This document shows positions 1 to 64,000 of a stretch of DNA of 64,000 nt, piece after piece (within the stretch, counting starts at the first letter, position 1; the number at the start of each line of letters is the position of its first letter). Below the pieces are notes generated by a model. That model saw only the letters and a program-made list of their open reading frames with translations, was not told where the DNA came from and ran no database searches. The stretch is from Astropecten irregularis (lineage: Eukaryota; Echinodermata; Asteroidea; Paxillosida; Astropectinidae): NCBI GenBank assembly GCA_963971285.1, contig OZ020252.1, positions 14,979,662-15,043,661 on the forward strand, written 5' to 3'. Both the position numbers and the translations under genes were made by a program.

Positions 1-1441
1 AAGTCTATAAACACCATTGAGTTGTGCACAAGTTTGCTTATAATTGGAACTAGTTACATACATTGTACATAGGGTTAAATCTCATATACATTTTTGTATT
101 TAGTTTTTCCAAACACTGTATTTCATTACATTTTCATATACAGTATGTTATGATTTACATGTAGCGATGCAATTAATATTTTCCCGACCTTTACATACTG
201 CTATTGCCTACTGTATTTTAAACTTTAAACCCCAATGAATTTGTAAATCTTTTGGAGGGGGGGGGGGGGGAGAAGTTGGCCCCTCCTCATTTGGGTGATT
301 TCTACTTTTTGAACGGTTTTTTTTGTGTGAATATGCACATATACAGTATCTGTATGTGTACAGTGTACACTGGTATCAGCACAGTTAAAAGGGATATTCA
401 TGTACAAATACAATGTATATTCCATATTATGTACATATGAAGTGATATAGTTTACGTGATGTATTTCTTTTATTTGGCAATGAGTATGGAGAGTCCGGTC
501 AATTCAGGATTATTTTCTTTTTCCGGTCACCTCTTTGAAAGTCCCCTTTTGACAAAAACCCGTCTGGCAAGGACGAATTGTGCAACCGGGCCACATCGTC
601 ATAACAACACATCAGAAAACCATCTGCGTAAAAAAAAAAGAAAAAACGTCTGCTGAATGCTCCAATAATAATTGGGCGCATTGTTCCCCTTTCAATGTGG
701 CCGCTCACCCTGCACAAAACAGCGTAAAAATAACGTCAGAAACCGGGAGAATAGAGGCCTGAAGGGCAAGGTAAAAACCTTGCCCTTTTTTTTTTTACTT
801 CGAGGACATTTTATTCAGAACTCAATTTGTTTTTCTTCTGTGGATTGGCAAAGGATAGGTTTGAGGATGGAGAGAGAGGGTGAGGAGGGGAGGGGGAGGG
901 GAGGGGCTTATCTGATGAATGCAAGGTGGATGGAAGCAAGGACGAATAAATACATCGCGCACATGTGTGTGTGCCGTTCGATTCCCTTTTGAGATGACCG
1001 GTCGTTCAAGGACTCATAGGACGTGCACATAGCTCATTTGCATAAAGCGTATGGCACGTTTCTCGAATGCGTACGCGTTTGATACTCCTGACTTTAAGAC
1101 TTGATCAGCGTGCCTGAGGCCAAAACAAATTCATCATTGTATTGTAACTAATGATACAAAAATTACAACTAGATAGTTTCTGTCTGTCTCTATTTTGAGC
1201 TTAAATGGTTCATGCTTTGGGGAAAACATATTTTTATTAAAAGCGTTAGCGTACATGAATGCTTATTTTTGTCCATGTTGCGTTCCTTCTAGCTTTTTAA
1301 ATATGACATTTCCTTTTTTTTTTAAATGATGGTAATAATTGACAAAATCCTTTCTCTTGTGGTTTGTTGCTATTGCACATTACATGTAATTGCTATAGGC
1401 AAAGTGTGATGTCACGATACAAATCGCTAACAACTCGTCTT

Positions 1442-1832
1442 AAAGGGTATATGTACAACATTGGTAAAGGTGACTGAGCAGCAGCAGTAGGCTGCTCATA
1501 ATTTGATTTGTCATGGAATAAAAAACATGTGAAATTTACAGCTCTATTGATCATTGGAAGTTTAACAGTAGGAGGAAATAAAAGAAGAACAATCGTTGTA
1601 ATTGTTACGCCAAATTGTGTGGGAATAGCTGTCTCATTTTTTATCTTTCCAAGATCAAAAATGTTTTGGGTGTTTGGTTTTACTCTATATTCTGGATAAA
1701 TACAGCATTTCAGGCAAACAATTTTTACAGTATGTTTCTATCATCACTGTCTTCATACCCTGTAAGTTACACTTGAATCTGTGAACATTTCTGTTTTGGT
1801 TTCTTACCAAAGTATGATAGTACAGTACCTTT
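1442..1832. repeat. MITE family A, diverged copy
   Basis: It starts AAAGG and ends ACCAAAGTATGATAGTAC..CCTTT. It shares the family's GGATAAATACA and ACATTTCTGTTTTGG blocks. The 5' half is replaced or diverged. Confidence 0.5.
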
Positions 1833-2549
1833 AGGATTGATCTTAGTGTTTTTTTGAAATCCAGCACATGTCAGGGACATGTATGTACATGTATGTACAT
1901 GTATGTAATTGTACTGAAGCCTTATAGGAGTGTCAAGTACTCCGTAGGTCTACATGTATCTTGTTCAATGTTCATTGTACCCTTTTCTTTTCCTGTCTTT
2001 TTCCTGTTTGTCTGAATGTCTGACCGTGAAGAACCGGTCTGACAGTGCCAAGAAAAACACTCTCCGCTTGGCTGGCTGCCTTCCAGGAAACAAGGCTTAC
2101 CCTGGTTTCTGTGTTCATGTTTCCAAAAAATCCTGTTTGTTCCGTCGTTTCATTTCACATAAAAAGCGACCAATGTTCTGATGCACACAAGTACATACAC
2201 ATCATGCTCAAAGTCAAATTCTCAATGTCAGTACCGGTAGTCATGATAATATACAATAATGAAGACTGACATTGGATACGAAATGCTGTCTTGTGTATGA
2301 ATCATGATTCCATTTGTGGTTGTTGGCAAAATAAACTTACAAAGTGCTAATGTTTTTTGCTGGTTTGGGTGTGAAGTAACAACATGGTCGCTTCACTGGA
2401 AACACATATGCACATTACTTTCTGTAGGTTATTAAGAATTATGCATAATCTGAATTTTCCTAATGTTTTTAATTGCTCAGCAATTTTTACATGTATTTAG
2501 TTTTCAAAGTATAGGGGCCTATATGTTTCGAACCATGATCATTTGCCTT

Positions 2550-2905
2550 AAAGGTATAATACATGATTGGTTAAGGTTCGCAGAACAGCACTCATACATG
2601 TACTTTGTACATTTATAAAATAACACACAGGCCTGTGAAAATTTGAGCCCAATCATATCTGAGTCACAAGAAAATTGTGAAAAACCTTAATAAATTTTTT
2701 ATGAAACATAAAGAATGGTTTTGATCTTACCCCGAGATCAAAACTGTTTTCGGTCTTTGTTTTACTAGTTTTACTAGTTTTACATGTTTAAGGCGGACAT
2801 TTTTTAGTGATATGTTTCTACCAGCATCATCTTCATACCCTGAAATTTATACAAATATGTGAACATTTCTGTTTAGGTATGTTTACCAATACTGTACTTA
2901 AATTA
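2550..2905. repeat. MITE family B copy
   Basis: It begins AAAGGTATAATACATGATTGG and ends near CCAATACTGTAC. The interior has CTTACCCCGAGATCAAAA and the block ACCAGCATCATCTTCATACCC shared with family A. Confidence 0.6.
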
Positions 2906-4339
2906 CAGTGTACATAGTACATGTACAGTACATGTAGGCCTACGTACAGTATACATCATGCGTCTCATACAGCATCCATGTACAAATGCAGTACGTGGTT
3001 GGAAATGGGTTGTTACTAAATCTAAACGTCACTGTCCAAACTGTTAATATGCACAAAAATATGATGTTGATTTCCTGCTTCTGAAAATAGACTCGTATTA
3101 GTTGATGGTCAGAATGACGTCAGAGAACCATTTTGGGAATAAATATGTAGGCCTCTACATGTACATGTCAGCTTTTTCACAAAGGCCTACTGGCCGTGGG
3201 GAGTATACTGTACAATGTACATGTAATCAATACAAGTACAGTACATCTTACAGTTGAGGTGTTACTTTTGTTGTTGTTTGTCTAATCTTTTTGGAACATC
3301 ATTGCTTCTTGACCACTTTCAAACCATGGAGCTACAAACCGACTGTCATACATTAAAACATGTACTGTACCACATACTACAGTGTACACTGTAATCCCTG
3401 TATAGTCAGTCTACAGAACATGTTCAGTATGTCTTGTACATCAATTGTATACGTGAAGGCCTACCAGTACACATATAATTTTGGTACATGTATACACATA
3501 ACAGATATATATACAAACATGTGTAGTAATATGTACTTAAATACACATGTAGGTCTACATGTAGGCCTACATGTATGTACTGTAGTTAAGTATGTTTGCA
3601 GATCTTGCAGACTCATGCAGTGAATACAGGTTGGTGAGGAGGGGAGTGAGGGTCTTCTACATGTACACGTAGTTGATCAAGTGGCATGAAGGTCAAATGA
3701 CTGCTGGATGTTGCTCCCAACCACTTGCTTGTTCACATCAAAATGTGATTCCTGTGGTACTCATTATAGTGAGTCTAGACTACATACTGTACTGCATATA
3801 CATGTACATATGTGTACATGTAATGAACGAGCACTGAAATTTGGTGTCATTTCTGCATGGTCTTGGTAGACTGACAGAAGGCTACATACGCATGTAGGCC
3901 TACATGTTCACAAAACAGTTTAAGACTTAACATACTGTAACCTTGTTCATACATGTACATTATTTCATGTGGTGTGTATAAAATCCACATACAAATGAAA
4001 TGGATGACATACATGTACATGTACATGTATGTAAGTATGCCCATGCTCTCACTGCTGGGATATGTGCCACATTTAACTCTGACAAGAGTTATATTACAGG
4101 CACTGAGGCAGGGCCAATAATCAGGTCCTATAATCAGGCAGGGCCAATAATCAGGGCCAATATTCAGGGCAGTAGTTCAAGACCTTATTAATACAGTGTA
4201 GATAAATAGGTCATCAAACTGTAGAGGGCTTTTCACACTATCCAAAATATCGGGGTTGGAACCAGATACATGTACATACATGTAGATGATCCCTGAGATT
4301 TTTTCAACCCTTTTCACAAGCTGACCCATCATGTAATAG

Positions 4340-4713
4340 GCCCTACATGATCGGTAAAGGTCACAAAACAGCACTCATACTTTGTCTGATCCAGCATGTA
4401 CATAAAATAATAAACATGTAAAAAATTTGACCTCAATCGAACATCTGAGTCACAAGAAAATAAATGTACATGTAGCAAATCCCTGCTTAATTTTTCTTAT
4501 CAAACATAAAAATGGTTTTGACCTTAACCCGAGATCAAAGCTGTTTTCAGTCTTTGTTTTACTAATTTCTGGGTGAATACATGATTTCAGGCGGAATTAT
4601 TTTTACAGTATGTTTCTACCAGCACCATCTTCATACCAGTTATGTACATATGTACGTTAACCTGTGAACATTTCTGTGTGGGTATGTTACCAATCCTGTT
4701 CAGTACTTTTAAA
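4340..4713. repeat. MITE family B copy
   Basis: It contains GATCGGTAAAGGTCACA..AACAGCACTCATACTTTG at the left and CCAATCCTGTTCAGTAC at the right, with the same interior order as the copy at 2550. Confidence 0.6.
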
Positions 4714-7700
4714 AGAGATTCGCATGTGTACATAATGTGTAATTTTATCATGGATATGAACAGAAAATCATGAAATTATTAGTCTATTTTGTTGTTGTTG
4801 TGTTTTGGGGGGCGTTGTCTGAAAAAATAGAAGCAGAAGCCAAAAATAAGAACATTTTCTGAAGTTATCAGAGGCTACGTTTCTCAAAACACAAAACTTC
4901 ATGCATTTCATGCATGATTGTGTGTTGCTAGATGTACGTCAGCTTTTGCCTTGTTGGTCAACACTTAATAGTCCCCTTTTTGATAATTTCCTTCCGCCCA
5001 AACTCCCGCCCCAAAACACCCCCACGTTGTTCGTGTATTAACTGCAAATTTATCCAACCTCTCACGAAAAGATGTTGTGTTCTTCTCATCATCCCGGAAG
5101 TTTTGCCAACCCCCCCCCCCCCCCCTGCCCTTTTTTCTAGAACTATTTGCTGCCGTCATAAATCAAATTTGCATGTTATGACACATTTTACATGTAAACA
5201 GTCCTGTACGCTCGACACAACAAGTACATGAATGTAATGTAATGGCATGTGGCTGTTTACTGTGCTTGGAGTTGGACATTGTTGAGTGTATATTACTAGC
5301 CACGAGATGCTATGTATAGGTATAGTATAAAGGTTCGGGCGCATAGGCCCTCGTCTGTGATTACAGAACTGGTGTTTGTCTGCTCCAGAGGAGCTCAGTT
5401 CCAGGAAGTCGGATGTGTAAGACGATCGTCTTGTTTTCCGTTTCATCCCAGGGGATCGCTGCTAACTCTTAAACGATTTGGTGGGGTGAGGGAGGGGGGG
5501 GGGGGGGGGATCGGCTCAATTCTTCTGCATACGTGTATAAATGAATGTTTATAAATATGCACGTATACATGTACAGGACCTTACTTCAGACCAACATATT
5601 GAATGCATGCCTACGTACATGTACATATGTATGTACGTGTGCATGTCAAACATAGCTTGCATTCTCAGTTATAGATTTTGTTTGTACCGAGATTCTACCC
5701 CCCCCCCCCCCATTCGTCCATTTATCTGTGCCATAAATAAAATCACCCCCTAGGAATTGCTTGACACAACAACATCAAGCGCCAAAAAATCTACAAAAAA
5801 TAGCAAAATTACATACATGTACAGTGTACACATTTGGTGATTCAGTATCACATTGGTCAATATACATTTACAATAAGCCTTCCTACATGTACATGTGGAA
5901 TTTATTTTTTATTTAAGATCCAAGTTACACATGTAGGCCTACATATTATTACATGTAACCCTGATCATTTTTGGTAATGGTTTACCATTCACTTTTTGAG
6001 TATTTAACAAATTGAAACAAAGTTCCCCAAAAAACTAGAGAAAAATAAACTTTAAGGGGCCGAAATCGTGTTCTGTATCAAATCAGTAAAACATATTGTT
6101 AATCAACAAAATGGATACCTACACCAAATTCTCATGCCACCTTAAATTAATTTGGCCAAATGTGTTTGCTTTTTAAAAAAATCGGATGACAATTGTAGGC
6201 CCACTGACAGGCGTTGCACGCAATCTGCATTCAAATCCATGTGTTAGTAAATTGCAGAACTTTGTGAATTGAAAGTTGAAAAGTGGCCCTGCCTTGTCAT
6301 TTGATTGTCCATTCCAGGGAGTCCAGCTGGGCCACAGAGTCACTGAATTGGAATCACCAGGTCAACTGCCTGGGTACTGTATTGTTTTTGGTGAATGACT
6401 CGTTGCCAAAATATGCCGTTTAACTTGTTGTACTGTACATGTACATGTAGCCACCCACGTACATGTACAGTAGGCCTACAAGTTCATTTCACACAGGCCG
6501 TGAGTTTTGACCAGTTTCAAGTGACCTCTTTCTGTAGAGGTCACTGGAAGAATGGATGTTGGATATCTCTGTAAATGCAAAGAAACATTATCAGTCATAC
6601 TTATCGGAACATACATGTAACCACATATGTACCGAAATCTGAATGAGAAACAAATGATGTACATGTACCTATAGTGTAGATTAGGCTTGCCATTCACCGC
6701 CATGTATCAGCACTTCATACTCATTGCTTTTGAGTTTACATGGATGAAAACAATCTCGTAGGAGACAGATTTATACTGTATATAATTGTAAAACTAAAGT
6801 TGAACTCATCAACTGGTTTGTATCTTTGGTGACCAAATTTTCCAGCATTTTGCCAAATGGTGGAGTGTGATCTACATGTAGATCCAACACGCCCTTTTCA
6901 CCAACTGCCGGAAGGGGAGATGAGATGATTGTAGGGGGCTGCATGGAAAGGGATGAAGGGAGGATTGGGGCTCTGAAATTAGAAGTCAGAATCCGCAGAT
7001 CCAACTATTAAACTGAAAAGTGAAAACATGTTGAACAACATTTGTGACTTCCTTGCTGCAGACTGGACGTTTCAACTTCGACCGGCCACTTATTCACAAA
7101 CCGATCTGATTTTCTAGAACAGCAGGGGCAAAAAGAGAGAAACTTTCCAAAGGCAGGCAGAGACGGCAAGGTGATGGTGGTGGGCGAAGGCTTATACTTG
7201 ATAGAAGAGACAGAATTTCACAATTGATTGGGTCTACTCTTCATCATGATCGGGTCTCACCCACGTTTTCAGCCGGTAATCTGATCATGCGATACTGAAT
7301 CCAGCCAAGAGAGATCTAGAGAGAGTATGTGTGTGTTTATTTCCAGTTCGGACAGCAATACACAGTCTCATACTCTATCTTTCGTACCCCTGATGAAATT
7401 CAAAATAGGAAAGTGGGCCGGTAAATCACCAGCATGATTGCTGTGTCGTAATTCTCAAGGGGGACTAATCACATCCCCCTATTGGCCGGCCGAGAGAAAG
7501 CTCAAGGTGTGTGGGTGGGAATCGCCGGATGCGGCTCCGATTGCCCGTCCTGATCCGATTCAACAATTTATATGGAGTCTTCACACCCTTCAATGATAAT
7601 GGTAGAACTTTTAAAAATCTTGCCACGGTCTGACCATATGTTTGTTACAGGGATGAGATTTCTCCGATTAAAATCTGTTTTCAGATTTCTTTGTTTTGGA

Positions 7701-8469
7701 TTTCAGATTTTTTTGTTCCTCAAGTATAGGAGATTCTCAGATTTCAGACTTTTTATGCTCCCTGTCGGCTGTTTTCAGACATTTTTTATCATTGGTCAAT
7801 CTCATCCCTGTTGTAACAATGTATGTGCTAAACTGATTGCCTATGAAATGAATGAAATGAATCAACGATTTTGCGGAAGAAGAAGAAGAAGTAAATAAAG
7901 ATTAGAATTGCTGAGATGATTGTGTAGACTTTGCAGCAGGAGGGCTTGGATTATCAAAACTGAAATTTGCAGTATGTAAAGGTATACACGTATAACATGT
8001 GTTGTTCATCATGCATACTGCATAGATCTACTCCCAACATGCTGTATAGTGATTCTGGGAAGTGCTACAGTAGTTGATTGAATTGATGGATGGATTTGTG
8101 AACTGACTGACACAGACGTGATACATTTTGTATTCCTGACCTACATGTACATGTACGTGTACATCTTCATTTACATGTACATGTACTTCCACAGGAAGTG
8201 CACATGTATGACAGTGGAACGTGATACATGTACATTATGATCAGCAAGGAATCACAGGAACTTGCACTGTATGTAGTTACCGGTAGTTGTTTACTGCCGT
8301 CCAGAACTTTGACAAAGTGCAACTGTACTTGACCTAGCTTAACCAGTGCCCTGCCTTTATTTTTGAATGTGAGCTAGTCAACAGTAAGCAACCAGACAGA
8401 TAGACATACAGCCAATTGACAAACAAACAGACAATTGATGCTGAATATTCTTCAGACGAGTGAATACTT

Positions 8470-8760
8470 TTAATTTTGACTGTAGCGGGATTTGAACCAG
8501 TGACCTCTTACCAACTGAGCTCCCCAGCCCTATGTTGGTGATGTCCCTAATTGTCAATTGTTTGTTTGGCAGTTAGAAGCATGATGAAACTACTCACATA
8601 CCGCAATCATTGACTTTTGGGGACACCACCAACATAGGGATAGAAAGCACCGGTACGGTGTTCCGGAGGTCGCTGGTTCGAATCCCAATCCAGTCAATTT
8701 TTCTTTGTTCACTTTTCAATGACTTAAAATTGACCAGTCAGTTTCCCTTGTGGTTATTTG
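8470..8760. repeat. Two tRNA-derived SINE halves in inverted order
   Basis: The minus-strand copy covers about 8470-8580 (GGGATTTGAACC..ACCAACTGAGC is a reversed B box and A box). The plus-strand copy covers about 8620-8760, with GGTTCGAATCC as B box and the tail TCAGTTTCCCTTGTGGTTAT. Other copies are at 56185-56590 and 61270-61460. Confidence 0.6.
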
Positions 8761-9203
8761 ATGTTCAGTGGGTTTTGTACACATTTTGCCAGCATTATTT
8801 TTGTAATAAAGGTCCGGCATAACGTGCCCCTGTCCCCTGTCCCCACGCCCTTACTCACCCCCTCCCCCCACAATGCCTTTGTGACTGTGCAAGTTGTTGA
8901 AACTGCTGGAATAACATTGCAATTGCACACGGGCGAATGCTCCCCGGCCATACATGTATTCATTGCATATGGGCCAGCTGTCTGGTCTGTCCATTCACTT
9001 GGTTGGACAAAATAGGCGGTATTGCTGTTTCATTAGTTACTGTACTTAATGATGTATGATCTTTCAAATGCATCATACGTTTGGCCACTGGGTTGATTTT
9101 TGTGTCAAACATGTACACACCATGTATTGTTATACTATATACACTTTATACAGCTTTGTGGAGATTGTAAATTTGACTTGGCACCAGTGTTCAACTGTTC
9201 ATA

Positions 9204-9363
9204 AATAGCGCTCCGCACTAATGACGACACTAAATCCCCGGATGTCAGACAAACATTGACTCACACACGTAGTGTACATATGCACGCGCACACCCACGCA
9301 CGCATGCATGGTTGCAATGTTTGTCTGAGGTCCGGTGCTATAGCACAAGTGCGGAGCGCTATT
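9204..9363. repeat. Palindromic MITE with AATAGCGCTCCGCACT ends
   Basis: The left end AATAGCGCTCCGCACT is the exact reverse complement of the right end AGTGCGGAGCGCTATT. Further inward, CAGACAAACATTG pairs with CAATGTTTGTCTG. The total length is about 160 bp. Confidence 0.75.
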
Positions 9364-10196
9364 GCTTGATTGCCATAGATCTTTGTATACTGGCGTGGTC
9401 TATCTGCTTTAAACTGAAAAGGGTCTACCAATTTCTGTTTGAACGGTCTACATACATTAGACTGTTTTGGGTGCTAAAAAATGGCTGAAAACTTACATGT
9501 ACATGTATACCGTCGAGGAGAGACGATCTAAACTGCATAGACCGGTCTAACAGGCCTTAAGACATCTGAACGGTCTACATGTATCTCAACCACATCCGGT
9601 TTAGCTCGAGCGGGAGCGGGTGCATATGTCACCGGTGATTTATGACACTACTTGTGAATTAAGGGAAGTTCAGTTTCGTATTTATGCGACACGAGTGACC
9701 TCTAAACACCAGAAATAGACTGTTTTTTAGTTTAACGCTGTGTAGCATGAACACAAGGGGTTTGGGATGAAATGTTTACCTCCCACTGTGACCGCATAGG
9801 GTAGACCTTTTTCGGTCTCCGGAGTGCTATGTGTGAACATTTTTAGCAACTTGTGTGATTGGGATATCGAATCTCGGAGTGAGACAAGACTTTTTCGAGT
9901 TGAGAGTCCACTCTGTGTCTTATCTCTCCTACACAGGAAGTAGCCATTATGCGATGTCACTTTATCAGTTATATCCACTCAAAATATGAGGGTAAATTCT
10001 GTCGCCCTGGTAATTTGACTGCTTAATCATCGGGCTTCAAATGATTTGTAAAATGTTCTATGGCGAGACACAGTTGACTTTTTTGTGCATGTATTTATTA
10101 CTATTATTATTAGAATGCTTGGAGTTAAGAGGGCCTGACATTGAGATCTTAGCAGTATCTTTATAAAGATTGTTCTAGGATCGAAACGTAGCCTTG

Positions 10197-10307
10197 GGGC
10201 CTGTTTGTTTATGACGAATCCTGCGGATCCGGATCCCATTTTAGCGTACCCTGCATAGGAGGTGGATCCCAAAATATCGGATCCTGTGCATTAATCAAAC
10301 AGGCCCT
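10197..10307. repeat. Short MITE with GGGCCTGTTTG ends
   Basis: GGGCCTGTTTG at the left and CAAACAGGCCC at the right are perfectly inverted. The core has CCATTTTAGCGTACCCTGCAT, also found in the copy at 43909-44029. Confidence 0.7.
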
Positions 10308-10623
10308 TTGACATGTTCGATAAAGATCCTGCTTGGATGAAAACGTCAAGCCATTAAAGCATACATGTTTTTTTTTGTTTACCCTATCCCACCTGCATAC
10401 CACATTTTACCATAATACCTGGGTCCTATCCTGAATACCACAATGCACCGCAGTGTGGTTTGTGTGGTAATGCGTGGTGTACAATCCAGTTTCCCCTGTG
10501 GAGAGACTGTGGTAATGTGTGGTGAGCAGAATTTGTCTTGTGTGGTAAGTGTTCTGGGTAAAGAAGTGAGTCAAGTTGTATTTCTTTTTCCTTCATTCTC
10601 TTGTTCCTCTTGTCTTGCTGCAG

Positions 10624-10870
10624 GCTGAAGACCAAACTGAAAGAGGGTCCCATTGATGGCCCCACGGGAGTGAAGACCTACCGGGAGGACATACGGCAGA
10701 TCCTCTTCAGGGCCTTCAACAGCCCCATCAGCGACTTGGAGATCGGGGTGGTGGTGCGGAAGGCCTTTCCCAAGCACAGTCGTAAGGGCAAGTACTACTT
10801 TGGCATTGGAGCCCGCAACGCCAAGTATGCCGATGAGGCTGGCCGGACGATCGCAACAGACAACCCCAAG
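10624..10870 (+). CDS. First visible exon: basic domain, possibly RFX-like winged helix
   Basis: The acceptor CTGCAG precedes 10624 and the donor GTAAGG follows 10870. The exon encodes 82 full codons. It has the pattern YREDIRQIL ... VVVRKAFP ... KGKYYFGI. The order hydrophobic helix, then (I/V)R-x2-FP, then a basic turn, then KYYFGI resembles the recognition helix and wing of RFX-type domains, where the end usually reads SKYHYxGI. The match is by eye and short. A different small winged helix, or a family of its own, is equally possible. Confidence 0.4.
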
Positions 10871-13800
10871 GTAAGGGCTTGAAGGGGGTATATTAAACAG
10901 GGCACACGAGTGCACGCGAACGTTGTCGTTGGGACACAATTTTTCAGCATTTCGGGACTAATTTCGGCACTAACCTCCATTGGGTTTAGCCTGGAAAATG
11001 TGAGACTAGGCCCACTATTATGCTCCGCAGGGGTTCTTTTACAACTTAGCGCCACCTACTTTTATCATTTGGACACAACTGACCTACATTGTGCATGTAC
11101 ATGTATGTCTCTGATCCCACAAACACAGACAAGCCTGTGGAACATATGGGAATGGGAAGTGTTAATAGAGCATGACCAAATTACGTAATGCATTTCCAAC
11201 CGGCAACCCTTCTAGCCCTGCTGTGGCCCCCAGTCCCGGAGTTACCGATGTGAGGTGATTTTGGAGTTTGTGGTCGGGTATTCGAACCCCTGCTGTGGGC
11301 ATCAATTCACCACTACCCAGTCCCTCGTCTGAACGTACCCCCACTTGTTTGTGATGCGGCAGTCTGGTGCACATTGGTTGTGAATCATGAATCTCTTGAT
11401 TGTTGATCACCTGTCAGATTCATTTTTCCTCTTTAGTTACATTGTTTATTGTACATGAAAGAAATGTGAGAGTTCTTTTTATTTCATGTCACATTGTGTC
11501 CCATTTCCCCATAGGGATATTTTTCATACACTGCACTGTCTTTAGTCCATTCAGTGTGTGGTGTAATAGATACGTGGGCTTATAGCATATAATGTTATGT
11601 AGGCCTACATGTACGTGAAGCTGCCATAAGCTGCGGATTTTTGAGAATATTATGTCCCTGTTTGGGCAGGAAACCTTATTGACGTCATCCACTGCCATCT
11701 TATTTCTGCAGCACACGCAATAATGAAACAATGGACAAGCCACAATTTACTGCGTAGTTGCGTCCAAATGGCGAGGACCATTTTAACATCTTCTTGTGAT
11801 TCCTTGCCGCGAACACGTACCCAAAAGACGTCAGGGGCCTATTAAGGTTTATCGTTTGCGTGTGTGATATATAAATATTTTACCGTTCAGTTATTGTTCA
11901 ATATGGAAACGGATGTAGTGAATGACACAAAATGAAAGTTATTTTCAGGCTCGGTAATGTACATACTGTATTATTGGTACAGTGTACAACGTACTGCAGC
12001 ATGTATAATGTGTATTATCACAGTACAATGAGCAGCGTCTATATCGCTGTGGCAGTGTGTGGTAGTATTCTGGGTGGGGGGCGAGGGTAACTAGGTTAAG
12101 ATGTCATGCCATGCAAAAACCATGTCTGAGTGGCATACAGCAATTACCAAGTCCATGTGCAGTACATGTACATGTAGGCCTACTGTACATATCAAGTTAG
12201 CGGAGGTACAGTTTCATGAAACGCCCACGTGTACATTATGCGTACAGTGTGGGTAGAGCCTATGTAGTCCATGGCCTGTACAATGTCAATGGCATTATTG
12301 TACCAAGGTCAATATCACCTGTCCATTGCAGAATCGTAGGCACATTTACATGTACATGTACACGCATCCCGATGTACATGTAGGCCTACATACATGTAGT
12401 GTAGTGTAGTGTATGTGGTTGTGGTATAGTGTATGATTGCTTTTAGCCGCTTTTGTCAATCACAATGCCAGTCACGGCAGAATTGGGTCTGTAGTGGAGG
12501 ACGCAGAATGTAAATACCGACTGTCTGTATAGTGCCATGTTTCTAGGCCATGATGTCTGTGTAGAGTCATGGGGAATCTTCTGAATGGCGGCGGCTGTAA
12601 AGTCTGCTTTTAATTTAGATTGCTTTGAGAGCCTAGCATCGCCACCGTAAGTAAAGTGTGTTCAAGGTGACCATCGTGTGTAGGCCTACAATGGGCCTTT
12701 TGCAAACCTCGGCTCCGGCTCCGGCTTCGGCTTCGGCTCCATTTCGTGACTCCATTTTTGAATAACAGGTATCAAAATAGAGGCTTTTGGTTACGGATTG
12801 GAAGTACTGTAGATACTCTATTTTGAACAGGAAAACAGAGATTCAGCTTCAATGAAAAGCCACAACCTACATTTTCAGCATATGGATGACAGCGCCGGAG
12901 CCGAGGTTTGGAAAAGGGCCCATGTATGTCTTCGGCCTCTAGCTCTTCTCTTTTGCTTCTGTAAAGGATAAAGATCTTGGATTAGCACCAAGATGCATGC
13001 ATGCATCTATGTACATGTATGAACACTGTACATTTACAGTGCCGTGGTTACACACATAAATTTACAGAAATGCATTAATCTTGACCCAATTTCATGGAAT
13101 CTGTTTCGGCCTATTTTTGTTCTTACGGGCACTGCTACATGTGTAATCTATTTCATGGAATCTGTAAGCAAGAATTTCGGTGCTGAATCTGTTAGCGAAG
13201 AATTTCTAGGCTAGCCTTGATTTTGTTTTCTTCTGCTAACGCACTGTTATATATGTGCATTCTGCAGAAAATCCTTGCTTACATTAGCGTACTGAGAAAC
13301 GAAATACGCTAACCACAACTTAAAAGCAAAAAAAGTTCTGCTATCGTAAGCGAAGAATCTTTGCTTAAAAACGGTTACGGATTCCATGAATTTGGGCCGT
13401 GAACTGTGCAATGCTTAATTATGTTCATAATTATGTGTGCCACTTCACTTGCATGACTTGCGCGTCACCCAGATGGTCTCTTTGTAAATTGTAAATATAG
13501 CCCAGACCACATGGTGCCCTTGGTGGGGTTAAGAAATATTGGCCAAGCGTGGACCTAATTCAACCCTCTTTGGTATGTGTGAACAGAACACCCCGCTGGA
13601 ACCACAAAGTCCAAGTGCTTATAAATGTTAAACAAACCAACCAAAAGGAAAACAACCACAGAAAGGGTTCCTTCGAGAGTGTTAGTTACATCGTCCATTG
13701 TGGGATTGGGCATTGAATTGATGCCAAGGACGAACAAATAATTTTTTTTTTGTACATTTTTTTTTTCTGTTTTTTTTTTTTTTCTTCAATTTTTATTGAA

Positions 13801-16800
13801 CTTTCTGTGAATGTTTAATATCGAACGCAGCATTCTCCTGCTGGCAGATGGCTGCTACGGCAATTTCATTCATTTTCTCGAAATTGTTGTTGGTCCAGAA
13901 AATCTTAATAAAAAGCTGTGAGAACGGCTGGTCGTAAAGCCATTGGTTGATTTTTTTTTTTTTTTTATTATTAGATGAAATGATTTTGTCGAAGACTTTT
14001 GACATCTTGCCACCTAACCATTGTTTAATTGCATTTTGTTTTATTGTCCAAGTTAAACCATTTTATTTGTGCAAGGAAAACAAAATCACTAGACAGCGGG
14101 ACTAGTGCAGTACAAACTTTGCTAGACCGACACTGAAATCACTAGACTCGGTCCAAGGTCTAGTGGATATTTCGAGCACTGTAAGTAATATGAATGGATG
14201 AACGATGCGTTGTACTCAAAATAGACTTAAATTTAAATGTTCACAACAGACCAGTCCAACATGTAACCATCACTTCAGTAACCACTTGGTTATATACTGT
14301 ACATGTATTAAGAAAGGAAGCTTACATAGACACCATGTATAGGTGTATTTCTTTTTCTAGCATGTCTAGAAAAGAAATTGGTGAGAAGTAGTCTGGAGGT
14401 TTCGGCCAGTGTACTCTGGCCGTCCTCATGAGAAAGTGTGACTTGGTAATAGACCATTTTTTTTCCACGAAAATCTGCACCAAAAAGGGCCATTTTCCAT
14501 AAAAAAAATCAAAAACAAGCTTCTTGTTTCCATATAATTTTGAAATTGCCTTTTTGAAAAAGGAGGATGGTACTACAAGTATTTTTAAATATACATGTAT
14601 GTACATACAGTAGTTGTCGACTGTAGAGTTACAGTGAACACCCAGCAGAAGTCACTATCCTGTCTGCCATGCAGTCGCTTGGTATTCAGGTGTGAAATTG
14701 GCTTTTTAAAGATGGATTATGATGAGCATTTTGTTGTTGCTGAAAAGAGAGATTTGTTTTGCTATCTAATTTCAGGGTCTGATTCACGTCTCTGCTTTTA
14801 ACGACATGTATGATACATCATGTACGTACACATTTATGTATGTTTAAAAGGTAATATCATACTTTGGTTTTTGTCAAAGAAATACAGATTAGTGGGCAAA
14901 AATATCAAGGAACATACAGTCAGAGTCATCTGTGAAAATGTCAGTCCCATACGGTGCCCACTTTTTGAGAAAACAGTGAAAAACGGCCACAGTATTTCTT
15001 AAGTCTTTTCTCTTTCATTTTTGATCTTTTAAAAGATCAACAAGATTTTTGGTCGTTGTTTGACTAATTTCTGGATAAATACACCATTTCAGGCGGAAAC
15101 ATTTTAACGGTAGGTTTCTACCAGCACCATCTTCAGTCCCTGAAAATTATACGTAAATCTGTGAACATTTCTGTTTTGGTTTCTTAGTATGATACTACCT
15201 TTAATACATGTATGTGTTGATATTCATTGATTTCATGTGTTAACAAATGTATGCCATTGCCTATGTACATGTATGTACATTGCATGTCATGAAAAATGTA
15301 CTGCAAGCCCTGTAGAATCACCCATTTGCTGCTGTTCAAGCTAAAATACAGATGAAAACTATACACATGACACGTATGAAGATTGAAGATAAACGTCTTA
15401 TCATCTGGGGCTGATCTTGTGGATTTGTGTGGGTGTATGTCCAGGGCCAAGGAGCCCAGGACATTTTACACAAATCAATACATAAAATATGCAGCCTGCC
15501 ACATTGAATTGAACCGGAGTACCCTACAGCTATTATGTGAACATTGAGCTTGTACATGTACGCGTATGTACATCTAGGTTAGTTGTACCTCTTGCCTCAA
15601 ACTGTTTCTTTTGTGGTAATACCACATTTTTATCTTCTCCCTTGATTTGTTTCCTATGGCTATACATGTATGTAATGTAGATTTTGCTCTTCTCTGTACA
15701 TGTTAATAAATATACATTATTCAATTGCTCTTGTTCTTCAAAGCATTATAAGAAAATGTACCAGAGAGGTACATATTACAAGTATAGAGGGTGTGCAGTC
15801 ACGTGATCAGGACGCCATTTTGGACGGCAACTCTGTACACATGTATAATGCACGTATTTGTACGTACAGTGTATGTAACCCACGTGTTCGTGTAGCTTGC
15901 AAATCAACCGGACGCGTACGAAGATGCAGAAGTGCGTGCATATAATGATGCTGTCTGGTACGTACGCGTGCATACGCGACATGCGTGCATACGCGTGCCG
16001 TCCAAAATGGCCGATAAGCTGTCAAGTGACGTCACGTGCACGCTCTCTATATAGGCCTACATGTACATCTATGATGTATTAGAATGTTCTCTTTGCTTTT
16101 TGAATGACTGTTATTGATCTGAGCCTGCATGGCAGCCGGCAGGAAACCCATTGATGTTGTGGCGTGTTCCGATTGGAGTCGGGGCTGTTCCTTTTTGCTT
16201 GGAAATTGGCCTTCGGTTGAAAATAGCCCATTTAATGCTGTATAGCCATCTGCTGTTTCGTGACAACAGAGCCATAAACTGGGCCCATTTCCAGGTCCTA
16301 ATGGACACATGTAGGTTGATATATCCTTCATCAGAGCCTCATCAAGATCAAGAATCTAGTTTGTGAGAATCTTGGAAGGAAGGAAAGAGGTAATAAAGTG
16401 TGGTTGTGATGTAGGCCCTCACTCCTCCTCCCTTTCCCATCCTTTACTTGTGTTTACTGTGAATGCATTGAACATAAACATGGGAAGACCCATCCAAGTA
16501 CATATATAATAAAGGTGCATGATTGGCAAAGGTCACAGAACAGCACTCACACGTCAACTGTCTTATCCAACATGTACATGAAATAACAAGCCTGTGAAAA
16601 ATTGAGCTCAATCGGACATCCGAGTCCAGAGAAAATAGCAAAAATCCGATTCAATTTTCTTATGAATACACTGACTGTACAGTGTACATGTGTGAAACAT
16701 AAAGATGTTTTGATCTTGCCAAGATCAAAAATATTTTTGTTGTATGGTTTCGCTCTTTCTGGATAAATACACCATTTCGGGCAGAAATATTTTAAAGGTA

Positions 16801-19800
16801 TGTTTTTACCCGCATCTTCATCTTCATTCCCTGTGAACATTTCTGTTTTGGGTTATGTTACCAATCCTGTACTATAGTGTGTACCTTTAAAGGTTATTTG
16901 CATCAGAAGTGTGTCCAGTGTCCACACAGGGAACATTTCATGTTTTGATTTATTCCGTGAGGTAGCAGCGGGGCCTTCCGGAACCGCTCTTCCTCTGCTC
17001 CTCATAATGATGATGTTGACGGCGGGGCCTCCTGACGTCGGTGATGTTGTTGCCTTGGTGAAGGCTTCTCGCATTGAGGCTGGCCTGCTTTCTTGCTTGC
17101 TTGCGGTGGTGGTGGTGTTGTCCTCCTGCCAGTAATCAGGGGTATTATACACGTCGTATCGTGCCCTCCCACACACTCTCACTCATTGCAAACAGATAGA
17201 GAGAAAGGGTGAAGAATGAAGATGGGGATTATTGGGAGTGTCGTCAGCTACATCCTTGGGGTCGTGGCCTGTACACGCTGTTGGCTACATTGGAGTGAGC
17301 TGTTGCACAGAGTGTGTGTCAACATGAACATGATGCGATCTCAATCCCCTCCTTCTACTACTTCTCCACCTCCTTTCGCAGTTCACAGAAAGTATGAACT
17401 AGGGTTGAACATGAATGTTGGAACAATTATGTGGACAATCGAAGTGCTCAGAAAATTTCCGGTCTTTGAAGTTTCAAGTTTGATTTGAGGCTTGGCATGT
17501 TGAGAATTGGTAAATGGATCGGTTTGAGGAAACACCTTGAAACTTAAGAATCATTCGTACTTTCGCACTTTTTATTTCGTTCACACTTCTCGTAATAAAA
17601 AGTCATCAACCCTGAGATTTGTCCAGTGTGAAAAGCCTTTAATGTGAGCATATAGGATTTGCAAAGATGTGCATTTTGGCTGAATTTGGTACTTAAACAG
17701 AAGTGAAGGTCTTAAACTTCCTTACACTGACGTTGTTTCGTGTACCTTTTTACGCTTTGTTCATCTGGATAGCAGAAATACGGCCGAAACAATCTTGCCC
17801 CCCTCCGAATCCTTCACGGTTACACCACGCTTTCGAAATGCAACTAAATCGTTCGGACGAACAATCTATTTAAAAGACACTCAATCTTGATTTCCTTGAA
17901 AAACCCATTATCTGATGAACCAAGATTTCCCGTGGTGACTGTTTGCACTGTTTACGAACTGTTGAGTCCGTTTTCTGTCTCAAACTCAATACGTTTGTTT
18001 TTGAGGCCTTGCAAATCCTGTACGCTGCCTTTCAGAGTGACTAATTTCTTGGTTGTTGGTTTCTTGCAGTCATTGATGACCATACAGTCGGATGGTGGGA
18101 GCAGAGAGACATCCCCAGTGATGCTGAAGCCAGTCAAGAAACGTGCCATCCAGGCCTGGAAGGAGACGCAGAATGGACAAGCGTTTGCCGCTGACCAGGT
18201 GAGACTCAGTTCAACTGTTTATGCTTTGCCTCGGAATTAGTCCGACGGAGACAATGTAAGACCTTTTCACACTACATGTATCTCCTTTTCGATCGGTGTT
18301 GAAACCAGCCCGAATCCGCCCCGGTACAGCCCGGCAAGTTTTTTAACAAGATCGAAGAGACACAAGGTTCACATTACATTATTGGTGAACCGGCTCATTA
18401 TGAGGACACAGATCACAGCGAAAAATGCAGTTTGGAACTGGGTTGAGATTTTCAACCCCGGTTCCTACCAGGGCTCATTTCGATCCGGGCTGAAAAAGTG
18501 GGTATGGGCAATTATTTATGCGTATCGGCCCCGATATGCAAGTTTGTACATGGCGACAACCGTGGGACACTTTCAGCATGTAATACTATGTGTGATAGAT
18601 GTTGAATGATTTGCCTTGCTTCCAGGGCCCAATATCATGGAATCCTTTACCGTAAGCATAAAAATTTTGCTTACGATAGCAGACGTTTTTTTGCTTAAGG
18701 TTAGCGTATTTCAAGGGAGAGTTTTCTTTCTCGCTAAGCAAAGACTTTCTGCAGAATGCAAATGACAGTGCGTTAGCAGAAAATAATAATGGTTAGCCTA
18801 GAGATTCTTCGCTTTAATACCAAAAGTCTTGCTTATAAACAGATTCCATTACATGTAAATAGATTTCACGAGTACCAGTGCCCGTAAGCACAAAAATAGG
18901 CCGTTACGGATTCAATGAAATTGGGCCCTGTTATTAAGTGCATACATGTACATTTTTGGCCAATAACAAGCAGAAAGCAGTGTGATGGACACCCTGAGGT
19001 GTCCTCTTTGCTAAGATTGAGTCTACGATCAGCTGGTAAGGTGACTGCAGTCACCCGGCTATACAGAGCATCATCAACTGCATCAGATTGTTGCCTGCCA
19101 GCCCATTTACAAATTGGGGTCGCGATCGATGGACGTTGAAGTCCGTAGCCACTCGGACTTTAAGTAGCATTATGGCCGGCGGGGCTAAGCGCTGGACGGT
19201 CGTTGAGGATGAACCCAAGAGTGGACCTGGTCTAGTTTACATACTTGACACATGCTTGAGAGCCTGAATATGCAAGGGATGTGACCTTCGTGTTAAGAGG
19301 ACAAGATAAGAATGACTAACGTTCCACAACCAGGGGTCGATTTCACGAAGCCCTGCGATCGATCGTAACTCTAGTTATGAAGGATAACCCATCGCAATCA
19401 GGGGCCGATTTCATAAAGCTCTGTGACGCGTCGCAAATCGAGTTGCGACGCGTCCTAGCTGCGACGCATCGCATCTATGCAGTGAGTCCATAGAGAATGG
19501 ATGCGTCTTAACTCTGCGACGCGTCGTAAGTTTTATGAAATCGACCCCGGGACCTATTCCTCGTAGGGCTCCTATGCATCCAAAGTGCTACGATTGATAG
19601 TACATGTAAGTTACGAAGAGTTTGGTGAAATCGACCCATGGCATTTGAACACTTGTACAAGTATAATAGCTCACAGTGCTACATCACAGTGGGGCACCAA
19701 TCCAAGTGCTTACGTGAATGTAAATGTGCAGTTATGTCAGAACCATAGAAAGAGTGCTTGCGCATATATGACAGACCTATGATGTCACAGCCCTCTATCA

Positions 19801-22800
19801 TCTCGTAAATTGGGACATTACGTTGCCAAGGAGATTGGATTTTATAACCCTAAAAATCATCAGAGCCATAGATGTGTCCCATGTGAGAATTGTAGTCCAC
19901 TGAACCCTCATGTCCTACAGTAATACATCGTCCATCATTCCGCATGTCAAATCCCACCTCCCAGAAGATCCAACATGAAAGTGGGTATTGAAGCCATGCA
20001 TCACGTACAGTGTACATGACGTACATAACCCATTCAAATCATATGGAAGATTCGGTTTGAAGTTGCACACTTTGTAGATATGCCCCATTTAAGATTGAAA
20101 TGCACACTATCCCCAGCTATATGACAGAAATGTGTTATCACATCGTGTATAATTTGTAGGTTGAGAAATTGATTCAATCAGTTGAACCTGTTTTTTTTTT
20201 CCCTAAGGCCAAAAAAAAAAAATTGTTGTGTTGCCCTCAATTGGAAAAATAAAAATGTTGGGTCGGTCGGTCGATTTTTTTTTTTTTTTGGGTTTTCTTT
20301 TTTTGGCCGACTTTCAAACATTTAAGAATAAATACTGTGTCATTCATATACATGGTCACAAGGGCTTATAAATCATTGGTTTTGGGTCGTTTTGAGGAGA
20401 CACGCTTTTTTTTACTGCTAAATCTTACATTTTCTGTCAAAAATTTTCGGTTTTTATACTTTAGGACTCGGAGAAAAAAAATTTAAAAAAAAATCCTGAC
20501 CCAAAGTTTTGGCATTTTACGGTCGGTCGCGGAGGGCAACACAACAATTTTTTTTTTTTGGCCTAATCAAGATTTTCATCATGGAAAAAAAACCCACCCC
20601 GCTTTATTCACAATTGTGATATCCACAGTTCTGTTGGTTTTTTTTTTTTTTAATGTCATCTCTGCGTTATTTGTCTGTGAGACTTACTTTGGAAGAGACT
20701 TTGTCAATATTTGCAGTGTAAATTCCAATCTTACTGGAAGTTTGTTTTTTTCGATGGATGATAACGGGGACGAGTGGATATATCCTGGTTGGCTGCAGGT
20801 TTTGTTGCGTACGTATGTGCCGGTGGTGTCACTGAAAGGGCAAATGTAACTGGTGGTCCAGTTGGTGCAACTCTGACTTTTCACTAACTATCGGACTGAA
20901 GAGCCTTTTCACACTACTTTTCACACTACTCTCTGGGTCGTTCACGGGTCTTATCTGTGTAAAAGTAACTGACCTGTTCACACTGCAAGATTCTAACACG
21001 CCGTCGGCCTGTGTAAAGCGCTTCACCTGGTGTTGAAACTAACCCTGCTCAGGAGGTGGGTTGAGAGAGGTCGACTCGTGTTGAAAATTTCAATGTGTGT
21101 TGAGAGTGATGGTTTGAATGTCTTGAAGTGCATCTTGTGTTGTATTGTAGTGTGAACACTGAGAATGATTGACCCATGTTTAAATTTGGAAAAGTTTACT
21201 GGAGGTGGACCCATGTCAATTTTGTCATGTGTAAACAATCCCTGCAGTTGATCATTCATGTATCATTTTCTGATGGAAAGGTCATTTATGATAATCCCAA
21301 ATCTGGAAACTTTGTACAGTATTCACATTTGTCACTCTGGAGCTAAGGAAACCGTTCACTGCAATACAAGGCTCGAAATATCCACTATACCGTGGACCGA
21401 GTCTTGTGATTTCAGTGTCGGTCTAGTAAAGTGTGTACTGCACTAGTCCGGCTGTCTAGTGATTTTGTTTTCCTTGCACAAATAAAATGGTTCCTAAATT
21501 GATGATTTTTGACACAATATTGCATTTTACAGTTTTCCTATGTTGTACATGAATGCCATAGGCCTAGTAAAAAAAAGGTTCAGGTCTAGTAAAATGCCAA
21601 AGTTAGTCAGTTACTAGACCTGCTGTCCAGTGCTTATTTCACAAAATTTGAGCCCTGTAAAGGCTGTAATACACATACTGGTACAATATACATGTACACT
21701 TCACAGTGTTCACCTTAATATTATGTGAAAAAAATGTGTGTGTGTGTGTTACACAGTCACCCCACATATCCCCACATACATGACATATGTGATGGTACCA
21801 GTACACTGTACAAGTAATGTAGTTACTATTTGAGTAAGGATTTGACCTTGTCCAACATTTTTCAATAACTGTACACCCTGCTGATACACATCCTGTGGAT
21901 GACATTTAAACATTTTAGTCAAATATACTGGTACATGTAACAATTGCTCTGACAAGAAAAGTCTGTCAAACGATCATTCTTTTACCCCTCTATCTCTTTA
22001 ATATTGACTATCATCAGCAAATCGTACTTGTATTTTTTTGGGGTGTCTCGATGAAAACTTATTTTTATAAAATTTTGTTTGAGAAGTATTTTTAAGTTTA
22101 ATATCGCTCCCCCCCCCTTCACTTTCTCCCTCCCCTAAACAAAGTACAATGTAAACAAACAAACAAACAAACACAAAAGCAGGCTCAATACAAGTATTAA
22201 ACTGCTGCAAACTGCGCCCCAGCCAAAATAATGACCTAAAATTTATAAAATGCATGTTCTTGTCCTCTCGTTCATTTAGCCTTCGATGAAGATCCAGCTA
22301 GGATCGAAACGCGTCAGGCCCTCCTAACTCCAAGCACAAAAACTGACTGTTAAAAACAAATTCATAAGCGTCTCCTAAAATTCTCCGTTTGCACAAGAAG
22401 TACATGTATGTATGTAATTTATAGTCATAATATTATTATGGAACAAAGCCAGCAAGGTGGTAGACAGGACTGTGTCATAGTTTGTTCAGTACCGGTTCAT
22501 ATCCTTTCTACCGGGGGTTCGGTGTTATCTTGGCCGAACAAAGGGTGCCCCTGCACTGTCAACATAACTTTTGGACCTGTTACAGTGCTTGTGACATTTA
22601 AAAAAAAAAAAATTTCGGCCCTGTTTATTTATTTTTTTTCGTCTTTTTTTCCCCGGCTTTTTGTTTCTTTCTTTCTTTTGCCCCATTGGCCCGCTTTTTC
22701 TTGAATGCACTGTACCCCTCCCTCTTGTTACGCCCCATACAGCGTCCTGTGAACCATTGTGTGAGTATACTGGCGTGACGGGCAGTCAGAAGCCCACGGA

Positions 22801-25800
22801 ACTCCCAGCTCCGACAGGGAACTGGAAAATCTAATTTCTTTCTTTTTTTTGGTTGGTTGAACTTTAATACACTCCCTGGTAGTGTATGCGTTGTCTTGAC
22901 TGTGGAGGCTGGTATGCATGATACTGTACATGTAAATGATAGAGAGATATTGTTGAGGTTACCGGTGGTTGTCGTTGTCTGTGGGTTCCGTCTCAACGAG
23001 TCGCTCGGCATGGAGGGATTGTTAAGGATTGCCCGGATGCACCAGGTGTGTATATGATAGTCGTGAGCCTTCTCAGCCTTAAACAGTTTGAAGAGGAATG
23101 GATTGCAAGTTTTGCTACCAAATTGTGTCTGTGATCCTTAAAAATACCAGTGTGTTTGTTTTGTATTCACGGCAGACATATTTTTTTTTTGTGGTTTCGT
23201 TTTTTGAAAATATTAACTTAACCTTGAGTGTACACATAACATGCAGTGTGGTACATGTAATACATGTACACGATATGCATGTAGCTACTAACAGCATGAT
23301 GCATTAAATTGTACAGAATGTTATTTGCTTCATACGGGCACTGTAGCCTGTACATGTATAACAGCGAGTACGAAAGTCTGCAGTAGACTTCATGTTCTTA
23401 TTAGAACAATAGGCTTACATGTAATAGCAGGCCTCACTTGTTTTTCAATCGAAAGGAACTCATATCATATTTTTCCTTTAAGTGGAAAAGAAAAAAAGGC
23501 TGCGTTTTGTAGCCGTCTTTAGCTTTAGTATACAAGCCCTTTTCCCCCACTTTTGTTGAAACACTTTTTGTTCTGATCCTCTCATTCATTTATTTGTTTG
23601 ATCTTAACTTTCGTGTTCTCGTCCTCTTGTCATTTACCCTTTGCGAAAGATCCTTCTAGGATCAAAACGTCAGACCCTCCTGATTCCTAGTTCAGAATTA
23701 GATAAATTAAGTGCAACCATGTCAAAGTGCTGTTTTTTTATATTTTTATATTATATGGTCAAGCATAGTTTGCAGTTTCGAATACTGTACACTTTAATGC
23801 CAACATTTTCGGTGAAAAACAAAAACAAACCAGCAATGTTAAACCCTCTGAATGACTGGCCCCATTACATGATCATGCCAGCTGCCGAGGTTGCTTAGAG
23901 ATTACTCAGAGTATTGCATTGATGGCATTATTTATTCCTGAAAACTATATTTGGAAAGTCTTGCAATCATGCAGTACTACGAAAAGTTCCAGTGGAACTT
24001 CAAAAGTGAAAACCGTTTCTAACTGTGATGATCACCCAGCTTTGCAATGTTCATGTGTCTCAGAAATAAATGCTGTATACCATTCAAGAAGTTGTGGATA
24101 ACTTCTGGATGTTTAAGGCACTATCATCATCTTTAACCAAGGGAGACCTTACAGAAAAGTTTGACCTCTTTTCACCATGCTGATGGCGATTATAAGTTCA
24201 TATCAAATGAAAATAACCAAGGGGTCGATTTCACGAAGCTCTACAATCGATCGTAACTCGAGTTACGAAGGATAACCCATTGTATCTTACATAGGGCTGC
24301 AATGCATCATAAGTCCTAAGATTGATCGAAAGTTACGGTGAGTTTGGTGAAATCAACCCCAGGATTGTATCATTTTACCAATTGATGCTGGATCGGTGGG
24401 AGAATAAGGATTCGATGTGACTCATTTGCCCAGATGAGTAACAATGCTCGACACTGTGTAGAATGAAGGGCCTTTTGATTGTTAACATCCATGTGCGAAT
24501 GCGTCCCCCGCTGTTGATGGAAGCAAGAGACTTGTGCAGAATCTTCCCCGACAGTTCATGCACTGTCCATGAATTCCACGTCCTTCAATGAAGTTCACTA
24601 TGTTAATCCCATAATTGGACTTCCACAAGGTACCTGGTCTGCCAGCTTGAACCAGCCTACTTCTGCAATCCCTTTCTTTGAGTTTTGAGAAAGAAAGAGG
24701 CTTTAACACTCTGGCGAAAGATTTATTGATGCTGAAAGTATCGTTTTCTATTTTTATTCCCTCTCTTTTAAAGGTACATGTACTATCATACTTTGGTAGC
24801 ATACCAAAACAGAAATCATTACATATTTACAATGTACCTATAAATTACAGGGTATAAAGAAAAGAGCAAAACCAATTGACCCAAAACAGTTCTGATCTTC
24901 GGAAGATCAAAAATGTCCTGTGAAAAGATTTATAAATACCATGGCCGTTTTTCACTGTTTTCTCAAAAAGTGGGCACTTTATGGGATTGGCAATTTCACA
25001 GATGACTGTTACTGTATCTTTCTTGATGTTTGTGTCCATGACTCTGCATTTCTTTGACAAAAACCAAAGTATGATATTACCTTTAAGCCTCAATGAACCA
25101 AACATTATAGTGAATTTTTCTTTAATTGAAGTTTTAGTGCTTCAACCAATTTTAGAATAAATTTTTGTTTGATGACATTTTCGCTGGTTTATGAATATTC
25201 TTGTGGACTGCCTGTAGATACAGGCTTTGGGCTTACAAGTATGTGAAGATGAACTCTAAATATGCACTCATTAAACTTTAAAAGAGGATAATAAGTTTAT
25301 GTGCAGTATGTACATGTAGGTATCATATACAGTGTACAACAGGTACACCATCAGTCCATCACACAATTGTTTACTAGTGTGATGGAATTATTCATATGCG
25401 CTGTCCATTCCTACTCAGAACCAATGTTTGCTTGTGCTGATCTTAGCCACATTCATGACATTAGATCCTTATGACACATTCTTCATCCAGACCCCTTGAT
25501 TGAAGACTAAATTCTATCTTTTCTCTCCAAATGTCACTCCAGATGATCCGCGATGCAAACAGCCAGCCATCAACTCCCGTTGTGTCCGTGGCTCCGAACG
25601 ATGGCCTGGTGCGCCCCCAGTGGCGACCGATGCTCATGCTACCTCAGCACCTTCACATGGCACCGCGGGGCATGCTCTTCCCTGCCGGCCGCCTTCCCCC
25701 GGGTGCCCTGCCCATGCCTCATCCCATCATGCCCACCAGCGAGCCCAACAACAACATCAACCGGCACCTGGCCCCTTCCTCCCGGTCGCGCAAGCGCTCC

Positions 25801-28800
25801 ACTGTGGACATGGGGACGCTGCAGAAGCTGAGCTACGGGGCGGACCACCGGGGGATCGGCAAGAAGCCGCGCAAGGAAGGTGCTATGATCGAGCTCTCCT
25901 CGTCTCACAACGGACTTGTGGCCGAACGGAACAGTCTGGCCGGCGTGCATATAGAGCCCATCATTCTGGATTTTGAAGTGTCACTGCCAAAGCTACCTCT
26001 GTCGTCATCAGCATCAGCATCTTCAGGCAGTGCTAGTGCGCTATTAGGTCGAGGCACTGCGAGTGAAATGCAAGCATCTAAGGAACAGAGTCAGTCAGGA
26101 GAGATGCCCAAGACCCCCAAGGATAAGATGCCAGTCAGCCCGCGTCCTGGAGAGGCTGCTGAAAGCGCTCACTCCAAACTGGTAAGATAGAAGACCAGGG
26201 CTGGATGTTACAAATTGCCTTTTCACACTGCAGTATCCAAGCCTGCTTATAGGGTTGGTGGGTTTTTTAGAATCCAGTATCGCAAGGTCTGATGTAATTA
26301 ACCCTATTAAACGCTCTGCATCTTTAGTACCAAACAAGACAAGTGCTGTGTACCACACAATACCATTCTCCACAGGTGGAACTGGATCATGAACCACGCA
26401 TTAACATGAAAAACACACTGTTGTGTATTGTGGTATTCAGGATACCACAGGAAAACTGTATGCAGAGATGGGTTGGGGTTTATAGTCATTATTGTTATGA
26501 TGGGCAAAAGTGATCATTTCAATCGTTCCATCATCCTCCCCCAAAAAAAGAAAATTACAAATGTAATTTGGGTGTTACCACAAACCATTTAGAGAACAAT
26601 TGCAGCCTGGATGCAAACAGAACATTGCAAACGGAAAATCTTAAAATAAGTGTGATTTGAGCAAAAGTTAAAATTTTTCAGAGGTTCAAATGATAATATG
26701 TTTGGCTGCAGTTGTTGAGCATTCTTCTTCCAGAAAAAAGTACAGCCACCAGAATCCAACATCATTATGGTGCTTTATATTAATCCATTTTTTTTTCTCG
26801 TTCCATTTTCGTTGTTTAATTCAGGTAAACAAGAGTGAAAGCAGTTCTGAAAGTAAGAAGGCCACTGGAGAGCAGAGTTCCAAGCCAGCTGATAGTACAT
26901 CATGTGATCCATTTAAAAAGCCGGACATTGAGGACTATAGGAGTAACGTTTCCGCCGGCCGTTGCTTACTATGTCAGAACCCCATTCCTCCAAATGGTAA
27001 CAGCGATGCATCCCCACAGGACAGTGCATCATTGTCCATTTGTATTAAGTGTAAGAAAGTCGCGATGTCGGGTGCCAAATCGTTCAAGCCCGTTCCAAAG
27101 TTTCCGTACGCCTGCAACCCAAAGCTGGCACCCAAAACGGTCTATGTTCCTCCGCCGCGGAGGCTTTACAAGCCCAAACCGCCACTGCCGAAAGGGCCGC
27201 AGAAGGCAGTGGGAATCAGACTATATCCACCCAGGTCGCGCTCCACGTCGTCATGCTCTTCAAGATCGTCTGTGTCGGCCTGTGCGTCTCCTCGGTCACC
27301 GGGTCAGTTGTCGGTCCCGGGATCGCCAGCTCCTAGTCTACCTCTCGGAAGTCCTCAGCCCTGTTCGCCGGGCCTCATTATGCACAGTGCACCCCCAAGT
27401 CCAAGGCATGCATCCGATGCCGGAGTGAAGATGCAGAGTCTCTCCTTGCCACCCAGTCCGTCCATGATCTCGCAGCATCCTTCGTCACCTCTGGCTGCAG
27501 ATGCAAGAGAGCTGGAAGCGTCAAGGAGACACATGCCCACTGCATCCCTCCAAGTACCGAGTCCCTCTTACAGTTCAAGTCCTTCAACTCCGGGTGGGAG
27601 GGATTCCGTCTCCTCGGAGAGATTGGCCCTTCCTCCGGGGAGAGAGCAGGATGATGCAACCATAAAGGCGCTGCTTCAACTTGGCAGAGGGGTGGAGAGA
27701 ACTCCCTCAGAATATAGTGCGGACAGCACGCCTGTTCCTTCCCCAATCAACAGAACGCCCGAAAGAGACACTGTACTACAACCTTATCCCACCAGCAGTG
27801 TTTCTGTACCTCACTTACCCATTAGTTTGCCTCTCCTAGCGGGACAGGTTCCAATGAGCATGATCCCGTCAAATGCGGGTGTGGTGATGGGACCACAGGG
27901 CCAGCTTTTACCCATCATCCCGAGCTGGCCGCCGATGGGTGTGCCAACAAGCGAGGCCATGAACATGATGTCAGCGGCGGGCTTTCCACCCATGCCCTTA
28001 TTAATCCAGCCGCCCTCAACGAGAGAGACCTCCAGCCCAACGGTTGCTAGTCCTGCTCCCGTCACACCCAGTGTCAAGTCTCGCAATCCTCCTGATCCAG
28101 CCAAGACCAGCGCTGGGCCCACCACGGACAGTTATTCATACGATATCTCGCAAATGAAGTACCGTAAGGCTTTGAAGAGATGCCGGGCATCTGAAGGGAT
28201 GACGGACTCATCAACAGACTGTGTTAGTTACAGAGCGGACTCCACGCAGGAGGATAAATCCAAGTCCAAACAGCCAATTGTTATAGTGGGTACAAACTGT
28301 GCTGGATCCTCATCGATCAAACTCAACAAGGACAAAGAGGCTCCCTACCACCAGGAGGAGGTGACGCGGGAAGCCCCCGAGATGTACGGGAAGCCGTTCA
28401 GTGCTTTCTGCTGCCGATGCTCAGGACGGGAGATAATGCTGCTCCAGTGCACCGACTGCGACTTTGTCTGCAACAACAAGTTTGGGATGGAGTTGCACAT
28501 AGCCGCTCAGCGCCATGCCGAGAGTCGCAGCAAGACAAGCATCCCAGAGGTCCTGCCCGCCCACGCCAACGACACTGAGGACAGGGATGACATCGCTTCT
28601 CAGTCATCGGTGGAAACGCAGTCGGCAGACACGGATACAGATGCGGCATCACCACCTCCCAAGAGGGTACTAAAAGAGGTAAGATAAAAACCCTCATTTA
28701 AGGGGCATGCTGTGAAGGTTGAGTCGCTGGGCATTGTGTTTTTGTGTATTTCTCTTAGTATCCTACTGTATGCATATAGAGGACATGATGTAACAAGCTT

Positions 28801-30934
28801 CATATCCTCTATAAGAAAACACCTTGTGTGACCATTTTGATTTGATGTTGTGTCCGCTTCTTGTCTATAGAAATATTGGAACTAAGTTGAAAAAAAAAGA
28901 CATTCAAAAAAGATGACCTTGAACAATTTGTTTAATACCACTTTGTTTCATGTATTATCTAATTTTACATGTTCATAATTATTGCCATCTAACCTATGTA
29001 CATGCTGAAACCTTACAGTATAAGATTATATTTAGGGATTGTTAACACCATTTAAACACTCATGGGTTAACACTCCATGTACATGTATGTTACCTTTTAT
29101 GACCTCAGTGGTAACATGTCACATTTCTCTTGAACAGGTCCCATGGACACGGGTGCCGGAGACCGCAGGCCAGCTTGCTCTTCCACCTTGGCACGAGGGC
29201 CTGCATTTCATGCCTGTTCAGAGTGTCTCCCAAGAGCCCTTCCCATCCCGTACAAATCAAAACAGCTTTGTCGCGACCTCAACGTTTGGTAGTTTAGGGA
29301 TGATGACAGAAAAAACAGTACCATTAGACCTTAGCGGTCGGACGTTCCCACCTTCCCCGTACCTCCAAGGAATGCCGCCATCGTCCTTTCTGTGGAAGGA
29401 ACAACGGAGGGAAGGCTCCTTGGAGGAATCAAGTCCACTAGATCTATCTGGGCATGGCAGACCTCCCGTCATGTCCACAGGAGGTAGTGGCATGAATCCA
29501 TTTCTGTCGAGCAGTAAGCCAGGAACTCAGGGCAGCTTTACATCTAAAAGGACTCCTTTGGATGTTGCATCCAGCCAGCAACCTTTGGCCGCTCCTAACC
29601 TTGTCTTAACGACCTCAAATAGCAAGAAGACACTTCAGCCTGCAGTACCACAAACGTTCTTCGATCTGATGCGACTCCATGACATGCCCATCCCTTCAAC
29701 AGCTGCAACATCTGTCAATATTTCCAAGAGCTTGCAATCTTCTGCGAAGATTCCAAGTGCGCGTCCACTGACGGGTTCTTCACTGTCGGTCTCCAAGGCT
29801 CACCTGGAGAGCCCCTCCAGTCCAAAATCTTATCCCCTCATTCCAAGTATTGTCTTGTCTAGTAACACATCAACAGCCCCGAGTGTTCCTAAACCTTACC
29901 CCTATCCAACTACTGAGCTTACGCGTCCACCTCCTGGCGTAATCACTCCAATTTTATCACAACAGCAGTCTCTGAATTACCAAGGAGGGATAATATCTAT
30001 CAGGCCTACCATTCCAGTACCTCAAATGCTTGTTTCATCCAAAACTGTGCCTGTGCTTTCTCCCTTCCCTCTTCCGGCCTCAGTTTCCGCATCAATGTCT
30101 GAGACAAGAACTTCTCCTTGCAGGGATTTCTCCGCCATGGAATCATTAAATGTCAGTGTTGGATCACCGTATCTACAAACAGGATCTCCAAACAGAGGTT
30201 CTCCAAGTGTTCGTGATTCACCCCAAGCAAGACAGAGATATGGTGCTCTTGATTCCCCGAGGGAACATACAGGTCGGAAGGACCCCTCACCTCAGCGGTC
30301 TCCCCAACCGGTTCACATCAAGATCGAACCGCCAGACACTCCCCATGAGGTGGAGCATTCTGGGTCGGGCAACCCAAAGCAGAGGTGGCTTGACGAAACG
30401 GAGAAACAGGCCCGTCTGCTGGAGGCTAGCCTGATAGGGGAACCCACCCGTCCCTCACGCAGTCGAGGATTCCTTGGCGGCAGCGATGGGATCGGCAGGA
30501 CATCGTGGGCAATCTCCTCGAGGAGCCTACAGATCAGAGACAACACTTACGTCAACACAACAGCGAGTCTTCCCAGAGCGCTGCACACGGGTCCAGAGGG
30601 GCCGCTGTCTAGGAATAGCCCAGATCGTGACTCCTACAATGGTGCTAGACTATCCTCAGGGGCAATGCATAGAACTAATGCCTCATCAAGGGATTCCTCT
30701 CAGACATCCAGTCCAACGGCTGGAACCTACCCAGAAAGGTCTGGGGAAATGTCCAGGGACCCATCATTTCATTCAGATAGTTTGAACAGTAGTTCACCCA
30801 ATACATCCAGGAAGGATAGCCTTTCGGATAGACGGTCTAGGGAAGACCAAGGCGTCGAAGCAACACAACTAGACACAGAGGCTGGCAACCCAACTGCTTT
30901 GCACATCAAACTAGAGAAGCCAACCAGAGATTAG
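10624..30934 (+). CDS. Unnamed nuclear regulatory protein: basic winged-helix-like domain, C2H2 finger, CtBP and SUMO motifs (5' partial)
   Basis: Five exons join in frame: 10624-10870, 18070-18198, 25543-26181, 26825-28678 and 29138-30934 (stop TAG). All have GT-AG borders, and every junction after the first exon is phase 0. The visible part is 1554 residues. The first exon begins with one base of a split codon, so at least one upstream exon is missing. Numbered from 10625, the order is: basic domain (about 1-82), short linker (83-125), Pro/Ser-rich tracts, CxxC-x22-CxxC knuckle (about 385-414), long SP-rich region, C2H2 finger (about 880-902), two PLDLS motifs (1018-1022, 1056-1060), and IKIE and IKLE SUMO-type sites near the C terminus. 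PLDLS is the known CtBP-binding signature, so a nuclear co-repressor or DNA-binding role is inferred. I do not recognise the family. The gene model is much firmer than the function. Confidence 0.85.
12693..12920. repeat. MITE family C (GGCTCCGG ends)
   Basis: The left GGGCCTTTTGCAAACCTCGG and right CCGAGGTTTGGAAAAGGGCC are inverted repeats. The interior CGTGACTCCATTTTTGAATA is shared with 38329-38565. Confidence 0.75.
13083..13399. repeat. MITE family F (CCCAATTTCATGGAATC ends)
   Basis: The left CCCAATTTCATGGAATC pairs with the right GATTCCATGAATTTGGGCC. The interior is built of GCTTAC/GTAAGC segments. A second copy is at 18625-18928. Confidence 0.65.
14053..14181 (-). repeat. Partial CAGGGCTCGAA element
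   Basis: This is a reverse-orientation fragment of the element complete at 54117-54398. It retains TTTGTGCAAGGAAAACAAAA, the CTAGAC-rich block and GGATATTTCGAGC. Confidence 0.65.
14847..15202 (+). repeat. MITE family A, full-length copy
   Basis: It starts AAAGGTAATATCATACTTTG and ends AGTATGATACTACCTTT, with a central GATCTTTTAAAAGATC hairpin. The copies at 34822-35184, 50793-51150 and 24770-25084 (reverse) have the same order. Confidence 0.8.
15784..16052. repeat. MITE with ATAGAGGGTGTGCAGTCACGTGA ends
   Basis: The left AGAG(G)GTGTGCAGTCACGTGA pairs with the right TGACGTCACGTGCACGCTCTCT. CCATTTTGGACGGCA pairs with TGCCGTCCAAAATGG. The element is about 270 bp, with a middle rich in CGTACG and GCATACGCG. 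Confidence 0.7.
16511..16888. repeat. MITE family B, full-length copy
   Basis: AAAGGTGCATGATTGG at the left and CCAATCCTGTAC..GTACCTTT at the right. The interior follows the order seen at 2550 and 4340. Confidence 0.7.
17638..18032 (-). repeat. MITE with GCAAATCCTGTACGCTGCCTTT end, beside an exon
   Basis: This is a reverse copy of the element at 55741-56098. Shared blocks include GATTTGCAAAGATGTGCATTT, CATCTGGATAGCAGAAATACG and AACCAAGATTTCCC. Its end lies 37 bp before the exon at 18070. Confidence 0.75.
18070..18198 (+). CDS. Second visible exon of the unnamed regulatory protein
   Basis: The exon has 43 codons, phase 0 at both ends, between acceptor TTCTTGCAG and donor GTGAGA. It encodes a Ser/Thr-rich start and a basic segment, PVKKRAIQAWKE. 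The upstream intron end carries a copy of a transposon (17638-18032) that stops 37 bp before this exon. An open frame that begins at 17887 reads from the transposon into the exon and is not a real N terminus. Confidence 0.75.
18625..18928. repeat. MITE family F copy
   Basis: It has GGGCCCAATATCATGGAATC at the left and GATTCAATGAAATTGGGCCC at the right. The interior has CTTACGATAGCAGA and GCCCGTAAGCACAAAAATAG, the reverse of the copy at 13083. Confidence 0.7.
19333..19638. repeat. MITE family D copy split by a nested MITE
   Basis: The outer ends are GGGGTCGATTTCACGAAG and GGTGAAATCGACCC. After GGATAACCCATCGCAATCA it is interrupted by 19401-19548 and resumes at about 19553 with CCTATTCCTCGTAGGGCTCC, which is contiguous in the copies at 24221 and 52510. 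Confidence 0.75.
19401..19548. repeat. Inner MITE of the nested pair
   Basis: The left GGGGCCGATTTCATAAA pairs with the right TTTATGAAATCGACCCC. The core carries GCGACGCGTC palindromes. No exact flanking duplication is visible. Confidence 0.7.
20204..20566. repeat. MITE family H (TTGTTGTGTTGCCCTC ends)
   Basis: GGCC-poly(A)-TTGTTGTGTTGCCCTC at the left and GAGGGCAACACAACAA-poly(T)-GGCC at the right. GGTCGGTCGGTCGA pairs loosely with ACGGTCGGTCGC. A second copy is at 45062-45372, in the BCDIN3D intron. Confidence 0.75.
20901..21250. repeat. Dispersed element with CCTTTTCACACTAC end
   Basis: It shares TTCACACTRC, GATGGTTTGAATG-like and TTGACCCATGTT..AAATTT blocks with 42659-42902. The left end also resembles 18258-18275. 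Confidence 0.5.
21367..21657 (+). repeat. CAGGGCTCGAA element, second full copy
   Basis: Left CAAGGCTCGAAATATCCACT, right AATTTGAGCCCTG. The interior matches 54117-54398 closely, including GATTTCAGTGTCGGTCTAGT. Confidence 0.75.
24221..24360. repeat. MITE family D, intact copy
   Basis: GGGGTCGATTTCACGAAGCT at the left and TTGGTGAAATCAACCCC at the right, 140 bp, with core CTCGAGTTACGAAGGATAAC. Confidence 0.75.
24770..25084 (-). repeat. MITE family A, reverse copy
   Basis: Starts AAAGGTAC..ACTATCATACTTTGGTA and ends ACCAAAGTATGATATTACCTTT. It contains TTTCTCAAAAAGTGGGCAC, the reverse of the block in the plus copies. Confidence 0.75.
26963..27052 (+). other. CxxC-x22-CxxC zinc-knuckle candidate
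   Basis: In the exon 26825-28678, the codons at 26963-26974 give CLLC and those at 27041-27052 give CIKC, separated by 22 mainly polar residues. Paired CxxC motifs at this spacing commonly bind one zinc ion. A stretch of conserved-looking basic and aromatic residues follows (SFKPVPKFPYACNPK). I cannot assign it to a named zinc-finger class. Confidence 0.5.
28448..28516 (+). other. C2H2 zinc finger
   Basis: The residues follow C-x2-C-x12-H-x5-H exactly: CTDC, then 12 residues including F-x6-G-M-E-L, then H-x5-H. A CCRC cluster sits just upstream (28409-28420) and may add a second metal site. Only one finger is present, so it is more likely a protein-contact or accessory DNA-contact finger than a polydactyl DNA reader. 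Confidence 0.75.
29321..29449 (+). other. Two PLDLS CtBP-binding motifs
   Basis: The codons at 29321-29335 and 29435-29449 both encode PLDLS, followed by GR and GH, 33 residues apart. PxDLS is the established motif for docking in the CtBP cleft, and paired copies are common in CtBP-dependent repressors. Function here is inferred from the motif alone. Confidence 0.7.
30317..30916 (+). other. Two SUMO-acceptor consensus sites
   Basis: IKIE is encoded at 30317-30328 (followed by PPDTP) and IKLE at 30905-30916, six codons before the stop. Both fit the hydrophobic-K-x-E consensus. SUMO sites often occur with CtBP motifs in repressors. Modification is inferred, not shown. Confidence 0.55.
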
Positions 30935-31206
30935 CAAGTTAGGAGCAACTTTATGGTAAGATGATCTGGCTTCTCAGCCCCTCCCAAATCAAATGTCCTT
31001 TTCTTAGACTCAGGACAGCATAGCCCATGTACTGTTTTGTTAATGATGAAGAATAACTGGCTCAAAGTGTTGAAATTTACAGTAGAGTTCATCCACAGTA
31101 TTGGATTGTCAGGAACTTTATGTCAGGTTTTGGTTAAGGCCTTTGTTATTTCAATTTCAAAAATCAATTCTCTTCTGCTCGGGCCAAGTGCTGAGTATAT
31201 AAATCA

Positions 31207-31370
31207 GGGCCTATTTTACTAACGCTTTGCAATCATCGCTGAAGCCAAAATCCACCGCTAAACGGAAAATCGATCGCTACTTTTCGTAGCAATTTTCCGT
31301 TTAGCAATTTGGATTTGGATTATGGATTTGGGTTTAGCGATGATCGCAAAACGTTAGTGAAATTGGCCCC
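31207..31370. repeat. MITE family G
   Basis: The left GGGCCTATTTTACTAACG pairs with the right CGTTAGTGAAATTGGCCCC. The interior AAACGGAAAATCG and ATTTTCCGTTTAG are inverted. It lies in the putative 3' UTR intron. Confidence 0.7.
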
Positions 31371-33663
31371 AGGACTTCATCAGTAATGTCACTCTTGAAG
31401 ATGGCCAGAAAATACTGGCCGAAACGTCGAGTGATAATAGCTCAGATTTCTTTCAGCAGACATCTTACACTGTTGACCAACTTGACCTAGTAGTACCTCT
31501 TTATCTGTCTGTATGCAATTTTTTCCTCACGCCAGCAGCACTGAAATAATATCTGTCTTATTATTCCCCTGCTTCCTGTTTCTGTTTCTCCCCTCAACTC
31601 ATTCCATATCTCAGATCTGATAAGTGACGAAGAGGGCTTGCAGTCCACCGCGGGATGAGGAGGTGATGGTGAACGGGAGGGAGATAACTGAAGACCTGGA
31701 AGGAGGACAGGGAGGAAAATTGGCAAACATTCTTCGGTCTTTGAAAATTGGCTGGATGGAGAGCTGTCCGATGGAACGAAGGCTCACAAGATGCTTTCCT
31801 TCGATCTGGAGCTTACACGTTGTCTCATGTACAGAAATGCTTCGTACTTTGCCAAATGTGAGTCGCTCGTTGTCGTGTGGAGACTTTGTATATTTTGTCG
31901 AGCGTGCTGTTTCTGCAGCCCGGAGTGATTTTGTTTGTTCCTGGGATCCGAAAGAAGAAAGAAACGCAAACAAATTTCCCCAAATTTGTACCGTGTCAAA
32001 CATTATATGTTGAGCTCAAACATAATTTGCCAAAGAGAAGGACGTTTAGGTTTTGATTCAACAAAAATTTAACCTTTTTGTCCGAAATTTCACACTTATA
32101 AATGTTGCAAGATATATCACAACAAGACTAAATCAAGCCCACTCTGTTGAATTTATTTTCAGCAAGCAACTCAACAATTTTCGAATGAGGACAATTTTTA
32201 TTTTTTGAGGGGGTGGAAGGGGTGGTGGTGGATGTAGGCATCTGACTCAATTCACCGCATCATCAAGTTCTTTTCCGAACAAGTCGGGCAATGTACTGCT
32301 ATTTCAACCTTGACCCCATTTATTCACCTTCCTTTTACACGATACGTAATGAAACCCCTGTTAAGAAGGTACCCTACCCTTAAAGGGGACATTGATTGGT
32401 CATCTCAGGAACCCTTGTGACTTTGAATCCGTAAAAATACAAAAGTTGCGCGTAGTGAGCGTCAGCAAATGCACCTGTCTTGGCTTTTTAATTTTCTGTC
32501 TTAAGTCTTCCCAGGTACATGTATGTTCATGTTGCATGAAGGAGTGGAGTGTCGAGATGATAAGAAAAGTAATGTATGGGCTGACACAGGTCCACATGGG
32601 TTTTAAGATGGGATAGCGCAAAGGCGATTTTGGAGGGTTAATGTATCCATTGATTTCTACAAGAAGATGCTAGGTCACAGGCTTATTGAGAGGGAATTAT
32701 CCAAACGAAGGCACCACGTTGAATGCATGCATGCTTTTCTGACACATCGAAACCATTCTTCTCAAAACTGTTCATGCAAATATCTGTGGACATCAAAGGC
32801 ATCTTCTTAATCATTTTTTGAGGACATGACAAAAGGCTCCAAATTCACAGCACAACTTGTAAAATGTGTATCCGTATTTGCATTGCTGTTCTATCCGTGC
32901 AGTGTCAGCACACAACATTTCAGACAGACCGTGGTTGCCAAGGTGACACAAAAACCGCCTTTGACATGATAAGCAAACAAAATGAAATGAAAATCTTCGT
33001 TGCAGAGATCAGTGGATTGCGCAAGGCATGATGGGATAAGTACCGTATCCACGGCGATGGGTATAAACATCCGACATATCCTTTGTATTTTAATGGTGCG
33101 CAAATCAGCTTTCAAACTTCAGCTTTCAAATTGGTAACATGAAACCTGCTAAACAGCCAAGCTAAACAAGAAAAAGAAAAAAAAAGTACCTTTTTTTTTA
33201 ATGTTAAAGGAAATATTAGATATCAAATATCTCTCCTAAATTATAGCGTTTGTACATAATCTACAGATAATTGTAAAAATGGGAATTTTTAACAGCTAAC
33301 TCTACACCCAAAACTGTAAAAAGAATATTATATATCTGGCAGCTTTTTGCCTGTTCCGTTTTAAGACTATTCTTTTCTTCTTGAAATGCCCAAGTATTAA
33401 AATCAGAATTATTTTCTTGTTTAAGATGTTCAGTAATGAAAAAAAAATAGAACAAAATGTATAAAAAGTTTATCCCTAAAAAGGTCCCTCGTGCCTCATG
33501 TTTTGTACCAAATATATATTTTTTTTCTGGGTACAAAAATGTCTCCAAAACCAAGATCCCACTGACGAACACTCGTGAACGGGAAATTGGAACTGTTAAG
33601 AGCAGTGGAAAATCATAGATTCCCTGCAAGTTATTGGATTTCTGCCAAAACTTGTCTCAGAAC

Positions 33664-33913
33664 AATTTCATAGAGCTGCTTAAGCACCAAAATTTGCTTA
33701 AGCACCAAAATTCTCGGTGTGAAATGAAATTAGTATGCCAGCCCAAACTCCTTGTGAATGTTATGCTCAGCAAACAATGGCTGAATACAAGTCAAAAGCA
33801 GTATTAAAACAACCATGAAAATTCGGTTGGTAATCCTTTTTGATAATCAAATCAAGGAAGACTTTTCATGCTAAGCAAATGTTGTGCTTAAGCAGCTCTA
33901 TGAAATTGGCCCC
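33664..33913. repeat. MITE family E copy
   Basis: CAATTTCATAGAGCTGCTTA at the left and TAAGCAGCTCTATGAAATTG at the right are perfectly inverted. The interior has ATGTTATGCTCAGCAAACAA. Confidence 0.8.
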
Positions 33914-34821
33914 TGAACAGACGTATTTTAAAACCTTTGTTTTTGTTTTCTTTGTTTTCTTTTTTTAAAATCAAAACCTTCCAGCATGTCCAGTTGATGT
34001 TCAGTTGTGAATCGTGTGGCTTAGTGACAAAAACAAAGAAAGGTTACCAACCACAATTCTATTGTAAATGTACATTGGGTATAACCGGTTCACCGCTGAT
34101 TCTTCTGATAAATTTGCCAATCATATTTGCAGCTCTAAAAAAAAAAAACCCCTGTTAAATCCAGGAATTGAATTTCCAGTGAGGGTGTACACATGAACAC
34201 GTCTCGTTTTATATGCAATCACTTTATTTCATTATTTCTAAGCTGCATTTTATAATTTTTCTGTTGCTGCTACTGTCAAGTATTAAAAAGTTTACAATTG
34301 TTTTTTTTTTCATTGTGTTTTTTTTCAGGGTATACAAACAAATTGTCTGTTGATAATTCTGAAATAATATACTTGTTGACAACAGTTTATATTATATATT
34401 TAACCGAACCTGGAGATTTTGAAAGTTGTACATAGAAACCATACTACCTTTTACAACATTCTAAGCTGCTCGTGTTTTTTTTAAAGTAATAACTCATCAG
34501 TGGCTTTTGCTGTAACAATAGAAAAAAAACATAAAATATAGAAAATATTATTAAAAGTAGTTTCATGTTCTAATGAAACGATCATTTTAGCTTGTACATT
34601 TATAGTGTGTTGGAGAGTAGTACAAATGAATTCCAAAACAGTCGTAATGGATCCCGTGTGTAGTAGGTTCTGACTACTTAATGACGTGATATTTTTTTTT
34701 TAAGTCATGCAATTGATGCTGCATTTTTATTATTTTTATTATTTTTTGTAATTGAGTTTATTTTTATGGAAACTGTGCAGCTGTAGGTTGCTAGATAATG
34801 TGCTACATTATTTTGGGAGAA

Positions 34822-35184
34822 AAAGGTAATATCATACTTTGGTTTTTATCAAAGAAATACAGATTCATGTGCAAAAATATCAAGACAGATACAGTAACAG
34901 TCATCTGTGAAAATTTCAGTCCCGTATGGTGCCCACTTTTTGAGAAAAGCGTGAAAAACGGCCACAGTATTTTTTAAGTCTTTTCTCTTTTATTTTTGAT
35001 CTTTTAAAAGATCAAAAAGATTTTTGGTCGTTGTTTTACTAATTTCTGGATAAATACACCATTTCAGGCGGAAGAATTTTAACGGTACATGTTTCTACCA
35101 CCACCATCTTCATACCCTGTAGGTTATACGGAAATCTGTGAACATTTCTTCTTTGGTTTCTTACCAAAGTATGATACTACCTTT
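34822..35184 (+). repeat. MITE family A, full-length copy
   Basis: Ends AAAGGTAATATCATACTTTGG and CCAAAGTATGATACTACCTTT; central TTTTAAAAGATCAAAAAGAT. It is nearly the same as 14847-15202. Confidence 0.8.
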
Positions 35185-35453
35185 AAAGAAAGAGAAAAAA
35201 GGGGGGAAAGGAAAAAAAAACATTGCATTGGTTGTGTGTGCACATTGTGGGTCATTTTAGAAAGAAGCAGCTGCATTTTTTTTAGTTTTGTAACCACAAG
35301 ATTCCAGTCGCACTCAGTGGAAAAGTCTTGGGTTTATGACAATTTTAATAAAAAACAACAACAAACAAACAACAACAACAATGATCCAGTCTGATCTGAT
35401 GCTACTGTCAGTTGTGATTTGTTCATTATTTGATTTCATCATGGGGAAAAAAA

Positions 35454-35790
35454 GTTTTGAATTTTTCAGCTCAATTGATCATTGGAAACAGTAGAAAACA
35501 GTGAAAAACCTGTTGCAATTGTAATATGGGGGAAAAAAAAAAGTTTTGTATTTTTCAGCTCAATTGATCATTGGAAATAGTAGAAAACAGCGAAAAACCT
35601 GTTGCATTTGTTATATGCGAAATTGTGAAGCAATTCGGTCGTTTGGTTGACTCATTTCTGGATAATTAGCAGCATTTCAGGTGGAACAATTGTAATGGTA
35701 TGTTTATACCAGGTCCATCTTTATACCCTTATTAGTTATACATAAATCTATGAACATTTTGGTTTGTTACCAATTCTGTACCGTACCTTT
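35454..35790. repeat. Family A/B-related MITE with internal tandem duplication
   Basis: A unit of about 84 bp containing TTTTTCAGCTCAATTGATCA is repeated twice at the left. The right end is CCAATTCTGTACCGTACCTTT. The same left block occurs once at about 1530. Confidence 0.6.
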
Positions 35791-36253
35791 AACTTTTTCC
35801 TCCAATCGTCTGCCTGACCCAAAAAAAGAAAAAGAAATTTCGAACCTTCCATTTTCATTGGCTGAGTTGATTTTTGTGAATCAACTCCCCCCCTCCCCCC
35901 AAAGCAGAATAGCCTTAAAGGTCTCAAGGCCCTGTTAATTATTAAACTCCCCTGTTTCTTGATTTGACAGGTCCCTGTTGTTGACAAAACAATTTGCTGA
36001 CAAAGTGGCAATGATTTTTCTGGTTTTCTGCCTGTCTTTCCATTTTTGGTTTGCTTTTATTTTGCTTTTTGAAAATTCTCAAATAATTTCAGCGTAAATT
36101 ATGATTTTTTGTTGTTATCTTCTGAAGATAAGTTTGAACATGAGGAGAACCTACAAACAAGTGTAATGCATCCCTCATATTTTACATGTTACATGCAAAA
36201 CACATTGAAAGAGGAAGAAAGAGAAATGTCCATTTGTCAGTTAGAGAATACAT

Positions 36254-36446
36254 GGGTTTACACTTCTAAAAGTACGCATGCGTGATAGTGCCTCGTTTCG
36301 AAGTCGCGATCAAAACCGCCGAAGTGTAAACCCGTGTATTGTCTTCGACAATGGATGGGTTTACACTTCGAAAAGTGCGCATGTGTGGAAGTGCCTCGTT
36401 TTAAAGTTGCGATTAAAATCTAAGATGGCCGCCAAGGTGTAAACCC
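36254..36446. repeat. Two adjacent GGGTTTACACTT palindromic elements
   Basis: The units at 36254-36333 and 36357-36446 both start GGGTTTACACTT and end with its inverted form. Both carry GCGCATG/CGCATGCGT-like and GTGCCTCGTTT cores. Confidence 0.65.
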
Positions 36447-37273
36447 GTGTATACCCAGTAAGCATCCTGCTAAAATCTAGTATAATTATGTATAGGATCA
36501 GTCCATTGCACATAACCCTGAATCTTTTGTCAAAAAAAGTATATATACTTGTGTAAAAGGTTTTGATTTTCACTAGAGTAAAACTTAGCGGGCATTAACC
36601 TATCAAAAAGCTGCTTATATATATACATGTATGCATATATGTAAACATGTATAGATACATATTTTAAAAAGAAGATGTAAAATGAAAAAAAAAAAAATCC
36701 AGGAAAAAATGTGAGACTATTTTTATGATTAATTTGACCTATTTTCATATATTGCATTTTGTGTACAATGTTTGTGCAGAAAACATAAAAAAAACCAAAA
36801 CAATTGGACGTGTAATTGGTATTGTTTAAAACAGAGCCGATTTGTGTATATAATTATCTATAAATGATGAAATAATTAATAAGTGCAGGCATCGGGTTAA
36901 ACCTTTACATCGCCACAAGATGAATGAAAAGGTAGCCTGCTGATCTGTGAAGAAAAATAAGTCATTTTAAACATTAAAAAAAACCTTTAAAAAAAAAACT
37001 CTATATATTAAATATATATATATTAAAACAATTGGATTGCTTCATTGTGGATTCTAAGGTAGCCAATGAAATCCACACGATGATATCATGTGACCTCTGA
37101 CCCAGCATATGCATGTTTTTTGAACTCAGGTTAAAATCTTTAATGGCTCTTGGATATTCTAACTTCTCATCGTAGGATTTTGGGGGTTTTCAGGCAACGA
37201 TGGTGGGTTTAGTGAGGCTAGAGTTCTATATTTGTTGTTGTTCCTTATAAAGAGCCTTTGGCAAGTTAGACCA

Positions 37274-37521
37274 GGGGCCAATTTCATAGAGCTGCATAAG
37301 CACCAACATTTGCTTAAGCAAAACAACAACTTTGGTGAATAACATTAACACGCCAGCCAAAACTCCTTGTGAATGTTATGCTCAGCAGACAATAGCCAAA
37401 TACAAGTCAAAAAGCAGTAAACATCACATGGAAATTTGGTTGGTGATCCTGTTTGATCAAGGAAGACTTTTCATGCTTAAGAAGCAAATTTTGTGCTTAA
37501 GCAGCTCTGTGAAATTACCCC
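37274..37521. repeat. MITE family E copy
   Basis: GGGGCCAATTTCATAGAGCTGC at the left and GCAGCTCTGTGAAATTACCCC at the right. It directly abuts the family D element that begins at 37523. Confidence 0.75.
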
Positions 37522-37522
37522 A

Positions 37523-37645
37523 GGGGTCGATTTCACAAAGCCCTATGATCGATCGTAGCTCGAGTTACGAAGGATATCACATTGTATCCTCCGTAGGGCT
37601 GCAAGCATCATAAGTTCTACTATTGATAAGTAAGAAATGGACCCC
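37523..37645. repeat. MITE family D copy
   Basis: GGGGTCGATTTCACAAAGCC at the left. The right end is degraded to AAGAAATGGACCCC. Confidence 0.65.
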
Positions 37646-38328
37646 AGGACAGAGTGTGTATGGGATATTGACTTCAGCTCACATCATAATCAACATATCA
37701 CATAATTCAAGGAATAAAAGGATTTTGCACTGTTGAGCTGTTCAGAATGGCAGAAAATCACATGAAGGCACAAAATTCATTCTTGAAGAATGAACTTAAA
37801 GACTACAGTGCGAGGAGCTTGCCTTGAATTCTACATTCAAGCAACAATGGACAGGAGTGGAGAAAATATTACATTACACACTCAAATCAATAGCTTATGC
37901 TCTTGGGGACTTTGATAGACATTGTTCAAGCAACATTTACAAAGAGGCTTTGAGCCTGTTCTGAATTAATCGGCTACGACTTGAAATTACACAAGCCCTG
38001 TGGGAAGTGGCTTCATCCTCCCTCATAGACCTTGCATTAATGTCCAGCCGTAGCCATATAATTTGAACATGGCCCTTTTGTTTTGTCTTACTATGGGAAT
38101 AGTAGAATTAATGACCTCCATATCAAAACTACAGAAATCTTGTATTAACTCAAATTTGATTTGTACTTTCATGATCGGAATACAAAATTATTCTTAGACT
38201 GTATTTATAAAACTCGGGGAGAAAGCGTGTCTTTTCTATTACTGATCATGTCGGCGGTTCAAATTAATGTCCTTGTATTATTATTGTATAAAAACTGATG
38301 CAGGTTAACAATGGCTGGCTTAAACCAA

Positions 38329-38565
38329 GGGCCTTTTCCAAACCTCGGCTCCGGCTCAGGCTCCGGCTTCTGCTCCATTTCGTGACTCCATTTTTGAATA
38401 ACAGGTATCACAATAGAGGCTTTTTTTATACGGTTTGGAATTAGATACTCTATTTTTGAACAAGAAAACAGAGATTCAGATTCAATGAAAAGCCACAACC
38501 TACATTTTCAGCGTATGGATGACAGCGCCTGAGCCGGAGCCGGAGCCGAGGTTTGGAAAAGGGCC
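38329..38565. repeat. MITE family C, best-preserved copy
   Basis: The terminal inverted repeats are about 29 bp, starting GGGCCTTTTCCAAACCTCGG, and are perfect over that length. A one-sided relative lies at 59329-59520 in a RAB3GAP1 intron. Confidence 0.8.
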
Positions 38566-39171
38566 TTACTGTGCATGATACAGGTTGGCAGGGGGACTTT
38601 ATCCCGTTGAAAGTAGTGTGCGCGACTGTGTGCTTTAATAAGTATGGGAATCATTTGGGCAAACTTGTGCTAGCACACAGCAGTGAGTGAATGTGACATT
38701 TCACGTCATGCGGAGAGCAATGTTCTATCAAAACACCTTCACGTGCTTTCATCTATCGCTATTACAAACAAAAAACTGCCGTCCCTTGACAGTAGTGGTT
38801 GACCAGTTTTATAACATCAACCAAATCCCTTGATATCATGGTCCCCTACTCAGTAGTTGAACACCTGTAGATAAAACTTATAATCCAAAGTGGCACACAA
38901 TTCTATTGACCATTGTCACTGAACGCCCAAATGGACTGTTCCAATGCAAAGGAACTTTCCACCTGGCGGCCAAAGTTTTTTTTTTCTTTTTAAACTGAAC
39001 AGAATTAATAGTGTACTTGCAGTGTTCTTGATAAACTAGCCTGTGTAGACAGCCTTATTGTTTTTTTGTTTTTTTCCTTCCTACCGTAGCATGCGCTTGT
39101 AAAGAAATTCATTTACAGTGTAGTCTTACTCTTTAATAACAGCAGATTTTTAAATGTGCCTTTGTTGTATG

Positions 39172-39203
39172 AATAAAACATATGCAACACTCAAGTGAAT
39201 AAA
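39172..39203 (+). terminator. Candidate polyadenylation signals
   Basis: Two AATAAA hexamers lie at 39172-39177 and 39198-39203, followed by an AC-rich then GT-containing stretch. They are the most compact pair downstream of the regulatory gene but lie 8.2 kb after its stop codon, so the assignment is tentative. Confidence 0.3.
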
Positions 39204-39935
39204 CTTGAGAGAAAAAAACAATACCTTTATGTCGTCCAATTCTTTGTTTCTTTGTTTCAGTTTTTTAAAATGTGTGGTGAATTTTTAAGATTTGTATAAA
39301 ACCATGTTATTTTGGGTCCTTTGATAGGTGTGTATGTGACCTTATTTCCTAATTAATATCCAGACCAAATTGGAAAATTGAATTAGATGAAAATCTTTGA
39401 ATGTATTTTAAATATACCAGAACATTTTGTAAAAATGTTACGCACAACTTTTAAGTGCAACATTTATTGGAAACAAAACAAGACTTCCTTCCATGATTAG
39501 ACATACTATTTCTTAACTTGAATAACAAAATTTGCAAAAATGTTGAATTTATTTATTGAATTTTATTTTGGGGTCAAAACGTCTGTATGTAAGGGCAAAA
39601 TGCATAGTTAAACCAAGTTCATTTTATCTTGAATCACAAAAAAGATAGGCCTCAAGCAATGTTGTGTTATATTTTATCATTTTCACAATTTTTATCATTT
39701 TTCTTGATAATACAACGATTACAAGCCGCTAAAGAGTGATAGCGCCCTCATTAGAGGGGACTGTCAGTCGAGTTGTCCAATGTGTACGGTCGAGTTGTCC
39801 GGAGCTAGCTCGAGTCGTATAGTTGAGCGCCCTCTCGTGATGGTGTAGCGCTAGTACTGGTGCATGGCGCATAGTGTGGAATTTAATGGTAAGTAAGTAA
39901 ACCTTCATTAGTTGATTGCTATAACAACAATATTT

Positions 39936-41159
39936 AGCTGTTTCGCATGCAGCGGAACAGCTTTTGTTTTTCTTATTTTTTTTTTTCTTTCTTTTTTTTT
40001 TTTTTTTTTTTTTTTTCTTTTTCCACTTTTTTCCCATAGACATAACACAGATGTTTTCTAAGAGCCACTTCTACCATAATGCCAATTCCAAACAACTTCA
40101 TACTTGGCACATAGTTAGACCAACACCCCGAATAGTGTCCCGCGTATGTACGTCATCGTGACGTCATCACGTGCACAATTACGTCATCATAAAAGTGCAA
40201 ATTTTAGGGCTCTTTATCTCCGGAACGGCAAGTCCGATGCAGCTCAAACTTGGTATGTAAGTATATGGGGACGTGTTATAGACAAAAATTGCAGTCACGT
40301 GTTGATGACGTCATCATGTGATTTTATACAAATTATTCAATTTTTTGACCTTTTCTTTATATCTCATGAACGACAAATCGTATTTTCGAAATTCTTTCGG
40401 CAATATGTTTGTTAGGCTATAGGCACATGCCACAAAATACCAAAAAGATGTGACGTCATGATGACGTCATCAAAAAGCCGATTTTCTGATTCACATATAA
40501 GGGAATATCCGATGGTGATGAAACTTGGTGGGTAGGTAGGGAATGGTACTAGTATCCGAAATGTGAAGTGACGTCACGATGACGTCATCGGCAAATTTTT
40601 TATTGATTTTTGAATAATTAATGTTGCCAATTTGTTCACAGAAACACATATAAGCGAATATCCGATCTCGTTGAAACTTGGTGGGTAGGTAGGAAATGCT
40701 ATTTCTATCCCAAATGTGAAGTAACGTCACGATGACGTCATCGACTGATGTTTAATTGATTTTTTTGCATAATTAATTTTGCCATTTAGAGTCAAACATA
40801 ACACAACACACGGTCTTTGGAACTTGTTGGACCGCTGATATGGCTATCTATAGTTGTGGGCCAATTGTGTACACGTGAACGGAGCACGACATAGCTAGAA
40901 AATCAATCATTTTGCTGTTTCCACCGCCCATATGCACAACCATACATACTATGTGCGCTGGTCTATAGTAGACTCAGCCATTTCTGTGTTTCTCATGGGC
41001 ATGTGTATGTACACGAATCTGTATACGTGTATTGATGGACGAGTGACGATGCTCCTGATAGTTGTTTACGACAATTAAAACACCGCTATTTCTCTGTACT
41101 GGGCCAATTGCGTTCATGTTTGTTTTTCATATTATTTATAAAACATACGCGAAACAGCT
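39936..41159. mobile_element. Possible 1.2-kb element bounded by AGCTGTTTCGC
   Basis: AGCTGTTTCGC at 39936-39946 has an exact reverse complement at 41149-41159. A poly-T stretch (39966-40030) and the TGACGTCA satellite (40140-40794) lie inside. No transposase frame is present, so if real it is non-autonomous. The right end lies about 245 bp before the start codon at 41405. Confidence 0.4.
40140..40794. repeat. Degenerate satellite (about 153-bp unit) with TGACGTCA octamers
   Basis: Two clear units share CACATATAAG, GAAACTTGGTGGGTAGGTAG and CGATGACGTCATCG and start near 40492 and 40645. More diverged units lie upstream. At least six TGACGTCA sites occur, often paired as TGACGTCA-x-GATGACGTCAT. 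Confidence 0.65.
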
Positions 41160-41404
41160 CAGTGTTTGTCAACAAACACAGGTCTAGTTTTTGTTCGTTT
41201 TACTTTTGTTGACGTATTAATTTTTGTTGACGTTCGTTCGATTTTACTTTTCAGTGATTGTACAACTCTGAACTAGGCCTACACTACAGCACAGCAGTAA
41301 CATTCAACTACAGTACAGTGTCAGTAACGCAACAACATACATACTGATTAGTGATTACGTAAGACTGACTGGGAAGACAGCTACAGTGTTAACGTTAGAT
41401 CACA

Positions 41405-42095
41405 ATGGGTATTAACTTCAACATCAGACAATGGGGCAAGGGGACAAAGATCATGGTCAGTTGGTAAGTGTCAATTTACTCAATAATTAAATCTGTACAA
41501 AACTAATATTTTTGAGTACAGTGCCAATTGAACGCCACTAACTAACAAACACGCTTGGATGCACAGAAATTGTTTGTTAATATAGTGGGGTTCCTGAAGT
41601 TTAGTACACTCGGGTTAGCTAGTACCCAGCTTCTACTCACCTAAATTCTAGGTAAGAAGAAGCTGGGTACCAGTCTATCTGAGTGTTCTAAACCTAGCCT
41701 TGAGTGTACTTAACTTCAGGAACCCCAATATAGTGGTCGTTCATTATAGTGAACAATGTTCAGCATGCCTTTACACTGTACATAAAAATTGGGCGACAAG
41801 GATGATGTTTGGTATAGCGGTGTTCGTTATAGTGGCGTTCCACTGTATTCTACATTCTCTGCTTAGTACTTAATTATTTAACAATAAACAAACTTTATCA
41901 ATTGAATTACTGATTTTCACTTCTTCTTTTCCGATGTTTGCAACCAGGTCATTCATCATTGTGATCGGCGTGGGATCTTTCATCATGACCAAACGTCATG
42001 TGGACAGAAATCGCTATGCGATCATGAAGAGCAAGGATAGGATGCTCAACGCAAACTTGGAGGTCAAGGAAACGGACAGTGTCAGATATAAATAA
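41405..42095 (+). CDS. Small single-pass membrane protein, 68 residues
   Basis: Exon 1 is 41405-41463 and exon 2 is 41948-42095 (stop TAA). The intron has donor GTAAGTG and acceptor CAACCAG, and Trp20 is split across it. The product is a short polar N terminus (MGINFNIRQWGKGTK), one hydrophobic segment (about residues 18-33), then a basic segment (TKRHVDRNRYAIMKSKDRM) and an acidic/polar tail. This size and layout (short N terminus, one membrane span, basic then polar tail) fit small mitochondrial inner-membrane or assembly-type proteins, possibly a DUF4748-like family, but I could not confirm any family. Its intron carries a nested transposon (41519-41845). The gene faces BCDIN3D tail to tail. 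The ATG is the first in frame. Confidence 0.65.
41519..41845. repeat. CAGTGG-type MITE (family K) split by a nested MITE
   Basis: Ends CAGTG..GAACGCCACTA and TAGTGGCGTTCCACTG are flanked by TA on both sides, as in Tc1/mariner (Tigger/pogo-like) elements. Interrupted at 41587-41726. Related copies are at 47431-47614 and 48411-48580. Confidence 0.75.
41587..41726. repeat. 140-bp MITE with 8-bp target duplication
   Basis: GGGGTTCCTGAAGTT at the left and AACTTCAGGAACCCC at the right are inverted. It is flanked by AATATAGT at 41579-41586 and again at 41727-41734. An 8-bp duplication suits hAT or P-type elements. Confidence 0.85.
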
Positions 42096-42658
42096 CTAGA
42101 TGCCGCTTTCTCGGAGCACAGACACAGTTTGGTCTTGGCCGTGTCCGAAACAGGCTTCCAGAGCTATGGCTAGGTCTATTGTCTTGATGATGTGTAATGT
42201 GTATTTCCATTGGAGTGAAGACCTAGACCTAGCTCTCGACAACAGATTCGGATGCAGCCATAGTGTGATGTTCCAAACAGGCCATTAGTGGTATTAATAC
42301 TTCTTGAATGGAAACCCAAGCCATCCTGCTGCATGCAATGTATGAATCTTTGTCTCAGCGTTGAAACATTCTGGTGCTATGGAGCAACCATCGGAGCTTG
42401 TCTGAATCCAGCCCCAGACACGTAATGAAAAGGCACAGCTGCTAGAGAACAAGAAATCTGAGGGCATCTAATCTTCAGTCCAGACCGGCTACATGTTGTA
42501 CTCTTGTGCAATGTATCACCTGAGCTGCTAGGAGCTGAACAACAGATTTGCAAAGAACAGCAACACCAAGCATGTCTGACAAATGATAACAATTCTAACT
42601 TGGCACTTTGATGTGAGTCCGTGTGAGGCACAGAAATGGTCAACATGAAAAGGGTCTA

Positions 42659-42902
42659 TGAATGGCCTTTCACACTACAAAAAATCTCCAGTTTGTTTGG
42701 GGTCTGATCTGTTCACACTACAATATTTTAATACGGCACGGATCAACCTGTGTTGAGAATGTTGACATGTGTTGATGAGAGAGGTGGCACATTTTGTGTA
42801 GTGTGAACGCAGAGAAGGATTGACCCATGTTGAAATTTAGAAGTACTTTTATACACGGAGTGGACTCATGTGAATTCAGCCAAGTGTAGTTTGAAAAGTC
42901 TT
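42659..42902. repeat. Dispersed element with CCTTTCACACTAC end
   Basis: Shares TTCACACTAC, GTGTTGAGA and GATTGACCCATGTTGAAATT with 20901-21250. Confidence 0.5.
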
Positions 42903-43719
42903 AAATAGTCAACACAAGGAGTAGCTGCTCACTAGCTAAGCTATCAGTAATCACCATAGCCCTTGCCCTGTACGTTCATTGCAGATACTTGTAATTGGCT
43001 GTCATGACTGTAGGCCTAGTTGACTGGTCACAGGTCCATCCAACAGTTGTCAAGTTCTTGATCAAACATTTCTCTCCCCCCCCCCCCCCCACCCACAAAT
43101 GTACATTTTTCTATGACTTAAGATTCAGTCAGTTTCCCTTGTGGTTATTTGATGATTTTATTATTTGATCAAATTCAAATTTTAGTTTTTGTTGTTTTTC
43201 ATTTTCAACAATTAATATGACTTCCAATAATTATGACTTTCAATTCAAGACAAATGCTTGGCCTGCTCGCGCCTGTAGATTACAAATGCAACAACTGCGG
43301 GAAGTGCAGGGAACTGAATTTTAAACACGTTACGTAACTTGTTAATTATGCATGAAGTTGTGAATGGGGGCTGAAAATATTGTGCAAAAAGGAAAGATAT
43401 TCCTAAAACCTGCTTTGATATTACAGGCATTCTCATAAATTGATTTCTTTGAGGGGTTTCTGAACACATTCTATCATTCTGAAACATCAGAATCTGAGAG
43501 GGGTACATCGGAACGTTTCCAAAAATTTGTTGGTTTGATGCCCTGGAATGTCAGGTTAAAGCCACCCTTTCTTTTCTGAATTTTGCCGTGAGAAAGATTC
43601 ACTTACATTGTGAACATTTCCAAAATTTAGTGTAATAATCATAGCTCCACAATATCATGATGTACATGATGAAACCACAACAGACAATTTAGCAAATAAT
43701 TATGCACCTTGCACCTGAT

Positions 43720-43734
43720 TTTATTCAATTTATT
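43720..43734 (-). terminator. BCDIN3D polyadenylation signals
   Basis: The plus strand reads TTTATT twice, which is AATAAA twice on the minus strand, about 440 bases after the BCDIN3D stop codon. Spacing and number suit a short 3' UTR. Confidence 0.5.
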
Positions 43735-43908
43735 GCAATAGGAATAGTTCTTTAAATACAGGAATGGTTGATAATAAAGAAATGAAAAATATTAAAAACC
43801 ACTTTGGATGTTGCTTGGATTCATCATTTGCAAATTGCAATTACAAGTACAACTGCCTTGTGAACACAGATTTTCCACATCATATTTGTATTCAACACTG
43901 ATATGTAG

Positions 43909-44029
43909 AGCCTGTTTGTTTTGCGCACGAGATCAGGGATCCTGCTTATCCAGATCCCATTTTAGCGTACCCTGCATGTGATGTAGATCTGCAGGATCCC
44001 TGATTGCGTGCCGAAACAACCAGGCCCTT
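43909..44029. repeat. Short MITE with GCCTGTTTG ends
   Basis: A second copy of the element at 10197-10307, with CCATTTTAGCGTACCCTGCAT in the centre. Its right end reads CAACCAGGCCC. Confidence 0.65.
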
Positions 44030-44171
44030 TACTACTGTAGTGTACAGTGTACAAAAGGAAACTCTAATCAGTGTTTTGTTCAAATATAGTTAAATGTATC
44101 CATGTGGGTTTTGCTTTGTATGATACAAAACATAAACTTCAAATATTTGTAATGCTTTTGTAATTTGTAAT

Positions 44172-45608
44172 CTAATTCACATCCTGAACATTCTTGAATA
44201 AAAGTAGTTTCCTATTCCAATGCGTTTCACCAAACACCTCAACAAGTTCCATGTGGCACTCAGACATCAGATAACTCTTGATTTCCTCGTCAACCTTCTC
44301 CCTCATCTTGAGTTCCTCAAAATGCCAGGAATCGGTAGCCACGCCTACCCTCTTCATTCTCCGAATGGCGGACTTGTAGCACTTCCACGGCTGGGGCTCC
44401 ACCAGCAAGAATCTGGACACCATCGAGGCTTCCTTGAGAAATCGGCACAGGCCTGCGTCGCCGTGATGAAGGTGTATCCACATCGTTATTGAGAAACAGC
44501 AGACCATGTCAAATTGGCGGCTTAATACGTCTTCAGAGTCGTTGGACAGGAAACCCGTCAGGACAGAGTTCCTGGAAGTATTGCACATGAAGTCAAGAGT
44601 CTGAAAGGTGATGTTTCCTGGATAGGGATTTGCCTCATTGGCTCGTGTTATGAGTGCGTCGTCAATGTCACAACCCAGAATGTGTACAAATTCACAGGTA
44701 GTCTTTAAATCTCTGCTGATGTTCAAAGTACCAGTAGTCATTTGAGTTCGCGAGGTATCACATGATGGAGATTCATCCATGCTGTTTCCCTTGGGTCTAT
44801 TTCCACATTGAAATTCTGTCAGGTGTTTGTACAGGGCCACTGTAAGATCCTGAAAAGAAAATTAAAAAGAAATGAAATCATCAGTGGGAATCGTTGATTA
44901 GTCAGTTGATATTTTAGAAACAGCGAATTTACAGCATTTGTTGTAGTTGTGATGATCGTAACCCTTGGTCTGACATAGGGACCCATATGAGACAAAGGGT
45001 TACGATCATCGCAACTACAATAATCGTAGCAAATGTCAAACAATGGGTTACGATTAGTCCGAAAAAAAAAATTGTTGCCCTCAGCGACCGACCGTAAAAT
45101 GCCAAAACTTTGGGTCCGGATTTTTTTTTTTTTAAGTATAAAAACTCAACATTTTTGACAGAAAATGTAAGATTTAGCAGTAAAAAATCGTGTCTCCTCA
45201 AAACGACCCAAGACCGTTGATTTATAAGCCCTGGTGACCATACATGTACATCCTGTATTTATTCAAATGTTTGAAAGTCGGCCAAAAAATAAATTAATAA
45301 TAAATCGACCGACCGACCCAAAATTTTAATTTTTCCAATTGAGGGCAACACAACAATTTTTGGGGGGGCCTATGGCAACATGCAAGCAATGCAATGACGA
45401 GCGATGGTCAAATATTTACCCCAGCATTGCACCCAATATCAAGGACCTTAACATCCCTTTCTCTCATCGGGTCGCTGATAACATTCAAAAGATCCCTTGG
45501 AAGAAAGTTCATTCGCTTTTCCGGTGGATTAAAGGAGTAATAATTGATGAAATTTCCATACAGTGCCGCTCCAGGATGGAAACAACCTGAATCAATGGGC
45601 GCAGCCAT
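44172..45608 (-). CDS. BCDIN3D: RNA 5'-monophosphate methyltransferase BCDIN3D
   Basis: There are two exons on the minus strand: 45608-45420 (63 codons from ATG) and 44849-44172 (225 codons plus stop). The joined protein has 288 residues, close to my recollection of about 292 for human BCDIN3D. Human BCDIN3D O-methylates the 5'-monophosphate of RNAs, best known for tRNA-His and reported for pre-miRNAs, in the cytoplasm. The SAM-binding motif I, LDIGCNAG followed by DLTVALYKHL, is cut exactly by the phase-0 intron. Further family signatures are GCDIDDALITRA, LDFM, FSITMWIHLHHGD and FLLVEPQPWKCYKSA, with LLLF near the end. The start is supported by the family N terminus FxPGAALYGNFINYYSFNPP. 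The intron carries two palindromic elements (44937-45024, 45062-45372). It shares its 5' flank with RAB3GAP1. Confidence 0.95.
44937..45024. repeat. Hairpin element in the BCDIN3D intron
   Basis: GTTGTAGTTGTGATGATCGT pairs with ACGATCATCGCAACTACAA across a short loop. It continues with a partial third arm to about 45055. Confidence 0.6.
45062..45372 (-). repeat. MITE family H, reverse copy in the BCDIN3D intron
   Basis: The right end GAGGGCAACACAACAA and the interior GACAGAAAATGTAAGATTTA match the reverse complement of 20204-20566. Confidence 0.75.
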
Positions 45609-45916
45609 TTTGTTTCACGAACAAATGAACAACATGACATAACTCCAATAATTGATCCACGTCAACTCGGACCCAAGCATAGCCAACTCGGCCCAACCGA
45701 TTTATGGAAGCCCCATAAGTTTTGTGTGGTACATTTTGACTTGATTCATCAATGTTTATACACTGATTTATTCTTTATTTCTATAATAATACAGTACGGT
45801 CAATAAAAACATATTTTCCCTGCATAAAATTAAAAAGGGAAGAAAAAAATAACATAGCTGGAGTAAACAATACAAAATTATATCAAACCAACAAACGTCA
45901 TCTAGGGAAAAGAAAA
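45609..45916. promoter_or_regulatory. Probable bidirectional promoter of BCDIN3D and RAB3GAP1
   Basis: Only 308 bp separate the two divergent start codons. There is no TATA box at a convincing place for either gene. Both starts sit in an AAAATGGCTG-like context, and GCCATTTT beside the BCDIN3D start resembles a YY1-type element. Head-to-head housekeeping genes this close usually share a promoter; that is inference here. Confidence 0.55.
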
Positions 45917-48900
45917 ATGGCTGACGATGTTGAGGTGAGTTTTCCGATTTTCTTATCACTTGTCAAATCTTCTCCTTGATTAACATATTGAATTCATCCA
46001 TCGAAAATTAAAAAAGATAGGTCTAAAGGTTATCGCTAGACTTATAAATATAATATTGGCTTTCGTGTTTGACAGGAATCCGAGGTTTTTGAGATAACCG
46101 ACTTTACAACAGCTTCGGAATGGGAAAGGTAATAAAAGTTAACACACTGCAATCTGCATTGTCACTGCACGGTCAGTGTCACTGTCATGTCAGTGCAGTG
46201 TAACTTGTTGTTAGATCTGTACTCAGCTCAGTAGGCCTACACTGACATTTTTATTTTAAATAATGACAAAGGTATAATACATAAAGGTCAGAACAGCACT
46301 CACACTTTGTCTGATCAAACATGTACATGAAATATTAATCCTGTCTGCCTGTGCTGTGGCTTTGAAAACAAAAACAAAACAGAAATTGAAATGCGAATGT
46401 TAAAATAAAAGTGTCTGATTTTAAACCTTTAATAGTAATATTCCATTTCTCTGGCAGGTTTATTGCAAGATTGGAACAGATTATTCATGATTGGAAACTT
46501 ACCACATACGTCAGAGGACCGCCCCTGAAAAAGGTAGTGCTAAGTTGATAATGAATTTATATCAATTGGTACATTATGTGGATCGGTTTGTGGTAATACC
46601 ATGTAAGAATCTTTTCACTCTTCCATTTCGTTCGCACTTCTCGTATAATTAAGGTCTCAACATTTTCACTAGCCTGCGCTAGTTATCAGACCTGATGATG
46701 ACTCAATCTGATGAAGACTAGACGAAATGTAGTGACCTTACCAAAAGTGCGAATGAACTAGGAGTGTGAAAGTACAAACGATTCGTTATGGTGTTTCAGC
46801 AAACCGATCCACATACCAATTGTCACCAAATCTTTATTGAATTTATATTGATTAAAAAGGAATCATATATTGTCTTCAAAATTTTAGTGCAAACTGTACC
46901 ACAATGCATCTCTCTACCTTTGCTGCTCACTTCCCGGGCTTTCTGTGAAAGGTCCAGCATCTGAGTATGTTTGTTTGTTTGTTTGCGCTCAGGGGGAGTT
47001 TTCCTCAGGAGAATGGGAGGAGCAGTCGGAACCGATCAACTTTGCCACTGTTTGCTTTAACGTGACCGAGCATCGTCTGAAGCAAGTTACAACAAGTGGG
47101 GGCACCACTGACAATAGGAATGAACAGGAGGAGACTGAAGGTACATGAACTTGTAGTTATCAGGGGCCAATTTCATAGAGTGGAAAAGTCTTCCTTGATC
47201 AAACAGGATTACCAACCAGATTTTTGTTAGGTGATGTTTACTGCTTGTGACTTGATTGATGATTTGGCCATTGTTTACTGAGCATAACACTCGCATGGAG
47301 TTTTGACTGGCATACTGATTTTATTTACCAAGGTGTTTTGTGCTTATAAGAAAATGTTGGTGCTTAAGCATTGGCTGAACAGCAGAATTAAACTAATTCT
47401 CCCGGTTCCTACCCGAGAACTACCACAGTACAGTTGAAAGCCACTAAAACGATCACTGCTATACCAATCCTTTGGCTATACCGTACATCATCCTTGGCTC
47501 CCAATTTGTATGCACAATGTATAGGCATGCTGAACATTGCTCACTATATTTAAATGAGGTATGATGAACAGTTTCTGTGCATCCCAGCATGTTCTTTATC
47601 GTGGCGTTCCGCTGTAGTGTGAAACAAAAAGGAACATATATGACGCACATGGCTGGAACATGTTCATTGCCCACATGTGCGCAGTGGGATAGGTTAACAG
47701 GATATGCCTGTTTGAAAGTTGGTTTACATGTACACATGTATGTCAAATCTTGAAGTTCCAGCGCTATGATTGACATTTCTCAGATGCCTTGCCCCAGGCT
47801 ATGGAGGACATGCTGTTGATGGAGAACGACTTCCCCCCTCGAGCCCACTGCATTGCAAGATGGTGAGTCGTCATGGTGATGTGGGCGGTGTTTCTGCCAA
47901 CCACGCCCACTTTTTGGCGTTACATGATCATGTGCATTATTTGTCGGCCAATTGAAAACCATTGCACCGAAAGGTATAAACATGTTCATTTGTTTTATAT
48001 TTTAACAAGATCAATAGGGCTCTGTGCTCAAGCTATTAAAGGAATATGCCCTTTATATCAACAGCTATAGTTATCCGGATGTTCAGACAAATATCACAAT
48101 GTTTACGTGTAAGTTAATTGGGCAACGTGCGACTTGTTTTTTCTGAACATCTGAATGTGACGTCATGAGCGCGGAGCCCCATTTAACCCTCGCTAAGCCC
48201 TTGTTTTAATCACAGTTTACTTGATTTTGAAATTGAACAGGTATGGATTACGACACTTTGTGGTGTTGACGCCAGTCGCTAATAGCGACGCGGTGCTGTC
48301 GGAGAGTAAGATCAACCTACTGCTCAGCTCCATGGCCATTGCTGTCAACAACACCAACTGGTAGGCTCAGCATCTGTCTGTCCGTCAGCACAACTGTTTG
48401 TATGTTAATGCAGTGGAACACTGCTATACCAAACATTTGGCTTTACCGAACATCATCCTTGGCTCCCAATTTTTGTGTGCAATGTATAGGCCTACTGAAC
48501 ATTGTTCACTATAACAAACGACCACTATAACAAACAATCTCTGTGCATCCCAGCGTGTTCGTTATAGTGACATTCCACTGTACATGCATATATTTTCCTG
48601 TTTTCCTTCACAATTTTTTTTCTCCATTTTTTGCGTTTTCTAAAATTTTCTCCGAAACGTCCGGACCAATTTTGTGTTGCAGCCTCCTCCCGGTCTTCGC
48701 CCAGATCCAGCAGAAGTGGCGTCGCATGTACACTGGGATCTGCGAGGCTCCCGGGGTGCGTACGACCTTTGACATGGTGCACCTGAAACGGACCCCTCAC
48801 CAGCACAGCCACATGGAAGGACTACTGAACATCTTCAAGTCCAAAATTGTAAGAAGAAAGAGCATTGTAATATCATGCATTATTTTGAGCATTATGCGCA

Positions 48901-51900
48901 AGTCATTATACTGAGGCTGCCACAAGATGGCGCTAGAGAGGCGCTAATCAGTCTTTAAAAATTAATTTGATTACATATGTATTATGGTCTCCTAATTTCT
49001 ACCGTTTTTTTAAAAGAACTTTGCAGCACTTCATACTTTAAGTATCTGTATGCGTATGGATACAGTCCACATGTTTTTTGTGGTTTATGATCCAGTCCCC
49101 CAGTGGAGACTGTTGTAACGCGTCTATTAAGCAGGTATTGTCTTGTGTGGTGTAGTGTAGAGTGCTAGGGTAAGATTTACATGTACATGTATGATTGGTT
49201 ACCATTCCATGAGCACCTCCTTGTTTGTTTTCTACAAACAGGTAACTAATTCCTGCTGTTTTGATTTTTGTTGTAGGCCACGCCTATCACTCCATTTCCC
49301 CCGGTCAAGGCTTCCATCAGATTCACCTATGTTCTGCACGACTGGACTCAGTACACCTGGTCTCTTCAACCCCCAGGTAATTTGTAGGATTCGCAGTCAT
49401 GACTTGGTTGTCGTTTCCTTAAGAGGTGTCCTTTACCCTCTGTCTTTGTCTCCGCCTCATCTCTGTCTCGTCTCTGTCTCCATCTCATCTCCATCTCCGG
49501 CTCCGTCTCCATCTCATCTCTGTCTCTGTATCCGTCTCCATCTCTTTCTCATCTCCATCTCCGTCTCCGTCTCTGTTTCTGTCGCCGTCGCTGTCTGCAC
49601 CTCCATCTTCATCTCTGCCTCGTCTCTGTTTTCATCTCTGTCTCCATCTCCATCTCCATCTCCATCTCATCTCTGCCTCATCTCCATCTCCGTCTCCGTC
49701 TCTGTCTCTGTCTCCATCATGATCTCCATCTCCACCTCCGTCTCTCTCTCTATCTCTGTCTTTGTCTCATTTCCGTCTCCTTCTCTGTCTCATCTCCATG
49801 TCCTTGTCTGAGCCGTCTCCATCTCTATGTCCTTCTCGGTCACCGTCTCTTTCTATGTCTATGTCTCTGTCTTGAATAAACTTTTTCATTGAGGTGCTCA
49901 GTGTATAATAAATGTAACATGGATTTTAATTTCAAAATAAAAATTTGTCTTGGAAATCTGACACAATTCCCAAATACATATTAATCAAAGTGTCTTTCTT
50001 TATGATTCAAATCTCTAGACATGGATTCACCCCTGGGGGATGAAGTGGGCTATCCCGGCTTCAAGGCCCTCCCCTTTGGGGCAGTGGAAGATCCAATCAG
50101 TGAGTTACACCTGTCCGCTACCTGGCCTTCCCAAGCCGAGAACACGGTTGTGGACAACGATGTATATTCGTAAGTATTAAAAGGTTGTGAATCCTAACAT
50201 GCTCTGTGTTGGGGCAGTGAAGATGAATTGCTTATTGATTGATTGATCATTGATTATTGGCAAATGGTTCTGAGGCATGCAGCACCTGAATTTGACACTG
50301 TCTAATAGACAGACTGCACGACCAATGTCACATGCCATCACAGGGGTATTTAGTGGGTATTTTGTCATCTCATTTGGGAAACGAGCAAAGAAGACATTTA
50401 TATCGTCTACATTCTTCTTTGCACATTTCCACTGCTGCTCTGTGCCAAATGAAATGGCAAAATGTCCACTTTACTTGACATGATGGCATGTAAACATTGA
50501 TCGAACAATCGGTTGGTTGCTTATTGCATTATTGTGGTAAGTCCACAGTAGTGTGAGACCCCTTATAAAGTTTTGAGTTGTTCACAGGCGCTTCTGATAT
50601 TTGTCTCAAGACATAGTAGACCCAACAAAGTAAAATTCTCACAGAAAGGGTAGCCACACATGAGAGAAGAGAGTTGAACAAACTGTTCCTGTGAGGCATG
50701 TACATGTAGTTCAGCTGTGTCTCCTCGAACAGATGTTCAATCTTACCTTTGTTCCATTTTTTGGCATTTTGCATTTTTTAATTGTCACTATCAAAGGTAA
50801 TACATTCTGTAGTTTTTGTCAAAGAAATGCAGATTCATAGGTGAAAATATCAAGAAAGATACAGCAACAATCATCTGCGAAATTGCCTGACCCATACGGT
50901 GCCAACTTTTTGAGAAAAAAGTGAAAAACCCCCACAGTATATTTAAAATCTTTTCACCTTTATTTTTTATCTTTTAAGGATAAAAATTGATTTTGGTCAA
51001 TTGGTTTCACTTTTTTCTGGATAAATACATTTCAGGCAGACAAATTTTAACGATATGTTTTGACCATCACCATCTTTGTACCCTGTAAGTTATAGGAAAA
51101 TCTGTGAAGATTTTTGTTTTTGTATGATACCAAAGTATGATAGTACCTTTAAATGTTATTTGTATTATTATCTCTAAATTATTTTCATAATTTTTCTGTT
51201 ACTGATTTGCATTTTATTATTATTTTTCCCAGAGACCTAGATGCCTCCCAGGCCCCTCTGTGGTCAGTCAGACTACGGCTGATGGACAAACCACAATGTC
51301 TGCTAGGTAAATATTTATACAAGATCACAATCTCCAATTTAGAATTAGTAGTTGATTCTTCTCACTTCATATCTGTTGCCTGTCTTCCTTGTCTTTCGGT
51401 CAGGGTGCCAGTATGGGCATTCTTTCAAAAATCAACCAGTGATCATCCATTCGTATGTTTCCTGACTAAAAATTGGCTGGGGTCTTTCTAGTTGTCTGCT
51501 AATTGACCGACTTTTCTTTCATTGATGACGTCTGGTGACAAACGATAGATACATGTGGGTTGTTTATTTTACTCCCTACATTAAGCCGACCATCCAAATT
51601 GCCAAAAGCTTGTCAGTGAAGTCAGCAGGCATATACTGGTTTCAGTTTTGATGTCATTTTATGGAGAGAAGCTTTTATACTGGTCGGGCCCAGCCTCTGA
51701 AAAGCCTGGCCAGGCCTGAGCCTTTGGGCTGTAATCCTCTTCTTGTCAGCCCTAAATTTCTCTAGGATAAGGCTGCTTTAAATCAGTAAATCCTGTCTAC
51801 ATACTCGATGCTGTCCATGATCAATGTGGACTCAACCTGTCAATCTGGTTTATGTGACCCAGGACACAGCAGGGGCTTATGAAGTTGGTAAATCAAGGCT

Positions 51901-54900
51901 AGGAGTTATATACATAGAAGCCAAGTGCCCAGGCAAAGCCCAAGCCAGGGCTGGCTTTTCAATAATTTGGCTCAACCATTATTACTCCCAAACGTCTCCC
52001 GAACGTACCATGCATCTGCTAGATGAAAAGCAGTCAACAGCCACTGGGTGCAAGTGCACGTATTGTGCCGTCGTATATCTTCAGAATTTGCACCTTTCAG
52101 GCACCGATGGCTGTTGCATCAACTTTGTCTTGAGGCGATGAAAAGACAGGCCATGGAAAACTGCCCCAGCAAACAAAATCTGTGCATTCCACAATTCTGT
52201 TTGTAATTTTTATCTCCGAATCACAAAAGAAGCATTTCCCGTTTGTGTCTTCTACTTTCAATGGATGCTGTCTTGAACATTTCCAGGGGAGTACCTGAGT
52301 GCTTTTGTGGAACTTGTCTACAATCGGGATTCCACAGACCAGCTTCTCGGCAAGCCAGCCTTTGACGATAACGATGATGGTGAGTTCTGAGCCATCCACT
52401 GTCCCCTGCCTTACCCAATAGGCCCCGCCCACTGTTTATTTCTGACCAATCACAGCCGTGGTTTTATGTCGTCCAACATGCATTCGCTGGAGTCAGGGCA
52501 GGCATACCTGGGGTCGATTTTAACGAAACCCTACGATCGATGGTAACTCGAAGTTACGAAGGATGTAAAGCCATCTTATTCTACATAGGGCTGCAATGCA
52601 TGATAAGTCGTACGATTGATAGTAAGTTACGATGAGTTTGGTGAAATCGACCCCTGGGCAGGCATATGAAGCGGGCAATTGAAATGTGCCCTTTGTGTCC
52701 ATAGGGGGATTTCACATTAGTGCCGTCTGCGCATAACAGCATCAAAACCAAGGCTCTCTGTGCTGAACTTCAGCAGTGCCGCCACGGCCACTCGACACAG
52801 TACAGCCTGCATGCGCTACACGAATATCACACTCTCAGCTCAGGTTTGAGTTCGCTTGTGTACAAGTTGACCTGCTACTTTGCAGACCGTAAAAGTGGAC
52901 ACAAACAGCCTCGTTTCCAAATGCGGAAGCACGCAGATCGATTCTAAATGCGTCATATTAGGATTACTCTATTTCCCATGCGTACGTTGGGAGGGGCTTA
53001 ATAGATCAGTCTGTTGCTTGTTCGTCCGAACGATTTTTGGAACAAACATAAAGTAAGTTCATGTTTTATAAGAAAAATCGAGTCGGGTTTTCGCTTGTTT
53101 CTCGTGACTCAGATGTCCGATTGAGCTCAAATTTTCACTGGTTTATTATTTCATGTACATGTTTGATCAGACAAAGTATGAGTGCAGTCCTGTGACCTTT
53201 ACCAATCATGTATTGTACCTTTAAAGGTACTATCATATTTTGATAGCCTACCGAAACAGAAATCTTCACAGGGTATAAAAGATGATGATGGTAGAAACAT
53301 ACCGTTGCAATTTGTCTGGAATGTATTTGTTTGTTCCTTGCTGTAGAAACCTCTGAGCAGATCAGTCAAGCTCTGCAGCGGCTGACCGATCCAGGACGCG
53401 TCCATCTCCCCACGCTGTCCTCAGTGGTCAGCAAGGCTCGTACCAGGATAAGATCCCGCCAGCGGCAAGTGGAGGCCCCAATCTCCGTGGATACCCTCAA
53501 CGAACTGCTCGTGGTAAGATCATTGTTAATAATAGGGTCTCCCTTGCTTTGGCCCCTCAGCTTCCCCTCATATTAGCATAGCTCTCAAGTTTGCGTGTTT
53601 GAAATACTAGTCCATCCAGTGATCGCTCAATTGTGGGGGAGAGGGTATAAGAAGGTTGCGTGTTCATGAGTAACTGACTCCAGAGCTGCAGTGGCGCCAA
53701 TTTCATAAAACTGTTAAGCACAAAAATTTGCTTAGCACCAAAATGTCATTGAAAATGCCATTTGATATTCATGGTCAGCAAACAACAGCCAAAGAACAAT
53801 CACAAGTGATACACAACACGTGGAAATTTGGTTGTTAACCCTGTTTATATTAAGACAGAAATGTCATGCTTAGCAAATTTTTGTGCTTTAACAGTTTTAT
53901 GAAATTGGCCCCTGTAGGTCTTGCTGTAAGTAAGAATATATCATGCAGTTGTTATATACATCGGCAATGTTACACAGACAGTGTATTGTAATCAACCTGC
54001 GTTATGCATTCACAGACTGCAACATTACTGTACGTTGCTTCCGTGCAACATTTGGTAAAACACATGCAGTCACAAGCAGAAGTCACGCTGTTTTCTTATG
54101 TGGACCTAGACTGCAACAGGGCTCGAAATATCCACTAGACCGTGGACCGAGTCTAGTGATTTCAGTGTCGGTCTAGTAAAGTGTGTTCTGCACTAGTCCG
54201 GCTGTCTAGTGATTTTGTTTTCCTTGCACAATTGAAATGGTGCCTAAATTGATGCTTTTTGACACAATATTACATATAATTACAGTTTTCCTATGTACAT
54301 GAATGCCTCAGGCCTAGCGAAAAAAGTTTAGGTCTAGTAAAATGCTTCAGTTACTAGACCTGCTGTCCAGTGCCCCTTTTCACGAAATTCGAGCCCTGCT
54401 GCAATCGTGATTGTTTTTATCTTCGCTATTAAGAGAAATACTAAAAATCAGGTCTTTAGTGGGCATGCACGTCGATTGGCGAGTCAAACTTGTGTAATGC
54501 GGGTCACAATGCTCTGTATGAGCATTTCCATTTAAAATCATTTCAGTGTCGGAGATGACATTTGAAAGGGCATCAGTGCCAAGACCATGTCATCAGTGGA
54601 GTCCACCACGCCTGATAAAAAGTGACTGTGATCTTTTGCTTCTTATCAATTTAATTCAATACAACATTTATTTCCATTTGCAAAATTAAAATATCTTGGT
54701 CTCCTGGACTTGGTCTTCACTGGCAGCACCTGTTTCCTGATGCGGCCCTTCAGGATGAGATGAGCCAGGGAGAGGATGCTCCAGAGGAGGTCACGGAGGA
54801 AGGGTCCGGGTCAGAGGACAAACAGCAGGAGGAGGAGAAGGAGAAAGACGAGTCTGAACCGGTCAACGTCCAGCCAGAGGTCAAGGTATAAAGTCTACTA

Positions 54901-57900
54901 TTATATTCATGCAAATTGCTGGTTATTAGCGCAAGGCTGTTCAGCCACTCCAAGGCAAGAGCTGGCTCTATTTTACTTAGTGAGAACAATTGGTTAATGC
55001 CAGTCCTTCAATCTGAAACAAGACTGATAGTGTCTTTACCATACAAATAGGACTGGATGGAAAGGGGTACTTAGTCCTCAGCAAGGCAGCAATGAATGCC
55101 CCCCCCCCCTGTGGTGTGGAGAAATCAGTCTCTCACACTGAAACAAGACTGATGGTCTCTGTACAGAACACATAAGACTGGAAGGAGTACCTAGTCCACA
55201 GCAAGGCAGCTATGAATACCTCCACCCCTGTGGTGTGGAGAAACCAGTCCTTCACACCAAAACAAGACTGTCAGTCTCTTTTGATTACCAATAATACTGG
55301 AATAGAATTTTGCCAAATTGCCAGTACATTATTGGTCGAATGATGCAATGTGATGCACAACGAAATAGCGAGCTGCCAAAATTAGCTATTTTGGTTTGAT
55401 TGATATTTTTTCACCCTAGAAAGTTGACTTTCAATTTCAATTTTCTTTATATGAATATTTTCTTCATTCCCTTCTGTCCTCTCTCCTTTCCTCCTCTCTG
55501 TAACGCCACTTGCTTCCAATCCAAGGAGTGGTACCGTCACTTTAAGACTGGTCCCGAGGAGAGCATCACATACAAGCTGGCTGTGGCTATGTGCATCATG
55601 AACCACAGCCACGGCGGGCTGAAGGCCGTGGCCCATCTGTGGCAGGAGTTTGTACTGGAGATGAGATATCGCTGGGAGAACAAATACTTGATACCTGGGT
55701 CAGTATTGAAATGAATCTCAAAAACCTTATTACTAATGCATTAAAGGCAGTGTACAGTATTTGCAAGGCCTCCAAAAACAAAATTATGGTGTTTGAGACA
55801 GAAAATGGACTCAACAGTTCGTAAACAGTGCAAACAGTCGCCATGGGAAATCTTGGTTCATCAGATGCTGGTTTTTCGTCCGAACTATTTAGTAGCATTT
55901 TGAAAGCGTGGTGTAACCGTGAAGGATTCGGAGGGGGCAAGATATTTCAGCCGTATTTCTGCTATCCAGATGAACAAAGTGTAACAAGTATACATGAAAC
56001 ATCATCTGTAAGGAAGTTGAAGACCTTCACTTCTGTTTTAAAAAGTACCAAATTCAGCTAAAATGCACATCTTTGCAAATCCTATATGCTCCCTTTAAGA
56101 CTATAAACAGCTTCTTTGCTTTACAAGTGTTTTTACTGCTGCAAATTGCTCATCAACCAAAGTAATGACTTGACATTATATCATAGGGCTCAATTGCCCA
56201 GTTGGTAATAGTGCCAGTACGGTATTCTGGGGAGGTCGCTGGTTCGAATCCCGCTCCAGTTAGTTTTTCTTCGTTCACTTTTCAATGACTTAAAATTAAT
56301 CCAGTCAGTTTCCCTTGTGGTTACCTGATGAAATATATCATGCTTTGAGTTGGGAGGGTCTGACGTTTGAATCCTAGCAGGATCTTTTAGCCTTTGAGAA
56401 AGACCCTATTGAATCAAAACATCAGGCTGTCCTAAGTGAACAAAGAAAAATTGACTGGAGCGGGATTCGAACCAGTGGCATTTGGAATACCGTACTGGTG
56501 CTCTTACCAACTGAGCTACCCTGCTCTATGTTAGTGGTGTTCCTAATAGTAGTCAATTATCTTTCTTCGTTTGGCGGTCAAAAGCCATAAAACCACATAC
56601 ATACCGCTGCTCTTTTGTAATTTTGCTGAGCGTGATAATTATAAAAAAGAATGATGGATCCTGTAATTTTGAGTACATGAAAGTCACCTTGTATTTGATC
56701 AAGAATATTCCTTGCTTGTTGTCCTCATAGACTTGCCCCGGGTAATCCTAACATGGGCTGCTGCCTGCTGCATCAGAAACTGCAGGTAAGATTCCTTTGA
56801 AGATTACTCGTACCCAGACTGAAGGCCTCCACCACCCCTTGCTGTGTTTTATGCATGGTCTGTTGCTGTACATCATCGGTCGGATTGCTTTTGAGGGGGC
56901 GGGGGGTTGGGAGGGGGGTGTTCAAGAGAGCTTTCATTCCAGTCCTCTAGTTTCCAAAAATGCATATAATGAAACTAGACTATGAAAAATGTCATGCATC
57001 TCAAATTCAAAAGCAGTGTTCTTTTTTTGTTGATGATGTTTTTGGACGTCACCAATCATAGCAATCAATGATTACTAATTGGTTGTTTGATGTTTGAGGG
57101 GTTTTTTGAAGAGGAAAGCACAGCTGGCAATGTTGCCTTTTAGTCACAAATGTAATAAATTGGTTGGAGACAGTAATTCAATTGTTCCATAGTTTCGCCA
57201 AGTCAAACTATTTTCATCACCATTTTAAATCTTTGGATTCTGGTTTTGATTCTTGTTCTGATTCTGGTTCTGGTTCTGATTCTGATTCTGATTCTGGTTC
57301 TGATTCTGGTTCTAATTCTGATTCTGGTTCTGGTTCTGATTCTGATTCAGGTTCTGATTCAGATTCTGGTTCTGGTTCTAATTCTGGTTCTGATTCTGAT
57401 TCTGGTTCTGATTTTGATTTTGATTTTGATTTTGATTTTGATTTTGATTCTGGTTCTGGTGCTGATTTTGTTTCTGATTCTGATTCTGATTCTGTTTGTG
57501 AAAAAAGATGCTGAATTGCTGCATCGTCCGCAAGAAAGCCCGCGAAGATCGACAGAATGTGACCCGGACTGTCTCCGATGACGTGTCAACCAGCACAAGT
57601 AGCTTAGACCCCAAGCTTGCCCCAGAGACAGAAGAAACAGTCTCCCCTGATGATAACGATGGTATCAGCAGCACAAGCAGCCGCAGCGGCAGCATAACCC
57701 CATCTACCTCGGCCAATCAGCTTTCAGGGGAGGAGTCAAGCCTGTGCCAGACGGCCTCCCGGGGCTCAGCCGTCGGTGAGGCCCAGTCGGCCAGGAGCGA
57801 CACTGACAGCGAAGAGGAGTTCTTCGAGTGCGACGATGACTCCTTCGCGGGGAGCGCCCTTGCGAGCAAAACCGAGGCTGAATCCAGCGAGATGGAGATT

Positions 57901-60900
57901 GAGGCCGTAGGAGAGCCGGATGCCCCCGTGGAGTCCAGCGGGAACGACGACAAAGCCAGCAAACTGCAGGGAGTCAAGAATGAAAGCAAACCACGGAAGG
58001 CCTGTGGAAGGCTGCGACCGTGTGGGGAGCTGAAACTGCTGAATAGAGACGAACCCCTGTACATCCCAGTAACTCAGGTACGTCAATTGAAACAGAAAAC
58101 AGATTGGCATCATTAATCACTAGAAACTGATAAACTAGAATGCTGTAGAAGACAACAATGGCACTAGAACAGTCATTAGAGAGATTTGACTGTCTCTACT
58201 TTCCATTTCACAGAAATAACTGAGAGCAACTTTAATGCTGGTCAGGCCTAGCCACTGAAAAGCCATGCCTGGGCTTTCCCTGGGGCTATCAACTTTAAGC
58301 CCCTGCTTTGCCTTGGGTCACAGTTGGTATTTACAGGTTGAGACCATGTTGATCATGGACAGTGTCCAGAAGCAGGGCTTTACTTTAAAAAGCAGCTTTG
58401 TTGTAAAGAAGTTCAGGGTTAGCAAAAAGAAGATTACAGGCCTGAAGGCTGGGCCTGGCCAGGCTTTTCAGTGCCTGGGCCTGACCAGTATCAACGATCC
58501 TCTCCCCAAACTAAAACACTACATGCAGTATCCAATTTTCTTGGGCAGGGCCAATTTGAATTGAAAGAAGTTTCATTCAGCTCATTGAATTCCACAAAAT
58601 AAAAATGATATAAATTGTTTTGATAATGGAATGGAATTTTTGCAAAACTTCCTCGGTAATCGTTGTTGTCCCCACTATCAGTCAAAATATAAAATCATTG
58701 CATTGGTTTAAAATGAAAAAGAAAAACCTTGGTAGACATTGTGTGTGAATGATGCTTACTGTATTATGATTGATTTTGTAATGCCAGGACCCTGCCCCTA
58801 TGACGGAGGACATGCTAGAGGAACATGCTGAGGTATTGGCCCAGCTGGGCACAACATCCGAGGGAGCTGAGCTCAGAGCCAAGATGCAGAGTGCTTGCCT
58901 CCTGTCCGACATGCAGGCATTCAAGGTAGGCCCACTGTGCGTGAGATTGACTCTTCCCAAGAAGAAAATTGATAACCCAGGGTTAAAATTTATTTGGTGA
59001 TCGTGGTATGTATTCCTTTCTTGACAGGCTGCGAATCCCGGTTGCGAACTGGAAGACTTTGTGAGATGGTATTCACCCAGAGACTGGATCGAAGATGAGG
59101 ATGATGAAGTGGAGGAAGAAGAGGAGGAGGTGGAGGAAAAGGAAGAAGACATGGAGGCAACGATGGAGGGTGGATCTATGGAACTAGACAGTGCCAGCAG
59201 GAGAAGGATCAAAGGCTGTCTCAGTCAGAGGATGATGGTGGGTATTCATGATCAAGAGACTCAAGGGGGGACAGAGAGGCCCTGAGGACACTGCCAACCT
59301 CCTTGGCCTTCCTCCAAATTCCAGACCAGGGGCCTTCCTCAAACCTCGGCTCCAGCTCAGGCTCCTGCTTTGTCTCTGTCATCCATATGCTGAAAATATA
59401 GGTTGTGGTTTTTCATTGAAGCTGAAGCTCTGTTTTTTTTAAACCAGAAAATCTACTTCCGAACCGCGGCCAAAAGCCTCTATTTTGATACCCGTTATTT
59501 TAGAGTGGAGCCCCTGAAGGAAATTGCAGAGTCAGTGCTGCCGGACTACGGATTTTTGAAAACTAATTCTGATTCGAGTGAACGCAAAGAAGCATGCAGG
59601 TTTCCCACAGATGTTGAAAATCATGGAAGTCATAGAAAGTCATGGAAAAGTCAGGGAATCTGAAAATTTCCCCCGAAGGTTACGGAATGGCCTTGTTTTC
59701 TTGGCAATGCTAATCCTATTTTAATAATTGAAACGCTCATACCTATGCCTAATGTGCTTCTTAGTTAGTCATGTCTTTTGAGTTGATCAAGTATAGTCCA
59801 CGCCTACAAGGGTATACTATTGGTTATAAAATATACCAACCAAAGTAAAATGTTGAATATTAACCGACATGGATGAGCACTGCATACTCGAAGCTTGTTG
59901 AATGCACATGAACAAATTCATGCACTAGCTCAGGTGGGATTCAAACCCACGACCACCTGCTTGCAAGTAAAAGTTGTTTTTTGTCAAATGAATTCTGTGT
60001 GTTTAGACGTTTCAGGATCTGCACTCTTAACGACAAAATGAAAGTGAGGTCTTGATTGGTATAGTCCATGGCATAGTCCTATCTAATTTGTACCTTTCTG
60101 CTGCTAGCTCCCAGGTAACATGTGGCGGGAGGTCTGGTCCCAGTCCAAACCGGTTCCTGCCCACCTCCAGAAGAGGCTCTTTGACGACACCAAGGAGGCT
60201 GAGAAGGTCCTGCACTTCCTTGCCTCCCTCAAGCCTGGCGAGGTGGTGCTGCATCTCCTACCGCTGATCATTCATGCGGCCCTCAGGCGGCTGGAGGAAG
60301 CCAGTGAGTATCCAATCACTGACAAATCCAACCATTAATTATTTGTTAACGATTGGGGCCATAGGTGGCAAAGTGCATTAGGCACTCGCCTCTCACCAAT
60401 GTGGCCCGGGTTCGATCCCGGCTTCGATCATTTATGTGAGTAGAGTTGTGCGTTGGTTCTCTCCTATGCTACAAGGGTTTTTCTTCGGGTTCTCCGGTTT
60501 TCCTCCCTCCACACAAATCACACACTTCCGATCTCTGGCTGTGCTCCGTGATCATATATGGGTTGAATTTTGCTGGCAGCCAAAGGCGCCGCTGTCAACT
60601 CGATCACGTTGTAGCCGCATCCTTTGCAATTCAGCACTGTGCATATTGTAATTGCTGGGCACTTATGGAAAACAGTGTTTCACAGAGAGGTAACCCCAGG
60701 GTAAACAAGAAAGGAATAAATAAATAAAATAACAATGCAAAAATTCAACAAAAGGTGTTCATCCTCATGTAACGTGCCTCTAAACTCTGCCTTTTTGCAG
60801 ATGTAGAAGATGTTCCTTCATTACAGCCACACTTTCCAGGTCTGGTTAGCAAAGCTTCACGAGCCACACGAGCCCCAACTCAGGACAGTAGAAAGTACGA

Positions 60901-62757
60901 GGTGAGCACAGAAATTCAGTTTCTTTTTCAGTAAAAGTTTTTCTTGTGTCTCATTTACACAAAACAAGTAGCAAGTCTTAGTTTGGTTTTAAAATCCAAC
61001 TTTCCAATCTTTTTTTTCAAAATATGGCACTTTTTATGCACCGTCATTCTTGGGAATGATTGTGAAAGAAAACAATGCCAAATCATTAAAGGGCAAACTT
61101 TATCCTCAGAGACCAAAAGATTAAAGGGGAACGGCACATCACACAAATTTACTAGAACATAATTTTAATCCTTATGATTTTTTTTAATGGGGCTCTGTCT
61201 GTACAGGATTTGTTTGTTTGTTTTTGTTGTTTGATTTATGTGTGAAATAAACATGAAAAAGCTTCTGACTGCCAAACGAATAAAGATTATTGACTATTGG
61301 GGTCACCACCAATGTAGGGCTGGATGGCTCAGTTGGTAGAGCGCCTGTACGGTATTCAGGAGGTCGCTGGTTTGAATTCCGCTCCAGTAAATTTTTCTTT
61401 GTTCACTTTTCAATGACTCTAAATTCAGTCAGTTTCCCTTGTGGTTATTTGATGATTATGAATAAGAACTGTGATTGACTGATGAAGTTCACATCCAATC
61501 AATCAATCAGTCAGTCAGTGGGAGCATGCGCTGCGGCAGCGCGTTGCCGTATCTACCATCGAGCGGTACTGCTTCGATCTCCTGATGGCCATCCCCTAGG
61601 CAGTCACACAACCCGTCCCCATCACAGCAAAATAACGATCTCACCTGAGGTAACCACGTGTCATATGGATGTCCCACCGGGCGAGTCCTACAAGTAGGTT
61701 CTCTGGAAGAGAGAATATACCCACCAGGATCACCCGCAGGGAATTTCACCTCCTTTTTTTTTGTGTCTTCAACTCGTCAGGAGCTGATCAAACAGATCTC
61801 CATGTTTGAAGAGGTCGTGGCACGGTTCCTGTCTCTGGAGACCAAGTTCCTGCCCCAGAAGTCAGACGTAGAGACCCCGCAGCAACACGTGGGCACCCTC
61901 CGGCAGTTTGTCTGTGACCTAATGGACAAGCCAGAGGTTGCCGTGGTTGGGGCTGGCCGGGGACCAGCGGGCGAGGCCATACATCGGCTGTTTGGAGCCG
62001 CACAACGGGTAGGTCACCAATTCCCTTTCCCTGAATTCTGTCATAATAGACACAAGAGATCCAGTATCTGGAACCAGAAATATACTTATCATTGATATAA
62101 AGCAAGAATCTAAAAGCTTGCCCGCATGTGATGTGATATGGCAACAGGTGTATTTCAGTCAGGAGAATTAGATTTATGTGCATACTTAATGAAATCAAGG
62201 CAGTGTGCTTGACATTGTTCATATTTGACAAGCAGACAGTTTGATGTATTAGGGAGAGAAACTTTGATACCTTTCTTTTTACTTTGGTCCAGCCATAGAA
62301 AAGCCAGGCTAGGCCTGGGCTTTGCTTGAGTTCTTGGGCTTCTATAATCCCTAGCTGATTGGCAGATTGAGTCTACAGTCTCTAGAAGCCACACTAGATT
62401 CTGGGCTGACTGAAGAAGAATTCCCGGCCTGGAGGCCCTGGCTTGGCTTTTCAGCAGCCTGACCAATATTAAAGTTTCTCTCTCTAATAATCTTTTCTAC
62501 TCTTTTGACAGTCGGCCCACATGCTCCCAGAAGTTGAAGCCGACCTGGAAGCTGAGCCCAGCAACGTCAGGTACTCCCACACCCACAGCTCGGTGCCCAC
62601 TTTCCCTCGACCGGCCGGCCGCGAGTTCATCTTCCGCACAGTGGCGTCCCGCCCCGCCCCGTACTCCCAGCCGACGCCCCAAAGGATGTACTGCGTGCTG
62701 GTTGAAGATGAGTTCCGTCTTGCGGGAGCTTTCTCTCAGGATACAACATTCCAGTAG
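45917..62757 (+). CDS. RAB3GAP1: Rab3 GTPase-activating protein catalytic subunit
   Basis: This is a complete gene: 22 coding exons, 3321 nt, 1106 residues, with all phases closing. Exons: 45917-45934, 46076-46128, 46458-46533, 46993-47140, 47784-47862, 48241-48360, 48683-48848, 49277-49376, 50019-50169, 51233-51306, 52287-52379, 53347-53513, 54727-54885, 55526-55698, 56731-56785, 57508-58077, 58788-58925, 59028-59237, 60108-60303, 60801-60901, 61781-62008, 62512-62757. The product pairs with RAB3GAP2; the complex is a GAP for Rab3 and an exchange factor for Rab18. Clear matches to the human protein are [16 protein letters not shown] (start), [66 protein letters not shown], and PAGREF plus [10 protein letters not shown] (end). 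By recalled alignment, the human catalytic Arg728 corresponds to Arg848 (codon 59229-59231, QRMM). It is about 125 residues longer than the human 981, mainly in the acidic, low-complexity exon 16 and in exon 18. Confidence 0.97.
46578..46812. repeat. MITE with GTGGATCGGTTTG ends in RAB3GAP1 intron 3
   Basis: GTGGATCGGTTTG at the left and CAAACCGATCCAC at the right are perfectly inverted. CATTTCGTTCGCACTTCTCG inside also occurs near 17570. Confidence 0.75.
47163..47370. repeat. MITE family E, degraded copy in RAB3GAP1 intron 4
   Basis: It starts GGGGCCAATTTCATAGAG and keeps the TTGATCAAACAGGATTACCAA and GCATAACACTC blocks. The right end is lost. Confidence 0.6.
47431..47614. repeat. CAGTGG-type MITE (family K) in RAB3GAP1 intron 4
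   Basis: TA-flanked, with CATCATCCTTGGCTCCCAAT in common with 48411-48580. Confidence 0.65.
48411..48580. repeat. CAGTGG-type MITE (family K) in RAB3GAP1 intron 6
   Basis: Ends CAGTGGAACACTGCTATA and TTATAGTGACATTCCACTG. The segment ACCACTATAACAAACAATC is the uninterrupted form of the site that holds the nested MITE at 41587. Confidence 0.75.
49430..49870. repeat. CT-rich hexanucleotide microsatellite in RAB3GAP1 intron 8
   Basis: Interrupted repeats of TCTCCA, TCTCCG and TCTCTG run for about 440 bp. They give long accidental Ser/Pro/Leu frames (49191-49811, 49426-49722) that are not genes. Confidence 0.9.
50793..51150 (+). repeat. MITE family A copy in RAB3GAP1 intron 9
   Basis: Ends AAAGGTAATACATTC and CAAAGTATGATAGTACCTTT, ending 83 bp before exon 10. 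Confidence 0.75.
51663..51990. repeat. MITE family L copy in RAB3GAP1 intron 10
   Basis: GGAGAGAAGCTTTTATACTGG at the left, with GAAAAGCCTGGCCAGG. GGCTGGCTTTTCA is at the right. Related copies are at 58222-58505 and 62253-62482. Confidence 0.6.
52510..52654. repeat. MITE family D copy in RAB3GAP1 intron 11
   Basis: GGGGTCGATTTTAACGAAAC at the left and TTTGGTGAAATCGACCCC at the right. Confidence 0.75.
53090..53320 (-). repeat. Fused MITE fragments (families B and A) beside exon 12
   Basis: A reversed family B end (CCAATCATGTATTGTACCTTT, ending 53222) is followed at once by a family A start (AAAGGTACTATCATATTTTG, 53224). It stops about 27 bp before exon 12 at 53347. Confidence 0.7.
53694..53913. 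repeat. MITE family E copy in RAB3GAP1 intron 12
   Basis: GCGCCAATTTCATAAAACTGTTAAGCAC at the left pairs with AACAGTTTTATGAAATTGGCCCC at the right. Confidence 0.75.
54117..54398 (+). repeat. CAGGGCTCGAA MITE, intact, with CTGCAA duplication
   Basis: CAGGGCTCGAA at 54117-54127 is the exact reverse complement of 54388-54398. CTGCAA flanks both sides (54111-54116 and 54399-54404). It is 282 bp with repeated CTAGTGA/CTAGAC core motifs. Confidence 0.85.
55003..55280. repeat. Tandem repeat of about 124 bp in RAB3GAP1 intron 13
   Basis: Two full units plus a partial third share AAACAAGACTGAT, CAGCAAGGCAGC and CCCTGTGGTGTGGAGAAA. Confidence 0.75.
55741..56098 (+). repeat. MITE with TTAA-bounded ends in RAB3GAP1 intron 14
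   Basis: Starts TTAAAGGCAGTGTACAGTAT and ends TATGCTCCCTTTAA. TTAA at both edges may be a piggyBac-like duplication or simply part of the inverted ends. The reverse copy is at 17638-18032. Confidence 0.7.
56185..56590. repeat. Inverted pair of tRNA-derived SINEs in RAB3GAP1 intron 14
   Basis: The plus copy has B box GGTTCGAATCC near 56240. The minus copy has GGATTCGAACC near 56463 and a reversed A box ACCAACTGAGCTACC near 56506. Both have the tail or head blocks seen at 8470-8760. Confidence 0.7.
57236..57500. repeat. GATTCT/GGTTCT hexamer microsatellite abutting exon 16
   Basis: About 44 imperfect hexamers, with a GATTTT block at 57410-57447, run to within a few bases of the acceptor at 57507. 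The Ser-Asp and Ile-Leu-Val frames it yields are accidental. Confidence 0.9.
57508..58077 (+). CDS. RAB3GAP1: RAB3GAP1 exon 16: long Ser/acidic linker
   Basis: The exon has 190 codons. It begins with the conserved [12 protein letters not shown] and ends with EPLYIPVTQ. In between are Ser/Thr/Asp/Glu-rich tracts, including the family motif [10 protein letters not shown]. The exon is longer than the matching human region and probably disordered. The acceptor is AAAAAAG, with a hexanucleotide microsatellite directly upstream in place of an ordinary pyrimidine tract. Confidence 0.9.
58222..58505. repeat. MITE family L copy in RAB3GAP1 intron 16
   Basis: GAGAGCAACTTTAATGCTGG at the left, GCCTGGGCCTGACCAGTATC at the right. 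GGCCTAGCCACTGAAAAGCC pairs with GGCTTTTCAGTGCCTGGGCC. Confidence 0.7.
59028..59237 (+). CDS. RAB3GAP1: RAB3GAP1 exon 18: catalytic arginine and Glu-rich insert
   Basis: The exon carries [22 protein letters not shown], then an insert of mostly Glu/Asp (59091-59150), then [13 protein letters not shown]. Aligned from memory to human SARM-K-IPSNMW, the Arg encoded at 59229-59231 is the GAP arginine finger (human Arg728). It lies six bases before the splice donor, and the next exon opens with LPGNMW. Confidence 0.8.
59329..59520. repeat. Truncated MITE family C in RAB3GAP1 intron 18
   Basis: It begins GGGCCTTCCTCAAACCTCGG, then CATCCATATGCTGAAAATA and AAAGCCTCTATTTTGATA, in the order of the reverse of 38329-38565. 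The right inverted repeat is missing. Confidence 0.6.
60357..60730 (+). repeat. tRNA-derived SINE in RAB3GAP1 intron 19
   Basis: The A box TGGCAAAGTGCATTAGG and B box GGGTTCGATCCCGG lie in a head of about 75 bp. They are followed by a body with GGGTTCTCCGGTTTTCCTCC and a tail of (AAAT)n type. A different family from the SINE at 61270. Confidence 0.75.
61270..61460 (+). repeat. tRNA-derived SINE in RAB3GAP1 intron 20
   Basis: The A box TGGCTCAGTTGGTAGAGCG and B box GGTTTGAATTCC are both present, followed by the tail TCAGTTTCCCTTGTGGTTAT. This is the most complete member of the family at 8470 and 56185. It lacks a matching acceptor stem, so it is not a functional tRNA. Confidence 0.75.
62253..62482. 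repeat. MITE family L copy ending beside exon 22
   Basis: GAGAGAAACTTTGATAC at the left and ATTAAAGTTTCTCTC at the right. The right end supplies pyrimidine-rich sequence 30 bp before the exon 22 acceptor at 62511. Confidence 0.7.
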
Positions 62758-64000
62758 TTTAGATTTCCCCAAAAATATAACAAATTCCTTCACAATATAG
62801 GATGATCATAGGACCCAAGCTTCCAGTAGTTGAGATCCACCCCCCCCCCTCCCCTCTCAAAAAAACATAGCCAATACAAAAAAAAACCAAGAAACTTCAA
62901 TAAAGATCCTGCTTGGATCAAAACACGTCAAGCCCTCCTTACTCCAAGCCAAAAAGAAAAATCGAAATATAGAATAGTTAGACCCAAGATAAGGTCCATC
63001 TCCTAAACTGGGCCAAAAAACCAAGACGCAGCAGTAACCACCAGACTGATTCCAATTTCAAGTTATCAATTCTCCCAACACCGACCCTTCCATTAGTTCC
63101 GCTACTTCTACTTCCAACTGAAAAAATAGAACAATGCAGGTAATAATAAACTGATGCAAACTGCTCATCAGCCAAAATAATGACCTGAAATTTGTAAAAT
63201 GCTTGGAGTTATTAGGGTCTGACGCGAAAAAAATAGAACACTTTGGTGTCAAGATGGTTGGTTTACTTGGCGGGGACTGAAAGATTTAGACAGTTTTTGG
63301 GTGTTGCTGGTCGTATCTTTTGGATGTTCTTGGTATTAACTAGGAGAGGTTCTTGGGTTTTAAATTTTTTTTTCTCTGGAGGTACAGTGGCTGGGGTACA
63401 ATGGACTGAAAGGAAGAGGCCTCCCATCTCACTCCTTACAGCAGTAGTGTTCATGTGGTGTGTCCATTTCATAGTATTCTATGAGATCTGTGTCCAAAAT
63501 CTCCGGTGGTGCCTGCAAATTTCACACGCAGCTATGGCAGCCACTAGCCAGTGACTGCAGTCGTTTCCATATGCTGTAGACTTGTGTGTTATTTGTGGGC
63601 GCAGCCAGACATTTTGCACACAGCCTAAGTTTACCATGAGTAGTAAGGAGGGGCCTAAGATGGAAGCCATGGGTGGAGGAAGAAAAATCAGGCAGGGGCA
63701 CATCATGGAGACATTACTTTCATATTATCAGTTTAAGTTCAACTTATTTCTTTTTATGTATTATTTTTGAATAATACGATCATTTTATTTGTTTAAATTC
63801 TTTTTTGCTGATTGAGCCCCATAAAGAAGTGGAGAAAATGCATACATCAGTGACAACAAAATAGAACAAATAAACATTTTGGTCAGATGATGTCTGACTT
63901 TTAAAACCAAATTTGCATTCTGCAGTCTTATGCTTACAGCCTGCATACTTTTGTCTATTTTTTAATATCAAATTGAACAAAAACATAAAATTGAAGCGAG
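62758..64000. other. RAB3GAP1 3' UTR and flank, no further gene
   Basis: A poly-C run lies near 62840. A dispersed repeat at about 62890-62950 reads AAGATCC-GCTTGGATC-AAAAC. A second fragment (about 63143-63225) matches 22199-22260. The 103-codon open frame near 63243 has no family features and looks accidental. Confidence 0.5.
62899..62904 (+). terminator. Candidate RAB3GAP1 polyadenylation signal
   Basis: AATAAA lies 142 bases after the stop codon, inside the start of a dispersed repeat also seen near 22300 and 23650. It is a plausible but unproven 3' end. Confidence 0.35.

Follow-up and report, generated by a model that had tools for sequence, protein, structure and literature searches.

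A candidate RFX5-like domain and a pair of PLDLS motifs in a predicted CtBP-recruiting protein of the sea star Astropecten irregularis

Gene structure and copy number

The window analysed here is a stretch of 64,000 nucleotides, and the gene lies on its plus strand. Exon 2, the first exon of the original prediction (10624-10870; residues 39-121 of the extended model described below), has an open frame flanked by the acceptor gcag/G and the donor AAG/gtaagg. It is followed by exon 3 (18070-18198; residues 122-164), which ends at the donor CAG/gtgaga, by exon 4 (25543-26181; residues 165-377), a phase-0 open frame with splice signals, by exon 5 (26825-28678; residues 378-995), with 618 open codons and splice signals, and by exon 6 (29138-30934, stop included; residues 996-1593). 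The four introns between 10624 and 30934 are all in phase 0, with acceptors ending in AG and the donors GTAAGG, GTGAGA, GTAAGA and GTAAGA. The joined frame comprises 1554 whole codons and one split codon, and terminates in TAG. With this in-phase frame and good splice signals, the five phase-consistent exons and 1554 residues originally predicted are confirmed. The two largest open frames reach 672 and 633 codons (stop counted), lengths expected by chance with probabilities of about 8e-13 and 1.5e-12, respectively, at their own base composition.

The acceptor of exon 3 is uncertain. An alternative exon, 18088-18198, shares the same donor and has a higher coding score (rank 3 among the 25 candidates listed, versus rank 7 for 18070-18198). 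Position 18070 was preferred because its pyrimidine tract is better and because it yields the 1554 residues; as it was partly picked to match that figure, this acceptor provides no independent evidence.

The exon beginning at 10624 opens on the last base of a split codon, so the start of the protein lies further 5'. The first exon is likely to be found at C16:14951050-14951165, 28.5 kb upstream of the 64-kb window. This candidate, whose coding score ranks fifth among the best 26 candidates listed, completes the split codon as tryptophan (W39) and extends the model to 1593 residues. Thus, the five exons of the prediction stand, but the model was not complete, with a likely first coding exon outside the window. 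When exons 2, 4, 5 and 6 were searched in the genome, each matched only itself; the gene is real and, judging by these exons, apparently single-copy.

The claim that the protein fits no family holds for Pfam, where no family scored over its cut-off. Neither NCBIfam, which is built for bacteria and archaea, nor PHROGs gave anything over cut-off for the exons. A sequence search of the PDB with exon 2, exons 1 and 2, and exon 5 returned only weak matches, the majority of them designed repeat proteins (best E 0.0019). Pattern scans of two viral and one prokaryote contig sets yielded 15, 16 and 93 stretches, respectively, among which no relative was confirmed; since these collections are viral and prokaryotic only, this absence is as expected and uninformative on animals. 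The gene was not the subject of any title among the literature matches listed, and we know of no vertebrate orthologue and claim none.

The N-terminal domain

What had been described as a small basic domain (10625-10816, plus strand; residues 40-103, preceded by W39, which the upstream exon completes) is here considered as a candidate divergent RFX-like winged helix. Its end-to-end score against an RFX profile, 6.85, was reached by none of 2000 shuffles and none of 960 windows of real proteins. In a gapped pairwise alignment with the DNA-binding domain of human RFX5 it shows 20 identities over 62 positions, with a score reached by 0/5000 shuffles and 0/1955 real-protein windows; for the in-window exon alone, without exon 1, the score was reached by 7/5000 shuffles. 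The full-length spacing and the end residues therefore match RFX5 beyond the controls tried.

The domain was also compared with those of the host itself. The pairwise score was reached by 5/5000 shuffles and 3/1955 real windows for the RFX5/7-like domain, by 42/5000 and 25/1955 for the ARID2 domain, and by 297/5000 and 83/1955 for the RFX1 domain; without the exon-1 tryptophan, the shuffles reaching the score rose to 154, 662 and 1334 out of 5000, respectively. Among the host RFX loci, L016 appears to be RFX1-3-like and L023 ARID2-like. With the RFX5, RFX7 and ARID2 domains, the N-terminal domain shares the start W-[LI]-[RK]-x-x-L-x-E, the core P-[IL]-S-x-x-x-[IF]-G-x-[IV]-[IV]-R-x-x-F-P and the end KY-x(2,3)-GI. 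Its identities amount to 16/60 with RFX1 (gapped) and 11/57 with ARID2 (ungapped), and the published identity between ARID2 and RFX1 is 29% (PMC2873420).

The local tests do not confirm this likeness. In a local hhalign comparison with RFX, 2/200 shuffles scored higher than the domain; in an HMM test 22/2000 shuffles were at or above its score, and a local profile test was not significant (17/300 shuffles). Speed-filtered searches with PF02257 left the domain unmatched at E values up to 10, and across the genome the same search, also at E up to 10, picked out twelve places, eight of them over the cut-off and none corresponding to the candidate domain. A single-sequence AlphaFold2 model of exon 2 was uninformative (pLDDT 46.7); at this low confidence it contained one helix and three strands, with strands at the position of RFX helix 3. 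The conserved RFX DNA-binding domain is the defining feature of RFX transcription factors (PMC2533330), and, as PF02257 does not match it here, we do not class the protein among the RFX factors.

The wing W1 is also altered. After FP, the domain has eight residues fewer than RFX5, which keeps these eight, RRLGGRG included; what remains is SRKGKYYFGI, and the block RRLG-[GT]-RG-x-SKY of the RFX domains seen is absent. RFX-type DNA binding is doubtful, given a wing eight residues short and lacking RRLGGRG. In sum, the small basic domain gains a candidate relative from the end-to-end tests, but not from the local tests or AlphaFold2, and it may represent a very worn-down RFX5-type winged helix.

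Cysteine patterns, PLDLS motifs and the host CtBP

The predicted CxxC-x22-CxxC knuckle was found as the exact pattern at 26963-27052 (plus strand; residues 424-453). It has no Pfam match and gave a weak match to a phage DksA-like zinc finger (E 0.046). The protein contains four CxxC pairs against 0.22 expected (0/2000 shuffles). Further on, a CxxC-x9-CxxC pattern runs into a C-x2-C-x12-H-x5-H finger (28409-28516, plus strand; residues 906-941), the C2H2-like part of which occurs once against 0.003 expected (6/2000 shuffles). The single C2H2 finger of the prediction is thus present as a pattern but remains below the curated Pfam cut-offs, with 17.7 bits against 27 for zf-C2H2_16 and 16.3 against 30.8 for zf-C2H2_3rep. 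C2H2 fingers usually carry F and L at two set positions, where this one has C and M. At the finger, AlphaFold2, again run on a single sequence, placed two strands and a helix with low confidence (pLDDT 36.7 for the exon 5 model).

Both predicted PLDLS motifs are present on the plus strand, PLDLSGR at 29321-29335 (residue 1057) and PLDLSGH at 29435-29449 (residue 1095), separated by 38 residues. They exceed chance, with two copies against 0.009 expected and no shuffle out of 2000 reaching that number; the looser PxDLS reached two in 9/2000 shuffles. A PLDVA at 29555-29569 (plus strand; residue 1135) is possibly a decayed third copy, and PLD[LV][SA], a pattern widened after PLDVA had been seen, occurs three times against 0.011 expected (0/1000 shuffles). 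The pair lies in a Ser/Pro-rich tail, a composition from which its accessibility is inferred; Ser and Pro make up 27% of the whole protein, and S/T-P sites are not enriched in it (44 versus 40.2 expected; 269/1000 shuffles).

A basic stretch RKRS...KKPRK seen in the translation (25789-25875, plus strand) resembles a nuclear localisation signal and may act as one; KKPRK occurs once against 0.001 expected (1/1000 shuffles). The two SUMO-type sites of the prediction are both there, as a possible site IKIE at 30317-30328 and a possible C-terminal site IKLE at 30905-30916 (plus strand). Taken strictly, as IK[IL]E, the motif is enriched (0.016 expected, 0/2000 shuffles), but psi-K-x-[DE] as a class stays within chance expectation ([VILMF]K.[DE], 2 versus 1.44 expected; 872/2000 shuffles), leaving the claim weak.

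The host possesses a CtBP gene on C18, recovered as five pieces with 64-90% identity to human CtBP1. One of its exons ends in ...STNEIHEK at a GT donor, and the next begins with VLNEAV after CAG, so that HEKV would be intact once spliced. As read from these exons, the residues HEK and V of the motif-binding groove are kept in the host CtBP. EVI1 binds CTBP2 by means of one PLDLS motif, through an HEKV region of CTBP2 (PMC11095456).

A putative CtBP-recruiting regulator

The proposal of a CtBP-dependent regulator fits the PLDLS pair, the zinc-binding patterns, the Ser/Pro-rich body, the basic stretch and the host CtBP gene, and the protein probably recruits CtBP to switch genes off. ZNF217, FOG and other zinc-finger repressors with PxDLS motifs recruit CtBP. 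ZNF608/ZNF609 (brakeless) and other single-finger co-regulators are large and disordered and have one C2H2 finger, as proposed here; no similarity between ZNF608/ZNF609 and the starfish protein is known to us. Nor do we know of PLDLS motifs or zinc fingers in RFX5/7. EVI1/MECOM likewise combines a PLDLS motif with C2H2-type fingers and recruits CtBP (for EVI1, PMC11095456). Unlike EVI1/MECOM, ZNF217 and FOG, the present protein has a single degenerate finger, no finger arrays and no PR/SET domain (none was found with Pfam).

The reading that we favour, at about even confidence, is that of a nuclear repressor of about 1593 residues, in which an RFX5-like winged helix and zinc patterns would serve for targeting and the PLDLS cluster would recruit CtBP. 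The divergent winged helix and the zinc-binding patterns would target the protein to DNA or a chromatin complex, and the long Ser/Pro-rich body would be disordered. The PLDLS cluster (residues ~1057-1135) would dock into the N-terminal groove of CtBP, which in turn would bring histone-modifying enzymes and shut the target genes.

Several alternatives depart from this scheme at different points. It is possible, if doubtful, that the protein recruits CtBP but that its N-terminal domain has a fold unrelated to RFX or serves as a protein-protein module, DNA targeting being left to partners or to the zinc-binding patterns. The non-significant local profile tests, the lack of any Pfam match, PF02257 included, and the one helix and three strands of the low-confidence AlphaFold2 model all point this way, against which stands the match to RFX5 in full-length spacing and end residues. 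Improbably, the PLDLS motifs could have arisen by chance or have some other use, the protein being an activator or a general scaffold for chromatin. Short motifs do arise more easily in a protein with so much Ser and Pro, as the 9/2000 shuffles with two loose PxDLS illustrate; however, exact PLDLS never appeared twice in 2000 shuffles, and the two copies lie close together.

Less likely still, the model could fuse exons of at least two distinct genes or transcripts, with, for instance, exons 1-3 belonging apart from the later ones. The introns between exons 1 to 4 are long (39 kb, 7.2 kb and 7.3 kb), exons 1 and 3 have only the coding ranks given above, and the linkage of the exons is predicted from genomic sequence. 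On the other hand, the four introns in the window share phase 0 and good sites, and exon 1 completes a tryptophan at the position of the RFX-domain tryptophan.

The favoured CtBP-recruiting repressor could, though this is rather unlikely, exemplify an undescribed class of regulators, combining a worn RFX5/7-type winged helix without its DNA-contacting wing, zinc knuckles and a CtBP-docking tail; the RFX fold would then have been co-opted for the targeting of a repressor. RFX-like domains not counted as RFX factors have been noted, with ARID2 and a choanoflagellate gene named (PMC2873420), and the present domain, if correctly read, would add one more to the few found outside RFX factors. It would also give a protein left blank by Pfam an N-terminal fold open to testing, and provide an unusually built CtBP partner in an animal group used for the study of developmental gene networks and regeneration.

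Gene model and genomic setting

The candidate CtBP-recruiting regulator lies on the + strand of the window, from 10624 to 30934. As the original prediction had it, with five exons and 1554 residues, the segments 10624-10870, 18070-18198, 25543-26181, 26825-28678 and 29138-30934 (exons 2 to 6) share one frame and comprise 1554 whole codons plus a split codon. The exon at 18070-18198 ranks seventh among the 25 candidates listed, with 18088-18198, which has an identical donor, scoring higher, and it was chosen partly because the total then equals the predicted 1554. The accompanying statement that the protein fits no family holds for Pfam, where no family exceeded its cut-off for any exon; the prokaryote library NCBIfam gave no family for the exons, and no relative turned up when contigs of viruses and prokaryotes were scanned.

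A scan of 110 kb upstream for exons ending two bases into a codon produced an ATG exon at C16:14951050-14951165 (C16 being the contig of the window, which spans C16:14979662-15043661), fifth among the best 26 candidates listed, that encodes MAAAQQAFIKLSRSRVSQSGDTHNSLDGAVEEIEKKAL plus TG, has the start context AAAATGG and the donor GTAAGT, and occurs once in the genome. Once it is joined, the split codon becomes tryptophan and the model reaches 1593 residues; it is likely, but not proven, to be the true first coding exon. Some 6 kb away from this exon, a long open stretch that looks coding and includes a C2H2-like motif (L011:4064-5284; C16:14943725-14944945, -) is arranged head to head with it on the other strand.

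In the host genome (475.7 Mb, 168 contigs), the parts searched, exons 2, 4, 5 and 6 and the finger region, match only themselves, and the gene therefore appears from sequence to be single copy. The mitochondrial contig of 16335 bp carries COX1-ND4L-COX2 consecutively, while ND1 and ND2 run in the other direction (genes named by eye), and table 5 reads lysine at a usual asparagine position of COX1; this combination is echinoderm, with an asteroid-like inversion. A COX1 fragment with seven TGA inside a large contig (L030, C25:9951047-9952018) is probably a mitochondrial insertion. The 102890-bp contig C131 (L035-L040) has a COX1-type oxidase frame open without TGA and many long frames, and looks like a bacterial contig within the assembly. 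Dehydrogenase matches at C32:16007-16759 and C34:81438-82190, on two small contigs, are equal in score, identity and query range and lie in long open frames, as do similar matches on C47, C57, C95, C149 and C152; these are possibly further bacterial or duplicated contigs.

Elsewhere in the window, a Bin3-type methyltransferase at 44172-44861 on the - strand (Pfam Bin3, E 1.7e-22) is presumably BCDIN3D-like. RAB3GAP1-like exons occupy 57502-58113 and 61649-62092 on the + strand (Rab3-GAP_cat_C, E 3.9e-15; the first piece only E 0.019); a 6-base GATTCT array (57236-57494) directly precedes the first, and a + strand tRNA-like match at 61318-61390 (Rfam 35.9 bits, above the gathering score), where ARAGORN found no tRNA, adjoins a RAB3GAP1-like exon. 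A long imperfect CT-rich tandem array (49448-49825) falls where, in 2-kb bins, strand skews are stronger than anywhere else in the window, and tandem repeats of 89-base and 119-base units lie at 35447-35617 and 55000-55279.

Possible relationship of the N-terminal domain to RFX

By eye, the N-terminal domain, encoded mostly by exon 2, tracks the RFX winged helix. Several tests speak against this likeness. Aligned by hhalign with four RFX domains assembled from host loci it scores 15.4, a value that 2 of 200 shuffles surpass, and an HMM of eight domains gives 2.4 bits, which 22 of 2000 shuffles equal or better. With the local profile, 17 of 300 shuffles score at least as high, and PF02257, run over the genome with E values of up to 10, returned twelve places, the N-terminal domain not among them. 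In favour of the likeness, the profile aligned end to end gives 6.85, a score that none of 300 and none of 2000 shuffles attain (maximum 6.70), nor any of 960 windows drawn from 35 unrelated proteins encoded in 60 kb of the bacterial-looking C131 (maximum 5.69); two true RFX domains that are themselves part of the profile score 105 and 126 on this scale.

The pairwise figures are flattering, because the domain limits were set post hoc, after the likeness was noticed, and four targets were tried: human RFX5 (20/62 identities) scores 51, reached by 0/5000 shuffles and 0/1955 windows, the host RFX5/7-like gene (15/58) by 5/5000 and 3/1955, ARID2 (11/57, ungapped) by 42/5000 and 25/1955, and RFX1 (16/60) by 297/5000 and 83/1955. 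Without the exon 1 tryptophan, the shuffles reaching the score number 7, 154, 662 and 1334 of 5000, respectively. In the literature, ARID2 is placed at 29% identity to RFX1 and is not counted among RFX factors (PMC2873420). AlphaFold2 without an alignment drew one helix followed by three strands (pLDDT 46.7), a predicted fold that does not help the RFX reading. Filing as an RFX factor was rejected, because neither the RFX profile nor the wing was found. We place the chance that the domain is an RFX-related winged helix slightly above even; the likeness is new and of moderate strength.

Probable CtBP docking and candidate zinc sites

Motif counts were compared with 2000 shuffles of the protein for each motif. 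The two predicted PLDLS motifs are present against 0.009 expected (0/2000 shuffles), and the looser PxDLS also occurs twice (0.096 expected; 9/2000). A PLDVA follows both, with successive spacings of 38 and 40 residues, and is possibly a decayed third copy. LxxLL is absent from the protein (0.55 expected). The two SUMO-type sites of the original prediction stand out in the strict form IK[IL]E (2 against 0.016; 0/2000), but not as the class [VILMF]K.[DE] (2 against 1.44; 872/2000).

CxxC occurs four times (0.22 expected; 0/2000) and a C2H2-like pattern once (0.003; 6/2000). The predicted C2H2 finger keeps its spacing; its best Pfam score, 17.7 bits, falls below the cut-off of 27. Because an additional CxxC lies nine residues upstream, the finger may form a mixed zinc site and not a plain C2H2 finger. 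In the AlphaFold2 model of exon 5 this region appears as two strands and a helix, but the mean pLDDT of the model (36.7) is too low for this to count.

The host has a CtBP gene on contig C18, detected in five pieces of 64-90% identity with human CtBP1; another eight matches, of 30-44% identity and on different contigs, look like other dehydrogenases. One C18 exon ends in ...STNEIHEK at a GT donor and the following exon starts VLNEAV, so that HEKV would form upon splicing. The HEKV region of CTBP2 receives the PLDLS of EVI1, and binding depends on this one motif (PMC11095456); a CtBP evolution study reports a single CtBP gene for echinoderms and other non-vertebrate deuterostomes (PMC9907507).

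The features of the sequence and a CtBP gene in the host are observed directly; beyond them we infer a probable mechanism in which the basic stretch RKRS...KKPRK would bring about nuclear entry, the N-terminal domain and the zinc sites would provide targeting, and the PLDLS cluster would dock CtBP, leading to repression. The gene is a real uncharacterised regulator, and its reading as CtBP-recruiting is well founded at the level of sequence.
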